Shown here: one piece after another, positions 1 to 64,000 of the stretch
Layout: each line of letters opens with the position of its first letter
Position numbering within the stretch: the first letter of the stretch is position 1
From: Ancylobacter polymorphus
GTDB lineage: Bacteria > Pseudomonadota > Alphaproteobacteria > Rhizobiales > Xanthobacteraceae
Assembly (NCBI RefSeq): GCF_022836935.1
Contig: NZ_CP083243.1
Span: forward strand, 1-64,000
Direction: 5' to 3'
DNA length: 64,000 nucleotides
Position numbers and translations under genes: made by a program
Notes under the pieces: model-generated
Databases searched by the model: none
What the model saw: only the letters and a program-made list of their open reading frames with translations
What the model was told of the DNA's origin: nothing

Positions 1-541
1 CGAAATAGGCACCCTCGTCCCGGACCTCGTCGCCATAGCGCAGCGTCCACAGGACGATGCCCTTGCCCCTCGGTTCGAGCATCACCGCCCGCTCGCGTCG
101 CGAGATCACCAGGCGCGAAATCCCAACCATGTCCTCGGCGGCCATGGCATCGCGGATGACGGAGAACGCCTCCTGGCCGACCGGATCGTCCGGCGACAGG
201 TAATATGGCGTGTCGAGCCAGATCCACTCGACGGAATCGCGCGGGGCGAACACGTCGATGTCGATAGTCTTGGTGCTGTCGAGTGCAACGTTCTCCAGCT
301 CGTCGTCCTCAAGGATGATGTAGTCGTTCTCGCCGCGTTGATAGCCCTTCACCTCGTCGTCTTCCTTCACCTCCTTGCCGGTGACGGCATCGACATAGTG
401 GCTGACGACGCGGTTGTGGGTCTCGCGGTTGAGGGTGTGGAACCGGACCTTCTCGCTCTCCGAGGTCGCCGGCATCATCTGGACCGGGCAAGTGACCAGC
501 GAGAGCTTGAGGTAGCCTTTCCAATAGGGGCGCAATGCCAT
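1..541 (-). CDS. ku: Ku family DNA end-binding protein (3' part missing at window edge)
   Basis: Bacterial Ku homodimers bind double-strand break ends and recruit LigD for non-homologous end joining. Reading from an ATG at 541, preceded by GGAGG, the product opens MALRPYWKGYLKLSLVTCPV and shows Ku-core motifs: HTLNRETHNRV near residue 45, VKGYQRGENDYI, a DTPYYLSPD segment, and the conserved IGxxVxxxRExxVxLEPRGKGI region as VGISRLVISRRERAVMLEP. About 180 residues are present, and the C-terminal part lies left of the window. Its start is 12 nt downstream of the stop of a second Ku gene on the same strand, so the two are probably co-transcribed. Family assignment is firm; the end of the gene is not visible. 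Confidence 0.93.
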   Translation of the reverse strand, partial: MALRPYWKGYLKLSLVTCPVQMMPATSESEKVRFHTLNRETHNRVVSHYVDAVTGKEVKEDDEVKGYQRGENDYIILEDDELENVALDSTKTIDIDVFAPRDSVEWIWLDTPYYLSPDDPVGQEAFSVIRDAMAAEDMVGISRLVISRRERAVMLEPRGKGIVLWTLRYGDEVRDEGAYF

Positions 542-553
542 GGCGGCCTCCGA

Positions 554-1420
554 TCAAGCCGCGCGCTTCGAGCGCGACGTCCGTTTTGTCTTCGGGAGTG
601 TCGCGCTGGCTTCAGCCTTCGCTGCCGTCCGCTTCGGCTTTCCTGCCGCCACGCCGGCGCTCTCGCGCAGGGCCTGCAGAAGGTCACTCTGCTTCGCGGG
701 TGCCGGCGCCTTCTTCTTCGGCAGGCTCCGTCCTTCGATCTTCGCCTTGACGAGGTCGGCGACTGCGGCCTCGTAGCGATCGTCAAACGCCTTGGCGTCG
801 AACGAACCCTTCTTCGTGTTGATGATGTGCTTGGCGAGCTCCAGCATCTCGCCCTCGATTTTCATGTCTGGCAGATCGTCGAAGGCTTCCTCGGACGAGC
901 GCACTTCATAGTCGAAGTTCAGCGTCGTGCCGATCAGGCCATTTCCATGCGGGCGAATGAGCACGGTACGCAGGCGGCGGAACAGGACGGTCTGAGCCAG
1001 AGCGGCCACTTTCGCCTGCCGCATGCCATCGCGCAGCAGCTTGAAGGCGTCGGCGCCCATCTTGTCGGGCGCCAGATAATAGGGCTTGTCGAAATAGACG
1101 TCGTCGATTTCGCTGCACGGGATGAAGGCTTCGATCTTCAGCGTCTTGTCGCTGTCCGGGATCGCCGCCGCGACCTCCTCGGGCTCGAGCACAACATAGT
1201 CGCCATTCTCGATCTCGTAGCCTTTGACCTGCTCCTCGCGCTCGACGGGGTCACCAGTCTCGCTGTCGACGAATTCGCGGCGGACGCGGTTGCCGGTCGC
1301 GCGGTTAAGCGTGTTGAAGGCGATGCGCTCGGACGAGGAGGCAGCCGTGTAGAGGCCGACAGCGAAGGCGACCTCTCCGAACTTGATGAAGCCCTTCCAA
1401 TTGGCCCTGGCAGTCGCCAT
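554..1420 (-). CDS. ku: Ku family DNA end-binding protein, second copy
   Basis: A second full-length bacterial Ku of 288 residues starting MATARANWKGFIKFGEVAFA. I chose this start over an upstream in-frame extension because the Ku beta-barrel begins directly after it. The Ku core is clear (FNTLNRATGNRVRREFVD, VKGYEIENGDYVVLE, DKPYYLAPD, RPHGNGLIG), followed by about 60 residues rich in Lys, Ala and Arg (PKKKAPAPAKQ... KRTSRSKRAA), the usual basic tail that binds DNA or LigD. The two Ku proteins differ clearly in sequence, so this is not a recent tandem duplication. They may form a heteromer, as proposed for rhizobial Ku pairs. No LigD is in view. Confidence 0.95.
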   Translation of the reverse strand: MATARANWKGFIKFGEVAFAVGLYTAASSSERIAFNTLNRATGNRVRREFVDSETGDPVEREEQVKGYEIENGDYVVLEPEEVAAAIPDSDKTLKIEAFIPCSEIDDVYFDKPYYLAPDKMGADAFKLLRDGMRQAKVAALAQTVLFRRLRTVLIRPHGNGLIGTTLNFDYEVRSSEEAFDDLPDMKIEGEMLELAKHIINTKKGSFDAKAFDDRYEAAVADLVKAKIEGRSLPKKKAPAPAKQSDLLQALRESAGVAAGKPKRTAAKAEASATLPKTKRTSRSKRAA

Positions 1421-1627
1421 CACGCACACTCCGACACAACCAACGCGAGTCAACAAACGGCCGACCAGCTCCGTAGTTCCGAGGCAAGAAAGGAATCTGT
1501 TTCTAATGGCTTGGGTTACCAACCCGCCGCAATCGCCGCCAACAAACGTCGGGTTGATACGTCAGCACGAGCGCAGACATCGCAGCGGTAGGGGCCCCTC
1601 CGGGGATGCCGCTTGCGAGCGGGCGGC

Positions 1628-1702
1628 GGCAAGGGAAGCTGCGCCGCGGCTGGCTTGCGAACCGCACTGCCGAAATCATCAGTTGCCAGCCGCGCCCTTG
1701 CC
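1628..1702 (+). promoter_or_regulatory. long nested hairpin in the leader of the TOPRIM gene
   Basis: The 380-nt gap between the divergent ku (1420, minus) and TOPRIM (1802, plus) genes has no ORF I can support. Its main feature is a nested stem: GGCAAGGG at 1628-1635 pairs with CCCTTGCC at 1695-1702, and GCGGCTGGC at 1646-1654 pairs with GCCAGCCGC at 1685-1693. A weaker stem (GGGTC/GACCC) follows at about 1727-1760. Whether it acts in RNA or single-stranded DNA is not known. Confidence 0.5.
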
Positions 1703-1801
1703 CCCTTCGCTCTTCGCGGCAGCTGGGGGTCGCCTCGCGACATGCGGGGAGGTGACCCCGAGCAGGAAAGGCCGGACACCGATGGGTGCCGGGAAGAGGC
1801 G

Positions 1802-2755
1802 ATGGAAAGGAATGACGTTGAAGAGCTGAAGGAGCGTGTCCTGTGCGCCGCCGTGCTGGAAAAAGCCGGCTTTGCGATCGACCTGAAGGAGAGCACGCGC
1901 CGGGCCGTCAAATATCGCCGGGGCGACGACATCGTCATCGTCATCCATGACGGCAAGGGCTGGTTCGATCCCCTGTCCGACGCGAAAGGCGACGTCTACG
2001 CGCTCGTCGCGCATCTCGAGCCGGTCGGGTTTCCCGAGTGCCTTGAGCACGTGGCGAGTCTCGTGGGGTTTGTCCCCACGGAGCCCCTCTGGACGCGACC
2101 GGCCCGGAAGCAGGAGGCGGACGTCGCCGTCGGCGAGCGCTGGCGCCGCCGCCGCAAACCCTGGCCGGGATCTCTGACCTGGCGCTATCTCGGCGAGGAG
2201 CGGGCACTTGCCGATGCAGCGATCCGCGCGGCGATCCGTCATGATCGTCTGCGGGAAGGTCCGCGTGGCAGCATGTGGGCAGCACACACGGATGACGCCG
2301 GCCTTGTGACCGGTTGGGAGGAGCGGGGGCCCGAGTGGCGCGGCTTCGCCACCGGCGGCGCCAAGGTCCTGTTTCGCTTCGGCCCCGTCGACGCATTCCG
2401 GTTCTGCCTCACCGAGGCGGCGATCGACGCCATGAGCCTGGCGGTGATCGAGGACATGCGGCCGGACAGCCTGTTTCTCAGCACCGGCGGCGGCTGGTCG
2501 CCATCCACGGACGCGGCGATCCGGGCCCTTGTCACCCGAGACAACGCCTTCCTGGTCGCTGCCACCGACAACAACGGGCAGGGCGAGGTCTACGCCGAGC
2601 GACTGCGGGCGATCGCGAATGAGGCGTCCTGCCGCTTCGAGCGCCTGCGTCCGGCCGCCGAGGACTGGAACGCGGATCTCCGGATGATGAGGAAGGGAGG
2701 AGAGAAGGAAGGCGAGACCCTGCTGCCGCATGCCCGCCGGTCGCGTCAAGGGTGA
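1802..2755 (+). CDS. DUF3991 and TOPRIM domain protein
   Basis: A 317-residue protein of the DUF3991/TOPRIM family common on alphaproteobacterial plasmids and ICEs. The N-terminal third (residues 15-90) resembles the primase-like zinc-less region seen in DUF3991 proteins (DDIVIVIHDGKGWFDPLSDAKGDVYALV). The TOPRIM part lies near residues 200-300, with a Glu-containing strand (FCLTEAAIDAMSLA) and an acidic turn (FLVAATDNNGQGEVYAERL). TOPRIM folds act in primases, topoisomerases and nucleases; a role in priming or processing incoming DNA is an inference. The ATG at 1802 has an AAGAGG ribosome-binding site, and upstream in-frame codons run through the hairpin leader. Confidence 0.85.
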   Translation: MERNDVEELKERVLCAAVLEKAGFAIDLKESTRRAVKYRRGDDIVIVIHDGKGWFDPLSDAKGDVYALVAHLEPVGFPECLEHVASLVGFVPTEPLWTRPARKQEADVAVGERWRRRRKPWPGSLTWRYLGEERALADAAIRAAIRHDRLREGPRGSMWAAHTDDAGLVTGWEERGPEWRGFATGGAKVLFRFGPVDAFRFCLTEAAIDAMSLAVIEDMRPDSLFLSTGGGWSPSTDAAIRALVTRDNAFLVAATDNNGQGEVYAERLRAIANEASCRFERLRPAAEDWNADLRMMRKGGEKEGETLLPHARRSRQG

Positions 2756-2899
2756 AGCTTCGCCCGGCTGCGCCGGCCCTTGACCCGCCCGGACGGAGAG
2801 GCGGCCGCGAAGGAGGGGTCATGAAGGGCTGAAGAGAAGATGGTGATCCCCGGGAAGGGGAGCCGCGCTCCGGCCCGACGAGGCTGAAAGGAGCCCGCC

Positions 2900-3502
2900 A
2901 TGAACCTCCCACCCGTCCGCAAGGTCTTCGAGGGTGTCGCCGACCGGCGCCAGATGTTCCGCATGTTCGACCGCCACGCGCAGCGCCCGAACCGCTGGCA
3001 GGGCGACGACAGCGCGCTCTTTCGCGGCGAATGGTTCGAGATCGGCCAGCTCGAGCACGACTACATGTTCGATGTGCTGCCGCCGCTCTGGATGCGTGGC
3101 GACACGTTCGCCATGCGCGAATTCCTGACCGGAAGCATCACCAGCGTCTTCCTCTCGCTGACGATCGACGGCCGGGTTCGCTACTTCCACGGCTATTGCG
3201 ACCTGTCGGATCCACGTTCTCCCGATGGCCTGAAGGCCGTGATCACCGAGCGCGAATCCCGGCCGGCGAAGGCGATGACGCGCGAGGAGCGCCTCGAGCA
3301 CATTTGGAGCGCGACGAACGACGACTATCGTGGCTATGCCGACTGGCGATTCCCTCACGCCGCGCGCGGCAAGCGCATCGTCATCGTCTATCGCCAGGAT
3401 CGGGGTCGCGACTTCAAGCTGCTCGACCAGCTGACGGACGCGGAGATCGGCGCCAAGCTTCCGGTGCATCTGCGCTACCTGCCCGACGCGATCGCGGCGT
3501 AG
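2900..3502 (+). CDS. DUF1419 domain protein
   Basis: A 200-residue protein matching DUF1419, a family of unknown function found almost only on rhizobial plasmids and integrative elements. Visible features are an N-terminal helical segment (VRKVFEGVADRRQMFRMFDRHAQ), a central aromatic stretch (WFEIGQLEHDYMFDVLPPLWMRG) and a conserved FFLTGSITSVFLSL-like strand. No catalytic motif is evident. The SD (AAAGGAG) lies in the loop of a short GGCT/AGCC hairpin immediately before the ATG. It is followed after 8 nt by the DUF3085 gene, so the two are translated from one message. Confidence 0.82.
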   Translation: MNLPPVRKVFEGVADRRQMFRMFDRHAQRPNRWQGDDSALFRGEWFEIGQLEHDYMFDVLPPLWMRGDTFAMREFLTGSITSVFLSLTIDGRVRYFHGYCDLSDPRSPDGLKAVITERESRPAKAMTREERLEHIWSATNDDYRGYADWRFPHAARGKRIVIVYRQDRGRDFKLLDQLTDAEIGAKLPVHLRYLPDAIAA

Positions 3503-3510
3503 GTGCTGCC

Positions 3511-3909
3511 ATGTTCACCTTCTCCGTGACAGACATCCATGCGGTCATCACGCGTGGGCGTATTGACGCCCTCGCCAATGGCGGCTTCCGCAATCCCTAC
3601 TACGGTCTCCGCCCCGGCAAGGACGAGAAGCCCGGGCTCTGGCTAGTCGGCGACGAGGGCGTCTATCTGCTCTCGAACGGCAAGCTCGCCGAGGGGCAGC
3701 GCCCCCTCGTCGTCTATGCCGAGGAATGCGATCCGAAGACCAACCCGGACTACTGGCACTACAAGCGCCAGCATTTCGGCGGCGATGACGGGATCGAGTT
3801 TCTCGATGCCGAAATGCTCGTGAAGCAAATCGCCGCCGTTCCTCGAGCCACGCATGTCCGGATCGAAATGACCGACACCAGCATGTCGATCACGCCGATC
3901 CGTCGCTGA
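3511..3909 (+). CDS. DUF3085 domain protein
   Basis: A 132-residue protein starting MFTFSVTDIHAVITRG. I assign it to DUF3085 from overall resemblance (RNPYYGLRPGKDEKPGLWLVGDEGVYLLSNG, then YAEECDPKTNPDYWHYKRQHFGGDDGIEFLD). The function is unknown. The mixed alpha/beta composition and conserved Trp/Asp-rich middle suggest a small globular cytosolic protein. It lies 8 nt behind the DUF1419 gene and about 105 nt ahead of the DarB-like gene. The gap holds a GGGCCG/CGGCCC hairpin just after its stop codon. Confidence 0.75.
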   Translation: MFTFSVTDIHAVITRGRIDALANGGFRNPYYGLRPGKDEKPGLWLVGDEGVYLLSNGKLAEGQRPLVVYAEECDPKTNPDYWHYKRQHFGGDDGIEFLDAEMLVKQIAAVPRATHVRIEMTDTSMSITPIRR

Positions 3910-4016
3910 CATCCCGGGCCGGACGGCCCGTTCCCGACATCACCGCGACCGTCACTCCCGCCGGAACCCCGCCGGCGGGCCGATGTCGCGCGCCTTCATC
4001 ACAGGAGACATTCCCC

Positions 4017-7000
4017 ATGGCGCAGGGCGATCCCTTCACGCTCGACCTCTTCAACAACACGGCTTTGTCCTCCGGGCTCGGCCTCGGCATCACGACATTC
4101 GCCGCCTCGTCCAACGACAATCCCGATCACGACGACGACCCGCCGCCATCGGCGCCGGCCTCGGCGATGCCGGTCGCTTCGCGGCCGCCCGCGTCGGCGT
4201 CTCCGGGCCGGCCGCACGGCGAGAACTTCCATCTCGTCGGCGATCGCACGCTGGCGAAGAGCTGGAAGGACCGGGCACGCGACAATATCGCGGCGATCCG
4301 TCTCGCGGGTGCCATCGAGGCGGAGGCGCGCCCCGCCACGCCAGAAGAGCAGGCTCAACTGATCCGCTTCACCGGCTTCGGCGCGTCCGATCTGGCCAAC
4401 TTCGTGTTCCGGCGGCCCGGAGAGGTGGAATTCCGCAAGGGTTGGGAGACGATCGGCGCCGAGCTCGAGGACGCCGTCGGCGATCTCGATCATGCTTCGC
4501 TCGCGCGCTGCACCCAGTATGCGCATTTCACCCCGGAGTTCATCGCCCGGGCAATGTGGGCCGGTCTGCAACGTCTCGGCTGGCGCGGCGGGCGCGTGCT
4601 CGAGCCCGGCATCGGCACCGGCCTGTTCCCGGCGCTGATACCCGGGGCTCTTCGGGACGTGTCGCACGTCATCGGCGTCGAGCTCGACCCGGTCACGGCG
4701 CGCATCGTGCGTCTGCTGCAGCCACGGGCGCGAATCATCGCCGCCGATTTCGCCCGCACCGAGCTGCCGGCGAATTTCGACCTCGTCATCGGCAACCCGC
4801 CCTTCTCCGACCGGACCGTGCGTTCGGACCGCGCCTTTCGGTCGATGGGCCTCCGCCTCCACGACTATTTCATCGTGCGGGCGATCGATCTGCTGAAGCC
4901 CGGGGCACTCGCCGCCTTCGTGACCAGCGCGGGCACGATGGACAAGGCCGACGGCAGCGCGCGAGAGCATATCGCGAAGTCGGCGGACCTCGTCGGCGCG
5001 ATCAGGCTGCCCGAGGGCAGCTTCCGCGCCAGCGCCGGCACCGATGTGGTGGTCGACATCCTGTTCTTCCGCAAGCGCAAGATCGGCGACGCCGAAGGCG
5101 ATCTCGCCTGGCTCGAGCTCGACGAGGTGCGGCCGGCGACGCAGGACGAAGGCGCCATCCGCGTGAACCGCTGGTTCGCACGGCATCCTGCTTTCGTGCT
5201 CGGAAACCATGCCCTCGCCTCCGGGCCGTTCGGCGAGGCCTATACCTGCCTTCCGCGCGAGGGTGAGGATCTCGGCGCCGCGCTTCCGGCTGCGATCGGC
5301 CGTCTTCCGGAAGCCGTCTATGACGGCGAGCCCGGCATCATCGACCTTGACCTTGAGGAGCGGGAAGACGACGCGGCTCCCGACCTGCCCGGCGATCGGC
5401 ATGTGCGCGAGGGCAGCTATGTCTTCGACAAAGCTCGCGGCCTGATGCAGGTCCTCGATGGCAGGCCCGTCGCGGTCAAGATTCGCAAGGGCCGCAGCGC
5501 CGAGGGCGTGCCCGAAAAGCATGTGCGGATCATCGGCAAGCTGATCCCAATCCGCGATGCGGTGCGCGAGGTCCTCAAATGCCAAGAAACCGACCGGCCG
5601 TGGAAAGATGCGCAGGTTCGTCTTCGCATTGCCTGGTCGAACTTCGTGCGCGATTTCGGCCCGATCAACTTCACGACCGTCTCGATGACCGAGGACGAGG
5701 AGACAGGCGAGGACCGCGAGACGCATCGCCGGCCGAACCTGCAGCCCTTCCTCGATGACCCCGATTGCTGGCTGGTCGCCTCGATCGAGGACTACGACCT
5801 CGAGACCAACACGGCGAAGCCCGGCGCAATCTTCACGCAGCGTGTGATCTCGCCGCCGGCGGCGCCGGTGATCACCAGCGCGGCCGACGCATTGGCCGTG
5901 GTGCTGAACGAGCGCGGTCGCGTCGATATCGACCACATCGCCGAACTGCTGCACCGCGACCGTGATGATGTCGTCGCCGAGCTCGGCAGCGCGATCTTCC
6001 GCGATCCCGCCGACGGCTCGTGGCAGACGGCCGATGCCTATCTCTCCGGAGCTGTCCGCGACAAGCTGAAGGCGGCGGAGGCCGCCGCGGCGCTCGAGCC
6101 GGACTATGAGCGCAACGTCACCGCGCTGCAGGGCGTGCAGCCGGCCGATCTTAGTCCCTCCGAAATCACCGCGCGGCTCGGCGCGCCCTGGATTCCGGCC
6201 GCGGATGTCGTCGCCTTCGTCAAGGAGACGATGGGCGCCGAGATCAGGATCCACCATATGCCCGAGCTGGCCTCCTGGACCGTGGAGGCCCGACAGCTCG
6301 GCTATATGGCGGCGGGGACGTCGGAATGGGGTACGGATCGTCGCCATGCTGGCGAGCTGCTCACAGATGCGCTGAACAGCCGCGTGCCGCAGATCTTTGA
6401 CACCATCAAGGACGGCGACAGCGAGCGCCGCGTCCTCAATGTCGTCGACACAGAGGCCGCGAAAGCCAAGCTCTCGAGGATCAAGGACGAATTCCAGCGC
6501 TGGATCTGGTGCGATCCCGACCGCACCGACCGCCTGGCGCGGTTCTACAACGATCGCTTCAACAATATCGCGCCGAGAGCCTTCGACGGCTCCCATCTGA
6601 AACTTCCTGGCGCCTCTGGCGCCTTCGTTCTTTACGGTCACCAGAAGCGCGGCATCTGGCGGATCATCGCGGCCGGATCGACCTATCTCGCCCATGCGGT
6701 CGGTGCTGGCAAGACCATGACGATGGCCGCGGCCATCATGGAGCAGCGCCGTCTCGGCCTGATCGCGAAGGCGATGCTCGTCGTGCCCGGGCACTGCCTG
6801 GCGCAGGCCGCGCGCGAGTTCCTGGCGCTCTATCCGAACGCGCGCATCCTCGTCGCCGACGAGACCAACTTCGTGAAGGAGAAGCGACACCGCTTCCTCT
6901 CGCGCGCGGCGACATCGACCTGGGACGCGATCATCATCACGCATTCGGCCTTCCGCTTCATCTCCGTGCCCTCGGCTTTCGAGCAGCAGATGATTCAGGA

Positions 7001-9116
7001 CGAGCTCGAGCTCTACGAAACGCTGCTGACCAAGGTCGAGAGCGACGATCGCGTCTCGCGAAAGCGCCTAGAGCGGCTGAAGGAAGGGCTGAAAGAGCGC
7101 CTGGAATCGCTGGCGACGCGAAAGGACGACCTGCTCACCATCTCCGAGATCGGCGTCGACCAGATCATCGTCGACGAAGCCCAGGAGTTCAGGAAGCTCT
7201 CCTTCGCCACCAACATGTCGACCTTGAAGGGCGTCGATCCGAACGGCTCGCAGCGCGCTTGGGACCTCTATGTGAAATCCCGCTTCGTCGAGACGAAGAA
7301 TCCGGGTCGCGCGCTCGTGCTCGCCTCCGGCACGCCGATCACCAATACGCTCGGCGAGATGTTCTCGGTGCAGCGCTATCTCGGATACTCTGCGCTCAGC
7401 GAGCGCGGCCTGCACGAATTCGACGCCTGGGCCTCGACCTTCGGCGACGTGTCGACCGAGCTCGAGCTGCAGCCGTCGGGCAAATACAAGCCGGTGACGC
7501 GCTTCGCCACCTTTGTGAATGTGCCTGAGCTGATCGCCATGTTCCGCTCCTTCGCGGACGTGGTCATGCCGGAGGACCTGCGCCGCTATGTGAAGGTGCC
7601 GGCGATCTCGACCGGCCGGCGGCAGATCGTCACCGCGAAGCCGACGGCGGCGTTCAAGCGCTACCAGGTGCTGCTCGACGAGCGCATCAAGGCGATCGAA
7701 ATGCGCGACCGGCCGCCGGAGCCGGGCGACGACATCCTGCTCTCAGTCATCACCGACGGACGCCACGCCGCGATCGACCTGCGTCTGGTCGATTGCGACA
7801 ACGACAACGAGCCGGACAACAAGCTGAACCAGCTCGTCGCCAACGCCTTCCGCATCTGGAAAGAGACGGCCGAGAACACCTACCTGCGGACCGACGGGAA
7901 GCCGTTCGAGCTCTCCGGTGCCGCGCAGATGATCTTTTCTGATCTCGGTACGATCAGCGTGGAGAAGACGCGCGGCTTCTCGGCCTATCGCTGGATCCGG
8001 GACGAGCTCGTCCGGATGGGCGTGCCGGCCACTGAGATCGCCTTCATGCAGGACTATAAGAAGTCGGAGGCGAAGCAGCGGCTCTTCGGCGACGTGCGTG
8101 CCGGCAGGGTCCGCTTCCTTCTCGGAAGCTCGGAGACGATGGGCACGGGCGTCAATGCGCAGCTGCGCCTGAAAGCCCTGCATCATCTCGACGTGCCCTG
8201 GCTCCCCTCGCACATTGAGCAGCGCGAGGGCAGGATCGAGAGGCAGGGCAACCAGCACGACGTCATCGACATCTTTGCCTATGCGACGGAAGGCTCGCTC
8301 GACGCGACCATGTGGCAGAACAACGAGCGCAAGGCCCGCTTCATCGCCGCGGCGCTGTCCGGCGACACCTCGGTCCGGCGTCTCGATGATCTCGGCGAAG
8401 GCCAGGCCAACCAGTTCGCCATTGCGAAGGCGATCGCCTCCGGCGACCAGCGGCTGATGCAGAAGGCCGGGCTCGAAGCGGACATCGCCCGTCTCGAACG
8501 GCTCCGTGCCGCCCACCAGGACGATCAGTTCGCCGTTCGCCGCCAGATCCGCGACGCCGAGCGCGAGATCGAGTTCGCGACCCGGCGCATCGGCGAGATC
8601 GAGCAGGATATCGCGCGCCTGGTCCCGACCACCGGCGACGCCTTCGCGATGACCGTGACCGGCAGGACCTATGGCGAGCGCAAGGAGGCCGGCCGAGCGC
8701 TGATGAAGGAGATCCTGACGCTCGTGCAGTTGCAGCGGGAGGATGAGAGCGTGATCGCCTCGGTCGGCGGCTTCGATCTCGAATATTCCGGCGAGCGGTT
8801 TGGGCGCGATGGCTATCGCTACAGCACCCTGCTCCTCAGGACGGGATCTGAATGCGAAATCGACCTGCCGGTAACCGTCACGCCACTCGGCGCAATCTCA
8901 CGTCTCGAGCATGCCCTCGACGATTTCGATGGCGAGCAGGAGCGATTTCGGCAGCGTCTCGGCGACGCTCGGCGTCGGCTCGCCTCCTACCGGTCGCGCG
9001 ACGGCGGCGCGTTCGCCTTTGCCGAGGAACTGGCGGAGAAGCGTCGTCAACTCGCGGCGATCGAGGCCGATCTCGCCGCTGATACGGAAAAGCCGGCCGA
9101 ACGGGCTGCCGCCTGA
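4017..9116 (+). CDS. DarB-like DNA methylase-helicase fusion, probable antirestriction protein
   Basis: A 1699-residue protein that joins an N6-adenine methyltransferase to a SNF2/DEAD-like helicase. Motif I is VLEPGIGTGLF (about residue 195) and the catalytic NPPF motif is IGNPPFSD (about residue 258). Helicase motifs follow: HAVGAGKTMTM (about 893), VDEAQEF (about 1051), SGTPITNT (about 1104) and SHIEQREGRIERQGNQ (about 1397). The last 250 residues are predicted coiled coil. This architecture is that of phage P1 DarB and related plasmid or ICE proteins, which protect incoming DNA from type I restriction. A restriction or stand-alone modification role is the alternative, but no nuclease motif or specificity subunit is visible. 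Its leading-region position and nearby ardC favour antirestriction. Confidence 0.88.
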   Translation: MAQGDPFTLDLFNNTALSSGLGLGITTFAASSNDNPDHDDDPPPSAPASAMPVASRPPASASPGRPHGENFHLVGDRTLAKSWKDRARDNIAAIRLAGAIEAEARPATPEEQAQLIRFTGFGASDLANFVFRRPGEVEFRKGWETIGAELEDAVGDLDHASLARCTQYAHFTPEFIARAMWAGLQRLGWRGGRVLEPGIGTGLFPALIPGALRDVSHVIGVELDPVTARIVRLLQPRARIIAADFARTELPANFDLVIGNPPFSDRTVRSDRAFRSMGLRLHDYFIVRAIDLLKPGALAAFVTSAGTMDKADGSAREHIAKSADLVGAIRLPEGSFRASAGTDVVVDILFFRKRKIGDAEGDLAWLELDEVRPATQDEGAIRVNRWFARHPAFVLGNHALASGPFGEAYTCLPREGEDLGAALPAAIGRLPEAVYDGEPGIIDLDLEEREDDAAPDLPGDRHVREGSYVFDKARGLMQVLDGRPVAVKIRKGRSAEGVPEKHVRIIGKLIPIRDAVREVLKCQETDRPWKDAQVRLRIAWSNFVRDFGPINFTTVSMTEDEETGEDRETHRRPNLQPFLDDPDCWLVASIEDYDLETNTAKPGAIFTQRVISPPAAPVITSAADALAVVLNERGRVDIDHIAELLHRDRDDVVAELGSAIFRDPADGSWQTADAYLSGAVRDKLKAAEAAAALEPDYERNVTALQGVQPADLSPSEITARLGAPWIPAADVVAFVKETMGAEIRIHHMPELASWTVEARQLGYMAAGTSEWGTDRRHAGELLTDALNSRVPQIFDTIKDGDSERRVLNVVDTEAAKAKLSRIKDEFQRWIWCDPDRTDRLARFYNDRFNNIAPRAFDGSHLKLPGASGAFVLYGHQKRGIWRIIAAGSTYLAHAVGAGKTMTMAAAIMEQRRLGLIAKAMLVVPGHCLAQAAREFLALYPNARILVADETNFVKEKRHRFLSRAATSTWDAIIITHSAFRFISVPSAFEQQMIQDELELYETLLTKVESDDRVSRKRLERLKEGLKERLESLATRKDDLLTISEIGVDQIIVDEAQEFRKLSFATNMSTLKGVDPNGSQRAWDLYVKSRFVETKNPGRALVLASGTPITNTLGEMFSVQRYLGYSALSERGLHEFDAWASTFGDVSTELELQPSGKYKPVTRFATFVNVPELIAMFRSFADVVMPEDLRRYVKVPAISTGRRQIVTAKPTAAFKRYQVLLDERIKAIEMRDRPPEPGDDILLSVITDGRHAAIDLRLVDCDNDNEPDNKLNQLVANAFRIWKETAENTYLRTDGKPFELSGAAQMIFSDLGTISVEKTRGFSAYRWIRDELVRMGVPATEIAFMQDYKKSEAKQRLFGDVRAGRVRFLLGSSETMGTGVNAQLRLKALHHLDVPWLPSHIEQREGRIERQGNQHDVIDIFAYATEGSLDATMWQNNERKARFIAAALSGDTSVRRLDDLGEGQANQFAIAKAIASGDQRLMQKAGLEADIARLERLRAAHQDDQFAVRRQIRDAEREIEFATRRIGEIEQDIARLVPTTGDAFAMTVTGRTYGERKEAGRALMKEILTLVQLQREDESVIASVGGFDLEYSGERFGRDGYRYSTLLLRTGSECEIDLPVTVTPLGAISRLEHALDDFDGEQERFRQRLGDARRRLASYRSRDGGAFAFAEELAEKRRQLAAIEADLAADTEKPAERAAA

Positions 9117-9121
9117 CCGCT

Positions 9122-9619
9122 TCAGCGCGACAGGCGGTTCTCGTCGTCGATCAGCATGAGCCGGGCCGGCGGCGCGTTGGACCATCGCCACAGGACGAGG
9201 TTCAAATCCTCCGCCGTCGAGCCGGCGGCGAAGCTGCGGACCAGCAGGCCGTTATAGCCTGCGCCGATCAGGTGCCGGGCGAGAGCCTGCGTCTTCGCCT
9301 CGCCGTTGGTCCTCATCTGATCCCGCCATGTCGTGTCGGCGATCGCCGCCGCATCCATTCCCTCTTCTGCCAGCGCGGCATCATCCCGGCAATCGAAGAT
9401 GCCATCGATCTCCGCCACATAGGCGACGAGCGTCGTCGGCTGAAGATTGCCGACCTGATTGGCTTCGCGCAGCGCCGTCATGACCGACAGCGAGGTGTAG
9501 AGTGCGGGCACGCCTTTCGGATTGAAGCGTCCGCTATAGAGTTCGGCGCCGCGGCCCGACAGCGGTTCGCGGGCATAGATCGGGTTCAATGCCCGGAAGA
9601 GCTTGCCGTCATGGCGCAT
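9122..9619 (-). CDS. RES-domain toxin
   Basis: A 165-residue RES family protein. RES toxins of RES/Xre modules deplete cellular NAD+. The conserved N-terminal pattern is visible: an Arg in FRALNP, then GAELYSGRFNPKGVPALYTSLSVMTALREANQ, which supplies the GRFN motif, the Tyr and the Glu, and a Ser in the C-terminal part (LLVRSFAAGS). The gene starts 6 nt behind the antitoxin gene and faces the end of the DarB-like gene with 5 nt between stops. A second, unrelated RES gene lies at 37948-38592. Confidence 0.88.
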   Translation of the reverse strand: MRHDGKLFRALNPIYAREPLSGRGAELYSGRFNPKGVPALYTSLSVMTALREANQVGNLQPTTLVAYVAEIDGIFDCRDDAALAEEGMDAAAIADTTWRDQMRTNGEAKTQALARHLIGAGYNGLLVRSFAAGSTAEDLNLVLWRWSNAPPARLMLIDDENRLSR

Positions 9620-9625
9620 GCGCGG

Positions 9626-9976
9626 TCAGGCATGAACGCCGGCGTCGACGGCGTCGATGTAGTCGAGCACATCGTCGGCCCGGCCGCCGCGCACGAGCTG
9701 CATCGCCGTCTGCCCGGAAAATCCTGGCAAGGGCTCCGACCGATACCAGGCATAGGCCATCAGCGCCGAGCCGAAGCGCGGCTCGACCTTGTTGATGACC
9801 TCGATCATCTCGCGCAGCCGGCGCTGTGTCTTGTCCGAGCGGATCCGATCCCTGCGCTGGATGGCGTCCTTGCCGAGACCTGCCGTGCGGGCGATCTCCT
9901 CGCTTGTGGTCCGGAAGGCTTCGGCGATGCGCCGCGGCGCGAAAAGGCCGTCGTCGGCATATTGGGCGAGGCCCAT
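9626..9976 (-). CDS. Xre/MbcA/ParS-type antitoxin
   Basis: A 116-residue antitoxin. The N-terminal half carries a helix-turn-helix-like segment (RRIAEAFRTTSEEIARTAGLGKDAIQRRDR), and the C-terminal half is the toxin-binding domain (LREMIEVINKVEPRFGSALMAYAWYRSEPLPGFSGQTAMQLVRGGRADDVLDYIDAVDAGVHA). The cognate RES toxin follows after 6 nt. A strong GGAGGT SD lies 7 nt before the ATG. An 18-bp palindrome 35 nt upstream is a likely site for autorepression. Neutralising RES by active-site occlusion is known for the family. Confidence 0.87.
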   Translation of the reverse strand: MGLAQYADDGLFAPRRIAEAFRTTSEEIARTAGLGKDAIQRRDRIRSDKTQRRLREMIEVINKVEPRFGSALMAYAWYRSEPLPGFSGQTAMQLVRGGRADDVLDYIDAVDAGVHA

Positions 9977-10010
9977 GGCTCAGACCTCCATCTCTCTGCG
10001 CCGGTAGTAT

Positions 10011-10028
10011 TGACGCAATATAGCGTCA
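10011..10028 (-). promoter_or_regulatory. operator/promoter of the Xre-RES operon
   Basis: TGACGC-AATATA-GCGTCA is an 18-bp inverted repeat upstream of the antitoxin start. On the minus strand its spacer gives CTATATTG, a plausible -10 box, so a repressor bound here would block transcription. Autoregulation by the Xre protein is inferred. Confidence 0.55.
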
Positions 10029-10301
10029 GAAGAAGCGGAATACAAGAGAAGGGAGAGGGAGGAGGAATTCCTGCTCGCAGATCGGACGGACCGCTGACGC
10101 TGGCGCTCAACCGCGCCCCACGCGATCCCGGCCCGTCGTCCTGCGCAGGGCTGGAAGCCCTGCTGGTCCAGCCGGGCAGGGATGCTCGGCCGCAGTTGCA
10201 CCGGCCCGTCCGCTCCGCGGGCCGGGGGGTGTCTTCGGAAAGAAGACGAGAGAGGGCCGCCCGGCCGGGCTGGTCCGCAAACCCCTGGATGGAGCATCCT
10301 T
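10029..10301 (+). promoter_or_regulatory. hairpin-rich leader of the ParB-like gene
   Basis: No coding sequence is supported here. The segment holds a perfect hairpin at 10145-10163 (GCAGGGCT, loop GGA, AGCCCTGC), a second stem TGTCTTC/GAAGACG near 10232-10250, and a short GGAT/ATCC hairpin at 10289-10299 whose loop holds the GGAGC ribosome-binding site of the next gene. Confidence 0.45.
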
Positions 10302-11972
10302 ATGCACCTCATGAAAGTCGATCCGCGTGCGCTGAAGGAAAACCCCGATCGCGCCCGCCAGACCAAGGCCACGCCGCAGGCCGACGCCCTGCTGCTCGCC
10401 ACCATCAAGGCCGTTGGCATCGTGCAGCCGCCCGTCACCACGCCGGATTCCGGCGGCGGCAACGGCTACATCATCAATGCCGGCCATCGCCGCGTGAAGC
10501 AGGCGATCGCAGCCGGCCTCGAGGAAATCGATGTTCTCGTCGCGGACGCGTCGAACGACAACGGCGCCATGCGCTCGATGATCGAGAACATCGCCCGCGA
10601 GCCCCTGAACCCCGTCGACCAGTGGCGCGCGATCGAGCGCCTGGTGGCCCTCGACTGGACGGAGGAAGCCATCGCCATCGCGCTGGCGCTGAACGTCCGT
10701 CGCATCAAGCAGCTGCGGCTGCTCGCCAACGTGCTGCCGGCCATGCTCGATCACATGGCCAAGGGCGACATGCCCGACGAGCGCCAGCTGCGCACCATCG
10801 CCGCGGCCTCGCTCGACGAGCAGAAGGAGGTCTGGAAGAAGCACAAGCCGTCGAAGGGCGATCCGCAGGTGTCGTGGTGGAGCGTCGCGCAGGGCCTGCA
10901 GAAGAAGCGCATGTTTGCCCGGCACGCGAGCTTCGGCGACGACCTCGCCCAGGCCTACGGGATCGAATGGGTCGAGGACCTGTTCGCTCCGGCCGACGAG
11001 GACAGCCGCTACACCACCAATGTCGAGGCCTTCCTCGGCGCGCAGCAGGAGTGGATGGCCAACAACCTGCCGAAGAAGGGCATCATCGCCGAGTCCACCA
11101 ATTGGGGCGAGGTGAAGCTGCCGCCGAAGGCCGAGCGCGTCCATGGCAAGCCGACGAAGTCGGATTGCACGGCCATGTATCTCGATCGCGACGGCCGCGT
11201 GCAGAGCGTGCATTACCGCATGCCCGAGCCCAGGAAGGCCAAGGGCAAGGCCGGGAGCGGTCCCGACAGCACGACGGACGACGTCGGCATCGTGGCGAAG
11301 ACCCGTCCCGACGTGACGCGCAAGGGCGTCGAGATGATCGGCGACTTCCGCACCGACGCGCTGCGCGAGGCGCTCGGCCGCGCGCCGATCGAGGACGACA
11401 CGCTGACGGCGCTGCTCATCCTCGCCTTCGCCGGCCAGAACGTCTCCGTCACGACCGGCAGCGGTGGCGTCTACTACGGCAACAGCCGGCTCGCGAAGCA
11501 TGCCGCCATCCTGTTCGACGGCGAGGGCAAGCTCGCCTTCGACATGGACACGCTGCGCGTCGCGGCCCGATCGATGCTCGCCGACGTTTTCTCGTGTCGG
11601 GAGAACGCCACCAATAGCGGCATCGTCGCCCGTATCGCCGGCGCCACGGTCGGGGCGGACGGCTTCCTCCCCAATATGGGCACCGACGACTTCCTCTCCT
11701 GCCTGGCGCGACCGGCACTGGAGGCGTCCTGCAAGGACACGCCGGTCCTGCCGCGCCAGCGGGTGAAGGACACGCGAGCCGCGCTCGTCGAGCACTTCAA
11801 GGAAGCTCGCTTCATCCACCCCTCCGCGCTCTTCGATCCGGATGCGACGGCGCTTGGCACGTGGCTGACGTCCAGTGCGCCGACCGAGGATGGCGACGAA
11901 GCCGATGAGGATGCCGACGCTGCGACCGCCGAGCCGTCCGACGAGGACGGCTTCAGGGAAGCCGCCGAATAG
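10302..11972 (+). CDS. orphan ParB/RepB/Spo0J-family protein
   Basis: A 556-residue protein starting MHLMKVDPRALKENPDRARQ. The ParB N-terminal domain is clear: VDPRALKENP, then IINAGHRRVKQAIAAGLEEIDVLV (the GHRRV version of the GxRR nucleotide-binding box) and SMIENIAREPLNPVDQWRAIERLV (the ENIxR box), followed by a helix-turn-helix (TEEAIAIALALNVRRIKQLRLLANVL). The long C-terminal half (residues 250-556) has no recognised motif and ends in an acidic tail. There is no ParA partner, so this is not the plasmid's segregation ParB (that is RepB). Orphan ParB-like proteins are common in leading regions; some act as nucleases or transcription regulators. Confidence 0.85.
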   Translation: MHLMKVDPRALKENPDRARQTKATPQADALLLATIKAVGIVQPPVTTPDSGGGNGYIINAGHRRVKQAIAAGLEEIDVLVADASNDNGAMRSMIENIAREPLNPVDQWRAIERLVALDWTEEAIAIALALNVRRIKQLRLLANVLPAMLDHMAKGDMPDERQLRTIAAASLDEQKEVWKKHKPSKGDPQVSWWSVAQGLQKKRMFARHASFGDDLAQAYGIEWVEDLFAPADEDSRYTTNVEAFLGAQQEWMANNLPKKGIIAESTNWGEVKLPPKAERVHGKPTKSDCTAMYLDRDGRVQSVHYRMPEPRKAKGKAGSGPDSTTDDVGIVAKTRPDVTRKGVEMIGDFRTDALREALGRAPIEDDTLTALLILAFAGQNVSVTTGSGGVYYGNSRLAKHAAILFDGEGKLAFDMDTLRVAARSMLADVFSCRENATNSGIVARIAGATVGADGFLPNMGTDDFLSCLARPALEASCKDTPVLPRQRVKDTRAALVEHFKEARFIHPSALFDPDATALGTWLTSSAPTEDGDEADEDADAATAEPSDEDGFREAAE

Positions 11973-12001
11973 GCCTGCTCCTCTTCTCCTCCGATCGAAC
12001 C

Positions 12002-12034
12002 CCGCCGCCGTCATCGCCGGCGGCGGCTTTGTTT
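12002..12034 (+). terminator. rho-independent terminator after the ParB-like gene
   Basis: CCGCCGCCG at 12002-12010 pairs with CGGCGGCGG at 12018-12026 around a 7-nt loop, followed by CTTTGTTT. It lies 30 nt after the stop codon. Confidence 0.7.
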
Positions 12035-12061
12035 CCGACACCCCGCACAGGGAGATTTTCC

Positions 12062-12538
12062 ATGTCCGCACAACTCGTCTTCGATCGCGCGCCCCTCGGT
12101 GCGCTCATCCGCTACGCCGACGGTTCACCGCGTCCGCCCGAGCGGCATCGCAAAAAGTTCGCCGCCTGGGAGAGCTGCAACAGCGGCGGCCGGCTTATCG
12201 CCAAGCGCGCGCAGGCTGTCGTCGGTAGCACCACGCTGCCCGCCTCGATCACCCTGCACAAGGGCGACTTCGGCAGCGGCGGCGTCATCGTGCTGCGCGT
12301 CCATCAGACCTTTTCGGTGAACAGCGACCTCACCTTCACCGTCGTCGAGCGGCCCGCCATCGGCTCGGTCCTGGTCCTCGATCGGGCCGGCGAGGACGCC
12401 GAGCTCGTCCACCTCGCGGAAAGCCGCGCGGCGGCGGAGGCCTGGCTGAAGATCCATGGCTACCCGCACGCCGTGCTGCGCGAGGTCACGGCCGACGAGG
12501 CTGCGACCGGCGCCGCCGGGGGGAGGGCGGCGGCATGA
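12062..12538 (+). CDS. hypothetical protein, first gene of a five-gene overlap operon
   Basis: A 158-residue protein, MSAQLVFDRAPLGALIRYADG..., that I do not recognise. It looks like a compact beta-rich domain (residues 40-110: SITLHKGDFGSGGVIVLRVHQTFSVNSDLTFTVVERPAIGSVLVLD) followed by a helix (ESRAAAEAWLKIHGYPHAVL). It has no signal peptide or membrane segment. The ATG at 12062 has an AGGGAG SD. The gene ends in an ATGA overlap with the next one, and four such overlaps tie together genes from 12062 to 14295. Confidence 0.7.
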   Translation: MSAQLVFDRAPLGALIRYADGSPRPPERHRKKFAAWESCNSGGRLIAKRAQAVVGSTTLPASITLHKGDFGSGGVIVLRVHQTFSVNSDLTFTVVERPAIGSVLVLDRAGEDAELVHLAESRAAAEAWLKIHGYPHAVLREVTADEAATGAAGGRAAA

Positions 12539-13422
12539 ACGCGACAGCTGCCGCCAACGATATCGAAGACGCCCCCGGATTACCGGGGGCTTCCTTCGGC
12601 CGCAGCGCCGACGGCCTGCTCGTCGCGCTTGTCGGCGACACCGCCTTCGCCATGGCGCCGGGGCGCGACGGGAAGCACTATCTCGTCACTGGCTGGCGCA
12701 TCGGCAGGCCGATGGCACAGTGGTCCCGCTCCGACTTCTACGGCCATTGCGGCGAGCTCGCCGACGAGGCGGCGTTTCGTGCCCGCGTGCTCGAAAGCGC
12801 CGAGCATCAGCGGGAGAAACGGGCGCTCGGCCGCAAGGAGGTTTCCTCGCGCGCCAGCACGCCATGGGGCGCCTCGCAGGGTGCGACGCTCTATGCCGAG
12901 GACGTCGTTTTCCACTCCACGGCCGGCCATGGTGGCTTCCACATCTCGGCCGAGCGCAATCGCAAGGTCCATCCGCTCCTTCGCGCCGAGGGCGGATGGT
13001 ACGAACAGGACGAGTGCTGGGCCGCAGTCGCGATCACGTTCCCGCATCTTTTCACTGCCTTCGAGCGGCGCTGCGCCGAGCGCACGATCAAGGATAGCTG
13101 GCCCGATGCCTGGGAGGCGATCTTCGGCACGGTGCTTCAGCCCGGCGAATCCCGCGAGAAGGATCGCTGCGCCTTCGAGCGTGATCACGCCGCCGACTGG
13201 ATCGTGGTTTCGGCGATCACATCGGACCGGGAGGCGGGCTTCGTCGAGGTCGTCGCGACGCTCGGCGGCGAGCGCGGGCCCGGCACCGAGGAGCGGCGTT
13301 TCCTTGTGCCGTCGGGCGAGTACAGCACCGGGCGCTTCGGCTTCGTCGTTGATCCGGCCCGGCATCGCGTCTATGGCGGGCTGTCGAGCTTCATCGGCTG
13401 GAACGGGAGGGCAGAGACATGA
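12535..13422 (+). CDS. conserved hypothetical protein (DUF7007-like)
   Basis: A 295-residue protein with a proline-terminated flexible N-terminus and a central block rich in aromatic and histidine residues (LYAEDVVFHSTAGHGGFHISAERNRKVHPLLRAEGGWYEQDECWAAVAITFPHLF). This block matches my recollection of DUF7007 proteins on rhizobial plasmids; that name is tentative. The conserved His and Asp/Glu residues could bind metal, but no enzyme family is recognised. It overlaps the preceding and following genes by 4 nt each, implying coupled translation. Confidence 0.72.
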   Translation: MNATAAANDIEDAPGLPGASFGRSADGLLVALVGDTAFAMAPGRDGKHYLVTGWRIGRPMAQWSRSDFYGHCGELADEAAFRARVLESAEHQREKRALGRKEVSSRASTPWGASQGATLYAEDVVFHSTAGHGGFHISAERNRKVHPLLRAEGGWYEQDECWAAVAITFPHLFTAFERRCAERTIKDSWPDAWEAIFGTVLQPGESREKDRCAFERDHAADWIVVSAITSDREAGFVEVVATLGGERGPGTEERRFLVPSGEYSTGRFGFVVDPARHRVYGGLSSFIGWNGRAET

Positions 13423-13793
13423 CCGGCCCTGCCGAACGTCTCGCCGAGCGGTCCCGCATGGAGGAGGCGCGCCGTCAGATCCAGCGCCAGCTCGACCGGA
13501 TCAATCGTCAGATCACGCGGCGGATGACGGCCTTCATCCCGCAGCTGAAGCTTCGCCACAGCTTCTTCCGCCACGGAAAGGCCACCCAGCCGAGCGCTTT
13601 CCTCGAGCGCTATCCAGCGCAGCTTGCGGCGCTCACCGCCGAGCGGCAACCGGAGATCGATGCCTTGTCGCGAAAGCTCGCCCGGCAGGATCAGGCGATC
13701 GCCACGCTGCTTGAGCGCCTCGGAGGCGCAGAGCGGGAACCGACAGAGGCGCGCCGCGGTTCCCAAATCCCGGCGAAGGGCCAAACGCCATGA
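13419..13793 (+). CDS. small coiled-coil hypothetical protein
   Basis: A 124-residue basic, helix-rich protein. Residues 5-35 (AERLAERSRMEEARRQIQRQLDRINRQITRR) and 70-105 (LTAERQPEIDALSRKLARQDQAIATLLERLG) have heptad-like spacing and could form a helical hairpin. The middle is more aromatic (LKLRHSFFRHG). It is not a recognised family. It overlaps both neighbours by 4 nt (ATGA). Confidence 0.65.
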   Translation: MTGPAERLAERSRMEEARRQIQRQLDRINRQITRRMTAFIPQLKLRHSFFRHGKATQPSAFLERYPAQLAALTAERQPEIDALSRKLARQDQAIATLLERLGGAEREPTEARRGSQIPAKGQTP

Positions 13794-14002
13794 AGCGCAA
13801 GGCGTCGCGGCCCTGCAACCATCGTCTCGTTGCTCATTGGGACGATGAGCGCGACATCGGCAACGGCATCATCGTCACGTTGCGCCCCGGCTATGTCTTC
13901 TACGACGATTGCGGGGTCATGGGCTTCGACACCGTGCGCGCGGCGCGTGAAGCCCTTCGGAGCGTTGCCGCGAGATCGGAACGGCAGGAGCGGCGCTCAT
14001 GA
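13790..14002 (+). CDS. hypothetical small protein (70 aa)
   Basis: A 70-residue protein (MKRKASRPCNHRLVAHWDDERDIGNGII...) with no recognised domain. The central part reads as two beta strands (GNGIIVTLRPGYVFYDD) followed by a helix (TVRAAREALRSVAAR). Support for its reality comes from the ATGA overlaps on both sides and codon use like its neighbours. Confidence 0.6.
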   Translation: MKRKASRPCNHRLVAHWDDERDIGNGIIVTLRPGYVFYDDCGVMGFDTVRAAREALRSVAARSERQERRS

Positions 14003-14295
14003 GGTTCCGCTGCCATCGCTGCGGCCAGGCATGGCCGGACCATCCCGTCACCCGGGTTCCCTGCCCGATATGTCGTGCCGCTGCGGGGGCGTGGTGTCGC
14101 CGGCCGTCGGGGCTCCGCGCCATGGAGCTCCACGTCAATCGCGAGCACAATGCGCTCGCCATGGGGTGCCTCCAGCGGTGCCCGGGCCCTGGCGGCGAGG
14201 CTCAGCTGAGCCTCCACCTGCAGTCGTCGCGTGCGCTGGAGATGCTGCCGAGCGTGTATCCGTCTTCCGGAAGTTCGACGTCGTCGGGCGCATGA
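13999..14295 (+). CDS. zinc-ribbon small protein
   Basis: A 98-residue protein opening MRFRCHRCGQAWPDHPVTRVPCPICRAAAGAWCRRPSG. Two CxxC pairs (CHRC, CPIC) form a zinc ribbon, followed by GAWCRRPSGLRAMELHVNREH, a second Cys/His group seen in phage and plasmid zinc-finger proteins that often bind nucleic acid. The last 30 residues are low-complexity Ser. It is the last gene of the overlap operon. A GGGCCGC/GCGGCCC hairpin at 14301-14322 lies just behind the stop, without a T-tract. Confidence 0.68.
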   Translation: MRFRCHRCGQAWPDHPVTRVPCPICRAAAGAWCRRPSGLRAMELHVNREHNALAMGCLQRCPGPGGEAQLSLHLQSSRALEMLPSVYPSSGSSTSSGA

Positions 14296-14917
14296 GCGTC
14301 GGGCCGCTGCGGACGGCGGCCCACCCGGATGCGCCCCTTCCGCCCCTGGCGGCGACGATCATCCACATCGTGCGCAGGATCGCCTATCTCCGCCCGATCG
14401 CGCGATCCTCGTCTTCGGCGGCGCACTCTCTGCCGGCGTGCCGTGCCCGGAAGCCTGACACGCCGAGGTCAAGGGCTCGTCCGGCTCTGCCGAGCGAAGG
14501 CCGGGCGCATCCGATCGCGCGCGCGACGCTTCGTGTGAGCTCCCTTTCGTCACCGACGAGGGCTCCTGCACGGCGGGACGGGCCTGTCATGGCGGTCCTT
14601 GCCGGTCGGCTTCCCATGTCGAGAGTCCGGTCCGCCGGACCTCCCCGCGGGTTTGTCGCGGTCTTAAGCCGGCGGCCGGGCGCTTCAAGGCCGCTTCGCG
14701 CCGCGTTGCGGCCGGAGCCGCCACTCTCGCAGGGCGTGCCCGCGTCCCGCGCGAGGGCCTGAAGGCCCTGCTTGGCCGCACGCCCGCCCCGCTCGATCCG
14801 GCGTCCCCGGACCCTGAAGCGCCCGCCTTTCCGCCGGCTTGTTTCGACCGCACCCGCAGGGAGGACCGGCTGGAGCCGGTCCGAGCCTCGGGAGAAGCCG
14901 AACGAAAGGAAATCGCC
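14296..14917 (+). other. 622-nt non-coding, hairpin-rich leader region
   Basis: I see no credible gene here on either strand; open frames are GC-rich shadows. It carries several strong stems: GGGCCGC/GCGGCCC at 14301-14322, AGGGCC/GGCCCT near 14754-14769, and GGACCGGCT/AGCCGGTCC near 14863-14882. It ends with the SD (AAAGGAAA) of the following gene. The layout resembles the other structured leaders of the leading region. Confidence 0.45.
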
Positions 14918-15505
14918 ATGACCAAGTCCGCTGCCGCTCCGCGCCAGGCCGCCAAGGTCGTCCAGCTCCGCAAGGGCACCACCCTCGAAATGGTCAAGCT
15001 ATGCTGCGCCGACGCTGCCACCGCCACGCTCATCTCCGAGCGCTTCGGCCTCGCCGTGGTCGACGGTGACGGCATCCGCGAGCTTCATCACCGCCTGATT
15101 GTTGAGACCGCCGACAGCCTCGACGAGGGCCTGGGCGAGCGCGCGATGCAGATCCATCTCCAGCGCATCGTCGGCGCCTATGTCGGCTCCGCCCATGGGG
15201 CCGGGCAGTTCTACAGCCGCGCGGTGACGGAGGCCCGCGACGCCACGGCCAAGGCCGCCAACGATACCCGCGACGAGGACCTCGACGGCCCGGTCGGCTT
15301 CGACAGCGCCGCGCAGCGCAAGCGCGAGTTCGCCGCCGACATGGCCCTGCAGTCCTACGCCCTGCGCATGGCGGCCGAGGGCGCTGTCACTGCCTACGAG
15401 CACGTCGTCGGCGAGCGCTGGAAGCCCTTCGAGCGTCCGGTCGAGAACCCGGGCCAAAGTGTCGACCGCAAGGCGGCCGAACTGCAGATGGCCGCCTTCG
15501 GCTGA
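14918..15505 (+). CDS. hypothetical protein of the plasmid leading region
   Basis: A 195-residue, mainly helical cytosolic protein, MTKSAAAPRQAAKVVQLRKGTTLEM..., that I do not recognise. A cysteine pair (LCCADAATA) lies near residue 28, and long helices cover residues 60-160 (QIHLQRIVGAYVGSAHGAGQFYSRAVTEARDATAKAAND). It is flanked by a 620-nt structured leader and two consecutive terminators, so it is a single-gene transcription unit. The ATG at 14918 has a clear SD. Confidence 0.65.
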   Translation: MTKSAAAPRQAAKVVQLRKGTTLEMVKLCCADAATATLISERFGLAVVDGDGIRELHHRLIVETADSLDEGLGERAMQIHLQRIVGAYVGSAHGAGQFYSRAVTEARDATAKAANDTRDEDLDGPVGFDSAAQRKREFAADMALQSYALRMAAEGAVTAYEHVVGERWKPFERPVENPGQSVDRKAAELQMAAFG

Positions 15506-15514
15506 GCCGCCCCC

Positions 15515-15545
15515 GGGGCGAGGCTTCGGCCTCGCCCCTCTTCTC
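15515..15545 (+). terminator. terminator 1 after the 195-aa gene
   Basis: A perfect 10-bp stem GGGGCGAGGC (15515-15524) / GCCTCGCCCC (15529-15538) is closed by a TTCG tetraloop and followed by TCTTCTCTC. Confidence 0.85.
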
Positions 15546-15557
15546 TCACCACCACAA

Positions 15558-15589
15558 GGCCGGCCCATCAGGGTCGGCCCTTTCTCTTG
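15558..15589 (+). terminator. terminator 2 after the 195-aa gene
   Basis: GGCCGGCCC (15558-15566) pairs with GGGTCGGCC (15571-15579), with one G-T wobble, and is followed by CTTTCTCTT. It lies only 20 nt beyond the first terminator. Confidence 0.75.
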
Positions 15590-16012
15590 TCGCTAGCGCG
15601 TTCTGCCGGCGCGTGGGGCTCCTCCTGCCGGGCCGCCGAGGACGTTTTTTTCGACGGCGCTGCGCAGGTTCGTCAGCGCGGCGACGACATTGGTGTCGAG
15701 CAGTGGGCCCCTTGTTGGCCGGACATCACGCCTGCGACCTCTCTCGTCTGTGCGAACGCCCAGACCGTGGCGATAGGAGAGCGGACGGGAATGGCGCGCT
15801 GGCGCGGCCCGTCCCGGACGGCGGTCCTGCCGGGTCCGGCGGTCCGCGCAACGGCTGCGCCGTCCTCCACTGCGTTCCGGCCCTGACCACCCCGTCGCGC
15901 AAGCGCGCCGGGGACCCCGGTCGGGTGCGCGGACCTCATGACCGTCCCCGCCTGACGGACCTCCGTGACGGGGCCGCGATCGGCGCGGCCTCCATGAAGG
16001 AGGCTCGGGACA
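15590..16012 (+). promoter_or_regulatory. structured leader of ardC with sequestered ribosome-binding site
   Basis: No gene is supported in these 423 nt. Close to ardC, GGCCGCG/CGCGGCC forms a hairpin at about 15972-15990. GCCTCC (15988-15993) can pair with GGAGGC (15999-16004), which hides the GGAGG ribosome-binding site 8 nt before the ATG. The two stems overlap at 15988-15990 and may be alternatives, a switch-like arrangement. Confidence 0.5.
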
Positions 16013-16942
16013 ATGAAAAGGAAGGAAAGCAGGCCGCGCACCGACATCTATGCGCAGATCACGGAAAAGCTCGTCGCCGCGCTCGAGAAGGGGGTGCGTC
16101 CCTGGGTGCAGCCCTGGAGCGCAGGCAATGTGAAGGGCCGCGTGACGCGGCCGCTGCGCCACAATGGCGAACCCTATACCGGCATGAATGTTCTGCTGCT
16201 CTGGTCGGAGAGCATGGCGCGCGGCTTCGCCTCGCCGGTGTGGATGACCTTCAGACAGGCGTCCGAGCTCGGCGCACATGTCCGCAAGGGCGAAAGCGGC
16301 GCGACCGTCGTCTATGCCAGCCGGTTCAAGCGCACTGAGACCGACGCGCGCGGCGACGAGGTCGAACGGGAGATTCCCTTCCTCAAAGCCTACACCGTGT
16401 TCAATTGCGACCAGATCGAGGGCTTGCCGCAGCACTACTATGCCCGGCCCATCGAACCGGTCCCCGACCCGGTCGAGCGGATCGGCCATGCCGACCGCTT
16501 CTTCGGCAATACCGGGGCAGTGATCCGCCATGGCGGGGCGAAGGCCTTCTTCGCCCCGTCCACCGACCATGTGCAGATGCCGCCGTTCGAGAGCTTCCGC
16601 GACGCGGCGAGTTACTATGCCGTTCTCGGACATGAATGCGTCCACTGGGCCGGCGCGTCACATCGGCTCAACCGGGACCTCAGCCGCTACCACCAGGATC
16701 GCAGCGAGCGGGCGCGCGAAGAGCTCATCGCCGATATCGGCGCGAGCTTCCTCTGCGCCGATCTCGGCCTGGTGCCGGAGCTCGAGCCGCGGGCGGACCA
16801 CGCGAGCTACGTCGCCTCCTGGCTCAAGGTGCTGCAGGACGACCGTCGGGCGATCTTCGCCGCGGCCGCCCATGCGCAGCGGGCGGTCGCCTATCTCCAC
16901 GGCCTTCAGCCAAGGGCCGAGAGCGAGCGGAAGGCGGCCTGA
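16013..16942 (+). CDS. ardC: ArdC-type antirestriction protein
   Basis: A 309-residue ArdC protein. ArdC has an N-terminal ssDNA-binding domain (DUF1738) and a C-terminal zincin-like metalloprotease domain, and protects incoming plasmid DNA from type I restriction. Visible are RPRTDIYAQITEKLVAALEKGVRPWVQPW (typical start), HNGEPYTGMNVLLLW, and the ssDNA-binding core WMTFRQASELGAHVRKGESGATVVY. The zinc motif is HECVHW near residue 205, with the downstream REELIADIGASFL supplying the third ligand. The gene has its own structured leader and shares one base (TGATG) with the next gene. Confidence 0.95.
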   Translation: MKRKESRPRTDIYAQITEKLVAALEKGVRPWVQPWSAGNVKGRVTRPLRHNGEPYTGMNVLLLWSESMARGFASPVWMTFRQASELGAHVRKGESGATVVYASRFKRTETDARGDEVEREIPFLKAYTVFNCDQIEGLPQHYYARPIEPVPDPVERIGHADRFFGNTGAVIRHGGAKAFFAPSTDHVQMPPFESFRDAASYYAVLGHECVHWAGASHRLNRDLSRYHQDRSERAREELIADIGASFLCADLGLVPELEPRADHASYVASWLKVLQDDRRAIFAAAAHAQRAVAYLHGLQPRAESERKAA

Positions 16943-17817
16943 TGCTTCACGCTCCGCCTTCGAGCGGGGAGGGCGCCGACGCCGAGCCCTCCCCGGCGAT
17001 CCGCCTGCGCGTGCTCAGCCTCGGCGCCGGCGTGCAGTCCACCACCCTCGCGCTGCTCGCCGCCCATGGCGAGATCGGCCCCATGCCCGACTGTGCGATC
17101 TTCGCTGATACGCGCTGGGAGCCCAAGCCGGTCTACGAGCACCTGGCCTGGCTCATGTCGCCCAACGTCCTGCCATTCCCGGTCCATATCGTGTGTGCCG
17201 GTGATATCCGGGCGAATCTCATCGCGGCGGCGGAAGGCCGCCGCTGGGCATCGATCCCCGCGTTCACGCGCCGTGTGGACCGGCAGGGGCGCGTCTCGGT
17301 CGGCATGATCCGGCGCCAATGCACCGGCGACTACAAGATCGATCCAATCCGTCGGAAGGTGCGCGCGCTCGCCGGCTTGACGCGCCGGCGGTCGCCGGCC
17401 GTCCCGGTCGTCGAGCAATGGATCGGCATCTCGACCGACGAGATAATCCGCATGAAGCCGAGCTTCGAGAGCTGGCGCCTCAATCGCTGGCCGCTCGTCG
17501 AACGGCGCATGTCGCGCCGCGACTGCCTGTCCTGGCTGGAGCGGCACGGCTATCCGCGACCCCCGAAAAGCGCGTGCATCGGTTGCCCGTACCATAGCGA
17601 TGCGGCGTGGCGGCGCCTGCGCGACGGCGATCCGGCCGGCTGGGCCGATGCGGTCGCGGTTGACCGGGCGATCCGCTCCGGCCTGCGCGGAATCCGTGGT
17701 CAGGTCTTTCTCCATCGTTCGGCGAGGCCGCTGGAAGACGCCGATCTCACCACGGCCGCCGATCACGGCCAGCTCGATCTCTGGCCCAACGAGTGCGAGG
17801 GCATGTGCGGCCTGTAA
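16942..17817 (+). CDS. PP-loop (PAPS reductase-like) ATP pyrophosphatase family protein
   Basis: A 291-residue protein related to phosphoadenosine phosphosulfate reductase. The PP-loop is SLGAGVQSTTLALLAAHGE (residues about 27-45). A cysteine cluster SACIGCPYHSDAAWRRLRD lies in the C-terminal third, with a further Cys in RRQCTGDYKID. Such proteins in phages and mobile elements are not sulfate reducers; they may activate a substrate by adenylation, as DndC and tRNA-thiolation enzymes do. The stop-start overlap TGATG with ardC makes co-translation likely and suggests a role in modifying or protecting incoming DNA. That last point is inference. Confidence 0.8.
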   Translation: MLHAPPSSGEGADAEPSPAIRLRVLSLGAGVQSTTLALLAAHGEIGPMPDCAIFADTRWEPKPVYEHLAWLMSPNVLPFPVHIVCAGDIRANLIAAAEGRRWASIPAFTRRVDRQGRVSVGMIRRQCTGDYKIDPIRRKVRALAGLTRRRSPAVPVVEQWIGISTDEIIRMKPSFESWRLNRWPLVERRMSRRDCLSWLERHGYPRPPKSACIGCPYHSDAAWRRLRDGDPAGWADAVAVDRAIRSGLRGIRGQVFLHRSARPLEDADLTTAADHGQLDLWPNECEGMCGL

Positions 17818-17955
17818 CTGTGGGCTGGCACCGCGACTCTGCCCCCGGTTCGGATACGATCGAGGGTCGGCACCGGTGCAAGGGAGCCCGGCCGCAGCGT
17901 TGTGCCAAGCCGTCTTCCTCTCAATGACGACCCATCATACCGGCAGTCGGGCCGC

Positions 17956-18054
17956 GTCAAGGACGCGCGGTGCCCCCAATTTTGCCGCCGCTGCGCGACA
18001 ACAAAATCGGCACCCCCGCGCGCCGGCGCTGCCGGTCGCTGCGCGATCCTTGAC
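17956..18054 (+). repeat. structured leader element, copy A
   Basis: A 99-nt element folding into a three-stem junction. The outer stem GTCAAGGA...TCCTTGAC closes the element. Inner stem 1 is AATTTTG/CAAAATC. Inner stem 2 is CCGGC-GCT-GCCGG at about 18023-18035. Copies B and C share this fold with compensating base changes. A second hairpin, CCTCC (18081-18085) / GGAGG (18101-18105), sequesters the SD of the gene at 18111. The sequence from 17818 to 17955 holds no gene. Confidence 0.7.
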
Positions 18055-18110
18055 CCGGCCCTCCAACGCCCGGTGCGCCGCCTCCCGTCATCGAGACGAA
18101 GGAGGTTCAC

Positions 18111-18269
18111 ATGACGAAGGTTCTCGACATCTACGCCGAAATCGCCGAGCTGCGCGCCGAGCTCGCGCACTGCATCCTCACCCGCCAGGAGCGCAGGGAG
18201 TCGCAGCAGCGCCTCGAAGAGCTGCTCGCGGAGGCCGAGCGCCGCAGCCGCGAGGCGGAGGGGGCGTGA
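18111..18269 (+). CDS. 52-aa coiled-coil protein
   Basis: A short gene of 52 codons (MTKVLDIYAEIAELRAELAH...) with a GGAGG SD 5 nt before the ATG. The product is almost entirely one amphipathic helix with heptad-like leucines and a Gln/Arg/Glu-rich surface (QERRESQQRLEELLAEAERRSREAE), so it probably dimerises as a coiled coil. It is not a recognised family. It follows leader element copy A at the same spacing as the genes at 21373 and 22109, and the right end of an IS110-type element begins a few bases after its stop. Confidence 0.7.
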   Translation: MTKVLDIYAEIAELRAELAHCILTRQERRESQQRLEELLAEAERRSREAEGA

Positions 18270-18274
18270 GCCCC

Positions 18275-19505
18275 CTCACATGGGGTGGCCTTGGTCAAGT
18301 GTTCTTCATGCGGTCATGATGGCACTCCTCATCGTGATCAGGGCCGAGCCGTTTTCTGCATGCAGCCGGACAGCCGCATCACCTCACATCCGGTCGGCGC
18401 GCAGGCGCCTGTACCATGATCCCTCATGCTTGAGGGCGTCGGCTCGGAAGAGTGGGACCATCCTTTTTGGCGGCATGTTCCAGCCAGGGGGCTTAACAGC
18501 GGTCACCACTCACCCGGATCCAGCTCGCCAGTTGTCGATCCGGCGCGCAGGATGAGAAAGGCTAAAGAGGCTATGCCTTGAGTACGGCGCCCTCGGGCAT
18601 GGTGCCTTGGGTCACGTAGCGCCAAAGCGCCACGAGGAGCTTGCGGGCCAGCGCCACGATGGCAATGCGTCGAACCCGGCCGCGCCCTGGGCCTACCCGC
18701 TGGACGAACCAGCGGCTGAGCGCCGACCCGGGCTGATGGCGGACCCAGAACCAAGCCAGCTCGACCATGGTATGACGCAGGCGAGGGTTGCCCGCCTTGG
18801 TAATACCCTGCTCTCGGTCGATGCCGCCGCTCTGCCACGGGCTTGGGGCCAATCCTGCATAAGCCGCGATCTGACGGCGGTTGTCGAAGCGCCGGAACAG
18901 AGCTTCCAGCCACAACAGCGAGGCGAACTCAGGTCCGATTCCCCGTAGGCGGACGAGCAGGGCCGGCGCCATCTCTCCGGCTTGTGCGAGAAGCGTATCG
19001 CGCTCGCGTTCGACCGCGGCCAGTTGAGACAGTACGAGCTCCAAACGGTCGATCTCGCGGCTGATCTCTCTGCCGAGATGGTCCGGCAAGGGGCGGCCAT
19101 CTCCAGTCTGGAGGGCGGCAAGGCGCGTGCGCCGGTCCGCGCGGAGCGGGTCGTAATCGCCCACTCCCTGGCCGAACAGGAGACCTTTGATGCGGTTCGT
19201 ATGTGCGATGCGCTCCTTGATCAGCCGACCGCGCTCGCGCGACAGCCGTCGCCGGTCCTCCGCGTCCGGGCTGGGCGCTTCGACCATCGAGCAGACCTGG
19301 TGCTCGCCTCGTGACCAGGCCATGAGCGTGCGCACGAGAAGGTCGCCGTCGACCGCGTCGGTCTTCGCCCGTCGGTGACGACGATTCACCGCAATCGAGG
19401 CCGGGTCCACGACGTAGCTGGCGATCCCCTCGCGCAGCAGCAGACGGTGGAGCCAAAAGCCATCCAGCCCCGCTTCCTGAACAACAGCGACCGACACCGG
19501 CGCAC
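18275..19505 (-). mobile_element. IS110-family element, 5' truncated
   Basis: The transposase gene (18571-19500, minus) and about 295 nt of non-coding DNA behind it (18275-18570) make up the remaining element. The left end, the transposase start and any upstream bridge-RNA region are missing. The element passes directly into the middle of a DUF736 gene at about 19505. IS110 elements lack classical terminal inverted repeats, so exact ends cannot be set from the sequence alone. Confidence 0.75.
18571..19500 (-). pseudogene. IS110-family transposase lacking its N-terminus
   Basis: About 310 residues remain. The first is within ...[30 protein letters not shown], which carries the Glu of the DEDD RuvC-like site; then [17 protein letters not shown] supplies Asp residues. 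The Tnp_20 domain follows (LLVRLRGIGPEFASLLWLEALF, AAYAGLAPSPWQSGGIDREQGITKAGNPRLRHTMVELAWFW) with its serine. Roughly the first 70-80 residues, including the first catalytic Asp, are absent. The frame upstream of 19500 stays open only by reading antisense through DUF736 sequence. It should be inactive. Confidence 0.85.
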
Positions 19506-19674
19506 CAAGCCGGCGCTCGGCGCGGCCTGGCAACGGGCCACCGACGAGGGTCGCGACTACCTCTCGGTCAAGCTGGACGATCCGTCCTTCCGGGAGCCCC
19601 TCTACGCCACCCTGGTCGAGGTGGAGGGCGAGGAAGGCCTGCAGCTGATCTGGTCCCGGCCGCGGCGGGATTGA
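19506..19674 (+). pseudogene. DUF736 family gene, 5' part lost
   Basis: Plus-strand codons before the stop at 19674 read [26 protein letters not shown], then a strand, then LIWSRPRRD. This is the C-terminal half of DUF736, a roughly 100-residue family found on nearly all rhizobial conjugative plasmids. The N-terminal half is replaced by IS110 sequence, and no start or SD remains. No intact DUF736 gene is present elsewhere in the window. Confidence 0.85.
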
Positions 19675-19742
19675 TCGCAGCGACGCGAGGGCTCCGCCGC
19701 AAGGCGGGGCCTTCGCCCTTTCCGGCACGCGAGGAGACCCTG

Positions 19743-19937
19743 ATGACGCGATCCCGTTCATCACAGCGCCGACAGCCGCATCCCGACGACATCGTTCTCT
19801 GGCCCGACGGCACCTGGGCCACGCTCGAGGAGGTGCGCAACGGCGACTACGACTGGATGTCGGACGACTTTGAGATCATCGACCACATGGACGGCGCCCG
19901 GCTGAAGGCGGCCGGTGTCATTGACGAGACCATGTGA
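19743..19937 (+). CDS. hypothetical protein (64 aa), conserved-plasmid type
   Basis: A small protein MTRSRSSQRRQPHPDDIVLWPDGTWATLEEVRNGDYDWMSDDFEIIDH... with a basic N-terminus and an acidic, aromatic C-terminal part. The WPDGTW...GDYxWMSDDF pattern resembles small proteins that accompany DUF736 genes on rhizobial plasmids; I have no name for it. It is preceded by a GGCTCCGCC-GCAA-GGCGGGGCC hairpin at about 19687-19710 and a GAGGAG SD, and may once have been co-transcribed with DUF736. Confidence 0.68.
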   Translation: MTRSRSSQRRQPHPDDIVLWPDGTWATLEEVRNGDYDWMSDDFEIIDHMDGARLKAAGVIDETM

Positions 19938-19988
19938 CGCCACTTGGCCGGCAGCGCTTCGCTTGCCGGCCATTCCTATGGGGCCGGT

Positions 19989-20237
19989 TCAATCCGCGTC
20001 ACGATAACCCCGCCGCCGCTTGCTGCGCTCGAGGCGGCTCAGGGCGTCGCCGGCCTCGTCGGGCCCGTCGAAAGTCTGCATCATGGCCTGGCCGTTCGAC
20101 CCGATCCGGCCCCAGTTGCGGACGACCGAGGCGCCGCCGAACAGCGTCGGCTGGATCGCCAGCATGTAGAAGCGCCGCATGTTCTGCGTCGGGTCGATGC
20201 GGCGAAGATGGACGGGTCGGCTGCCCTTCTGGGTCAT
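19989..20237 (-). CDS. WGR domain protein
   Basis: An 82-residue protein consisting of a WGR domain: HLRRIDPTQNMRRFYMLAIQPTLFGGASVVRNWGRIGSNGQAMMQTFDGPDEAGDALSRLERSKRRRGY. The signature reads NWGRIGSNGQ. WGR domains bind nucleic acid and are best known from PARPs, but short stand-alone forms are frequent on alphaproteobacterial plasmids. I place the start at MTQKGSRPVHL rather than at an upstream in-frame Met. It lies on the minus strand with the SNase gene 85 nt upstream. Confidence 0.85.
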   Translation of the reverse strand: MTQKGSRPVHLRRIDPTQNMRRFYMLAIQPTLFGGASVVRNWGRIGSNGQAMMQTFDGPDEAGDALSRLERSKRRRGYRDAD

Positions 20238-20321
20238 GCCGGGAGTCTCGCCGGCGCCGCAGGCGGCGTCCAACGCGTTTTTCGAATCGGTCCGGCGCGA
20301 CCGATTCATTGTGCTGATGCC

Positions 20322-20795
20322 TCAGTCGCACCAGCTGCGCCGGTTGCCGTCCCATCGCCGGACAAGCCGTTCGGCGACCATGCGCTCGCCGATCGAGCGT
20401 CCCGCGCGCATGACCATGCGCAGCTTGCGGCCGAACGGGTCTTCGTCCCGCACGCCCGCGCGCAGCGCAAACGGCCCGGCATTGAGCAGCGCCCGCAGCC
20501 TGTGCTTCGCAGCCTCGCCGACCTCCCTCTCATATTCGCAGCGCGGCGGCGTGAGTTCCGGAGCGTCGATGTCGGCGATCCGGATCTTCTGCCGCCCGAG
20601 CCAGAACGTGTCGCCGTCGACCACGCAGTTGAATCGGCGAGCACTTCCACAGAACGTAAATGAAGCCGTCACGGTGTCGCCGACAGGCCCGGAAACCGGA
20701 CGCGGCCTTGGCTCGGCATCGCCCCGGGATGCCCAATGGAGCACGGCGAGGACCAGCGTGGCGACGACGGCGCCTTTCGCGACGAGGCCCGTCAT
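20322..20795 (-). CDS. thermonuclease (SNase) family protein with signal anchor
   Basis: A 157-residue protein with an N-terminal hydrophobic segment (LVAKGAVVATLVLAVLHWAS), so it is exported or membrane-anchored. A staphylococcal nuclease-like domain follows: CVVDGDTFWLGRQKIRIADIDAPELTPPRC, VGEAAKHRLRALL, and DPFGRKLRMVMRAGRSIGERMVAERLVRRWDG. The catalytic Arg and Asp residues of the SNase fold (IRIADIDAPE, the GRxL element) are present. It presumably degrades nucleic acid in the periplasm. The WGR gene lies downstream on the same strand. Confidence 0.88.
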   Translation of the reverse strand: MTGLVAKGAVVATLVLAVLHWASRGDAEPRPRPVSGPVGDTVTASFTFCGSARRFNCVVDGDTFWLGRQKIRIADIDAPELTPPRCEYEREVGEAAKHRLRALLNAGPFALRAGVRDEDPFGRKLRMVMRAGRSIGERMVAERLVRRWDGNRRSWCD

Positions 20796-21059
20796 TGTCC
20801 AGGATCGCTGCTCGAGCCGGCCGGTCGGTTCCCTCGCCGGCGCTGTCCGTCCGACCCGAACTCTATGTCCAAGGTGGCGGGTCTTTCCTCGATCGAATGC
20901 GGAGCGGGTCGAAGGGCCCGGGTGGCGTCAAGCGCCATGATCCGCACAGGGTGGGAGATCTGGGCGAGCCGCCTGCGGCGGTCTGGCTCTACTCGCGCCG
21001 CTACGCGCCGCTCCCGGAGCCCGCTGCGCGGTCTCCGCCATGCGGTGACGATCCATCTC
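20796..21059. other. intergenic, no gene seen
   Basis: Between the SNase start and leader copy B there is no ORF with a start, SD and protein-like composition on either strand. It should contain the SNase promoter (minus); I cannot point to convincing -35/-10 boxes. Confidence 0.4.
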
Positions 21060-21372
21060 GCGCGACGGGACGCCCGGATCGACCGGGCGTCCCGTCGCGA
21101 GGGCGACCCTCGCGCACCCTGCCGGCTGGTCGCCGGATACGGACGCGGCCCCTGGTCGGGGCCGAGGGCTCTTCTTCTCTCTGACGGCCCATTGTGCACC
21201 CGCTGCTCCGGCGTCAAGGACATCGCGGTTCCCCCAATTTTCCGCCGCCGCCCGCCGGGCGCCGCCGGAAAATCGGCACCTCCGCTCGCCGCCGCAGGCG
21301 GTCGCTTCGCGATCCCTGACCCCTCGCGGCTACGGTGCGGCCTCCTTTCGTCAGACCGAAAGGAGAAATCTC
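21060..21372 (+). repeat. structured leader, copy B (long form)
   Basis: This roughly 310-nt leader is repeated at 21795-22108. From 5' to 3' it holds: GGGACGCCCGG/CCGGGCGTCCC (11-bp stem, loop ATCGA), GCGAGGG/CCCTCGC, GGCCCC/GGGGCC, a conserved TCTCTGACGGCCCATTGTGC stretch, and the three-stem junction at 21213-21320 (outer GTCA...TGAC with ATCGCG/CGCGAT, inner ATTTTCCG/CGGAAAAT, inner CCGCC-GCA-GGCGG). The last hairpin is CCTTTCG (21344-21350) / CGAAAGG (21357-21363), which covers the SD of the next gene. Confidence 0.75.
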
Positions 21373-21750
21373 ATGACACATCAAACCGTGACGTCCATCG
21401 ATGGCGGCAGCGCCGAATATTGGAAGCAGCGGACCGAGGCCTTCCGCCTGATCCGTGACGCGGAGGATTGCGCGAAGCGCCTCGAGACAGCGCCGCTCTA
21501 TCTCCACGGCGGATACGATGAAGACGGCGACGTCATCCCGGTCGAGAATCTCGAGCCGCACGACGATATGGAGGACGCCGTTCGGGCGATCGAGGCCAAC
21601 GAGACGGCCGTCAGCATTCTGGTGGCGCAGCGCCGGACCCGCATCGGTGGCCGCCCGATCCCGGAGGTGATCCTCGCGGTGGCGCGATTGGAGGAGGATC
21701 CAATCGAAGATCCGGTGAACAATCCGCTCTGGGGCTCGGACACGGATTGA
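21373..21750 (+). CDS. hypothetical protein (125 aa), single-gene cassette
   Basis: An acidic 125-residue protein, MTHQTVTSIDGGSAEYWKQRTEAFRL..., not recognised. The first half is helical (EAFRLIRDAEDCAKRLETA), then an acidic stretch (GGYDEDGDVIPVENLEPHDDMEDAV) and a second helix (RAIEANETAVSILVAQRR). The acidic, small character resembles DNA-mimic or inhibitor proteins, but nothing specific supports that. It lies 53 nt after leader element copy B, has a hidden SD (AAAGGAG), and ends at a strong terminator. Confidence 0.65.
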   Translation: MTHQTVTSIDGGSAEYWKQRTEAFRLIRDAEDCAKRLETAPLYLHGGYDEDGDVIPVENLEPHDDMEDAVRAIEANETAVSILVAQRRTRIGGRPIPEVILAVARLEEDPIEDPVNNPLWGSDTD

Positions 21751-21756
21751 TATCCA

Positions 21757-21789
21757 GAGCAGAGGCGGCTCACGCCGCCTCTGCTCTTT
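21757..21789 (+). terminator. terminator after the 125-aa gene
   Basis: A perfect 13-bp stem GAGCAGAGGCGGC (21757-21769) / GCCGCCTCTGCTC (21774-21786), loop TCAC, then TTT. It starts 7 nt after the stop codon. Confidence 0.85.
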
Positions 21790-21794
21790 GCCGT

Positions 21795-22108
21795 GTCCGA
21801 AGCGCCGCCGCCCGGATCGACCGGGCGCCCCGTCGCGAGGCCAACCCTCGCGCACCCGGCGGGCTCTGCGGGCTGCGGACACGGCGCCTGGCCGGCGCCG
21901 TGGCTTTCCTCTCTCTCTGACGGCCCATTGTGCACCCGCCGCTCCGGCGTCAAGGACATCGCGGTTCCCCCAATTTTCCGCCGCCGCCCGGGAGGCGCCG
22001 CCGCAAAATCGGCTCCCCCGCTCGCCGCCGCAGGCGGTCGCTTCGCGATCCCTGACGCCTCGCGGCTACGGTGCGGCCGCCTTTCGTCAGAACGAAAGGA
22101 GACCTCTC
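21795..22108 (+). repeat. structured leader, copy C (long form)
   Basis: Homologous along its whole length to 21060-21372. The stem GGCGCC/GGCGCC replaces GGCCCC/GGGGCC of copy B, a compensated change. The three-stem junction spans 21949-22056. The SD-covering hairpin is CCTTTCG (22080-22086) / CGAAAGG (22093-22099). The element ends 53 nt before the ATG, exactly as in copy B, although the downstream genes are unrelated. Confidence 0.75.
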
Positions 22109-22612
22109 ATGTCCGACATCGACTATCTCTCGCTGTTCACGCGCCTGAACGGCTTTAGGCTCATCGCAAGAATCAATCGTGTCGCCTGCGACAACGATCT
22201 CGCGCGTTGCGCACACGACCGGCTCGTCGCCAAGCTCGGCGAGCTGATCGAGCTGATGACGCGCGCAGTAGGAGCGAAGCGGTGCCTGCAAGAGGGCGCT
22301 GATCCCGCGCGCGTCGAGCAGGCCTCGGAAGACCTCTACTGGATCGAGGCGGAGTTCGAGCACCGCTGGATCTCGCAGTCGCAGCCGCTTCTCGATCATC
22401 TCGACATCGATCTGGCGACGCAGGAGATTTTCGATCCCCGCACGAAGCGCTGGTACGCGCTCGAATGCGGCCCGTCGCTGCGCGAGGTGAGCGACCAGAA
22501 CCTCTGCGGCCTGCGCGAGATCATCGACCGGATCGCGTGCCAGACCGGCGTGAGCTTCCACGCCCACCGCATCGTCTACGGGTCCACCGAGCTGGTGCCG
22601 AGCGGCCGCTGA
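22109..22612 (+). CDS. hypothetical protein (167 aa), single-gene cassette
   Basis: A 167-residue, mostly helical cytosolic protein, MSDIDYLSLFTRLNGFRLIARINRVACDND..., with no recognised domain. A helical first part (residues 1-85) is followed by EFEHRWISQSQPLLDHLDIDLATQEIFDPRTKRWYALECGPSL and a last helix containing CGLREIIDRIACQTGVSFHAHRI. It has no sequence similarity to the 125-aa protein despite sharing its leader. It closes with a perfect terminator-like stem. Confidence 0.65.
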   Translation: MSDIDYLSLFTRLNGFRLIARINRVACDNDLARCAHDRLVAKLGELIELMTRAVGAKRCLQEGADPARVEQASEDLYWIEAEFEHRWISQSQPLLDHLDIDLATQEIFDPRTKRWYALECGPSLREVSDQNLCGLREIIDRIACQTGVSFHAHRIVYGSTELVPSGR

Positions 22613-22621
22613 GCCGCAGAG

Positions 22622-22644
22622 GAGAGGCGGCCCGGCCGCCTCTC
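22622..22644 (+). terminator. terminator-like hairpin after the 167-aa gene
   Basis: GAGAGGCGGC (22622-22631) pairs perfectly with GCCGCCTCTC (22635-22644), loop CCG. No T-tract follows, so termination strength is uncertain. Confidence 0.6.
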
Positions 22645-22719
22645 GCCCTCGCCTCGGCCGAGGGCATGGCGCGCCGGAGCAAGCGTCGCGCGCTCGCCTG
22701 GAAACCGCGACTGCTCCCG

Positions 22720-23916
22720 TCATGCCGGAAGCTCCGGCATGGCGCCGTCGCCGATATTCCAGGTCCAGGCCGCGATGCCGCTCTCGGCGATCAGCTCGTC
22801 CAGCTTCTCCCGATAGTCGCCCTCGGCGCCGTCGGGCACGATATACATGCCGAGCGGTGCGGCGCCGTCCTGCCGCAGAACAACGCAGGCCATCGGCTGC
22901 GCCGCCGGCATGTTGTAGCGCAGGCTTTTCACGAAGCTGGCGCCGCGCTTCGCCAACGCGTCGATCAGCGCCGCCTCGTAGCGATTCTCGCATGGCAGCC
23001 AGCGGTCGGTCGCGACCATGAGCGCGATCGACTCGATCGAGGCGATGCCGGCGGCATCGACGCCGAAGGTGGCGATCGCGATAAGATGCGACTCCGCGGT
23101 CGCGTTCCAGAGCGCCAGCTCGGGGGCGAACACCGCGTTCATCCGCCGGTGAACGTCGTCGTTCAGCATGAAGGGGAAGCGGGGGAGGTGCTTGATCACG
23201 ACGCGGTGGCCGAAGCGCGCCGGCGCGATCTCCTTGACCTCGCCGATCAGCATGGCAAGCGAGCGGCGCTTGCCTTCCGCCTTCATCGCGCGGCTGAGGA
23301 ATGTCTCGCGCCGCTGCGCGATCGCGGCGTCGCGCTCGGCATCGAACATCTCGGGGATGAACAGGACGTCCGCGAGCGCCTTGCCTTTCGCGGTCTTGCC
23401 CTCGGCCGCCTCGAGCAGGAACTTGCGCAGCACCGCCCAGTTGCGTCGGCCGGTCATGGCCGGCCGCCAGCGATTGAACTCGGCCTGCTCCCACAGAAAG
23501 TGCAGCAGCGCGCGCAGCGAGAGCCGCGAACCGTCCGTCTTCACCGCGCCGGCATCGGTCGTCTCACGCGCCGCCGGCGCCGTCCGACCGGCCTGCTTCG
23601 ACAGGCTGAAATCGAGCTTGAGCAGGGTGACGCCGTCCTCGGCGTTCTCGACGATCGCCTCGCCGGCGACGGCCCCAAGACCGGAAAGCGCATGCGGCGG
23701 CTCATAAGAATCGCAGTCGGGATCGTGCCGCGGTCCGCTGCCCGGCATCCGCTTCAGCACATGGCGGCCGCCCGCGCGCGCCACATACATCGGAACGCCA
23801 TCCTGCTGGCACAGGCACAGCGGATGTTCGCGCCGGGCGAACGCCTCCGACAGCCGCTCGCTGATGTCGCCGGCACTGTCCTCGACCTCCATGTCGCCGA
23901 TGCGCAGCCGTCTCAA
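22720..23916 (-). CDS. DUF1173 domain protein of the tra region
   Basis: A 398-residue protein matching DUF1173, which accompanies Ti-type traG genes. The N-terminal part holds a cysteine/histidine group (HPLCLCQQDG, RHDPDCDSY) that could bind zinc. The middle has RALLHFLWEQAEFNRW and GRRNWAVLRKFLLEAA; the C-terminus has FPFMLNDDVHRRMNAVFAPELALW. I choose the TTG at 23916 because AGGGAGGAG lies 5-7 nt before it; the first downstream ATG (MEVEDSAG) is the alternative. It begins 64 nt after the traG stop, on the same strand. Function unknown. Confidence 0.85.
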   Translation of the reverse strand: MRRLRIGDMEVEDSAGDISERLSEAFARREHPLCLCQQDGVPMYVARAGGRHVLKRMPGSGPRHDPDCDSYEPPHALSGLGAVAGEAIVENAEDGVTLLKLDFSLSKQAGRTAPAARETTDAGAVKTDGSRLSLRALLHFLWEQAEFNRWRPAMTGRRNWAVLRKFLLEAAEGKTAKGKALADVLFIPEMFDAERDAAIAQRRETFLSRAMKAEGKRRSLAMLIGEVKEIAPARFGHRVVIKHLPRFPFMLNDDVHRRMNAVFAPELALWNATAESHLIAIATFGVDAAGIASIESIALMVATDRWLPCENRYEAALIDALAKRGASFVKSLRYNMPAAQPMACVVLRQDGAAPLGMYIVPDGAEGDYREKLDELIAESGIAAWTWNIGDGAMPELPA

Positions 23917-23980
23917 CGCGCTCCTCCCTGCAGCAGGTCGATCGATCGCACCGAGGCTGCAATCCCACGATCGCCGTCTA

Positions 23981-25900
23981 TCATCGCACCGCTTCTTTCC
24001 GGTGGAATCTGTTCTCGCCGACACAGCTCCTCATGTCCTCGCGGCGGAACCAGATGGCCCGCCCGCATCGAAGCGGTGCATTGCCGGCTGTGAACACGAT
24101 CTGCTCGTCGGCGCGCATGCGCAGCACCTCGTGCGGCAGGATCAGGGGGCGGCGCGCCAGCTGCTTCGAGCGCGTCCGCGACGCGCCCGACATCTGCGAC
24201 GAGCGGCTGAGCTGGTCGACCTCCACGGTGGTGTCGCCGCAGCGCCGTGAGATGTAGTCGGCGGTCTCAGGATCGTTGATCGCGGCGAAGCTTATCCACG
24301 AGGCGGACTCGAACCATTTCGAGGTGGCGTCTCGGCCGCCATAGGCTTCGCGCATCTGCCCGATGGACTGGAAGAGCAGGGTCATGGTGATCCCGTATTT
24401 TCGGCCGGCATCACGCGCGGTCTCCAGGATGCGCAGGAAGCCGAGCCGTGCCACTTCGTCGAGCAGGAACAGGGTCCGATCCTTCACCTCGCCATTGCGA
24501 TTGTAGATCGCGTTCATCAGCGCGCCGATGATGACGCGGGCCAGTCCCGGATGCGCCTCCAGCACTTTCAGGTCGAGCGCGATGAAGATGTCGGTGCCGC
24601 CGTCGGCGAGCTCGTCGGTCGTGAAGCTGTGGCCGGAGATCAGGGCCGCATAGTTCGGATAGGACAGCCAGTGTGTCTCCTTCACCGCATTGGCGTAGAC
24701 GCCGGAAAAGGTCTCCGGCGTCATGTTGACGAACACCGCGACATTCTCCTTCACGAAGTCCGATCCCGACTGCTCGTAGATCCGGGTCAGCCGCTCCCGC
24801 AGCTTCGGCTCCGGCTCGGAGAGATTGGCGCGCACCTGCCGGAGCGTCTGGTCCTTCTTTTCCGTATGACCCGACAGACAGACGTCCGCGATCAGCGCGG
24901 TCAGAAGCTGCATCGCCGACGCCCGAAAGAAGTCGTCGCGGGCGGAGGCCTGGCGCGCCGTGTCGGTCATCACCCAGGTCGCGACGGCGACGATGTCTTC
25001 CTCCTTCGTCCCACCGAAACGCCCGATCCAGTCGAGCGCATTGAAGCCGGTGGCGGCATCGGCCGGGTCGAGCACCACCACCTTGCGGCCCGCCTTGCGC
25101 CGATGGCCGATCACCATCGGCGCAACCTCGGATGAGGGGTCGAGCACCACGAGGCCGCCGCCCCATTTCAACGCCGAGGGAATCGTTACCGACGTGGTCT
25201 TGAAACCGCCCGAGCCGGCGAAGACGATGCCGTGCGACGAGCCGAACGAGCCGTCGAAGCAGAGCAGCGGCGAGCGGCCGCCGCTGCCCCAGCTGTCGCG
25301 GCTGTCGGCGCGGAACGCGATGCCGGCGACGGAATCGCGATCGACCCGGTAGCGCTCGCCGATGACGATGCCGCCGGCGTCCCCGAACAGCTTGCCAGCC
25401 GTCTCCATTCGCATCCAGTCGGTCTCGCCATGGATCGCGCGCCGGCCCTTGATCCGGCGCGGAGACGCCGCGGCGAAGGCGGCATTGCCCCTGATGGCGA
25501 CGCGCAGCGCGAACATCGCGCAAACGAGCGCGATCGCCGCGCCGATCATCGTTCCCGGATCGGCATAGGCCAGCACATATTGCCCCGCCGGCACGCGGTC
25601 CGCCAGAGCAGCCAGCCGCGCGCCTTCGCGGATAGTGGCGATGCCGATGACGGCCGCGCTCCCGGTCACGACGCCCCATCCGACCGCCCGGATGGCGATC
25701 GCGCCGGCCGCCGCGAAGAGCAGGATCACGCCAACTCCGGCCGACAGCACGTAGGGGAGCGCAAGCCCGGCACGGCCGAGCATCAGGCGTGCGGCTTCGG
25801 TCTTGCCGAAGCCCGCCAGCCAGTGCTCGGCGCCCGCGGTGAAGATCGCGACGGCGACCATCACCACCACCTGGATCATCGCGATCAGCAGCCTATTCAT
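23981..25900 (-). CDS. traG: TraG, type IV coupling protein
   Basis: A 639-residue VirD4/TraG ATPase that links the relaxosome to the mating channel and pumps DNA. Two or three N-terminal transmembrane segments are present ([43 protein letters not shown], and one near [22 protein letters not shown]). The Walker A motif is the Ti-type [11 protein letters not shown] (about residue 228) and Walker B is [11 protein letters not shown]. The C-terminal part has [14 protein letters not shown] and [22 protein letters not shown]. The start [10 protein letters not shown] overlaps the end of traD by 8 nt. The order traC-traD-traG is that of Agrobacterium Ti plasmids. Confidence 0.96.
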
Positions 25901-26174
25901 GATCGCGCCCGAAGGCGTCCGCGCCGATAGCGCTGAGCCGCGCACGCTCGCCATCGTCGTCGCCGATGCGGTGATGCCCATCGATGAGCAGGCCGAGCAG
26001 CACGGCGCGCTTCTCGTAGCGCAGCCCGGCCTTCACGATCAGCCCGCCGAGCTCGATCTTCTCGCGCGTGTCCTTCTTGCGGGCGTCCGATGAGCTCGAC
26101 CGGCGCATGCGCTCAAGCCTCGCGATCGCCGCCCGGAGCCGCGCCAGCTGCGAGCGTCGTGGACGCCCCGCCAT
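25893..26174 (-). CDS. traD: TraD, conjugal transfer protein
   Basis: A 93-residue TraD of the rhizobial type, [23 protein letters not shown]...[35 protein letters not shown]. The motif RxKIxLGGLxxKAGL is typical of this family, which also contains MobC-like accessory proteins. It probably assists TraA at oriT. It overlaps traC by 62 nt and traG by 8 nt. Confidence 0.9.
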
Positions 26175-26409
26175 TTGGCTGCCGGCCAGCGCCACCCTTC
26201 CTCCCGGTCGATGCGCCGGCGTCGTCGCGAAACCGTTTCGCCACCTCCTCGAAGGCCGAGAGCAGCGCCGTCTCCTCGATCTCGATCTCGCCGACGCCGG
26301 CCTTCAGCGCGATCCGGCCGATGCGCTCGGCCTCGCGGGTTTCGGCCTGCCGCAACTGGTCCTGCAGCCTGGCGATTTCCTCCCTGATCTGTCGCGACGG
26401 CTTCTTCAT
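26113..26409 (-). CDS. traC: TraC, conjugal transfer protein
   Basis: A 98-residue TraC protein. The helical start [44 protein letters not shown] is characteristic, followed by helix [16 protein letters not shown] and a disordered Gly/Ala-rich tail. TraC is a relaxosome accessory protein of Ti-type plasmids. Its 3' end lies inside traD in another frame. The gene diverges from traA across the oriT and operator region. Confidence 0.9.
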
Positions 26410-26480
26410 TCCGGTTGACCTTCCGCTGTCCGGTTTCTGCTGGGTTGAGGCCCAGCTTTCCCCGGATGAGCGCCAGCGGC

Positions 26481-26500
26481 GACTAGTAAAAAAGCTAGTC
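26481..26500. promoter_or_regulatory. putative quorum-sensing (tra box-like) operator between traC and traA
   Basis: GACTAGTAAAAAAGCTAGTC is a 20-bp site with perfect 6-bp arms. Its left 12 bases (with the preceding GC) are identical to a site upstream of traI (reverse complement of 50998-51019). In Ti plasmids the TraR-binding tra box lies exactly here. The sequence differs from the Ti tra box, so the regulator would have another specificity. Confidence 0.55.
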
Positions 26501-26550
26501 GGCGAAGCCGACGCCGCTTGAGATCATCCCGGCCGTTCCGAAGGAGCGGC

Positions 26551-26594
26551 ATCCAAGGGCGCAGTAATACGTCGCTGCCGCGACGTCCTGCGCC
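26551..26594 (-). other. oriT: oriT, Ti/RSF1010-type nick region
   Basis: ATCCAAGGGCGCAGTAATAC at 26551-26570 matches the pTi nick region (CCAAGGGCGCAATTATACGT) at nearly every position. It is followed by a perfect ACGTCGC-TGCC-GCGACGT inverted repeat (26569-26586) and outer arms GGCGCA (26558-26563) / TGCGCC (26589-26594). By analogy with RSF1010 and pTi the nick falls on the minus strand within GCGCCCTTGG. The transferred strand is then the minus strand and enters with 26559 and lower coordinates first. Confidence 0.88.
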
Positions 26595-26662
26595 GGCCCT
26601 GGCGGGGCCGGCCTCTCCCGACGAACACGCTGTTCGAGGTTTCACCGGGAGACGCCGTCACC

Positions 26663-29600
26663 GTGGCGATCACGCATTTCACGCCCCAGCTCATCGGCCG
26701 CGGCAATGGCCGCAGCGCCGTGCTGTCGGCCGCGTACCGCCATTGCGCCCGGATGGAATACGAGGCCGAGGCCCGCACGGTCGACTATTCCAACAAGCGC
26801 AATCTCGCCCATGAGGAATTCCTGCTGCCGGCCGACGCGCCGGAATGGGCGAGGGCGCTGATCGCCGACCGCTCGGTCGCCGGCGCCGTGGAGGCGTTCT
26901 GGAACAGGGTCGAGGCGTTCGAGAAGCGCGAGGACGCGCAGTTCGGCCGCGAGTTCATCATCGCGCTGCCCGTGGAGCTGTCCAAGGAGCAAAACATCGC
27001 GCTGATGCGGCAGTTCGTGCTCGAACAGGTGCTGGCGCGCGGGCAGGTCGCCGACTGGGTCTATCACGACGAGCCGGGCAATCCGCATGTCCACCTGATG
27101 ACGACGCTGCGGCCACTGACGGAGGACGGCTTCGGCCCGAAGCGAATCCCCGTCATCGGCGAGGACGGCGAGGTGCTGCGCAACAAGGCCGGCAAGATCG
27201 TCTATCGGCTCTGGTCGGGCGAGAAGACCGAGTTTCTCGAGCAGCGCAACGGTTGGCTCGACCTGCAGAACCAGCATTTGGCGCTCGCCGGTCTGGAGAT
27301 CCGCGTCGATGGGCGCTCCTATGCCGAGCGCGGCATCGACCTGGTGCCGACCACGCATATCGGCGTCGGCGCGAAAGCGATCCAGCGCAAGTCGACGCGC
27401 GAGGGCGAGGCGGTCGATCTCGAACGGCTGAAGCTGTTCGAGGCGCAACGCACCGAAAACCGTCGGCGCATTCTGCTTCGGCCGGAGATAGTGCTCGATC
27501 TTCTCTCCTCGGAGAAGAGTGTCTTCGACCAGCGCGATATCGTCAAGGTGCTGCATCGCTATGTCGACGATGCAGGCACCTTCCAGCAGCTGATGGCGCG
27601 CATTCTCCAGAGCCCGGAGCTCCTGCGCATCGAGCGCGAGAGCGTCGACTTCGCGACCGGGGAGAGACTGCCGGCGCGCTATACGACGCGCGAGCTCATC
27701 CGTGTCGAGGCCGGCATGGCGCGGCAGGCGATCTGGCTTTCCGGGCGAAGCTCACATGGCGTGCGCGAGCGCGTGCTGGAGCAGGTGTTTGCCCGACATG
27801 AAAGGCTGTCCGAAGAGCAGCGCACGGCAATCGAGCATGTGACCAAACCGGGCGGGATCGCCGCCGTCGTCGGGCGGGCCGGCGCCGGCAAGACCACCAT
27901 GATGAAGGCAGCGCGCGAGGCCTGGGAAGTCGGCGGCTATCGCGTGGTCGGCGCGGCGCTCGCCGGCAAGGCGGCCGAGGGTCTCGAGAAGGAAGCGGGC
28001 ATCCAGAGCCGCACGTTGGCGTCCTGGGAGCTGCGCTGGAAGGAGGGCAGGGACACGCTCGATTCCAGCACTGTCCTCGTGCTCGACGAAGCCGGCATGA
28101 TTGCCTCCAAGCAGATGGCCCGCTTCGTTGAGGCTGCGGTGAAGGCCGGCGCGAAGCTAGTGCTGATCGGCGATCCCGACCAGCTGCAGCCGATCGAGGC
28201 GGGCGCGGCGTTCCGCGCCGTCGTCGAGCGCATCGGCTACGCCGAGCTGGAGACGATCTATCGCCAACGCGAGGACTGGAAGCGAGCCGCATCGATGGAT
28301 CTGGCGCGCGGCCGGATCGCCGAGGCGCTCTCGGCCTATCAGCAGCAGGGCAGGGTGCTCGGTTCGGTCCTGAAGGCCGAAGCGGTCGCCAGCCTGATCG
28401 CGGATTGGAACCGCGACTACGATCCCGCCAGGAGCTCATTGATCCTCGCGCATCTGCGCCGCGACGTGCGCATGCTGAACACGATGGCGCGCGAGAAGCT
28501 GGTCGAGCGCGGGCTCCTCAGTGAGGGGCACGCGTTCCGCACCGAGGACGGCGTGCGCAGGTTCGATGTCGGCGACCAGATCGTCTTCCTGAAGAACGAC
28601 AGCGCCCTCGGCGTGAAGAACGGCATGATCGGCAAGGTCGTCGAGGCCGCGCCGAACCGCATCGTCGCGGCGATCGGGGAGGGCGACCAGCGCCGGCAGG
28701 TGACGGTGGATCAGCACGTCTATCGCAATCTCGACCACGGCTATGCGACGACGATCCACAAGGCTCAAGGCGCTACCGTCGACCGCGTGAAGGTCCTCGC
28801 CTCGCTCTCGCTCGACCGCCACCTGACCTATGTCGCGCTGACCCGACACCGTGAGGACATGGCGCTCTATTACGGGCGTCGCTCCTTCGCCTTCAATGGC
28901 GGCCTCGCCAAGGTCCTCTCCCGGCGCAATGCCAAGGAGACCACGCTCGATTACGAGCGCGGCACGCTCTACCGGCAGGCGCTTCGCTTCGCCGAGAACC
29001 GCGGCCTGCACATCGTCAATGTCGCCCGCACGCTGCTGCGCGATCGTGTCGACTGGACGGTCCGGCAGAAACGGAAGTTCGCCGATCTCGCCCAGCGCCT
29101 GCGCGGTATCGGCGCGCGTCTCGGCCTGTTCGATCCCCGTCAGACACATAGCCCGAAGGAGGCCGCAGCGATGGTCGCTGGCGTCACCCTGTTCACCAAA
29201 TCGATCAAGGACACGGTCGAGGAGAAGCTGCGCGCCAATCCTGCCGTCACCAAGCAGTGGGACGAGGTCTCGACCCGCTTCCGCTATGTCTTCGCCGATC
29301 CGGAGACCGCGTTCCGCGCCATGAATTTCGACGCGGTCCTGTCCGATCCGACCGCGGCCAAGACGGCACTCGACCGGCTGGTGTCGGAGCCGCAGGCGCT
29401 CGGCCCTCTGAAGGGCAAGACCGGGCTGCTCGCCGGTAAGGCCGATCGCGAGGACCGCCGCGTCGCCGAGCTCAATGTCACGGCGCTGAAGCGGGACATC
29501 GAACGCTATCTCAACCTGCGCGAGGCGGCCGTGCAGAAGCTCCAGGCCGACGAGCAGGCGCTGCGCCATCGCGTCTCGATCGACATCCCGGCCTTGTCGC

Positions 29601-29965
29601 CGGCGGCGCATCGGGTCCTCGAGCGGGTGCGTGACGCGATCGACCGCAACGACCTGCCGGCCGCGCTCGGCTACGCGATTTCCAACCGCGAAGTGAAGGG
29701 CGAGATCGATGGATTCAACAAGGCGATCGCGGAGCGGTTCGGCGAGCGCACGCTGCTCACCAACGCCGCCCGCGAACCCGCCGGCAAGATCTTCGACAAG
29801 GCGGCCGACGGGCTCGCTCCGGGCGAGCGGCAGAAGCTCGCCGAGGCCTGGCCGACCATGCGGACGGCGCAGCAGCTCGCCGCCCAAGAGCGCACCGCCG
29901 CGACGCTGAAGCAGGCCGAAACCCTGCGCCAGAGCCAGCGGCAGACGCCGGTGATGAAGCAGTGA
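26663..29965 (+). CDS. traA: TraA, relaxase-helicase
   Basis: A 1100-residue Ti-type TraA. The N-terminal MobA/MobL relaxase domain (residues 1-220) starts with AITHFTPQLIGRGNGRSAVLSAAYRH (active-site Tyr region) and carries the HUH-type metal site as YHDEPGNPHVHLMTTL. A helicase domain follows: VVGRAGAGKTTMM (about residue 415), VLVLDEAGMI (about 475), QLQPIEAGAAFRAV, and HGYATTIHKAQGATVDRV with YVALTRHREDM. The remaining C-terminus is helical. It nicks oriT, stays covalently bound to the 5' end and unwinds the strand. The start is GTG, with GGGAG upstream. It ends in a GTGA overlap with traF. Confidence 0.96.
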   Translation: MAITHFTPQLIGRGNGRSAVLSAAYRHCARMEYEAEARTVDYSNKRNLAHEEFLLPADAPEWARALIADRSVAGAVEAFWNRVEAFEKREDAQFGREFIIALPVELSKEQNIALMRQFVLEQVLARGQVADWVYHDEPGNPHVHLMTTLRPLTEDGFGPKRIPVIGEDGEVLRNKAGKIVYRLWSGEKTEFLEQRNGWLDLQNQHLALAGLEIRVDGRSYAERGIDLVPTTHIGVGAKAIQRKSTREGEAVDLERLKLFEAQRTENRRRILLRPEIVLDLLSSEKSVFDQRDIVKVLHRYVDDAGTFQQLMARILQSPELLRIERESVDFATGERLPARYTTRELIRVEAGMARQAIWLSGRSSHGVRERVLEQVFARHERLSEEQRTAIEHVTKPGGIAAVVGRAGAGKTTMMKAAREAWEVGGYRVVGAALAGKAAEGLEKEAGIQSRTLASWELRWKEGRDTLDSSTVLVLDEAGMIASKQMARFVEAAVKAGAKLVLIGDPDQLQPIEAGAAFRAVVERIGYAELETIYRQREDWKRAASMDLARGRIAEALSAYQQQGRVLGSVLKAEAVASLIADWNRDYDPARSSLILAHLRRDVRMLNTMAREKLVERGLLSEGHAFRTEDGVRRFDVGDQIVFLKNDSALGVKNGMIGKVVEAAPNRIVAAIGEGDQRRQVTVDQHVYRNLDHGYATTIHKAQGATVDRVKVLASLSLDRHLTYVALTRHREDMALYYGRRSFAFNGGLAKVLSRRNAKETTLDYERGTLYRQALRFAENRGLHIVNVARTLLRDRVDWTVRQKRKFADLAQRLRGIGARLGLFDPRQTHSPKEAAAMVAGVTLFTKSIKDTVEEKLRANPAVTKQWDEVSTRFRYVFADPETAFRAMNFDAVLSDPTAAKTALDRLVSEPQALGPLKGKTGLLAGKADREDRRVAELNVTALKRDIERYLNLREAAVQKLQADEQALRHRVSIDIPALSPAAHRVLERVRDAIDRNDLPAALGYAISNREVKGEIDGFNKAIAERFGERTLLTNAAREPAGKIFDKAADGLAPGERQKLAEAWPTMRTAQQLAAQERTAATLKQAETLRQSQRQTPVMKQ

Positions 29966-30489
29966 GGCGGCGCGCCATCCTCATTGTGCCGGCCGCGGTC
30001 GCGTCTCTGATCATGCTGGCCGGCATCGCCTGGTTCGGCGGCCTGCGCCTCAATCTCACGCGCAGCTATCCGCTCGGTCTCTGGCGAATCGAGCCGCTCG
30101 ACCGGCCGCCGGCCGCGGGCGATCTCGTCTTCATCTGCCCGCCCGACAGCGCCGCCTTCCGCCTGGCACGCGAGCGCGGCTATCTCGGCCGCGGCCTCTG
30201 CCCAGGCTGGTTCAGCCCGCTGATCAAGACGGTCGTTGCGACGGGAGGACAGGCGATCGCGATCGGCGCCGACGTCTCGGTCGACGGGCGCCCGATCCCT
30301 CATTCCGATGTTCAGCCAAGAGACGCCGCGGGCAGGCCGCTCGCGCCATTCGGCGGAAGGCTGGTGCCGCCCGGCTTCCTGTTTCTCCACTCCGATTTCG
30401 CGGGCTCCTATGACTCACGGTATTTCGGGCCGATCCCGGCCAGCGGCGTACTCGGCCGCGCGCACCCGCTCCTCACCTTCGAGCCGTGA
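29962..30489 (+). CDS. traF: TraF, pilin-processing signal peptidase-like protease
   Basis: A 175-residue S26-type serine peptidase. It has an N-terminal membrane anchor (ILIVPAAVASLIMLAGIAWFGG), the catalytic Ser region as NLTRSYPLGLWRI, and the Lys region as SPLIKTVVATGGQAIAI. The C-terminal PxGFLFLHSDFAGSYDSRYFGPIPASGVLGRA block is typical. TraF cyclises or matures the TrbC pilin in RP4 and Ti systems. The start is GTG inside the traA stop (GTGA). Confidence 0.94.
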   Translation: MRRRAILIVPAAVASLIMLAGIAWFGGLRLNLTRSYPLGLWRIEPLDRPPAAGDLVFICPPDSAAFRLARERGYLGRGLCPGWFSPLIKTVVATGGQAIAIGADVSVDGRPIPHSDVQPRDAAGRPLAPFGGRLVPPGFLFLHSDFAGSYDSRYFGPIPASGVLGRAHPLLTFEP

Positions 30490-30490
30490 C

Positions 30491-31645
30491 ATGGCGCGGG
30501 TTCTGGCGCTGGTCCTGATCGCCGCGCTGGTCGGCGTCATCGGCTGGAGCGGCGAGCCGCTGGCGCTGCCGCTCGCGACACTCTTCCCGACGCTATGGGC
30601 GCTGGCGAGCAGCCACTTGGTCGCGGCGCTGGTCGCGGCGGCCTACTTTCTTGCGGCGTCGCGCGGCCTGCCGCAGGGCGTCGCGAACTTCTACGGCTCC
30701 GACATCTGGCCAGGCCTGTTCCTCTGGCTCGTCGCGTCCCTGTCCTTCGTCGCCGTCAATACCCTGCTCTGGACGAGTCGACCGGGAGGAGGGAGGGCGG
30801 CGCGCTTTCTGCTGGCGTCCGCGCTGATGGCGGTGCCGCCCTTCGGGATCGTGGGTTGGGCGCATCCGCTGACAGCCGCCGGCGTGTTGTTTCCCGGATG
30901 GGGCTGGTGGGGACTTGCGGCCGCCGCGGTCGTCCTCATCGCGATGACGACGCGAGCCTGGCCGATCGCCGCGATCGCTCTCGGCGGAATCTGGCTCTGG
31001 TCGGCCGTGACATGGACGGCGCCGCCGCTCCCGGACGGCGTTCGCGGAGTCGACCTCGATATGGGCCAGAGCCTCGGACGCGACGGCACGCTCGAGCGGC
31101 AGCGCGACCTGATCGCCTCGGTCACGCGGGCTGGAGAGCGGGGCGCCAGGATCGTGGTGCTCCCGGAAAGCGCGCTCGGGTTCTGGACGCCGAGCGTCGA
31201 GCAGCTCTGGCGCGAAGCGCTCGCAACCAACGACACCGCGGTGATCGCCGGTGCCGCCGTCATCGACCCGCAGGGTTATGACAACGTCCTCGTCGCGATC
31301 TCGGCGGACGAGGCGGGAATCCTTTATCGCGAGCGCATGCCGGTTCCGGTCTCGATGTGGCAGCCCTGGCGTCGCCTGGTCGGGCAGGCCGGAGGCGCGC
31401 GGGCGCATCTCTTCGCCAACCCGACCGTCGAGCTCGGCGGCCGGCGGATCGCGCCGCTGATCTGCTATGAGCAGCTCGTCGTTTGGCCGGTCCTGCAGTC
31501 GATGCTGCACAAGCCCGATGCGATCGTCGCCGCCGGGAATGGCTGGTGGACCGCCGGCACCTCGATCATGGCCATCCAGAATGCCAGCACGATCGCCTGG
31601 GCGCGTCTTTTCGACCTGCCGCTCGTCACCGCCTTCAACCGATGA
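30491..31645 (+). CDS. traB: TraB, membrane-bound nitrilase-like transfer protein
   Basis: A 384-residue protein with six to seven hydrophobic segments in the first half (for example LVAALVAAAYFLAASRG, LFLWLVASLSFVAVNTLLW, LAAAAVVLIAMTTRAW) and a C-terminal carbon-nitrogen hydrolase domain. The Glu is in VVLPESALGFW and the Cys in LICYEQLVVWPV, with a Lys in between. The architecture is like apolipoprotein N-acyltransferase. In Ti plasmids traB increases conjugation efficiency and its biochemical role is unclear. It starts 1 nt after the traF stop. Confidence 0.93.
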   Translation: MARVLALVLIAALVGVIGWSGEPLALPLATLFPTLWALASSHLVAALVAAAYFLAASRGLPQGVANFYGSDIWPGLFLWLVASLSFVAVNTLLWTSRPGGGRAARFLLASALMAVPPFGIVGWAHPLTAAGVLFPGWGWWGLAAAAVVLIAMTTRAWPIAAIALGGIWLWSAVTWTAPPLPDGVRGVDLDMGQSLGRDGTLERQRDLIASVTRAGERGARIVVLPESALGFWTPSVEQLWREALATNDTAVIAGAAVIDPQGYDNVLVAISADEAGILYRERMPVPVSMWQPWRRLVGQAGGARAHLFANPTVELGGRRIAPLICYEQLVVWPVLQSMLHKPDAIVAAGNGWWTAGTSIMAIQNASTIAWARLFDLPLVTAFNR

Positions 31646-31659
31646 ACAGGGAGTTCTCA

Positions 31660-32265
31660 ATGGTCGATGTCGCCCTCATCCAGCAATGTGCCGATCCCGG
31701 CCTGAAGCCGGCGATCGTCGAGAAGTTCATCGCAAAGGCAGGCTCGCCGGATCCGCTGGCCGTGACTGTTCGCTCCGGAAACCGCGTTGTGTTGGTGCCT
31801 CGGCCGAGCACGCCGGACGAAGCGATGGCGCTCGTGCAGCAGCATGTCGGCAAGGCCGTCGTACGCGTCGGGATCACGCAATATCCGGCCGGGCTCGGCG
31901 TGGGCGACGTCTCGGAGCTGAAGCCCGATCTTGTCGACGCCTGCGCCAACATCCGCATGGGCACGAAGCTCTTCGCCAAGGTCTACCGCATCGTCACCAA
32001 ATGGTACGGCAACGCGGTCGACGAGGCTTTCGACGACGCGCTCGATGCCTGGAAGACCGGGAATTTCGAGGGCAAGGCGGTGTTCAGCGAACCCGATCCC
32101 GGCGACGTGAAACTCGCCGTCCCGGCGTCGGCGGACGCGGATCGGAACGAAGCGGCCACGCCGGAACCGGTGGGACCGGCTCGCCCAGAACCTGTCGATC
32201 CGAACAAGGCGGGCATCCGCATCGATTTGTCCGGTATCGGCGGCAGCCGGCCGAAGTCCGATTGA
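31660..32265 (+). CDS. traH: TraH, conjugal transfer protein
   Basis: A 201-residue TraH of the rhizobial type: MVDVALIQQCADPGLKPAIVEKFIAKAGSPDPLAVTVRSGNRVVLVPRP, then VGKAVVRVGITQYPAGLGV and LKPDLVDACANIRMGTKLFAKVYRIVTKWYG. The end is Pro/Glu-rich and disordered. It resembles a lytic transglycosylase only weakly, and its function is not established. I start at 31660, which has AGGGAG 7 nt upstream; an earlier ATG at 31642 overlaps traB. The tra operon ends here, and minus-strand island DNA begins within 200 nt. Confidence 0.9.
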   Translation: MVDVALIQQCADPGLKPAIVEKFIAKAGSPDPLAVTVRSGNRVVLVPRPSTPDEAMALVQQHVGKAVVRVGITQYPAGLGVGDVSELKPDLVDACANIRMGTKLFAKVYRIVTKWYGNAVDEAFDDALDAWKTGNFEGKAVFSEPDPGDVKLAVPASADADRNEAATPEPVGPARPEPVDPNKAGIRIDLSGIGGSRPKSD

Positions 32266-32462
32266 TGAATTGTGGTCGCGAGCATAGCGAACGATGCGCA
32301 GCGCGTCCTCGTCCTCTAGCGTCACCTCAAGTACCTGGTTGGCGCCAGCTCTGGTTCAGACCGATGCGCTCGCGTGGCTTCGCGTCGGGCAGGCGCAGAT
32401 CATTTGCGAGATTGAAGCAAGCGCAGGTGCGCAGTCCAGTCCACGAAGCCACAGCGGATGAC

Positions 32463-34238
32463 CTAGCCACCACCCGCCGCAAGGGTCGCAGCGTCGAACC
32501 GCTCCATCAGAATTCGGCCGACGCCTGGGGAGCGTACACAGATGCCGATTTCCTGGCGTGGGTTGTCATCCGTGCTGTCGGCAGACAACCAATTTTGGCT
32601 CGTGATTACCGCGACATCGTCGTCCCAAGTCAGGAACTTGGCGTGAAGACGTGGGCGGTGGACCGGCCGGATTCGTACACCGACCTTGGCTGCCTCGTTC
32701 GTGAGACCTGCGATATCGGTTGCGGTGATCGCGCCGCTGTCTTCTCCGTAGAACAGCCGGACATCGAGATCGCGTGCCCGTTTAGACGCGGCGAACACCG
32801 GCGCCAAGATCAGGCTCTTGGCAGCGCCGGCGAACCTGTGGCTGGCGATCACCAGCGTCTTATCCGCAGAATCTCTCGCCTCTCTGACGACCTCGGCATG
32901 GCTCGATCCCAGGAGCACGCAGACACTCGCCTTTCCTTCGCTTGGAGACTTCAAGCTCCGTAGATGGACCGCTTGAGCGACGAGATCGCTCGTCAAATTG
33001 GTCCAGTGACCGTTTCCTCCGCGCGACAGCTCGGCGACCTGGTCGATCACATCGGCCACGAGTTGGAAATCGCGCAGCCGGACTGAAACCTCGAAGCTTG
33101 AAAAGCCGCTGTACAGCCAGTTGCAAGATCCAACGAGAGCTATGACTTTGTCGGGCGTACCATCGTCAGCGAGCACGATCTTCGCGTGCGAGCCCGTCGA
33201 AAAGGGATGGATTGTCAGACCATCGAGGCCCTCAGCTTCCAACTCGGCGCGCAGTTGTTGGACGACCTTTGCCGTGGAGCGACGTTCGTCGGTGTTCTTG
33301 TCCTGGCCCCATAGAATGTCGACTTTCACCCCCAACGCGATGGCCTTGCGCAGGTCGGGCAGAAGAGCGGCGAAACGCGGTGCGGAGACAAACGTCGAAT
33401 GGATCAGAACGCGATGCCGCGCCCGCCCGATCGCCCCCTTCAGCGCTGCTTCGTGCTCCGGCCCTCCGGCGATGAGGTCGTTCGTCGTGAACGCAATCTT
33501 CCGTGTAGGCGGGACGGCCTGAGCGGTCTCCGGGCCAATCAGCTGAGCAGCAGTGTACATTCTCTGATGGCCACCATTGCCCTTCGTCGACACGGCGGCC
33601 GCAGCCTTTTTGATTTCATCGATGAGCCCGGGAGGGGTTCGCGGGCTGAGACCTTCCGGTTGGCCGTCTCTGACCGGCACGAGCGCCCAGCGTTTCGCGA
33701 GCCGATTGCCGTAGGGATCGATACCGACGAACTTCTCATCGCTCTGAAACAAGGCGTCGACGAGCGGACGGAGTTCCTCATTTAGCTGGCGTGACGGCCG
33801 TTCAATTCGGATAATCGCCTCGCCTTGCTCCTCTCGCTTGGCGACGACATGTTCATGAATGAACGGAAGGTCCCGGCTCCTGAAGAGCGTGCCTGTGATC
33901 TGATCGATCACGAAAGTCATGTTCCGACTCAAGCGTCGCGGCGCGGTCGGCAGCTGCTCGTATTCCTTGACGACACGTCCTTCCGGCGTGATCTGGAACT
34001 GCACAGCGGTCGGGGACTGCATCATCTCGACCCAACCCGCGCGCATGAGGCGGATCAGCGCTTCGATGATTACGCGCTCCGGAATGCAAGCGCGCTCCTT
34101 GAGCGCGTGGACAGAAGTCGGCCCCCGGTCGAGCTCGGATAGCAGCAATTGTTCTAGGACGGTCCAAGGCCTGCCCTTGTCGTAATGAAACTTTCGGCGA
34201 CCCTGCAGGACCGGGATTGCGACTCGCACGAGGCTCAT
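32463..34238 (-). CDS. PLD-family nuclease, Mokosh MkoB-like
   Basis: A 591-residue protein with two phospholipase D-type HxK motifs. The first is GSHAKIVLADD followed by ALVGSCNWLYSGFSSFEVSV (about residue 345-375). The second is RLHAKFLTWDDDVAVITSQNWLS (about residue 530-552). The N-terminal 100 residues look like a winged helix (LLLSELDRGPTSVHALKERACIPERVIIEALIRLMRAGWVE). Paired HKD motifs form one PLD active site, used by phosphodiesterases that cut nucleic acid. It overlaps the helicase gene by 4 nt (ATGA). A PLD protein beside a kinase-helicase fusion is the composition of type I Mokosh antiphage systems (mkoA/mkoB). Confidence 0.82.
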   Translation of the reverse strand: MSLVRVAIPVLQGRRKFHYDKGRPWTVLEQLLLSELDRGPTSVHALKERACIPERVIIEALIRLMRAGWVEMMQSPTAVQFQITPEGRVVKEYEQLPTAPRRLSRNMTFVIDQITGTLFRSRDLPFIHEHVVAKREEQGEAIIRIERPSRQLNEELRPLVDALFQSDEKFVGIDPYGNRLAKRWALVPVRDGQPEGLSPRTPPGLIDEIKKAAAAVSTKGNGGHQRMYTAAQLIGPETAQAVPPTRKIAFTTNDLIAGGPEHEAALKGAIGRARHRVLIHSTFVSAPRFAALLPDLRKAIALGVKVDILWGQDKNTDERRSTAKVVQQLRAELEAEGLDGLTIHPFSTGSHAKIVLADDGTPDKVIALVGSCNWLYSGFSSFEVSVRLRDFQLVADVIDQVAELSRGGNGHWTNLTSDLVAQAVHLRSLKSPSEGKASVCVLLGSSHAEVVREARDSADKTLVIASHRFAGAAKSLILAPVFAASKRARDLDVRLFYGEDSGAITATDIAGLTNEAAKVGVRIRPVHRPRLHAKFLTWDDDVAVITSQNWLSADSTDDNPRQEIGICVRSPGVGRILMERFDAATLAAGGG

Positions 34239-37200
34239 TTGCGACCGACCAGACGTTCTGCGGGAATGATCACCGCTTTGCCGCGTTGACGTTGCGTTTC
34301 CAATGCATCGAGGAATCGACTGAGAAACGCGGCCTCCTGCAACGCATCCGTCCCCACGTTGGAGGCGATGGTTTCGCGGATAAAATTGAGGGATCCCACG
34401 ACGAAGAGGTTCGACTTCGCCCGGCTGAGCAAGACGTTCATCCGTCGCGGATCGCTCAGAAAGCCGAGTGCCCTACGGATGGACGCATGATGGTTGTTGC
34501 GCACGAGCGAGACGATCACGACGTCTGCTTCGTTTCCTTGGAAGGAGTCGACTGTGCCGCAATATTGATCCGCAGCGACCGCTGGCGCCAGGGCGGAGAG
34601 GACTGTGAAATTGTCACGACGATCGTCGATCGCCACTTTCAGCCGGCGGACCTGCTCGCTGTATGGAGAGAGAACGGCCAAAGTCGCCGGCTTCTCAAGG
34701 TCCGGGCGGACCTTCAGCAGAGAGAGAATTTCGCGGACCGCGTCGACTTCGGCGGGGTTGTGCCAGCGCGGTCGACGTTCAGCATCGCCGCCTTTCATAC
34801 CGATGGTCGCTTGGATCCAAGGCATGTCGACAAAGATCAACGGCGCGTTCGGCAGCCGCTTAGTGTCGCTCGAAGACACTGGTGCTGGCGTGCCCGATAT
34901 CCGCGCTGCGGCCTCGTCATGGGTCTTGAGTTCGTTGTCGTAGAAACTGTGCGACACGACGTCGGCCAATGCAGGGTGCATCCTGTGCTGCAGGGTCAGC
35001 CGCTGTGCAAGGCGACGGGCTTTAGGTTTGGTCTTGTGGACCTTGAATTCATCCTCAATCATGCGTTCGAAAAGAAGGATCTGGCCCAGTGCCAGGGCGC
35101 ACAGGGCAGGGAAATCGCTCTGGTCTGTGTCGACCTCGTCTAAAATTTCTTCGGTTGCGAGATCTCGAAGCGACCTTCCGATAAACTCGGCACCAGCATC
35201 GAGCGCTTCGGCGACAGCGGCCGGGTCTGCAAGGAGCTGGACGACCCGTTCGGAGCCGAAGGGAGCGAGCTGCTTGTGATCCCCGATCATCAGCCGGCGG
35301 TACGACAGCAAAAGAGGAGCGAGCAATTCGCCGCCGGTTGCCTTACCGGCTTCCTCGACCATTACCCAATCGAACTGGCCGCGTTCGTCGAGGAGACGTT
35401 CGAGTTCTGGAGAATTCGTCGTCGCGAAAAGCAGGTTCGCACCGCGCACCAACAAAGCTTCCATCGCCTGCCGGCCCTGGGTGACGCTCGAACGGTCTTC
35501 CTTCGGCTTGATGCCGATGCTTTGCCGCAAGTCGCTCAGCTGCTTCTGGAGCCGCGCGGGCGCGTCGGCCACGAGCGGGCTCCCTGCAAGCTTTGCAAGG
35601 AGCGTCTCGGTTTGCCGGACCACCTCGAAACTGCCTGCGTCGTCCTTGTTGTCCTTCGATTGGCTCCGCACGATCACCGGCTCGCGAGGATGGTTCTCGA
35701 GCGCGTCAGCCAGCTCGTCCATCAAGTGATTCACAGCGGCGTTGCTTTGAGCCGTCAGAAGCAACCGTGCGGAACTGTTGTCTGAAAGCGTATCAAGGAC
35801 GAGATCTCGAACGAGACGGGTCTTGCCGACGCCGGGAGGACCTTGCACCAAGTAGAGCGGGATCGTCGAGATTATCGCCGCGAGAGCCGTTCGTTTCGAG
35901 TCATCCAGTGCGGCGAAACGCTCGTCAGATTTCACCGTCTCGTGCGAATCGAGGATACGCGACCGTGGATCGTCGAGCATGCGGAGCAATTCCGAATGAT
36001 CGGCGAGCGCCCGTAGCGCTCGCAGCCGGCGCCTCAGCTGTATGTCCCGTCCGACGAAGTCCGCCGGCACCAGCGCGGCGTCACGAATGTTGGCAGGCCG
36101 GTCGGAGCCGACGAAGATATATGTCGGCTCCGCCGCGCCGTTCTGTTCCTTGCGGCTGAATTTCCAAGCGGTATCGGACGTCTCGCGGTCACCGATCTGG
36201 CGCGCCTCGGTCAAGACCCAGTCCTCGATGCGGGCGTCGCCCATTATTACATCTTCGAAGCGCTTGGCAGGGGGACGAAGGCCGAGCGCGACGGAAAGGG
36301 CGTCCCGCTCTACGTCGGGTCGAGGCGTCATTGCGACAAAGATTTCCTCGCCGTCGGCGTCCAGGGCGCCGTGTGCGTCGACGACTTGCCGAATGTCGAC
36401 GGGATATACGTCAGCGGCAGCGTAGAGGGCTTCCAGAAATTGAGTTAGCGCCAATGCCTGATGGACGCGTTTCGCTCTATCCGGCTTAGATTGCTCTGCG
36501 TCGAGGTCCCGCCGCAGCTGCTCCCAGCTCGACAGCTTACCCCTCAGTCTCGGAAATCTTGCACCCGCCTCCCTCTGATCCATGATTTCGAGCGAGCGCG
36601 CCTCGAGTTGTATCTGGCCGAGGATATTGACCGCGGCGGCCTCGCTCGTCTCCGCTCGCTCGCAATAGGCCATCTCCCATGTGCCTGGAGTGCCAGGCCG
36701 CTGGACGTATTGCGACAACGAGTAGGTCAGAATGGTACCCGCAAGCGTGAGCCTGAAGGCCTGCGCGTCGTTCTTGATTGCCAGCAGGAGCGGCGCGTCT
36801 CCGAGATCCGCGCGAACGAAAGCCAGCATCGCGTCGGTGTCGTTGATCTCGATGTCGTTGCCCGATGCCTCTCTGATGCGTTGAGCGAATGCGCCGGCGA
36901 ACCGAAAGACAAGGTGGAATTTCGCCTCACGGCCCGCCGCGCTTGCGCCGACTTCGCGAAGAATGTCTTGAATGCGGAGGCGCACAATCTCACCATCAAG
37001 CCGATCGAGACGCTCGATGCGGATAAGCTGACGCAGGAGCCGGACCTCCGCGGATGTGAGATGTTCCGCGACGTCGGACGGCACGATTCGCAAATCGACA
37101 ACCCGCTTCACGTCCGCGCCGAGTAACACCGCGGCGAGCTCACCGAAGGCCCGCCAATCCTCGACGAACGAAGCTGGCGCCCCGGATTTGGTGCGGGTCG

Positions 37201-37780
37201 CACTTGGCGTATTCGCCGCGCCGGCGAGCCTCAGCGACCACTCGAATCCGGTCAGCTGAAAGTCAGGCTCTTCCCCACCCGAAGCGAGGATAGACCACTG
37301 ATCGATGTTACGATGCAGAAGGCCCTGATCGTGAAGGATCTCAAGCGCAGATGCGATCTGTGATAGGTTTTGCCACAGCAGAAGGCGGTTGCGCGTAATT
37401 CGAGGATTTTTCAGCCAGTGTCCCGCCTGACGGTGCTGGAGAAGCATAGCCAAGGGCTGCCGCTGACCCAGATCGAGCACGAGATAGAAGCCGGCGTCGT
37501 CAAAGCCCGCTTGCAGGAGCGTGGCAATCGAGGCCGCGGCCCCTGGATAACCGCCTAGCCGATAGAGGTGACGCACTTCATGCTGCCACAGCTCGCGAAG
37601 ATCGTCCTGACCGTCACCGGCAGTTCGCGGCCACGATTTGATGAGAACGTGATTTCCGCTCTCGTCGACGCCGAGCGTTAGAGCAGGTCGTCCTGATTTC
37701 CTGTCCGCCTTCTGTAAGTCGCGGTCCTCGAGCTTATATGCGGCGAGAAACGCGCCTTTGCGGCGCGATTTGCTTTTCAT
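34235..37780 (-). CDS. kinase-like/SF1 (COG1112) helicase fusion, Mokosh MkoA-like
   Basis: A 1181-residue protein starting MKSKSRRKGAFLAAYKLED. Residues about 30-230 have the shape of a protein kinase (HVLIKSW as the Lys strand; LLHRNIDQWSIL in place of the HRD loop; LTGFEW where DFG is expected), so the catalytic Asp residues appear lost or shifted. The C-terminal half is an Upf1/DNA2-like SF1 helicase: GPPGVGKTRLV (about 646), WVMVEEAGKA (about 805), LQHRMHPALADVV (about 935), VDSFQGNEADVVIVSLVR, and NVLLSRAKSNL. COG1112 helicase plus kinase is the MkoA architecture. SD GGGGGGA precedes the ATG. Confidence 0.84.
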   Translation of the reverse strand: MKSKSRRKGAFLAAYKLEDRDLQKADRKSGRPALTLGVDESGNHVLIKSWPRTAGDGQDDLRELWQHEVRHLYRLGGYPGAAASIATLLQAGFDDAGFYLVLDLGQRQPLAMLLQHRQAGHWLKNPRITRNRLLLWQNLSQIASALEILHDQGLLHRNIDQWSILASGGEEPDFQLTGFEWSLRLAGAANTPSATRTKSGAPASFVEDWRAFGELAAVLLGADVKRVVDLRIVPSDVAEHLTSAEVRLLRQLIRIERLDRLDGEIVRLRIQDILREVGASAAGREAKFHLVFRFAGAFAQRIREASGNDIEINDTDAMLAFVRADLGDAPLLLAIKNDAQAFRLTLAGTILTYSLSQYVQRPGTPGTWEMAYCERAETSEAAAVNILGQIQLEARSLEIMDQREAGARFPRLRGKLSSWEQLRRDLDAEQSKPDRAKRVHQALALTQFLEALYAAADVYPVDIRQVVDAHGALDADGEEIFVAMTPRPDVERDALSVALGLRPPAKRFEDVIMGDARIEDWVLTEARQIGDRETSDTAWKFSRKEQNGAAEPTYIFVGSDRPANIRDAALVPADFVGRDIQLRRRLRALRALADHSELLRMLDDPRSRILDSHETVKSDERFAALDDSKRTALAAIISTIPLYLVQGPPGVGKTRLVRDLVLDTLSDNSSARLLLTAQSNAAVNHLMDELADALENHPREPVIVRSQSKDNKDDAGSFEVVRQTETLLAKLAGSPLVADAPARLQKQLSDLRQSIGIKPKEDRSSVTQGRQAMEALLVRGANLLFATTNSPELERLLDERGQFDWVMVEEAGKATGGELLAPLLLSYRRLMIGDHKQLAPFGSERVVQLLADPAAVAEALDAGAEFIGRSLRDLATEEILDEVDTDQSDFPALCALALGQILLFERMIEDEFKVHKTKPKARRLAQRLTLQHRMHPALADVVSHSFYDNELKTHDEAAARISGTPAPVSSSDTKRLPNAPLIFVDMPWIQATIGMKGGDAERRPRWHNPAEVDAVREILSLLKVRPDLEKPATLAVLSPYSEQVRRLKVAIDDRRDNFTVLSALAPAVAADQYCGTVDSFQGNEADVVIVSLVRNNHHASIRRALGFLSDPRRMNVLLSRAKSNLFVVGSLNFIRETIASNVGTDALQEAAFLSRFLDALETQRQRGKAVIIPAERLVGRK

Positions 37781-37947
37781 GAGAAATCCCCCCACGCTCG
37801 AACATAGTTGACGTTCCGACGTGCGAATAGAGCGTAGTGGCAAGCTGCAATCATCGTCGCCCGTCGCACATCGTCGTCCGTCGCAAGATGCCGACAAGCA
37901 AAAGAGCAACGATAAACTCGTGTGATCCGATCTTCTGGGAAGCAAGA

Positions 37948-38592
37948 TTACGAGACAATAGTGATCCCCGCGCGATGCCCAAAGCGACGAAGTTCTAACA
38001 AGAGATCAGCATTCGCATTCACGGCAATGCAGTCGTGAATTTCGAAATCAGCCTCGCCGACGCGATCCTCGAACAGGACCACGCATTGATCTGGATCGCA
38101 TTGCCGCGACGTCCAAAGCAGACCGTCGATATCCGGCCTGATGTCGTAAATCGCTTTAGCCCAGAGCACGGTTTCCGCGTACGTCGATTTCGGCGTCTCG
38201 ATGAGGTCGCCGCGGCCGAGGCCCCAAGCCTTCAGATCCGGTGCGAATAGGCCAGCGACCATGAGGTCACGCTTCGGCGCAATCCGGCTCACGCTACGCG
38301 ATTCCACGACATCGAGGCGGACGGTCTTGAATGCAGCGCTGGGCTCGATGTCATGGAAGATGGATTCGAAGGCAGCCGCCTCCCGTGATGTCGCTGCATA
38401 GAGCGTTGGCACGCACGCGCCGGAGGCATCAGAGAAGGGCGCGAACCGCGTCGGCTGACCCTTGCACGGGTTGAATTGTGCCGAGCGAAAGCTGGCGCCG
38501 TGCGTCCGATGAAGGAGGGTGCCTTTCGGGATCGTCTGCGTGTTGATGCTTGGAAAGGGCGATGGCGGCGGGCGTACGCTTGAGACGCTCAC
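37948..38592 (-). CDS. RES-domain protein, second RES toxin
   Basis: A 214-residue RES protein, clearly different from the one at 9122. The motif order is LLHRTHGASFRSAQFNPCKG (Arg and the xxFNP box), ACVPTLYAATSREAAAFESIFHD (Tyr and Glu), and a C-terminal GLLWTSRQCDPDQCVVLFEDRV (Ser). It overlaps the antitoxin-like gene upstream by 4 nt. It ends 167 nt ahead of the kinase-helicase gene on the same strand, so it might be transcribed with the Mokosh pair. NAD+ depletion is the known activity of RES toxins; an abortive-infection role is inference. Confidence 0.8.
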   Translation of the reverse strand: MSVSSVRPPPSPFPSINTQTIPKGTLLHRTHGASFRSAQFNPCKGQPTRFAPFSDASGACVPTLYAATSREAAAFESIFHDIEPSAAFKTVRLDVVESRSVSRIAPKRDLMVAGLFAPDLKAWGLGRGDLIETPKSTYAETVLWAKAIYDIRPDIDGLLWTSRQCDPDQCVVLFEDRVGEADFEIHDCIAVNANADLLLELRRFGHRAGITIVS

Positions 38593-39386
38593 CCAACCAC
38601 CTCCTCGCTCTCTCGTTCGGCTGCCGCAACGACCGCCTGCGGATCATCGAGCACGTCGATGGGCGCCTTGTCGCCAATCCAGCCGTTCGTCGACACGAAC
38701 CAGAAGGCGCGTTGCCATGCCGATAGCCGCGGAGAGAGCACCGCAAGCACCTTCTTGACTGTCGGGTGCGGCCGGCCTTCACGAAATTGGAAGGCCGGGA
38801 AATACTCTTTTCCGCGGTGTTGGACCGAGAAAATGTCGCCGGTCTTTTTCCACCGCGCTGCGGTCGCGTAGGGGTTTTTTGTCTTCAATCCAGCCTGCGC
38901 GCCGATCTCCGCGCTCGTAAGCTGCGGCACTTCCGCGACGAACCGATCGCGAAGCTCGAGATTGTCAGAAGCCAGCGCACCGCGCGCATCGGCGAGCTCG
39001 TCGGGCAGAAGGACTTCGGCGAGCTTGGCGATTGCCGCCTCGAGGCGGGTCTCGTCGAGCGAGCCGCTGACGCGAACGACCATATCGAGGAAGGAGCGCA
39101 CCGCGTTTCGATGCCCTTCGTCGAGGTCCGGCTTGAGCTGAAGGACAACGGACTGCCCAAGCGCGATATCGGCGGCCGCGGCTGCGAGATCGACGGTGCC
39201 GGTTGGCGCAGTGGTCGCCGGCGCTGTCTCCTGAAGCGCGCGACGGATTGCCCCAACAAGGAGCTCGCGATCGTTAGCTGTGCCATGGGAATCTGGCACT
39301 CTGGCGGCGCCAGGCATGCGCCGGCCGGCAACCGGCGTGATCGGCCGATCGACCATGAGGTAGGATGAGAAAAGAGCGTCGGCCAT
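38589..39386 (-). CDS. Xre/MbcA/ParS-like antitoxin partner of the second RES protein
   Basis: A 265-residue protein from the ATG at 39386 (MADALFSSYLMVDRPITPVAG). The C-terminal region FQFREGRPHPTVKKVLAVLSPRLSAWQRAFWFVSTNGWIGDKAPIDVL has the form of the MbcA/ParS toxin-binding domain, and the segment before it (TSAEIGAQAGLKTKNPYATAARWKKTG) looks like a DNA-binding helix-turn-helix. It is over twice as long as a usual RES antitoxin, with a helical N-terminal extension. No convincing SD precedes 39386; a start at 39356 (MVDRPITP) is possible. Confidence 0.72.
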   Translation of the reverse strand: MADALFSSYLMVDRPITPVAGRRMPGAARVPDSHGTANDRELLVGAIRRALQETAPATTAPTGTVDLAAAAADIALGQSVVLQLKPDLDEGHRNAVRSFLDMVVRVSGSLDETRLEAAIAKLAEVLLPDELADARGALASDNLELRDRFVAEVPQLTSAEIGAQAGLKTKNPYATAARWKKTGDIFSVQHRGKEYFPAFQFREGRPHPTVKKVLAVLSPRLSAWQRAFWFVSTNGWIGDKAPIDVLDDPQAVVAAAERESEEVVG

Positions 39387-39511
39387 GGCGTCACGTGAGA
39401 TAGAGTATGAACGTACCCATATCACGTATGTCACGCGACGTCCATCGCAAGGCCGCGGCTCAAGATGCGAGTCGCGTAACATGAATGATAGAACATTATC
39501 AATAGCTTAGA

Positions 39512-39769
39512 TCAAATTGGATGGTAATTGCCGGATCGGCGGAATGCGAGCCCTTGTGCCGACAACCACTGCTCAATGCGTTCCGCGCTTGCGGGTCCGA
39601 TCCCGCGTTCGCCGAGAATCTCTTCGCGTGAATAGGACGCGGCGATGAGCGTGAGATTGCGTCCGCGCTCGCGCGGCGTTCTTCCGCCGACCCGCGCATG
39701 ACGGCCGCAAAGCAGTGCGGCGACGATGGTCTGCGGAAGCCGCTTCGTACCATTGGCATTTCTATCCAT
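39512..39769 (-). CDS. small helix-hairpin-helix protein
   Basis: An 85-residue protein, MDRNANGTKRLPQTIVAALLCGRHARVGG... The C-terminal half (NLTLIAASYSREEILGERGIGPASAERIEQWLSAQGLAFR) reads as a helix-hairpin-helix resembling the RNA polymerase alpha-subunit C-terminal domain, which binds DNA non-specifically. It is not part of a named family I know. A CAGGAA sequence precedes the chosen ATG, and a longer start at 39823 exists. It lies upstream of the RES/Xre genes on the same strand and may be their regulator. Confidence 0.55.
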   Translation of the reverse strand: MDRNANGTKRLPQTIVAALLCGRHARVGGRTPRERGRNLTLIAASYSREEILGERGIGPASAERIEQWLSAQGLAFRRSGNYHPI

Positions 39770-40163
39770 TTCCTGCAGCCGGCTCACTACTGACAATTGC
39801 ACACATGTTTTTCTCGCTTGCATCGCAGTGAAGCAGACGTCGCTCTAACTGGTTTCGAGTCATTCGCTTCTGCGCGATTCACCGCTTCGCTCTAGCGATT
39901 GCACCGTCTCGTCTCTATAAGGGCCGCCAGGGCAGTACGCGCTGCCCGGGGCCTTAGAAAGCCCTCGACTAGCGGTTGGCGTCGGCCGTTGCGGCGCCAG
40001 GATCCTCTGACCATCGTGGCCGGGGGCCTGTGACGCATGTCCAGGCGCCTCGGTGCTAAAGGTCATAGGGACCGTCTAGTCGCGGTTTTCTAACCCCCGG
40101 CTTGGGATCAGGGATTGACGTTTGCGGGGGCGCACCGCGGACTTTCTTTGAAGAAGAAGGCGG
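39770..40163. other. intergenic, possible lost traR position
   Basis: This stretch of 394 nt has no gene I can support. In Ti plasmids traR lies next to traM, but no LuxR-type sequence is recognisable here on either strand. Composition changes from AT-richer island DNA to GC-rich plasmid DNA at about 39.9 kb. Confidence 0.4.
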
Positions 40164-40484
40164 ATGGGAAACGACCAGAACTGCGCTGTGCAGCCGGAGC
40201 ACAAAGTCACGCTGAGGCCGGTCGTCGGCCTGACCGAGCATCTCCCCAAGCGAGATCTCGAACAAATCACGATTCAGGCGATCAGGACACATCGGCGCCT
40301 CCGCGACGCGGCCGAGGCGAAATATGAGGAATGGCGCAGGTCGCCGCCTGTTGCCAACTGTGAAAGCGTGGGTCCCGCCCGCATCGCCTATGTCAGCGCG
40401 ATGATCGACATGCATGCCCAACAGACCCTCCTTTCGACGCTCCTCGACGTCCTCGGCCATGTCCCGCCGGTGCCGGTGGAGTGA
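40164..40484 (+). CDS. traM: TraM, quorum-sensing antiactivator
   Basis: A 106-residue protein aligning along its length with Agrobacterium TraM: KVTLRPVVGLTEHLPKRDLEQITIQAIRTHRRLRDAAEAKYEEW corresponds to the VELRPLIGLTRGLP..DLETITIDAIRTHRRL block, and ARIAYVSAMIDMHAQQTLLSTLLDVLGHVP to the IEMHAQ..LNTL..LGFIP end. TraM binds the LuxR-type activator TraR and removes it from DNA, setting the cell-density threshold for conjugation. An AAGAAGAAGG stretch serves as SD. It converges with the trb operon. Confidence 0.92.
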   Translation: MGNDQNCAVQPEHKVTLRPVVGLTEHLPKRDLEQITIQAIRTHRRLRDAAEAKYEEWRRSPPVANCESVGPARIAYVSAMIDMHAQQTLLSTLLDVLGHVPPVPVE

Positions 40485-40675
40485 TAGGGAGCCAACCGCT
40501 CGGATCAGCTTCACCTTCTTCGTGGCGAGGGTCGTCGCCTGCGCCAGAGGCTCAGGATGCAATGAGCGGCAATCCAGAGCATGACGGTGACGGCATCAAG
40601 AGCCGCCATTAGAAGCTATCGTGTTGTTGCTAGGTCCTGATCAATCACACCACCAACCGATGGCCGGCTCCGGTA

Positions 40676-41962
40676 TTATCCGCGATAGAGCCCCGGGAAT
40701 ATGATGTCCTGGTCGACGAGGACATTGAATTTGTATCCCGGCCGAATCTCCAGCGTTGGCTGAACGTCGAGATTGCGATTGATCGTCCGCTCGGCAACCC
40801 GACCGAAGGTCTCCGCGAAATTCCGCCGCGCGGCGTCCTCGGCGCTGTTTCCATTGTCGAACGGATTGTTGTTTTGCGGGATCGCCATGTCCATGCCCGC
40901 GCCGATGACAGCGAGCAGGATCGCGGACCCGAAGGTCTTCAGATAGTGGTTGTTCACCTTGTCATTGAAGCCGCCATAGCCCTCGGCATCGGTCCCGGCC
41001 ATGCCGCCGATCTGCAGCGTCGATCCGTTCGGGAAGATGATGTCAGTCCAGACGACGAGCACGCGGGACTGGCCGAACGAGACCTTGCTGTCATAGCGAC
41101 CGAACAGCTTCGTTCCCTGCGGGATGAGCAGGCGGTGCCCGGTGGCGCTGTCGTAGACGTTCTGGCTGACCTGCGCGGTGATGCGGCCGGGAAGGTCGGA
41201 GTTGATGCCGGTGATGAGCGTCGCAGGGATCACCGAGCCGCGCTTGAGCTCATAGAGCGAGCGCTGTGGCACGACCTGGTTGGGGAGGTAGCCGAGCTCC
41301 TTGATGTCGGCATTGAAGAAGTCCTCCTTCGTCCGTTGGGCGTTCGGGTCGAGGTTCTGGCCGGTGAGGCCGGCGCGGAGCGCGGCGCCGTAGAGATCGG
41401 CGGCCGCGCCGGTGCCCGTGGCGCTGGTGCCGGCGGATTGCGCGGCCGGGGGATCGGTTCGCGCGTTGCTGCGTAGCTTGTCGACGTTGACGGCGATCGG
41501 CGAGTCATAGGCTGTGTCGTTGGCCTGCATCCGCGCCATGCGCTGGCGCTGGAGCTCGCGATAATACTGCTCGTCGGCCTCTCGCTTGAGCCGCGCCCGC
41601 CACACGGCCTCGGGCTCGCCTTCGGTCTGGCGTTCAGGCTGCACGACAGCGGGTTTTGGCGCTGCCGCCGGCTCTGTCCGCTCCGGCGGCGTCGGCTGAA
41701 ACACTGGCGCCTCCGCGGGATCGCCGATGATCCCGTCCGAGACGCCACGCTTCAATTGGTCGGCATAGGTGGACGCCGGAGCGCCGCCGGCCTGCTCGAT
41801 CGACGGGTTGCGCGAGAAATACAGTCCGCGCGAGCTCAGCCCGTAAATGATCACGGCGAGAAAGGCGACGACCAGAACGATCGCGATGACGATCGGCAGG
41901 CGATTGATCCGCCGGATCTTCGGTTCTGCGGCGTCGCCGCCGAGCTTGAGGGATTGAACCAT
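40676..41962 (-). CDS. trbI: TrbI, VirB10-like channel protein
   Basis: A 428-residue TrbI/VirB10 protein that spans the envelope and links inner- and outer-membrane parts of the type IV secretion channel. It has a single N-terminal transmembrane segment (RLPIVIAIVLVVAFLAVIIYGL), a Pro-rich periplasmic linker (VFQPTPPERTEPAAAPKP), and the conserved C-terminal domain (YELKRGSVIPATLITGINSDLPGRITAQVSQNVYDSATGHRLLIPQGTKLFGRY). It is the last trb gene, 12 nt after trbH. Confidence 0.96.
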   Translation of the reverse strand: MVQSLKLGGDAAEPKIRRINRLPIVIAIVLVVAFLAVIIYGLSSRGLYFSRNPSIEQAGGAPASTYADQLKRGVSDGIIGDPAEAPVFQPTPPERTEPAAAPKPAVVQPERQTEGEPEAVWRARLKREADEQYYRELQRQRMARMQANDTAYDSPIAVNVDKLRSNARTDPPAAQSAGTSATGTGAAADLYGAALRAGLTGQNLDPNAQRTKEDFFNADIKELGYLPNQVVPQRSLYELKRGSVIPATLITGINSDLPGRITAQVSQNVYDSATGHRLLIPQGTKLFGRYDSKVSFGQSRVLVVWTDIIFPNGSTLQIGGMAGTDAEGYGGFNDKVNNHYLKTFGSAILLAVIGAGMDMAIPQNNNPFDNGNSAEDAARRNFAETFGRVAERTINRNLDVQPTLEIRPGYKFNVLVDQDIIFPGLYRG

Positions 41963-41974
41963 GCTCCCCTCCCC

Positions 41975-42430
41975 TCACCCGCGCTGCATGACGGAGAGCG
42001 GACTCGTTGGCGTCGCGCCGGCGGCGGTCGCGGTGTAGGCGCGGCCAAGATCGAGCGATCCGGTCGAAAGGCGCGCAAGCACCTGGCCGTCATAGCTGCC
42101 GATCACATATGCGAGCGGGATGAGCTTCTCGCCTTCGGCCTTCTGATCGCTGACGACGGCATAGCCCCAGGTCTTCAGCGAGGCTTCCAGCGCACCGCCA
42201 AACGGGGAGCCGTCCGATTTCAACAGAATCGTCCCGGTTCCGGGTCCGACATGTTCGGCCAGGCGGCTGACCATGTCGCCGGCGATGGCGCTTGCGGCGG
42301 GACCTGAAATCTCCTGCGGCGCGGAGCTGGCCACGAGGCCTTCGGTTCCGAAGGTCTGGCAGCCGGCGAGCAGCGCGGCGGCCAGGGCGACGACAAGGAG
42401 GCGGGGGACGAGGTGTCGCTGGGTCATCAC
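41975..42430 (-). CDS. trbH: TrbH, lipoprotein of the mating channel
   Basis: A 151-residue lipoprotein. The N-terminus [28 protein letters not shown] has a lipobox (LLAGC) with Cys at residue 24. The mature part is a mixed alpha/beta domain typical of TrbH, equivalent to VirB7-type stabilisers. Start and trbG stop are directly adjacent. Confidence 0.93.
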
Positions 42431-43267
42431 CTACCCTCCCCTGCTGATAGTGATCTTGTCCTGGTGCCAGCCGACGCCGGAGACGAGCACGGCGCGATCG
42501 ACATGATAGTCGACCACCATCATGTTGCCCTTCATGCGGTAGTTGACGATGCGGTTCTGGCCACCGGAGACGACGAAGAGCACCGGGGCGTCCTGTCCGG
42601 ACATCGAGCGCGGAAACTGGATATAGGTCTTCTGGCCGTCCGAATAGACGCGGGTCGGCCGCCAGCCAGCATTGCCGCTGACGCTGTATTGGAAGTTCAG
42701 CTGCTCGGCCGGCACGCCGGCGCCCGGGATGGTGCTTGCCTCGAGCCTCGCGTTGATGTCGGAAAGGCGGGTCGACACGTCCTCGGGATATTCGAAGCCG
42801 ATGCGCGCCATGTACTGGCTCTGATGCGATTTGAGTTGGATGTGGTAGGTGCGCCGCGACGTCGTCACCACCATCGAGGTGACAAGCCCCGGCTCGGCCG
42901 GCTTGACGATCAGATGGATCGCCTGCCCGCCCACGGCTCCGGACGTCGCCGGCTCGACCTTCCAGCGCACTGTGTCGCCGACGAGCACATCACGCACCAC
43001 CTCGCCGGCCTGCAGCTCGATATCGCAGACCTGCAGGGGCGAGCACACGACCGAGGGCTGAATCTCGCCATAGAGGAAGATCACCTTTCCGTCCGCCCCT
43101 CTGGTGACCAGCCCGCGCGAACCGCGCCACTGTCCGGAGATGTTGGTGCCGCGGGCCTCGTTCGCGCTCATCCCCTGGGCGGCGGCCGGCGCTGCGACGA
43201 AATCCATCACCGTGACAGCCGACAGTGCGAGGAGCGTGGCGGCGATGATCGTTCCTTCTCTTGTCAT
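42431..43267 (-). CDS. trbG: TrbG, VirB9-like outer-membrane channel protein
   Basis: A 278-residue TrbG/VirB9. It has a signal peptide ([30 protein letters not shown]) and the conserved [34 protein letters not shown] segment, followed by the C-terminal beta domain ([52 protein letters not shown]). I start at MTREGTII; 17 nt separate it from trbF. Confidence 0.95.
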
Positions 43268-43284
43268 TGGCGTGCGCGGGCCTT

Positions 43285-43944
43285 TCACAGCTGGGCGGTC
43301 CATTCGAAGTCCCGCAGATAGAGACCGATCGGATTGAGGCGGATGACGCCCTCGTCCTGCGGCGGGGTCAGAGTCACGGTCGCGATGCCGCGGAAGCGGC
43401 GCACGGCGGTCTCCTTGCCCTTCCGATCGCGCTCGTATTCGGTCCAGTCGATCTGGTAGCTCTGGTTCGAGAGCGGCACGACGTTGTTGACCTCGATCGC
43501 CACCGTCGCGTTCCTCGCCTTCTCGAAGGGGGAATTGCCGCGGAACCAGGCGTTGATCTTCTCGGTCGCCGGATCGGAGGTGCGCAGCAGCGCGTAGGTG
43601 CGATCGATATATTGCTTCTGCACCACGGCATCAGGCGTCACGCTGCGGAAGTTCGAGACGAAGGTGCCGAGCGTCGCGCGCACCACGCGAGGATCGGCAT
43701 ATTCGATCTGCTGCGGAAAGCCGGCCGTCACCGCCGTGCCGAGCCGGTCGACCTCGACGATGTAGGGGACGAGCTTGACCTGCGTGCTCTGATAGAGCGC
43801 ATAGCTGAAGCCGACCACGGCCATCATCATGCCGGTGATGCCAACGAGCCGCCACGCGGCCGCCGCCTTCACATAGGAGCCATAGCGCTCGTTCCATTCC
43901 TGGCGGGCGGCGATATAGGGATTGTCGGGCGGGCTGGCGGCCAT
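43285..43944 (-). CDS. trbF: TrbF, VirB8-like inner-membrane protein
   Basis: A 219-residue TrbF/VirB8. It has an N-terminal cytoplasmic stretch ([22 protein letters not shown]), one transmembrane helix ([23 protein letters not shown]), then the periplasmic VirB8 fold ([69 protein letters not shown]). It nucleates channel assembly. Length is as expected. Confidence 0.95.
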
Positions 43945-43962
43945 GCTGAAGCGCGTCTCCCC

Positions 43963-45150
43963 TCACTTGTCCTGAATCGGCGGTGGCGGTGGCGGCGGCG
44001 GCGATTTCTGCCGCGACTGATCGAGCTTGGCGTTCGCCAGTCCGAGCAGCGATCCGGCATAGGCGCCCGGTGATGCGATCGCTTTCTCCTTTGCGGCCGA
44101 GCCGGCTGCCCAGCCGGCATTGCCGATGCCGGCCGCCATGCCGCGCAGCGCCGCGCCTGCCATCGAGGAGCCCCCTGCCCTGGCGCTTCTCGCAGCCGAC
44201 GCGCCGGACATCGCCGCGCTGGCGCCGAGGAAGGCGCCGCCGGCAGCAAAGGTCGCGGCCTGGCCGCCATGGCGGATCGCTTCCATGCCGCCGGAGATCG
44301 ATGCGCCCTGCACGACGCCCTGGACGATCGGCGGGACATACATGGCGATGATGAACACGACGACGGAGATGCCGGCGATGGCGAGCGTCGTGATGAACTG
44401 ATCGGATGTGGCCGTCGGCGCTTCGGCGAGGCCGAGCAGCACTTCCGAACCGATACGCGCGATCATCACCAGCGCCATCAGCTTCATGCCGACCGAGAAG
44501 GCATAGACGAGGTAGCGGACGGCGAAGTCCTTGGTGAAAGAGGAACCTCCGAGGCCGAGCATGATCATGCCGGCGAGAAGGCCGACATACATCTCGACCA
44601 TCACCGCAATGAAGATCGCCGCGACCAGGCTGAAGGCGATGACGACAATGACCATGGCGAAGACGGCGGCAATCGCGAGCGCATTGTCCTCAAAGAGGCC
44701 GAACTTTGCCTGCTCCGACATCTTGGAGGCCACACGGATGCCGGCGTCGAAGATGTTCGCCGGCGAGGCCGAGCCGCCATTGGCTCCGATCTGAAACAGG
44801 CTGTCGACGATCGCCTTGGCGAAGCTCGGTCCCCTGTCGAGGATGAAGGCGAACAGGCCGATGAACATGATCCGGCGCACGAGCTCGGCGAACCAGGCAT
44901 CGAGCGAGGCCGCCTGCAGGGCGAGCCACACCGCGGCGATGCCGACTTCGATGCCCGCGAGGATCCAGAACAGGGAGCGCGCCGCATTCATGACCGTCGT
45001 CTCCCAGCCCTTCGCGGCCGTCGAGACCTGGTTCTCGAGCGTGGTCAGCACGCTCCCCTGCTGGGCGAGCGCCGGTGCGCTGGCGATCAGGACTAGCGCA
45101 ATGACGATGAAGCTGATCTCAAGCGCGCGGGACGGACGGGTGACTACCAT
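43963..45150 (-). CDS. trbL: TrbL, VirB6-like inner-membrane channel protein
   Basis: A 395-residue polytopic protein starting MVVTRPSRALEISFIVIALVLIASAPALAQQ, a cleavable signal or first membrane helix. At least five more hydrophobic segments follow (SLFWILAGIEVGIAAVWLAL, IMFIGLFAFIL, IAAVFAMVIVVIAFSLVAAIFIAVMV, MLALVMIARIG-like, ITTLAIAGISVVVFIIAMYVPPIV). The tail is Ala/Gly-rich and ends in eight prolines. TrbL forms part of the DNA channel. It overlaps trbK by 7 nt. Confidence 0.94.
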   Translation of the reverse strand: MVVTRPSRALEISFIVIALVLIASAPALAQQGSVLTTLENQVSTAAKGWETTVMNAARSLFWILAGIEVGIAAVWLALQAASLDAWFAELVRRIMFIGLFAFILDRGPSFAKAIVDSLFQIGANGGSASPANIFDAGIRVASKMSEQAKFGLFEDNALAIAAVFAMVIVVIAFSLVAAIFIAVMVEMYVGLLAGMIMLGLGGSSFTKDFAVRYLVYAFSVGMKLMALVMIARIGSEVLLGLAEAPTATSDQFITTLAIAGISVVVFIIAMYVPPIVQGVVQGASISGGMEAIRHGGQAATFAAGGAFLGASAAMSGASAARSARAGGSSMAGAALRGMAAGIGNAGWAAGSAAKEKAIASPGAYAGSLLGLANAKLDQSRQKSPPPPPPPPIQDK

Positions 45151-45344
45151 CGTGGTTTCATCTCCTGCCCGCCGCGCACCGGACGATTGGGATCGCCGCC
45201 GAGGAAGTGCTCGGCGCGCTGGCGTTGCTCCTGCACCGACGGCGCTCTGGTCTCCGGCCGGGGCGTGACGACGAACCAGATCACCGTGAGGCCGACGAGT
45301 GCGAGGACCGCCGCCAGCGCTGCCATGACGACCGGCCGGCTCAC
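45144..45344 (-). CDS. trbK: TrbK, entry-exclusion type small membrane protein
   Basis: A 66-residue protein from a GTG inside the trbJ stop (GTGA overlap): VSRPVVMAALAAVLALVGLTVIWFVVTPRP, one membrane helix, then a short periplasmic tail ending RGGQEMKPRW. The position between trbJ and trbL and the size fit TrbK, the entry-exclusion protein; the sequence is of the 'TrbK-alt' kind, without a lipobox. Its last ten residues nearly repeat the end of TrbJ (RGGQTMEPRW). Confidence 0.85.
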   Translation of the reverse strand: MSRPVVMAALAAVLALVGLTVIWFVVTPRPETRAPSVQEQRQRAEHFLGGDPNRPVRGGQEMKPRW

Positions 45345-46141
45345 CAGCGCGGCTCCATCGTCTGCCCGCCACGGACACCTGGCGTCGTCGCGTTGAAGAA
45401 CTGCTCGCGCCGGGCCTGCGCGAGATCCTTGTCCGATTGCTCGGACTGGAGCCATGTCCCCATCATCGTCGTCTGCTGGGAGACCAGACCGCGAAGCTTC
45501 TGAAACTGCGCCACCTGCTGGGCTGCGATCTGATGTCCGACCTGCAGTGCCTTCATCTGCCCGTCGGCCGATTGCGACATCGACCGCAGCGAGCTCATCG
45601 TCGACTCTTCCGACGAGAACTGATCCGCGGTGAGCCCCGCCGCTTTCAGCGTGCCGGCGATCGTGTCGCGATTGGTCGTCGACCAGTTCTGATAGGTCGA
45701 GGTGAAGCTCGCGCCGTTCGGCAAGTTGGTCTTGAAGTCTGCATAGCTCTGGAAGCGCTGCTTCAGCACGTCGTCGGCGTTGCTCATCGAGAAGGCGATG
45801 CCCTGCCCTTGCGCGGCAAGGCTGCGGAGCCGGTTCAGATCGTTCTCCACCTGGCCCCAGATCTGATTCGGCAACTGGGCCGTGTTCTGCAGCATGTTCT
45901 CGTAGATGCGCAGCTGGTTCTGGATCTGCTGTGCCAGCTGCGTGATCTGGGTGACCTGGTTGTTGATCTGCTCGGCCGACTTCGTCACCAGGGTGACGAG
46001 CTCGCCGTTGTTCAACAACTGCGTCCATTCGGTCGCGCCGCCGGCCGCCGATCCCGAGGCGGCTGGCGAAACATGAGCCAGCGTCGCTACAAGGGCCATC
46101 GACGCGGCGAGGCTAACTTTGGTGAAGAAGGGCTTCCGCAT
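45341..46141 (-). CDS. trbJ: TrbJ, VirB5-like periplasmic protein
   Basis: A 266-residue TrbJ. It has a signal peptide (KVSLAASMALVATLAHVSPAASG), then a long Gln-rich helical body typical of VirB5/TrbJ (LVTKSAEQINNQVTQITQLAQQIQNQLRIYENMLQNTAQLPNQIW), SMSQSADGQMKALQVGHQIAAQQVAQFQKLRGLVSQQ, and the end FFNATTPGVRGGQTMEPRW. It is a minor pilus component. It overlaps trbE by 29 nt and trbK by 4 nt. Confidence 0.94.
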   Translation of the reverse strand: MRKPFFTKVSLAASMALVATLAHVSPAASGSAAGGATEWTQLLNNGELVTLVTKSAEQINNQVTQITQLAQQIQNQLRIYENMLQNTAQLPNQIWGQVENDLNRLRSLAAQGQGIAFSMSNADDVLKQRFQSYADFKTNLPNGASFTSTYQNWSTTNRDTIAGTLKAAGLTADQFSSEESTMSSLRSMSQSADGQMKALQVGHQIAAQQVAQFQKLRGLVSQQTTMMGTWLQSEQSDKDLAQARREQFFNATTPGVRGGQTMEPRW

Positions 46142-48569
46142 CGCCTATTCCTCTCTGTTGGAGCCAGCGCGCCGGCCAGCCGTCGCCATGCTCGGCCTTC
46201 AGCGCGGCAATTTGCTTGAGGTCTTCCTTGCCCGAGGCGCCGGCGAAGGAGAGCGCGACCGGACCGAGCGCCATGTCGAACAGGCGACGCCCTTCCGGCG
46301 AGGCGACGTAGTATTCCCGTTTCGGAAGCGCGGTTGCGACGATCTCGATCTGCCGCTCGTTGAAGCCGATGCGCTCGTAGAACTCACGCGTGCCCGGCTC
46401 GCGCGCCGCGCCGTTCGGCAGGCAGATCTTGGTCGGGCAGCTCTCCTTCAGAACGTCGATGATGCCGGAGCGCTCGGCGTCGGAGATCGACTGCGTCGCC
46501 AGGATCACCGCGCAGTTGGCCTTGCGCAGCACCTTCAGCCACTCGCGGATCTTGTCCCTGAACGTCGGGTGACCGAGCATCAGCCACGCCTCGTCGAGCA
46601 CGATCAGGCTCGGCGCGCCGGTCAGCCGCTTCTCGATCCGGCGGAAAAGATAGAGCAGCACAGGCACGAGGCTGCGCTCGCCCATGTTCATCAACTGCTC
46701 GATCTCGAAGGTCTGGAAGGAGCGGAGCGACAGCCCGTCGCTCTCCGCGTCGAGCAGCTGACCCATCGGTCCGTCGACCGTGTAGTGGTGCAGCGCTTCC
46801 TTGATCTCGCGCATCTGCACGCCCGACACGAAATCGGAGAGCGAGCGCCCATTCGCCGACGCCATCAGGCCGATCTGACGCGAGATGGCATTGCGATGAT
46901 CGGGCGTGATCGTCACGCCCTGCAGCGCCACCAGCGTCTCGATCCATTCGGACGCCCAGGCGCGGTCACCGTCCGTGCGGAGCTCGGCGAGCGGGCAGAA
47001 GGCGAGCGTCGGAGCGCCAGCGCCATCGCTCTCGCCGATCTCGTAATGGTCACCACCGGCGGCCAAGGTAAGCGGCAACATCGAGCGGCCCTTGTCGAAC
47101 GCGAAGATCTGCGCCTGCGCGTAGCGCCGGAATTGCGCGGCGATCAGCGCCAGCAGCGTGGACTTGCCCGAGCCGGTCGGTCCGAAGATCAGGGTGTGGC
47201 CGACATCGTCGACGTGCAGATTCAGGCGAAAGGGCGTCGAGCCGCTCGCCACCAGCATCAGCGGCGGCGAGCCCGGCGGATAGTACGGGCAAGGTGCCGT
47301 TGGCTCGCCCGACCAAACCGAATTGAGCGGGATCAGGTCGGCGAGGTTGCGGGTGTTGATCAGCGGCTCGCGAATGTTCGCATACCAGTTGCCCGGCAGG
47401 CTGCCGAGAAATGCCTCCGTCGCGTTGATGGTTTCGATCCGGGCGCCGAAGCCCTCGGCCTGGACGAGCCGGCGGACGGCTTCCGCCTTCTCGCGCAGCC
47501 GGGCCTCGCTGTCGTCGAACAGCACGATCACCGGCGTGTAGTAGCCATAGGCGACGAGCTGCGACGAAGCCTGTGCGATCGCATCTTCGGTTTCCGCGAC
47601 CATCGCCAAGGCGTCCTGGTCGACGGAGCGCGACTGCGTCTGGAAGAGCTGGTCGAAGAACGGCCTGACCTTCTGTTGCCACTTCTTGCGGGTCCGCTCG
47701 AGCCGCGCGCGGGCCTCCTGGTCATCGAGGAAGATGAAGCGCGACGACCAGCGATAGGTGAGCGGCATCAGGTCGAGCGAATTGAGAATGCCGGGCCAGC
47801 TCTCCGCCGGAAGTCCGTCAATGCCGACCACGGCGAGATAGCGGCTGTCGACCATCGGCGTGAGGCCGTGGCTGAACTCGGCCGTCGCCAGCCAGTCGAG
47901 ATACATCGGGATCTCGGGAAGGCGAACGGGGTGGTTCTCGCCGGTGATGCAGAACCGGATGAACTGGAAGAGCTCATCGTAGCGGGCGGTCTGGAAGCCG
48001 CCTCGCTCCTCGACCGATCGCGTCACCATGCGACGGATCGAAAGGACATTGCCGAGATATTGCTCGACCTCGCGGATCGAGGTCAGGAAATTGTCGAGGA
48101 CGGTGTCCGCATAGCGCGCAGCGCGGCTTTCGCTGTCGGAATAAACATAGCGGGCAAGTCCGGAACGCCGCCGCTCCGGCGGCCGCCAGGTGAGGATCAG
48201 CGCATGGCGGCTCTCGAAATGTCCCCTGCCCTCCTGAAAATGCGCGCGCCGCTCGTCGTCGATGGCGCGCGTGACCGCATCGGGAAAGTGGCACTCCTCG
48301 CGGGCGGGATAGTCGGATGTGGCAACCCGCACCGCCTCGACCTGGATCATCCAGCCGGTGCCGAGCCGGGACAGGATCGCGTTGATCTGCCGGGACACCT
48401 CGTTGCGCTCCGCATCCGTGGAGCTCTCGGAGTCAGGCCCAGCAAAGTACCAGCCCGCCATGAGCGAACCGTCCTTGAGAAGGATGACGCCGTTCGCCAC
48501 GATCGCGGCGTAGGGCACAAGATCCGAGAAGGACGGGCCGGAATGGCGGAAGGAGCGTATTGCCACCAT
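46113..48569 (-). CDS. trbE: TrbE, VirB4-like ATPase
   Basis: An 818-residue TrbE/VirB4, the largest and most conserved ATPase of the channel. It has an N-terminal VirB4 domain (DLVPYAAIVANGVILLKDGSLMAGWYFAGPDSESS), Walker A TLIFGPTGSGKSTLLALIA (about residue 470), Walker B PSLIVLDEAWLML, and the motif LRKANCAVILATQSISDAERSGI. Length and motif order are normal. It energises pilus biogenesis and substrate transfer. Confidence 0.97.
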   Translation of the reverse strand: MVAIRSFRHSGPSFSDLVPYAAIVANGVILLKDGSLMAGWYFAGPDSESSTDAERNEVSRQINAILSRLGTGWMIQVEAVRVATSDYPAREECHFPDAVTRAIDDERRAHFQEGRGHFESRHALILTWRPPERRRSGLARYVYSDSESRAARYADTVLDNFLTSIREVEQYLGNVLSIRRMVTRSVEERGGFQTARYDELFQFIRFCITGENHPVRLPEIPMYLDWLATAEFSHGLTPMVDSRYLAVVGIDGLPAESWPGILNSLDLMPLTYRWSSRFIFLDDQEARARLERTRKKWQQKVRPFFDQLFQTQSRSVDQDALAMVAETEDAIAQASSQLVAYGYYTPVIVLFDDSEARLREKAEAVRRLVQAEGFGARIETINATEAFLGSLPGNWYANIREPLINTRNLADLIPLNSVWSGEPTAPCPYYPPGSPPLMLVASGSTPFRLNLHVDDVGHTLIFGPTGSGKSTLLALIAAQFRRYAQAQIFAFDKGRSMLPLTLAAGGDHYEIGESDGAGAPTLAFCPLAELRTDGDRAWASEWIETLVALQGVTITPDHRNAISRQIGLMASANGRSLSDFVSGVQMREIKEALHHYTVDGPMGQLLDAESDGLSLRSFQTFEIEQLMNMGERSLVPVLLYLFRRIEKRLTGAPSLIVLDEAWLMLGHPTFRDKIREWLKVLRKANCAVILATQSISDAERSGIIDVLKESCPTKICLPNGAAREPGTREFYERIGFNERQIEIVATALPKREYYVASPEGRRLFDMALGPVALSFAGASGKEDLKQIAALKAEHGDGWPARWLQQRGIGDAEALLHQS

Positions 48570-48578
48570 GGCCGGTCC

Positions 48579-48878
48579 TCAGAAACGCCGCCACGGCGTC
48601 GACGTCGGGCGATAGTACGGTCGGTAGCCGACATGGCGGGCATAAACGCGCCGCATCATCGGGTCGGCCTTTGCCATCATCCGCAGCGCCGCCACCACCA
48701 CGATCCAGACCGCGATGCCGAACAGCGCTGAATAGGGCGTCAGCACGACGAAGATCAGGATCGCCGCGGCGAGGCCGGTCAGCAGCACGAGCTCGCGGTC
48801 GGCACCGAGGAGAAGGTTCGGGCGCGACAGCGCCCGATGGATGCGCGAACGGTCGAGGGTCGATCCCGGTTCAGCCAC
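48579..48878 (-). CDS. trbD: TrbD, VirB3-like membrane protein
   Basis: A 99-residue VirB3/TrbD protein. [69 protein letters not shown] shows the typical hydrophobic hairpin and the DPxxxxVYxRH signature. It overlaps trbC by 8 nt and starts 9 nt before trbE. Confidence 0.95.
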
Positions 48879-49242
48879 GGCCGCCCTCCCCTGCCCGCTC
48901 GATCAAGCGTGAGGACGCGACGTCGCCGATCGAGGCACCGCTCGCGCCGAACAGCGCAACGATCTGGGTGGCTCCTAGAAGGATGCCTGCGACCAGCACG
49001 ACATACATGAGGCGCCGCGCGAAATCGTTGAGCTCGCCGCCGAAGATGAGCATGCCACCGGCTACGGCGACCGCGGCCAAGGCGATGAAGCCGGCGACCG
49101 GCCCGGTGATCGACTGCTGGATCTGCTGCAGCGGGCCTTCCCATGGCAGGCTGCCGCCGCCCGAGGCGAAGGCAGGCTCGGCAAGCACCAGCGCGAGCGC
49201 CAGTGCCGCGAGCGCAAGCTTGCACAGACGTTCACGCGACAT
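48871..49242 (-). CDS. trbC: TrbC, conjugative pilin (VirB2-like)
   Basis: A 123-residue prepilin. The long signal peptide ([22 protein letters not shown]) is followed by [72 protein letters not shown], two hydrophobic helices as in VirB2/TrbC pilins that are cyclised by TraF. It overlaps trbB by 11 nt. Confidence 0.95.
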
Positions 49243-50200
49243 GGCGTTCCTCCTTCGGCGAATAGGATTCGGTGCGGTAGTGGCCATTGACGAAGCTCTC
49301 GACGTGCAGGACATCGCGGACGACGCGGCCCTTCGGCGTGCGTTCGATCGAGACGATCAGGTCGACGGCCTCGCCGATGACTTCGTGCATCGGCTGCTGG
49401 CTGGCCTCGGCGGTGAGCTGCTCGAGGCGCCGCAGCGCGGATTCCGCGGTGTTGGAATGGATCGTCGTCACGCCGCCCGGATGGCCCGTGTTCCAGGCCT
49501 TCAGCAATGTGAGCGCGGCGCCGTCGCGAACTTCGCCGACGACAATTCGATCGGGACGCAAGCGCATGGTGCTTTTCAGCAGCCGGCCCATGTCGATCGC
49601 GTCGCTGGTGTGCAGGGCGACCACATTCTCCGCCGCGCACTGGATCTCCGCCGTGTCCTCCAGGATCAGGATGCGATCGTCCGGCGCCGATTCGACGACC
49701 TCGGCAATGACCGCATTGGCGAGCGTGGTCTTGCCCGAGCCGGTGCCGCCGGAGATGACGATGTTCATCCGCGAGGTGATCGCATTGCGGATCACACAGG
49801 CCTGATGCTCCGTCATGATCTTCGCCGCGACATAGTCGTCGAGCGGAATGAGCCGCGAGGCGCGACGCCGAATGGTGAAGGCCGGCGCCGCGACCACCGG
49901 CGGCAGGAGACCCTCGAAGCGGTGGCCGCCGATCGGCAGCTCGCCCGATACGATCGGGCGATCCTCGTCAGCTTCGGAATGCAGCGCGTGGGCCACGCTG
50001 CCGATCACGATTTCAGCGGTGGCAGCGTTCATCTGTCCGGCCGGCGCGACGCCATGGCCGAGGCGCTCGATGAAGAGGCGACCATCGGGATTGAGCATGA
50101 TCTCGACGACGGTGGCGTCATCGAGGGCGATGCAGAGCTGATCGCCAAGCGCCTCCTGCAGTTTGCGGACCAGGCGCGGATGTGAACGAAGCTGGGCCAT
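49232..50200 (-). CDS. trbB: TrbB, VirB11-like ATPase
   Basis: A 322-residue secretion ATPase of the VirB11/PulE class. Motifs: [17 protein letters not shown] (N-terminal domain end), Walker [20 protein letters not shown], Asp box [11 protein letters not shown], Walker [40 protein letters not shown] (His box). It forms a hexamer at the channel base. It is the first trb gene, 15 nt after traI. Confidence 0.97.
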
Positions 50201-50215
50201 GACCGTCCTCCTCGC

Positions 50216-50839
50216 TCAGGCTGCGCGCAGCAGCGGACAGAAGGTCGAGTAATAGGAAGCGGGCCGGACGCGCTCGAAGCTGCGTCGGTCGGCGGGCAGG
50301 ACGCCGGCGACGGCCGTCGTCTCGCCAATCCTTCGCGGCTCGCCCAGCCGCTTCATCGGCCAGCCGGCGCGGTTGAGGATGCGTTCGACGCGCAGGTCGG
50401 TGCCGGTGACGATTTCGCGATAGCCGTTCACCATCGCCCATTCGATGATCGCGGCGAACATGGTCAGCGTGGCGTCGTGGAGCGATCCCCCTGCCCTTCC
50501 CTCGTCGAGCGCCGTGTCGACGCAAAAGCGGGAGCTCTCAATTATGAAGGCGTTTGGCTTGTAGACGCCAGAGGCCCCGAGGTCCGGGAAGAGCACGTCC
50601 ATCATGGTCGGGCCGGTCGCCGGCAGCAGCCTGGCGCAGCCGACGATCTGCGACCTGGAGGACAGCGCGACGATATAAGTCGGCGAGAAGCCGTCGAACT
50701 GGTCACTTTCGCGGCCGTCCCGCACGTCGACCGCCCAGCCCAACCGATCCTTGAAGACGCGGGCACGAAGTCGATGCATTGAATCGACGAGATCAGCAAA
50801 GTCATTATGCGTATCGGCAGGAATAGCCAGTGCCCGCAT
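50216..50839 (-). CDS. traI: TraI, acyl-homoserine lactone synthase (LuxI family)
   Basis: A 207-residue LuxI-type enzyme that makes an AHL signal from SAM and an acyl-ACP. Conserved parts: MHRLRARVFKDRLGWAVDVRDGRESDQFDG (the R...F...W...D.E.D.D pattern), YIVALSSRSQIVGCARLLPATGPTMMDVLFPDL (RLLP block), ESSRFCV (the E...SRF block), and WAMVNGYREIVTGTDLRVERILNRAGWP. I start at MRALAIPADTHNDF, with GGAG upstream; a longer frame lacks support. As in Ti plasmids it heads the trb operon and diverges from repA, with a palindromic box about 160 bp upstream. Confidence 0.94.
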   Translation of the reverse strand: MRALAIPADTHNDFADLVDSMHRLRARVFKDRLGWAVDVRDGRESDQFDGFSPTYIVALSSRSQIVGCARLLPATGPTMMDVLFPDLGASGVYKPNAFIIESSRFCVDTALDEGRAGGSLHDATLTMFAAIIEWAMVNGYREIVTGTDLRVERILNRAGWPMKRLGEPRRIGETTAVAGVLPADRRSFERVRPASYYSTFCPLLRAA

Positions 50840-50978
50840 CAGTATTGCTCCGATTCGAGTGTGTTCGGAGACAGGAGGCACGTTTGCGCTGATGGCCGCG
50901 ACTAGCGAAATTATGAGTGCGTCTCGACGGAAGCTGCGCTGAGTCGCGCCGAGAACGAGGAAATCGAGGCCGAGAAAC

Positions 50979-50992
50979 GTCCGAAATCGGAC
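50979..50992. promoter_or_regulatory. palindrome upstream of traI
   Basis: GTCCGA-AA-TCGGAC is a perfect 14-bp-span palindrome between the tra box-like site and the traI start. It could be a binding site for a second regulator of the traI-trb operon; nothing else identifies it. Confidence 0.3.
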
Positions 50993-50997
50993 TTCCA

Positions 50998-51019
50998 GCA
51001 CTAATAGATTTACTAGTCG
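50998..51019. promoter_or_regulatory. putative quorum-sensing (tra box-like) operator of traI/repA
   Basis: Read on the minus strand the site is GCGACTAGTAAATCTATTAG followed by TGC. Its first 12 bases (GCGACTAGTAAA) are identical to the traC-traA site at 26479-26490, and the TAGT of the right half is shared. Ti plasmids carry tra boxes at exactly these two places. The rest of the 51020-51223 interval holds the repA promoter region. Confidence 0.55.
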
Positions 51020-51107
51020 CTACACTTGGTGCCTGAGCTGTGCGGTCGGCTAAATAACTGATTCAATGCGATAAAGTGGCAGGAATGGAGGGCCGACGCC
51101 GTCTCGC

Positions 51108-51124
51108 GTTAACGAGCCGTTAAC
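51108..51124. promoter_or_regulatory. repeated GTTAAC motif upstream of repA
   Basis: GTTAAC occurs twice in 17 bp (51108-51113 and 51119-51124), itself palindromic, 100 bp before repA. RepA proteins of repABC plasmids repress their operon by binding palindromes near the promoter, so this is a candidate operator. Confidence 0.35.
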
Positions 51125-51223
51125 CTTAAAGCGCTGGACGCATCCGCAGAATCGTGGCCTAGCTGTTGTCGGGCAAAGGCCGATAAGTCGCACTTAGGCC
51201 GACAATAAGGACTGGAATCGACA

Positions 51224-52441
51224 ATGGCTGTGCAAGCCGCAATCAGCATGCAGAGCGAAGACCCAGCCGACAAGATCGTTCGGCACGCTGGCTTGCTCTC
51301 GGAGCACCTGCAGGCGCGGCGCCAGCAGATGTACCCGCCGGACGCACAGAAGAGCCTCAGAACCTTCATGATCCACGAGGTGTCTCGGCTGACGTCCATT
51401 CCGGAGTCGACCTTGAAGCTTATGTCGAACGAGGGAAAAGGTCCGGTCCCAGCCCGCCTCGAAAACAATCATCGCGTCTATACGCTGGCGCAGATCAACG
51501 AGCTTCGGGAGCTTTTTGCTGCCCAGCGGCCGGCGGAGGCCTTGAGATTCTTGCCGCATCGCCGCGAGGGCGAACACCTACAAATTCTGGCGGTCGCGAA
51601 TTTCAAGGGTGGCAGCGCTAAGACGACAACGAGTGCGCATCTCGCGCACTACCTGGCGCTGCACGGCTATCGCGTCCTGGCGATTGATCTCGACCCCCAA
51701 GCATCGCTGTCCGCAATGTTCGGCGCGCAGCCGGAAATGGACGTTCGGCAAAACGAGACGATCTATGCGGCTCTGAGATACGACAAGGAGCGTCGGCCAA
51801 TCTCTGAGATAATCAGGCCAACGTACTTCACCGGTATCGATCTGATCCCGGGGAATATCGAGGTCATGGAGTATGAGCATGAGACGCCCCGGTTCCTGTC
51901 GCAGCAGCGACGGGACGGCGATGACAGCATCTTTTTCGAGCGGTTGCGTCTCGCCTTGGCGGACGTTGAGGATCGGTATGACGTCGTCATTTTGGACACC
52001 CCCCCTTCCCTCGGCTTTCTGACGCTCGGCGCGATTTACGCCGCGACGGGTCTTCTCGTCACCGTCCATCCCGCGATGCTCGACGTCATGTCGATGAGCC
52101 AGTTCCTTCTCATGATGGGCGATCTGATTTCGGTTATTCGGGATGCCGGCGCGACGATGAAGCAGGACTTCCTGCGCTATGTCGTCACGAGGCACGATCC
52201 CATGGATCATTCACAGGTCCATGTTGTCTCGATGCTGCGCCATCTCTTCACCGAGGATGTGTTGACGTCGACGGCCATTGAGAGCGCGGCGATCGAAACC
52301 GCCGGCTTGGCAAAGCGCACGCTCTATGAACTTGAATCCGGCAATATCTCGGCAACGACCGCGAAGCGTGCCCGTGAGTCGATCGACGCCGTCAACGACC
52401 AGATCCTCGGTCTGATCAAGCAAAGCTGGGGGCGGAGCTGA
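51224..52441 (+). CDS. repA: RepA, ParA-type partition ATPase
   Basis: A 405-residue RepA. The N-terminal helix-turn-helix region is LTSIPESTLKLMSNEGKGPVPARLENNHRVYTLAQINELRELF. The deviant Walker A is VANFKGGSAKTTTSAHLAHYLAL, followed by VLAIDLDPQASLSAMFG and VVILDTPPSLGFLTLGA. It moves plasmid copies apart with RepB/parS and represses the operon. The stop and repB start share TGATG. Confidence 0.96.
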   Translation: MAVQAAISMQSEDPADKIVRHAGLLSEHLQARRQQMYPPDAQKSLRTFMIHEVSRLTSIPESTLKLMSNEGKGPVPARLENNHRVYTLAQINELRELFAAQRPAEALRFLPHRREGEHLQILAVANFKGGSAKTTTSAHLAHYLALHGYRVLAIDLDPQASLSAMFGAQPEMDVRQNETIYAALRYDKERRPISEIIRPTYFTGIDLIPGNIEVMEYEHETPRFLSQQRRDGDDSIFFERLRLALADVEDRYDVVILDTPPSLGFLTLGAIYAATGLLVTVHPAMLDVMSMSQFLLMMGDLISVIRDAGATMKQDFLRYVVTRHDPMDHSQVHVVSMLRHLFTEDVLTSTAIESAAIETAGLAKRTLYELESGNISATTAKRARESIDAVNDQILGLIKQSWGRS

Positions 52442-53469
52442 TGGCGAAACGTCCCGCAGGCAAGTCAATTCTCGCAAATTTTGGAGCCTTCTCCCAGCCG
52501 GAGGCGGAAGCTCCAGTTCCGTCTGGACCGAAGGATCCGTCGACGCCGCCGGTGCAACCGGTCGCGCGTGTCGGCGCGGGGGTAATTGGTGCAACACAGC
52601 GATCTTTGACGGAGCTGCGAGAAGAGCGCGACAATCTGCGTGCGCTTGTCGAGGCCGGTGGAGGCTCGGAACTCGATCCAAATTTGATCGATCCATCGCC
52701 GTTCCCGGACAGGCTACCCGATGACAACGAGACCCCGTTCGAGGCTCTGAAGAAGCTGATCCAGGACGAGGGCCAAAAGGTCCCGATTCAGGTTCGACGG
52801 CATCCTGTCTCCGAAGGCCGCTACCAGGTTGTCTACGGGCATCGCCGTTGGCGGGCGGCATCGGAGCTTGGCATCAAAGTCAAAGCGACGATTCTGTCAT
52901 TGTCGGACAGCGAGCTTGTCGTGGCGCAGGGCATAGAGAATGCCGCGCGGCAAGACCTGAGCTGGATCGAGCGCGCGCTGTTCGCGTGGCGAATGGATGG
53001 GGCCGGCATCAAGGCACGGGATATCCGAGCGGCGTTGTCGATTGATGATCCTGAATTGGCGCGCATGAGATCCGTTTGCCGTGCGATTCCCGTGGACGTG
53101 ATCGAGGCGATCGGCCGCGCGCCGAAGGTCGGCCGGCCACGATGGATCTCGCTGGCGTCGGCCCTTGGTGAAGACCCGTCGGCGCTGGCTCGGGTGCGCG
53201 AAACCTTGTCAGCTGACAAGGTTTCGGGACAGCCGTCGGATGAGAGGTTCAAGCACGCTCTCGCTGCGCTGAAGAAGCCTGCGAGCCGAACGCGGACTCA
53301 TGTCGAGATCAAAGCCCCATCCGGACAGGTTGTCGGAAAGGCGACCTTCTCCATGGGCGATATCAAGCTTGCGGTCGCGACGGAGTATGCGCCGGCGTTC
53401 AGCGACTTCGTCGAGGAGGAGCTGCCGGCGCTTTTGGAGCGTTTTTTTGCCCGCGAGGGCGGAGGATGA
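52441..53469 (+). CDS. repB: RepB, ParB-type centromere-binding protein
   Basis: A 342-residue RepB. The ParB core is PFEALKKLIQDEGQKVPIQVRRHPVSEGRYQVVYGHRRWRAASELGIKVKA (GHRRW box), then VVAQGIENAARQDLSWIERALFAWRM, and the helix-turn-helix GIKARDIRAALSIDDPELARM. A 24-bp perfect palindrome with the parS core lies inside the coding sequence at 53201-53224, encoding part of RETLSADKVSG. It binds parS and couples it to RepA. Confidence 0.96.
   Translation: MAKRPAGKSILANFGAFSQPEAEAPVPSGPKDPSTPPVQPVARVGAGVIGATQRSLTELREERDNLRALVEAGGGSELDPNLIDPSPFPDRLPDDNETPFEALKKLIQDEGQKVPIQVRRHPVSEGRYQVVYGHRRWRAASELGIKVKATILSLSDSELVVAQGIENAARQDLSWIERALFAWRMDGAGIKARDIRAALSIDDPELARMRSVCRAIPVDVIEAIGRAPKVGRPRWISLASALGEDPSALARVRETLSADKVSGQPSDERFKHALAALKKPASRTRTHVEIKAPSGQVVGKATFSMGDIKLAVATEYAPAFSDFVEEELPALLERFFAREGGG
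53201..53224. promoter_or_regulatory. parS: parS site 1, inside repB
   Basis: A perfect 24-bp palindrome centred on CTTGTCAGCTGACAAG (53205-53220), extended by AAAC/GTTT. It resembles the repABC parS consensus GTTNNCNGCNGNNAAC in length and central CAGCTG. It is duplicated after repB. Confidence 0.8.
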
Positions 53470-53486
53470 TTTCGGCGTGGAGCGAA

Positions 53487-53508
53487 AACCTTGTCAGCTG
53501 ACAAGGTT
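53487..53508. promoter_or_regulatory. parS: parS site 2, repB-repC intergenic
   Basis: A perfect 22-bp palindrome with the same CTTGTCAGCTGACAAG core and AACC/GGTT flanks, 17 bp after the repB stop. Both copies probably serve RepB. Confidence 0.8.
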
Positions 53509-53581
53509 GAGCGATGCGTTGGGAGGGTGGCGGCCTCGGCCTCACCGGACAGGTGCAACAAACGAAGAGGTAGCATGCGGT

Positions 53582-53635
53582 AAAAAGAAAGGCCCCCGAA
53601 ACAGCGTCCCGGAAGCCTCTCTCGTTCGTTTGGCG
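53582..53635 (-). ncRNA. antisense ctRNA controlling repC (incompatibility RNA)
   Basis: On the minus strand of the repB-repC gap a promoter is visible: TTGACT (53670-53665), 17-nt spacer, GATTCT (53647-53642), giving a start near 53635. A terminator follows, with stem GGCTTCCG/CGGGGGCC and then TTTCTTTTT ending about 53582. The predicted RNA is about 54 nt. repABC plasmids use such an RNA to limit RepC translation and determine incompatibility. Exact ends are inferred. Confidence 0.75.
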
Positions 53636-53743
53636 ACAACGAGAATCTCACTTCCGCGAATCACAGTCAAGAGTCTCCGAGAGGAGATTGGGCGCCGTTT
53701 TGGTGAGCGCTTTCGCTTTGCCTAAAAGCTGAAAGGCAGAACC

Positions 53744-55093
53744 ATGACGGAATACATTGCGACGACGCCCTTTGGGCGGCGAACGATGACACTTGGCCAG
53801 ATTGCGAGCCAGGTGAAGGCACGCACGGCGCCGAAGGATGCCGTCGTCCATAAGTGGCAGACCTTCCAACATATCCGCGAGGCCCGTGACCTCGTCGGAG
53901 CAACGGATCGCGCGCTGGCGATCCTGAATGCCCTGTTGTCGTTCCATCAGGAGACGGCACTCACCGGCGATAGCGATTTCGTCGTCTGGCCGTCGAACGA
54001 GCAGCTGATGGCGCGCGCCAACGGCATGCCACCGACGACCCTTCGCCGGCATCTCGGCATTCTCGTCGAGTGTGGGCTGATCATTCGAAGGGATAGTCCG
54101 AACGGGAAGCGCTACGCCCGGAAGGGGCGGGGAGGTCAGATCGAACAGGCGTTCGGCTTCGATCTCTCGCCGATCGTCGCGCGCGCAGCCGAGTTCAAGG
54201 ACCTGGCGGAAGCCGTGCAGGCCGAGAAGCGGGCCTTCCGCGTGGCAAAGGAGAGGCTGACGCTCCTGCGCCGGGATATCGTCAAGATGATCGACACCGG
54301 CATCGAGGAAAGCGTGCCGGGCAATTGGGGCAGGGTGCAGCAGAGCTATCAGGCGGTAATGAACCGTTTACCACGTTCGGCCCCACGGCAGATCGTGGAG
54401 AGCGTCTGCGAGGAGCTCGAGGCGCTCTGGCGGGACATCCGTGACGTACTGGAATCATTTGCAGATTCCCAGAATATGGACGCCAATGAGTCCCATTCTG
54501 GTCGCCACATACAGAATTCAAATCCAGACTCCCTCTCTGAATCTGAAAATGGCTTTCGAGAGAAGAAAGAAGCGGGCGGCAGCGCCGAGGAAAACGACAA
54601 GCTGCGGAGCTTGCCGAGGCGTGACCTGCCATTGGGGATCGTGCTGGACGCCTGCTCGAACCTGCGTGAGCTCGCCCAGGGCGGTGAAATCCGCCACTGG
54701 CGCGATTTTCTGGCCGCCGCGGAGCTTGCCCGGCCGATGCTGGGGATCAGCCCGAGCGCCTGGAGGGAGGCGCGCGAGGTACTTGGCGAGCAACAGGCCG
54801 GGATCACGCTGGCGGCGATGTATCAGCGCGCCGACCAGATCAACAGCGCCGGCGGCTACCTGCGCAGCCTGACGGAGCGGGCCCGGGCCGGCAAATTCTC
54901 CACCTGGCCGATGGTCATGGCGTTGCTGCGCGCGAAGCTCGATGCCTCGAAACCGCCTGCGGCACGGCCGGAAGCCGCCGACGAGCCCAGCAGACCGCGG
55001 CAACAGGGTGGTTCTGGCGGCGTCCTGGCGAGCTCCGAGCTCCGGAAGCTTTTGGAAAAGCGGCCGAAGGATCCAAGCCGTGGGTGGGAATGA
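53744..55093 (+). CDS. repC: RepC, replication initiator
   Basis: A 449-residue RepC, essential for replication of repABC plasmids. The N-terminal part holds typical blocks (GRRTMTLGQIASQVKART, RDLVGATDRALAILNALLSFHQET, FVVWPSNEQLMARANGMPPTTLRRHLGILVECGLIIRRDSPNGKRYARKG, a winged helix). The C-terminal domain has LPLGIVLDACSNLREL and GISPSAWREAREVLGEQQAGITLAAMYQRADQINSAGGYLRSLTERARAGKFS. An AT-richer stretch inside the gene (about 54440-54570) is where oriV of repABC plasmids normally lies. Confidence 0.96.
   Translation: MTEYIATTPFGRRTMTLGQIASQVKARTAPKDAVVHKWQTFQHIREARDLVGATDRALAILNALLSFHQETALTGDSDFVVWPSNEQLMARANGMPPTTLRRHLGILVECGLIIRRDSPNGKRYARKGRGGQIEQAFGFDLSPIVARAAEFKDLAEAVQAEKRAFRVAKERLTLLRRDIVKMIDTGIEESVPGNWGRVQQSYQAVMNRLPRSAPRQIVESVCEELEALWRDIRDVLESFADSQNMDANESHSGRHIQNSNPDSLSESENGFREKKEAGGSAEENDKLRSLPRRDLPLGIVLDACSNLRELAQGGEIRHWRDFLAAAELARPMLGISPSAWREAREVLGEQQAGITLAAMYQRADQINSAGGYLRSLTERARAGKFSTWPMVMALLRAKLDASKPPAARPEAADEPSRPRQQGGSGGVLASSELRKLLEKRPKDPSRGWE
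54440..54570. other. oriV: candidate oriV within repC
   Basis: This is visibly the most AT-rich part of the rep region and encodes the variable linker between the two RepC domains (residues about 233-275). In characterised repABC plasmids the origin maps to such an AT-rich block in repC. Location is by analogy. Confidence 0.5.
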
Positions 55094-55153
55094 CTCTGTC
55101 AGCGGATACGACTCAGCTAGGCTTTTCAGGGGAATGCGAAAGGGGAGGGCGAT

Positions 55154-55771
55154 TTGACCGGAATTTCAACATCGGTTGGCGCCGCGATCGCGGCAGCCCT
55201 TGATCGCGCCGAGCAATTACGCAGCCTCGGCGATCGCCCGGCTCGCGTTCGGATCATGACGATCTTTGGGGATGATCGGTCGGGTCTGACCATTCACGCC
55301 AGCATCAGGTCCAACACACCCGCGGAACTCCGTGCGCAGCACGGGCTCGGAACGAGGTGCATTCCGTGGGACGAGCTGGATGCCCGCGCGGGCGAGCTCG
55401 TCGGCCTCGTCGACGCCGTCGTCGGAGAGGTGACGCTCGCGGTGAAGAACGCCCCTCCGGCCGAACGGCCAAGCCGGTCACAAGGCGACGTCGAGATCGA
55501 CAAATTCGGCAGCCTGATCGATCAATTTGGCCGTACCCTGACGCACTCGGCGATGGCCGTTCTGAAGGATGATCAGAACCCGAGAATGTCCGCCGACGTG
55601 GGAAGCGAAGCCACCATGGTCGCTGCGCTCAAACTGGCGGCATTGGCGGCCTTCACCGCGAACGTCAGCGCGAGCGACGCCCAGGATGAGCTCCGCCTCG
55701 CGATCGGCGACGTGATGAGTAAGGCGAGCGCGTCGCCGGAGCTCTCCGGGCGGCCGCCGCTGAATTCCTGA
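55154..55771 (+). CDS. hypothetical protein downstream of repC
   Basis: A 205-residue protein starting at TTG (55154) with a strong AGGGGAGG SD. The sequence TGISTSVGAAIAAALDRAEQLRSLGDRPARVRIMTIFGDD... is alpha/beta with an Ala-rich C-terminus (EATMVAALKLAALAAFTANVSASDAQDELRLAIGDVM). No family is recognised. It lies 60 nt after repC and may belong to the same transcript. Confidence 0.65.
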   Translation: MTGISTSVGAAIAAALDRAEQLRSLGDRPARVRIMTIFGDDRSGLTIHASIRSNTPAELRAQHGLGTRCIPWDELDARAGELVGLVDAVVGEVTLAVKNAPPAERPSRSQGDVEIDKFGSLIDQFGRTLTHSAMAVLKDDQNPRMSADVGSEATMVAALKLAALAAFTANVSASDAQDELRLAIGDVMSKASASPELSGRPPLNS

Positions 55772-55786
55772 GCGGGGAGGGCAGGG

Positions 55787-56869
55787 TCAGAGGCCCGCGG
55801 CCTTGGTGAGGTTCACCCGGAAGCGGTCGCGCCGGCGTTGGTAGCGGCGGGTCATTTCCGCGCTGGCATGGCCGAGCTGCTTCTGGACGTAACGCTCGTC
55901 GACCTCGGCCGAGGAGGCGAGGCCTGCGCGTAGCGAATGGCCGGCGAATTTCTGCTCCCGCTCGCCCTCTGTGAGCTCGCCCCTGATCCCGGCCGCGAGC
56001 GCGGTCCGCTTGACCAGCCGCGCCACCTGCTTGTCGGTCAAACGATCTGGGCCGACGTTCTTGCCTTGGCCGGTCACGCGCCGAAACAGGGGGCCGTGGC
56101 CGATCTTCGCCAGCTTCAGCCAGGTTTCGAGCGCCGCGACAGGGCAGGTCGCGTCCGACGAGCCGCGCCCGATCTCGACCTCACGCCAGCCGTTTTTGCC
56201 GCGCAGCGTGACGATCATGCCCTTCTTGAGAATCTCGATCCATCCGCCACCATCCTCGGTGTCGTCGCGATGGAGGTCGAGGCCGACGACCTCGGATCGG
56301 CGCAGGCCACCGGCGAAACCCAGCAACAGCATGGCGCGGTCGCGTAGCCCCCGTAGCGACGCGCGATCGAGCGTCTCCAGCATGGCGATGACGTTTTCAG
56401 GCAGGACCGCCTCCTTCTGGCGGGGCGGGGCGGCATGGGTGTTGCGGATGCCCGCCAGGACCGTGGCGATGTGCCGATCCTTGCGATCGAGCGGGGTGCC
56501 GCGCTGCGCATAGTTCCAGGTCAGCGCCGACAGACGTCTTTCGATCGTCGCCACCGAATTCGGCTTGCGGTCGGCCGTGGCGGCGCCGGAGGCGCAGGCG
56601 GTGATGTAGAGGCCGACGACCTGAGGGGAGGGCGGGATCACCTCGAGCCCCTGGCGCCGACACCACCCCGAAAAGTGCCGCCAATCGGAGCCGTAGGCCT
56701 TGCGGGTGTTCGCCGAGCTCGCGGCATCGACATAGTCGCGGGCGCGGTCGGCGAGCTTCTCGAGATGAGCCGGCAGCGCGGAGGATGACGCTGTGTCCGA
56801 AACAGCCGGGAGAGGGGAGGGGGAGTCCCCTCCGATCCGGTTGTCTTCGCCGATCGGCCCTGCGGTCAT
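55787..56869 (-). CDS. tyrosine recombinase / site-specific integrase
   Basis: A 360-residue XerC/phage-type recombinase starting MTAGPIGEDNRIGGD, with GGAGGTAAATTG as SD. The N-terminal SAM-like domain is EKLADRARDYVDAASSANTRKAYGSDWRHFSGWC. The catalytic residues are complete: Arg in GFAGGLRRSEV, Lys in LRGKNGWREVE, HSLR in FAGHSLRAGLAS, His in LGHASAEM and Tyr in TRRYQRR. It converges with the gene at 55154. It could resolve plasmid multimers or be left from an integrative element; no att site was identified. Confidence 0.92.
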   Translation of the reverse strand: MTAGPIGEDNRIGGDSPSPLPAVSDTASSSALPAHLEKLADRARDYVDAASSANTRKAYGSDWRHFSGWCRRQGLEVIPPSPQVVGLYITACASGAATADRKPNSVATIERRLSALTWNYAQRGTPLDRKDRHIATVLAGIRNTHAAPPRQKEAVLPENVIAMLETLDRASLRGLRDRAMLLLGFAGGLRRSEVVGLDLHRDDTEDGGGWIEILKKGMIVTLRGKNGWREVEIGRGSSDATCPVAALETWLKLAKIGHGPLFRRVTGQGKNVGPDRLTDKQVARLVKRTALAAGIRGELTEGEREQKFAGHSLRAGLASSAEVDERYVQKQLGHASAEMTRRYQRRRDRFRVNLTKAAGL

Positions 56870-56946
56870 CAATTTACCTCCGTGGCGCGCAACTGTTAGT
56901 GGTGGTTGGCCTTGACGATACAATCCGCTTTCGGGAGTCACCCAAC

Positions 56947-57498
56947 ATGGACACGCGCCGCTATGAATTGGTGTTCGACGCCGAATTCTCCCTCGTCTAC
57001 CTCGTGGGCGAACCGCCCGAAGCGGGCACGTTGCCGGCCGAGCTGACCTATGCCGAAAGCCTGCGCATGTTCGGTTCTGGCGACGGCGCCGTGACGATCT
57101 TCACGGCGCGGGAATGGGACGTCCCCTTCACCGTCGAGATCTCCGAGAGCGCGCCATCCGAGGATTCTGACTGTTGGGAGCACGTTGTCGAAGCGGGAAT
57201 CCGCGTCGGCACAGACGGCCTGCGTCACGGAAGCGACGGGGTCTCCGAATTCAAGGAGGCGAAGCGCTTCGACCTTGAGCCCGGCTCCTATCGGGTCCGC
57301 GTCTCCTACGGCGGCTTGAGGGTGATGGAGGAAGGGGAAGCCGAGCTCGACGATGATCGCTATCGGATTCAGCTTTGGCCCGGCCCGCCAAGCGAACCCG
57401 CGGTGCTGAAGCAGATGGACCCGGCGATCGCGGCCTCGATGCCGTACCCGGAGATGCATGGGCACTTTGTGGAACGAGGCCTTATCCCGAAGGCCTAG
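56947..57498 (+). CDS. hypothetical protein (183 aa)
   Basis: An acidic, beta-rich 183-residue protein, MDTRRYELVFDAEFSLVYLVGEPPEAG... The repeating strand pattern (GAVTIFTAREWDVPFTVEIS; GSYRVRVSYGGLRVMEEGEAELDDDRYRIQLWPG) suggests a single beta-sandwich domain. It resembles small proteins annotated as competence- or immunity-like in other genomes, but I cannot name the family. It diverges from the recombinase gene. The TniABQ transposon begins about 320 nt after its end. Confidence 0.68.
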   Translation: MDTRRYELVFDAEFSLVYLVGEPPEAGTLPAELTYAESLRMFGSGDGAVTIFTAREWDVPFTVEISESAPSEDSDCWEHVVEAGIRVGTDGLRHGSDGVSEFKEAKRFDLEPGSYRVRVSYGGLRVMEEGEAELDDDRYRIQLWPGPPSEPAVLKQMDPAIAASMPYPEMHGHFVERGLIPKA

Positions 57499-57814
57499 CG
57501 TCGCTGACCTCGCTTGGCGATGTCCGCCGGCCGAGAGCACCACGGCAACGCGCTCGCGGGACCTGATGACCACCCGGCGGTCCGGGCCCAGCACCTTCGT
57601 GCCGGCGTCCGGAAGATCGCTGTCGTCGTCGGCCGAGGCGTCGCCACCTTCCATCGCGTTCCGCCTTCCTTTTCCAGCATCCGGCGCCGCCGGAATGGCA
57701 CGGGGATTCTGGCGCTGCTGACGCGCAAATCGCGCCTCCGGCCGGGCTGAGGGCCGCCGAATCGCGTGTCGCACTGCTCTTTTCCCCGGATTCCATTTGA
57801 TTGATTTTTAACAT
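57499..57814. other. no supported gene
   Basis: About 316 nt between the 183-aa gene and the transposon. Open frames exist on the minus strand (for example from an ATG at 57654, MEGGDASADDDSDLPDAG...) but run out of protein-like sequence when they enter the 183-aa gene. It could be the 5' end of a gene cut by a rearrangement. Confidence 0.3.
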
Positions 57815-57830
57815 GTTCGGCTCACCCTAA

Positions 57831-57885
57831 TTCGGTGGATTCAGCCTTGTTCGTTGGAATCTTAGCCTTGATCGCTGGATCAAGG
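57831..57885 (+). repeat. left-end transposase binding repeats
   Basis: Three direct repeats with consensus TCGxTGGAaTC and, in the first two, AGCCTTG after it, spaced 19-21 bp, ending 20 bp before tniA. Tn7-like and Tn5053-like elements have such arrays for TnsB/TniA binding. Confidence 0.65.
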
Positions 57886-57904
57886 CGAGTGCGGAGGTCG
57901 ACAC

Positions 57905-59548
57905 GTGCCGTGCGACCAGGACAAGCTCGCGATCGATGATAGCCGGTGGCAGGTCGCGGTCGCCCGAGAGGCGGTCATCCGGCCACTGATCAACGCCGGG
58001 CAATTGTCGCCGATCGATGTCGCGACGGCGTGCCGTATCCTCGGATTACGCCGAAGCCGGCTGTACGCGCTGATCGAGCAGTACCGCAGCGCGCCGGTGA
58101 CGAGTTCGCTGGCCGCGGCGCGACCTGGTCCAAAGAAAGGAGCCCGGCGCCTCGCCGTCGAGGTCGAGGCGGCCATCGAGGAGGCGATCCGCGACAAGTA
58201 TCTCACCCGGCAAAAAGCGTCCGTCAGCACGCTTCATGACCACATCCGGCATCTTTGTCGTGAACGCGGGCTGGACATTCCGTCCTGGAAAGCCGTTCGA
58301 GCCCGTGTCGAGCAGATCGACCGCTTCAAGCTTGTCCGCCAGCGTGAAGGCAACAAGGCCGCCAGAGATCGGCTCAGACCGGTTCCGGAGGAATACCGTG
58401 CCGATCACGCACTCCAGATCGTCCAGATCGATCACACGCGCGTCGATCTCTTCGTGGTGGACACGATCTACCGCCTGCCGATCCAGCGGCCATGGCTGAC
58501 GCTCGCGATCGACGTAGCAAGCCGCATCGTGGTGGGCTTTTATCTGAGCCTCGAGGCGCCGTCGTCGGCATCGGTCGCCCTGGCCATACATCATGCGGTG
58601 ATGCCAAAGGCGGAGTGGCTCCTGGCGCGCGGCATCGAGCTCGATTGGCCTGTGTCGGGCCTGCCGGACATCATCCACGTCGACAATGCGCGCGAATTCC
58701 GCGCCCGGGCGCTGGCCCGTGGAGCTGCCGAGTACGGCATCTCGCTGCTCCACCGGCCTGTGGCGACCCCGCACTATGGCGGCCACATCGAGCGGCTGAT
58801 CGGCACCATGATGGGAGCGGTCCATATGCTCCCCGGTACTACGTTCAGCTCCATTTCAGAGCGCGGCGACTACGATCCCGAGCGTCACGCGGTCATGACG
58901 ATCGAGGAGCTCGAGCGCTGGCTGACGCTCGAAATCGTCGGCCGCTACCACAACGAGGTCCACAGCAGCCTGCAGATGCCTCCGAATGCCGCCTGGCGGG
59001 AGGCTCTCGATCGTCGCCGCGCGCCGTTCCGGCACCCGCATGATGATCAACAGTTCTTCTACGACTTCCTGCCGTTCGAGGAGCGCAGCATCCGTCGGGA
59101 TGGCGTGCACATCTTCGGCCTGCGCTACTGGGATGACGTTCTGAGCCCTTGGGCAGGTCGGCTCGATCGACAGCTGCGGGTCAAGTATGATCCCCGTGAC
59201 CTGTCCTGCGTGTTCGTCGAGGGTCCCGACGGCGCCCATTGGCCGATCCGGTATGCGGACCTGCGCCGGCCGCGTATCACGCTCGGCGAGCACCGGCTGG
59301 CCCAGGCGGCCTTGCGGCAGCGCGGTGTGCGGCTCACCGACGAGCAACTCATCTTCGACACGGTCGAGGCCCAGCGCGAGCTGCTGGAGACCTCGGCATC
59401 GATCACGAAATCCGCACGTCGTCAGGTCGCGCGGCGGGCGAGATCGCTCAACGCCGCAGATCAGGGCGCCGCGGCGGAGGTCGTCGCGCCCGGCACCAAG
59501 GACGAACCGGAGACTTTGCCCGTTCTGGCGGTCGAGGAATGGTCATGA
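57905..59548 (+). CDS. tniA: TniA, DDE transposase
   Basis: A 547-residue Mu/TnsB-type transposase. The N-terminal region holds helix-turn-helix domains (LSPIDVATACRILGLRRSRLYALIEQY; DKYLTRQKASVSTLHDHIRHLCRERGL). The RNase H-like catalytic core has D176 (VQIDHTRVD), D260 (HVDNAREF) and E296 (GGHIERLIG), with 35 residues between the last two. A beta-barrel region (RYWDDVLSPWAGRLDRQLRVKYDPRDLSCVFVEGP) follows. The start is GTG. It catalyses strand transfer together with TniB and TniQ and ends in an ATGA overlap with tniB. Confidence 0.95.
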   Translation: MPCDQDKLAIDDSRWQVAVAREAVIRPLINAGQLSPIDVATACRILGLRRSRLYALIEQYRSAPVTSSLAAARPGPKKGARRLAVEVEAAIEEAIRDKYLTRQKASVSTLHDHIRHLCRERGLDIPSWKAVRARVEQIDRFKLVRQREGNKAARDRLRPVPEEYRADHALQIVQIDHTRVDLFVVDTIYRLPIQRPWLTLAIDVASRIVVGFYLSLEAPSSASVALAIHHAVMPKAEWLLARGIELDWPVSGLPDIIHVDNAREFRARALARGAAEYGISLLHRPVATPHYGGHIERLIGTMMGAVHMLPGTTFSSISERGDYDPERHAVMTIEELERWLTLEIVGRYHNEVHSSLQMPPNAAWREALDRRRAPFRHPHDDQQFFYDFLPFEERSIRRDGVHIFGLRYWDDVLSPWAGRLDRQLRVKYDPRDLSCVFVEGPDGAHWPIRYADLRRPRITLGEHRLAQAALRQRGVRLTDEQLIFDTVEAQRELLETSASITKSARRQVARRARSLNAADQGAAAEVVAPGTKDEPETLPVLAVEEWS

Positions 59549-60462
59549 CCGACTACGCCCACCTCCTGCCGGCCTATCGCCACCAGGCCGCTCTGGCGGA
59601 TGCGGAGCGGATCGCCTGGATCCGAGCGGATCGGTGGCTTGACCTCGATCAGGCACGGGCCGCGCTCAGCCGCCTCGAGGACCTTTTAGTCTATCCGCCC
59701 CGCGATCGCATGCCGTGCCTGCTGCTCTATGGCGACACCGGCATGGGCAAGACCAAGATCATCCGCAAGTTCCTGCGCGACCATCCCGCCTGTTTCGACC
59801 AGGGCACGGGCGTGACCACCATGCCGGTCGTCGCCATGCAGATGCCGGCCGAGCCGATCGAACGGGACATCTACAGTGAGCTGCTCACGGCGCTCGGGGC
59901 GCCCGGGCCTGCGGACGGGGCGACCCACCGGCAGAAGGAAGTCTGCCGCCGGCTGCTGCGCAGCATGGGCGCCCGCATGCTGATCATCGATGAGATCCAC
60001 GCCATGCTCGCCGGCAGCTTCCGGCAACAGCGGGTCTTTCTGAACGCCATCCGGTTTCTGGCCAACGATCTCAGGATTCCTCTGGTTTGCGCGGGGACGG
60101 ACCTCGCGCGCCAGGCGCTGTTGACCGATCCGCAGCTGGCAGAGCGGTTCGAAGCCCTCCACCTGCGGCACTGGAAGAATAACGCCCGCCTCGCGCAGTT
60201 GCTGGCGAGCCTGGCGACGATCCTGCCGCTGCGCCGGCCCTCGAACCTGGCGGCGCCGGCGATCCGTACCCGCGTGCTCGACCTCACCGATGGCGTCACG
60301 GTGCGGATCTTCCGCCTGATCGAGACGGTTGCGGTCGAGGCGATCCGCTCCGGCGCCGAATGTATCACCATGGACAGTTTCCAGACCGAGGAACTGGTGC
60401 TGCCGCTCGTCACGATGACGCGCAAGGTCGAGGCGCGCCTTCAGCCGCGGGCCGGCCGATGA
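59545..60462 (+). CDS. tniB: TniB, AAA ATPase transposition regulator
   Basis: A 305-residue AAA+ protein of the TniB/TnsC family. Walker A is LLLYGDTGMGKTKIIRKF, Walker B is MLIIDEIHAML, and a sensor region is VCAGTDLARQAL. It binds target DNA and activates TniA. I take the ATG at 59545, inside the tniA stop; an ATG 6 nt earlier is the alternative. It overlaps tniQ by 4 nt. Confidence 0.95.
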   Translation: MTDYAHLLPAYRHQAALADAERIAWIRADRWLDLDQARAALSRLEDLLVYPPRDRMPCLLLYGDTGMGKTKIIRKFLRDHPACFDQGTGVTTMPVVAMQMPAEPIERDIYSELLTALGAPGPADGATHRQKEVCRRLLRSMGARMLIIDEIHAMLAGSFRQQRVFLNAIRFLANDLRIPLVCAGTDLARQALLTDPQLAERFEALHLRHWKNNARLAQLLASLATILPLRRPSNLAAPAIRTRVLDLTDGVTVRIFRLIETVAVEAIRSGAECITMDSFQTEELVLPLVTMTRKVEARLQPRAGR

Positions 60463-61655
60463 CAGTGCGGCGCGAGCTCCCCCTCGCGCCGAGGCCGGAA
60501 GACGATGAGCTGCTATCATCCTGGCAAGGTCGCGTCGCGTGCCGCTATGACCTCATCCACGACGACCTTTCGAGGTGGCTTGGCGTCCTCCGGGACGACC
60601 GCTGTGTCAGGTTCACCGAGCGGGACTTCGCGCCCTCGGCCGAGATGGTGCAGGCTTGGGCGGCGGCGTGCCGGCTTTCGGAAAAGCGCATGCGGGCCCT
60701 CGCGCTCTCCTCGCGGTCACGGTCGCGCAGCTGGTATGTCTGGGGGGAGGGGAGAGTGGCCGGCGCTTTCCGGCGGCCGGTCTGTTTGGCCTGTCTTGAT
60801 GACGATGCCGCCGCCGGCCGTGACCATCATATCCGCCGGACGTGGGCCTTGGTCGAGACCGTGGTCTGCAGCCGCCATCATCGCGTTCTCGACGAAGCGT
60901 GTCCTCACTGTCTCGACAGCTCCGGTTTTCGGTTCGTTGTTCATGAGGCGGCGGCCCGGCTCGCCTGTATCCGATGCGGCAGGATCGCCCGAACGATGCC
61001 CCAGGAGCGGCGCGGCGGTTCCGCGGACCTCTTTGCCGCCGTATCGACGCTGGTGGCGGCAGGGATCGAAGATCAGTCTGCGGTTCGGGATCGGATGCTC
61101 CATGTCGCCCGGTTACTGTGGAAGCCGCCGCGCCCCCGCACCGGGCGTCGCACACCGTTCGTGGCAGATGTCGTGCCGGATCTTCGTCTGACTCCGACGG
61201 CACAGGCAGGGGTCGATCCCGGCGAGCCGCTGGCAACGGCGCCGATCGGCTGGCGCATGGTGACGCTGCTGGGCGTCGCGGCGCTGCTGGACCTCGGCAA
61301 CTCCTCGATGAGGGGGCGCCTGGCCCTCACACTGGACCAGTTGGTGGCCTGGACCGAGGAGCCGCGCCCGCGGCCCAAGGAGCGACCCGTGCCGATGGCT
61401 TCCTCGTGCGCGAAAACCCCAGGCCGATCGGATGCGGACTATCTGGCGCTCGCCCGGTCCATCCTGGCCAGTGAGGAATGGCGTGCTGTTCAGGGACAGG
61501 ATCCGCGCACGCAGCGGCGAATTCTCAACACCCTGTCCAACAAGGCTCTGGCCCGGCGGCCTGAGGCCGATGCCCCGGCTCCGTCGGCAGTGCGGTTGGC
61601 AGCAAAGCGTGGCGCCGCCCAAGGACCGGCGCACAGCGACACCAGGGCAGCATAG
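60459..61655 (+). CDS. tniQ: TniQ, target-selection protein
   Basis: A 398-residue TniQ/TnsD-family protein. The opening LPLAPRPEDDELLSSWQGRVACRYDL is the classical TniQ start. Zinc-binding Cys/His groups follow (VCLACLDDDAA, VVCSRHHRVLDEACPHCLDSS, LACIRCGRIAR). The C-terminal 200 residues are variable. TniQ helps choose target sites. A canonical single-copy TniQ next to TniAB argues against a CRISPR-associated transposon here. Confidence 0.92.
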   Translation: MTVRRELPLAPRPEDDELLSSWQGRVACRYDLIHDDLSRWLGVLRDDRCVRFTERDFAPSAEMVQAWAAACRLSEKRMRALALSSRSRSRSWYVWGEGRVAGAFRRPVCLACLDDDAAAGRDHHIRRTWALVETVVCSRHHRVLDEACPHCLDSSGFRFVVHEAAARLACIRCGRIARTMPQERRGGSADLFAAVSTLVAAGIEDQSAVRDRMLHVARLLWKPPRPRTGRRTPFVADVVPDLRLTPTAQAGVDPGEPLATAPIGWRMVTLLGVAALLDLGNSSMRGRLALTLDQLVAWTEEPRPRPKERPVPMASSCAKTPGRSDADYLALARSILASEEWRAVQGQDPRTQRRILNTLSNKALARRPEADAPAPSAVRLAAKRGAAQGPAHSDTRAA

Positions 61656-61714
61656 GTTCGGCGCGCTTGTCGTCGGCGCAGCGCGGCGCGATCGGAGCGG
61701 GCCACGTTGCGATC

Positions 61715-62647
61715 TCAGGTATCGTCCCGCGGCTGCGGCACCACGAGCCCCAGCCGGCGCGCTTGGTCCAACAGGGACTTGACCGAAGAGGCGGCCCATT
61801 GCCGCCCGCCACGCGGTGTGCGCTCGCGCATCCGCTCAAGCTGGGCGGCGATGTCGCGCAAGCTGAGATCCGGGTCGGCGATGGCGATGCCGGCGACGAG
61901 CGTCATCAGCCGGTCCTCGGGCGGACGCCGCGGTGAGCGCCGAAGCAGCTCCGCCTCCGCCATCCGCTCCTGCACCAGCCGATGCACGGCGCGCCGCAGC
62001 TTCTCGATGGTCCAGCTCTGGCCGCGATGGTTCAGCACCCGCACCACGTCGTCCCAGCTGTGCTGCGGCCGCATGCGCCGCACGATCGGCAGCCAGGCCG
62101 AGGCCGAGGCGATCAGGTCACCGACATAGACCTTCTGGCGTGCCGCCGAGGCGGCACGGATGGCCTCCGGCCGACGCTCGCGCAGGCCGGGGTTGCCGGG
62201 GAGCTTGCCGCGCGCCTTGGCCGCCTTCATCCCGGCCCTGGTGCGCTCGGCGATAAGGGCACGCTCAAGCTGGGCGACAGCGCCGAGCACCTGCAGCGAG
62301 AACATGCCCTGCGGCGTCGAGGTGTCGATCGGGTCGCGCAACGAGCGGAAATGGGCCTGACGTCCTTCCAGGTCCTCGATTACCGCGAGCAGGTGGCTGA
62401 CCGAGCGGGCGAGGCGATCGAGCCGCACGACGACCAGGACGTCACTGGGCCCGATTTCGCGCATCAGCCTGGCCAGCACCGGCCGGGCCCGCGAAGCCCC
62501 GGAGCCATGCTCCTGGTGGATGATCTGGCAGCCGGCCGCGCGCAACTCGTCGACCTGGGCATCGGTCGCCTGCTCGTCGGTCGAAACCCGGGCATAGCCG
62601 ATCAGGCGGCGAGCCGGCCGGGGAGGGGAGAAGGCGGGGCGGGCCAT
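61715..62647 (-). CDS. tniR: serine resolvase/invertase, TniR-like
   Basis: A 310-residue serine recombinase. The catalytic domain has LIGYARVSTDEQATDAQVDEL (Ser nucleophile in RVST), DVLVVVRLDRLARSVSHLLAVIEDL, and the long E helix MFSLQVLGAVAQLERALIAERTRAGMKAAKARGKLPG. The C-terminal extension beyond the usual 185-200 residues carries two helix-turn-helix-like parts. It resolves cointegrates formed by TniABQ. Unlike Tn5053, where tniR reads the same way as tniABQ, here it is convergent with tniQ, 59 nt apart. Confidence 0.92.
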   Translation of the reverse strand: MARPAFSPPRPARRLIGYARVSTDEQATDAQVDELRAAGCQIIHQEHGSGASRARPVLARLMREIGPSDVLVVVRLDRLARSVSHLLAVIEDLEGRQAHFRSLRDPIDTSTPQGMFSLQVLGAVAQLERALIAERTRAGMKAAKARGKLPGNPGLRERRPEAIRAASAARQKVYVGDLIASASAWLPIVRRMRPQHSWDDVVRVLNHRGQSWTIEKLRRAVHRLVQERMAEAELLRRSPRRPPEDRLMTLVAGIAIADPDLSLRDIAAQLERMRERTPRGGRQWAASSVKSLLDQARRLGLVVPQPRDDT

Positions 62648-63184
62648 GGCGTCTCCGGGGGCGATTTCCGGCCCTTTGTACAATCAATACAGATTTGAGC
62701 AAACGAACCTTTGCAGACGTGTTTTATCGACCTTGCCAGAGGCCCGTGGAGGTCGATCGGGCACCGCAGATGGGTCCAAGTGCCAGAAGAGGCCAAAACG
62801 GCCGCCTGTGGGGCTCTGTGCGGAAAACAGGCGATTTCAGGGGTTTTGGACGCTGGCGCCGTGCCCATCGGGCCCGAAGAGGCTGATTTTCCGCCCGAGG
62901 GGTGCCCTCGCGGCTCCAGCGGCGTGGGAAATCCACCGATCCAGGTCGGGCGGTCCGCTCAATTAGGGCGAGGAATCCACCCATCCGGGAAGAGGGGAGG
63001 CGAAAAACGACGGCTTTCCAGCCGATTCCAGCCATCTCGGCCGAGCGACATCGCGCATTCTCTATATAATGTCAAAAACGTCCGATAATTCAATCTTATC
63101 GGACATTTTTATTCGGCGACGGGGCGTGCGGTTCATCGCTATTGAGGTGGCATAAACCGCACATCGCATCTATCCTTCCGGACG
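62648..63184. other. transposon right end and DUF1403 promoter region
   Basis: No gene is supported. From left to right it holds the tniR promoter side with a GTACAATCAATACAG-like stretch at about 62678 that may belong to the res site, the right-end TniA-type repeats (62928-63037), a -10-like TATAAT at 63065-63070, and the GTCCGATAA/TTATCGGAC hairpin. Confidence 0.45.
63079..63103. promoter_or_regulatory. inverted repeat ahead of the DUF1403 gene
   Basis: GTCCGATAA, loop TTCAATC, TTATCGGAC, followed by ATTTTTATT. It can be read as a resolvase res subsite (Tn3-type res sites contain TCCGATAAT/ATTATCGGAC arms), a repressor operator, or a terminator. It lies just outside the transposon repeats. 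Confidence 0.5.
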
Positions 63185-64000
63185 ATGCCCGCGCTCGATT
63201 CGAACCGGACCGCCAGCTTCGATGCGCCCGCCGTTCCCGGCTGGGCGGTGCCGCGCGCGCCGGTCGAGGATGCTGCCGAGGCCGCCTACATGGCCGGCGC
63301 GGCGTTGAATTCCTTGGACAATCTCGTGCGCGGAGAGCCCGCCTGGGCCGGCGCCTGGCGCCAGCGGCTCGCGCTGAAAGCCGCCGCGAACGTAGTGCGC
63401 CTGCTCGGGCATCGCGAGGACGAGGCGGCGCTGCGTGACGCCTGGCATCTGCGCCCCGCCGGGGCCGACCCAGGGCCCGCCGGCAACGTTCTGGCCGCGT
63501 GGCGTCGGCTCGCCTCCCGTTCGCCGGCGATCGAGGTCGAGAGCCTGCGCACGATCGTCGGTCTGCTCGGCCTCGCCTGGAGCGATGGCTTTGGCGCGAT
63601 CCCCGAGCTCGTCGCGGAACAGGCGCGCGCGACCCGACCGGCCCCATCGGTCGCCGCGTCCGTCGCGGGCGAGGTCGCGGCGGCTGGTCCGCGGGCCGAG
63701 GCTCTGGCCTGGTGGTGCGCCGACCTGGTGCTTGCCGCGCGTTTCCGCTGGCCCTTCGCCGTCCCGCTCCTGGCGACGCAGATCCATGCGCCGCTGCTGC
63801 GCGGCGGCCCGGGCCGCCGGCGCCGGCGGCCGGGAGAGGAGGGGTTTGCGGTCGCGGCCTGTGTCGCGGCCGCGGCGGGCGGGGCGGAGGCCTGCCGCCT
63901 CGCCGGCGAGATCGCCGCCCGCGGCCGGCGCCTCGAGGCGGCGATGCCGAAGCTGCGGACCAAGGGGGCGGGGGAGGCGATCCGGCTTCTGCTCGAGGAC
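63185..64000 (+). CDS. DUF1403 family protein (3' end beyond window)
   Basis: An open frame from the ATG at 63185 runs to the window edge (272 codons). The sequence AAYMAGAALNSLDNLVRGEPAWAGAWRQRLALKAAANVVRLLGHREDEAALRDAWHLRPAGADPGPAGNVLAAWRRLA is typical of DUF1403, a helical family of unknown function found on rhizobial plasmids near repABC and recombinase genes. Two Trp-rich and several Ala/Arg-rich helices are visible; no catalytic motif is known. Confidence 0.85.
   Translation, partial: MPALDSNRTASFDAPAVPGWAVPRAPVEDAAEAAYMAGAALNSLDNLVRGEPAWAGAWRQRLALKAAANVVRLLGHREDEAALRDAWHLRPAGADPGPAGNVLAAWRRLASRSPAIEVESLRTIVGLLGLAWSDGFGAIPELVAEQARATRPAPSVAASVAGEVAAAGPRAEALAWWCADLVLAARFRWPFAVPLLATQIHAPLLRGGPGRRRRRPGEEGFAVAACVAAAAGGAEACRLAGEIAARGRRLEAAMPKLRTKGAGEAIRLLLED

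Follow-up and report, generated by a model that had tools for sequence, protein, structure and literature searches.

Predicted single-stranded DNA promoters in the leading regions of alphaproteobacterial conjugative plasmids

Frpo1 and Frpo2 of the F plasmid and the ssi promoters of ColIb-P9 lie in the leading region, where a stem-loop of the transferred strand (T-strand) is said in the available text to rebuild the -10 and -35 boxes, and these and related promoters bring about early expression of leading genes in recipient cells (PMC9849209, PMC11541004). Surveys of leading regions have added computed Frpo-like candidates, hairpins with -35 and -10 boxes upstream of genes (PMC11541004; reused in PMC12826799), retrieved, according to the accessible portions of both papers, by BLAST with five known and some island-derived sequences; those portions do not mention Agrobacterium. 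A literature search, without preprints and most subscription papers, returned no alphaproteobacterial example of such promoters. RNA polymerase also begins on single-stranded DNA hairpins at the complementary-strand origin of M13 and at the hairpin promoters of phage N4, but unlike the elements described here these are phage systems, related to primer synthesis (M13) and to a phage polymerase (N4).

Three elements were found in a 64,000-nt window (the whole stretch of DNA analysed) of Ancylobacter polymorphus contig NZ_CP083243.1, and the computed evidence makes it probable that each is a promoter for single-stranded DNA serving the adjoining gene during entry. Like Frpo1 and Frpo2, they lie in a leading region and their T-strand is predicted to form a stem-loop with -35 and -10 boxes, and like the survey candidates they are predicted hairpins standing before leading-region genes. 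They differ from Frpo in being alphaproteobacterial, in forming a compact junction of about 190 nt, in occurring up to seven times per plasmid stretch with one small gene after each, and in carrying a possible lock on the Shine-Dalgarno site. The covariance model of the family (R1) gave no match, at E up to 10, to a 20-kb stretch of F holding Frpo1 and Frpo2. The Frpo regions of F were dropped as a control for the geometry, as a first scan found nothing on the T-strand there, and a relaxed scan of the Frpo regions gave just weak pairs unlike the published boxes.

As delimited by alignment and covariance model, element 1 spans 17914..18110, element 2 21171..21372 and element 3 21907..22108, each a whole predicted single-stranded promoter with the minus strand as T-strand and the served gene on the plus strand; the genes encode proteins of 52 (18111..18269), 125 (21373..21750) and 167 (22109..22612) amino acids. 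The first-pass annotation had recognised three copies of a structured leader (17956-18054, 21213-21320 and 21949-22056), and these are indeed present, each combining an outer stem with inner ones and ending 57, 53 and 53 nt upstream of the start codons at 18111, 21373 and 22109, but its element of about 100 nt is too short, the conserved unit being about 190 nt. The compensatory changes on which it relied fare unevenly. In the third stem, CCGGC/GCCGG against CCGCC/GGCGG is a genuine double change. In the outer stem just one side changes (AAGG/CCTT against AAGG/CCCT), giving a sense-strand A.C that reads as a G.T wobble on the opposite strand, and in copy 3 a C.C mismatch adjoins the TTTT/AAAA of the inner stem. 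Elements 2 and 3 are moreover a tandem duplication (89% identity over 244 nt, 736 nt apart), so that no more than two independent sequences are available within the window and covariation within the plasmid, although real in the third stem, is weak.

Stem P1 of element 1 (17957..18053, minus strand; 17957-17963 with 18047-18053) encloses stems P2, P3 and P4, and the 3' arm of a further stem, P0, forms the promoter spacer at 17940..17954 (minus strand), with its partner arm at about 18055-18074. The minus-strand DNA folds of elements 1, 2 and 3 have z-scores of -5.88, -3.42 and -4.57, and for none of them was any of 200 shuffles as stable as the native fold; in the minimum-energy fold of element 2, P1 is paired otherwise than in elements 1 and 3.

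The elements belong to a family far larger than the window. No Rfam family matches at any of the three, as the first-pass annotation had asked to be checked; across the window Rfam yields a single match at gathering level, Atu_Ti1 (30926-31017). Element 2 matches 513 plasmid records, and blastn found no match for it among phage records. Up to seven copies occur within 9.4 kb of one plasmid, each preceding a different gene. The covariance search returned 122 matches, reduced to 118 distinct elements by dropping two in L081, a duplicate of the L017 plasmid, one self-match of 44 nt in L010 and an identical core in L124, and to 113 by setting aside five without a clear P1 arm pair. In samples of 297 genomes of the order, 151 of one family, 289 of the class and 299 of the phylum, matches occur in at least 12, 41, 10 and 11 genomes, respectively, all lower bounds because few candidates were scored per genome; all 11 in the phylum sample, whose out-of-class share is not given, fall within the class of the window.

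Covariation across the family, in the inner stems, is strong, and the members are not just near-identical copies. Among 119 distinct aligned members, 95.9% of cells pair, against a shuffled mean of 86.4%, and 14 of 23 pairs show changes on both sides, a number reached by none of 500 shuffles, in an alignment that was fitted to the model and is thereby biased toward its structure. On the T-strand of the 113 aligned elements a long hairpin is predicted. The spacer pairing was assessed in 42 dissimilar elements (less than 70% identity across the last 15 spacer bases), where the spacer pairs with its own partner arm at -13.7 kcal/mol and with swapped arms at -9.2, none of 10,000 permutations equalling the native value. 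The -10 carries no such pairing signal in these elements (-3.13 both native and swapped). The outermost block shows weak pairing across the entire arm, where 419 of 10,000 permutations do as well, and clearer pairing in its far part (13 of 10,000).

The T-strand also bears a promoter signature. In the 113 aligned elements the 3' arm of the hairpin carries a -35, CTTGAC, the alphaproteobacterial form, and a -10, separated by 15-19 nt; the -35 is partly preselected, because the elements were anchored on a TCAAGGA-like stem. In the window the minus-strand -35 is TTGACG in each element (17955..17960, within stem P1, 21212..21217 and 21948..21953), and the -10 is TATGAT in element 1 (17934..17939), mostly unpaired on the folded T-strand, and CACAAT in elements 2 (21191..21196) and 3 (21927..21932). 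The T-strand -10 has A at -11 together with T at -7, bases with recognised roles in promoters, in 109 of the 113 elements, where shuffles average 32 and reach at most 45, and in 39 of the 42 dissimilar ones (shuffled mean 12.4, maximum 20). A gene-directed scan of the same kind on the duplex gave 5 of 42 against a shuffled mean of 11.7, which is not above chance, and the boxes point at the gene only with the other hairpin arm as template. On the folded T-strand the mean unpaired probability is 0.61 for the -10, 0.25 for the spacer and 0.09 for the -35. The spacer is 15 nt in 45 of the 113 elements, short for sigma-70; a strict sigma-70 scan of 17000-23000, requiring spacers of 16-18 nt and 9 of 12 matches, gave no site, the spacers of the elements here being 15 nt.

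The orientation of the elements follows the transfer apparatus. A traA-type relaxase gene (MOBQ) lies at 26663..29965 on the plus strand, the same as the three served genes, and a Ti/RSF1010-like nick motif, TGCG^CCCTTGG, at 26553..26563 on the minus strand; with the nick sites and transfer direction of RSF1010, Ti and RK2 plasmids as a guide, its T-strand would be expected to extend leftward through the elements. In relaxase loci, 60 of 61 elements are on the relaxase strand with the relaxase downstream, as predicted, the one wrong-way element being L108_13964. The strict nick motif is present in 29 of 42 relaxase loci and absent from 13, and in all 29 the T-strand, on the direction so assumed, is the template of the gene. 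The elements thus share with Frpo a leading-region position in which the T-strand is the gene's template, and, by prediction, a T-strand stem-loop that rebuilds the -35 and -10 toward the gene. The transposon end suggested as an alternative in the first-pass annotation left no sign at the elements, and a transposon or IS end, whose copies would flank or accompany a transposase in no fixed orientation, was rejected, as all but one of the 61 elements and 26 of 27 multi-copy loci keep to one orientation and the 108 downstream ORFs fall into small-protein groups.

A mode of action may be proposed from these features. Once in the recipient, the T-strand is predicted to form a long hairpin, from which RNA polymerase would transcribe the gene with the T-strand itself as template, ahead of second-strand synthesis. 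The 3' arm of the hairpin would be the non-template strand, with its CTTGAC -35 and spacer of 15-19 nt paired and its -10 open, so that the A at -11 and T at -7 would lie unpaired as in a pre-melted promoter, and the 5' arm would be the template, continuing into the gene. In the duplex plasmid the promoter toward the gene would vanish, because the boxes there face away from it. Judged by its distance to the -10, the RNA of element 1 would begin on the plus strand at 18085..18086, and the same pairing predicts plus-strand starts at about 21349-21350 (element 2) and 22085-22086 (element 3); automatic estimates for the latter two are 21355 and 22094. RNA begun at the predicted start of element 1 would exclude the CCTCC at 18081-18085. 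More tentatively, such early RNA would be translated, since it lacks the pyrimidine-rich partner arm of the Shine-Dalgarno site, and read-through RNA would be translated poorly.

The same fold and leading-region position would suit equally well an initiation site of the ssi/sso type, at which the hairpin primes second-strand synthesis and gene expression is secondary, and the original Frpo paper reportedly names both transcription and primer synthesis in its title. Two observations make this improbable as the main role. A Shine-Dalgarno site and an ORF follow 108 of the 113 elements (for some ORFs the automatic call is probably in the wrong frame), and up to seven copies in 9.4 kb, each with its own gene, exceed what priming needs. 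Promoter and priming roles may nevertheless coexist.

The first-pass annotation described the copies as leader elements, and a cis-acting mRNA leader, in which folded sense RNA controls downstream translation through a Shine-Dalgarno hairpin, has some evidence on its side. The sense RNA of elements 1 and 2 outfolds its shuffles (z -3.11 and -2.01), and the Shine-Dalgarno site is closed by native upstream sequence more than by shuffled sequence in 27 of 39 cases (P = 0.0002), a result that also fits the single-stranded promoter reading. A Shine-Dalgarno comparison took in 102 of the 108 elements with a downstream ORF, the predicted start being too near the site in the other six. One helix-end column also prefers sense G.U (54, against 3 A.C). 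The internal wobbles point the other way, two stem positions showing sense A.C 44 and 95 times against sense G.T 0 and 1 times, which fits the T-strand, and stem P0 in the 42 elements shows 18 sense A.C against 5 G.T (10.2 and 5.9 with swapped arms), in agreement with this preference if not decisive on its own. Relative to shuffles the T-strand folds better than the sense strand (z -4.84 against -2.95; 38 of 42), base composition accounting for about half of its extra stability (5.4 of 11.4 kcal/mol), and T-strand DNA outdoes the sense RNA in 40 of 42. A leader acting in mRNA is disfavoured, for the boxes lie on the strand opposite to it, the co-varying stem with the most variation is the promoter spacer, and energy and most wobbles favour the T-strand; orientation, moreover, follows the nick site and Rfam has no match, and we consider this reading quite unlikely. 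The initial claim placed a selected fold in either RNA or single-stranded DNA; the fold holds, and wobbles, folding energy and boxes lend the single-stranded DNA half the better support. A conventional promoter of duplex DNA that fires away from the downstream gene and into or toward its upstream neighbour is very improbable, for although the minus-strand boxes stand in promoter order in the duplex too, there is no constant divergent target, the next upstream gene being on the strand of the element's gene in 14 of 23 cases (11 annotated plasmid stretches), and such a promoter has no need of a spacer that co-varies with a distant arm.

A wider proposal, on which we are evenly divided, is that the elements form an independent class of single-stranded DNA promoters, unlike Frpo in sequence, through which alphaproteobacterial conjugative plasmids of three relaxase types (MOBQ, with a Ti plasmid among them, MOBP and MOBF) carry out an entry programme of several genes under a double lock, with a gene-directed promoter only in single-stranded DNA and a free ribosome-binding site only on RNA begun there. 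The experimentally shown single-stranded promoters in the surveyed literature are, in the available text, those of enterobacterial plasmids. The family offers a sharp architecture, a paired -35 and spacer with an open -10, with covariation support from 42 dissimilar sequences, and its regions also carry ArdC, DUF736, DUF2493 or SSB genes. If the reading is true, the covariance model would pinpoint each copy of such a promoter on rhizobial, agrobacterial, sphingomonad and other plasmids. It would therefore also identify the genes that these plasmids would express earliest on reaching a new host, most of them coding for small proteins that are uncharacterised.

The window covers 64 kb of a contig of 83,314 bases, and its transfer genes show a Ti-type arrangement. 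Ahead of the traA-type relaxase gene (26663-29965) are oppositely oriented genes, and the minus strand carries a Ti/RSF1010-like nick motif at 26553-26563. From such nick sites in general, we take the minus strand to be the one transferred, and transfer to proceed leftward. The distance from this motif to elements 1, 2 and 3 (17914-18110, 21171-21372 and 21907-22108) is between 4.5 and 8.5 kb, which places all three predicted single-stranded DNA promoters in the leading region. A plus-strand gene lies directly beyond each of them, and the T-strand (the DNA strand entering the recipient at conjugation) would itself be the template for the RNA of these genes. Elements 2 and 3 form a tandemly duplicated pair; element 1 shows 76% identity to element 2 across the aligned portion. 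A 57-nt direct repeat (91%; 21071-21127 and 21809-21865) is located upstream of and outside elements 2 and 3, so the duplicated unit exceeds the promoter in size. Past the end of the element 2 gene, after its stop codon, comes a 32-nt near-perfect hairpin (21756-21787; AGAGCAGAGGCGG...CCGCCTCTGCTCT), terminator-like although devoid of a T run.

Additional features surround the elements. Upstream of element 1, on the same strand and in the leading region, is an ArdC-like gene (16013-16942, plus strand) with ArdcN and zincin-like metallopeptidase domains; ArdC is named from an anti-restriction factor. The element 1 gene is separated by an IS110-family transposase gene (18571-19764, minus strand, 203 bits) from a frame on the plus strand (19375-19674) that may be the end portion of a DUF736 protein. 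A gene for a DUF1173 protein (22720-24024, minus strand, 491 bits) separates element 3 from the transfer genes, and such genes are annotated near elements also in two loci from elsewhere (L008 and L012). Rfam returned a match to the Rhizobiales sRNA Atu_Ti1 at 30926-31017 (minus strand; 55.7 bits, gathering score 55).

The elements belong to a widespread family. Using blastn, 513 plasmid records were matched by element 2 and 512 by element 1, the majority from Rhizobium, Agrobacterium and Sinorhizobium, and the remainder including Sphingobium, Sphingomonas, Paracoccus and Roseibium. A covariance model derived from 28 copies identified five copies over three contigs of the A. polymorphus genome and none on its 4.39-Mb contig (C1), where blastn gave two marginal matches. 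Across 81 loci the model gave 122 matches, 118 of them distinct and 113 analysable. Eleven whole plasmid records contained 24 full-length copies, on a single strand per record; the other four matches were partial, on the opposite strand and inside full-length copies. A Shinella sumterensis plasmid (L010, 19199-28617) carries seven full-length copies within 9.4 kb, all on one strand.

A relaxase gene was identified in loci containing 61 of the 113 elements. Sixty of these are on the same strand as the relaxase gene, which follows 1.4 to 22.7 kb downstream, a position partly built in by the longer downstream than upstream span of the genome-derived loci (annotated plasmid stretches with a relaxase have equal flanks), while the shared strand is unaffected. 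The sole opposed element (L108_13964; 13964-14116, plus strand) has a normally placed copy 1.2 kb away on the other strand, and is perhaps a local inversion. Of the 42 relaxase loci, 29 had a recognisable nick motif: 15 of 25 MOBQ (a strict 11-mer, 104-115 nt ahead of the relaxase match), 14 of 16 MOBP (a 7-8-mer) and 0 of 1 MOBF. None of these motifs occurred in the reverse direction among the relaxase loci, while a looser 8-mer did so, farther away, in three MOBQ loci. Given the usual direction of nicking at such sites, every recognised motif (29/29) would make the T-strand the template and bring the elements in early during transfer.

Covariation of the inner stems is strong whichever strand is read; three results favour the T-strand as the one that folds. 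At two internal stem positions the sense strand (its complement, carrying the coding sequence) has A.C in 44 and 95 cases versus G.T in 0 and 1, and since a sense A.C is a G.T on the T-strand, the non-Watson-Crick cases here fit T-strand pairing; at the second position, which alternates between G-C and A-T, the T-strand is paired in 111 of 116. One helix-end column speaks against this (sense G.U 54, A.C 3), and the remaining stem columns hold 28 A.C and 17 G.U. Among the 42 dissimilar elements (<70% identity in the last 15 spacer bases), fold z against shuffles is -4.84 for the T-strand and -2.95 for the sense strand (T-strand lower in 38/42), base composition making up 5.4 of the 11.4 kcal/mol gap between the strands. 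Compared with sense RNA, too, T-strand DNA gives the lower z, in 40 of 42.

On the T-strand, CTTGAC is contained in the stem P1 (TCAAGGA paired with TCCTTGA), and 15-19 nt past it comes a -10 box, which in 109 of the 113 elements carries both an A at -11 and a T at -7. This holds for 39 of the 42 dissimilar elements, versus a mean of 12.4 and a maximum of 20 in shuffles; the equivalent gene-ward scan of the duplex gave 5/42, under its own shuffles. Both columns were invariant amid a variable stretch already in the first alignment (28 sequences). The spacer is highly variable and yet complementary to the stretch after P1, pairing at -13.7 kcal/mol with its own arms versus -9.2 with swapped arms (equalled in 0 of 10,000 permutations); the same test gave no comparable own-arm pairing for the -10. 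In partition-function folds of the T-strand, mean unpaired probability is 0.09 for the -35, 0.25 for the spacer and 0.61 for the -10, the latter being more open than the spacer in 108/113 elements. Together, box positions, spacer pairing and the open -10 suggest that folding would restore a promoter whose -35 and spacer are double-stranded and whose -10 is melted, the second arm of the hairpin serving as the template that runs on into the gene.

A Shine-Dalgarno site and an open reading frame follow 108 of the 113 elements. The downstream proteins form 17 linked groups, those of the window genes having 47 (45-77 aa), 8 (87-125 aa) and 26 members (60-186 aa); the proteins of the three window genes gave no matches in Pfam, NCBIfam or PADLOC. 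Annotated neighbours in other loci include DUF736, DUF2493, zincin-like and SSB genes. In most elements with good pairing, the predicted RNA start falls at a conserved CGTCA block, directly behind a pyrimidine arm that can pair with the Shine-Dalgarno site. This site is more open in RNA from the predicted start than with 40 extra upstream bases (mean unpaired probability 0.60 versus 0.31; 89/102 elements), a comparison in which openness rises with shorter RNA regardless. With the start fixed, openness was 0.32 for native and 0.45 for shuffled upstream sequence (27/39, Wilcoxon P = 0.0002). Folding thus points to a possible second lock at the level of translation, where in RNA reading through from a distance the pyrimidine arm would close the Shine-Dalgarno and keep the gene quiet.

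Frpo1 and Frpo2 of the F plasmid are described as folding as single-stranded DNA, rebuilding -10 and -35 boxes and driving the early expression of leading genes (PMC9849209). Surveys of such promoters relied on BLAST with known and island-derived sequences as queries (PMC11541004, PMC12826799). The covariance model gave no matches within the searched portion of the F plasmid, and the present family is unreported in the open-access literature searched. It shares with F Frpo the same promoter logic, here by prediction, and may represent a new version of Frpo-like single-stranded DNA promoters, from which transcription is predicted.
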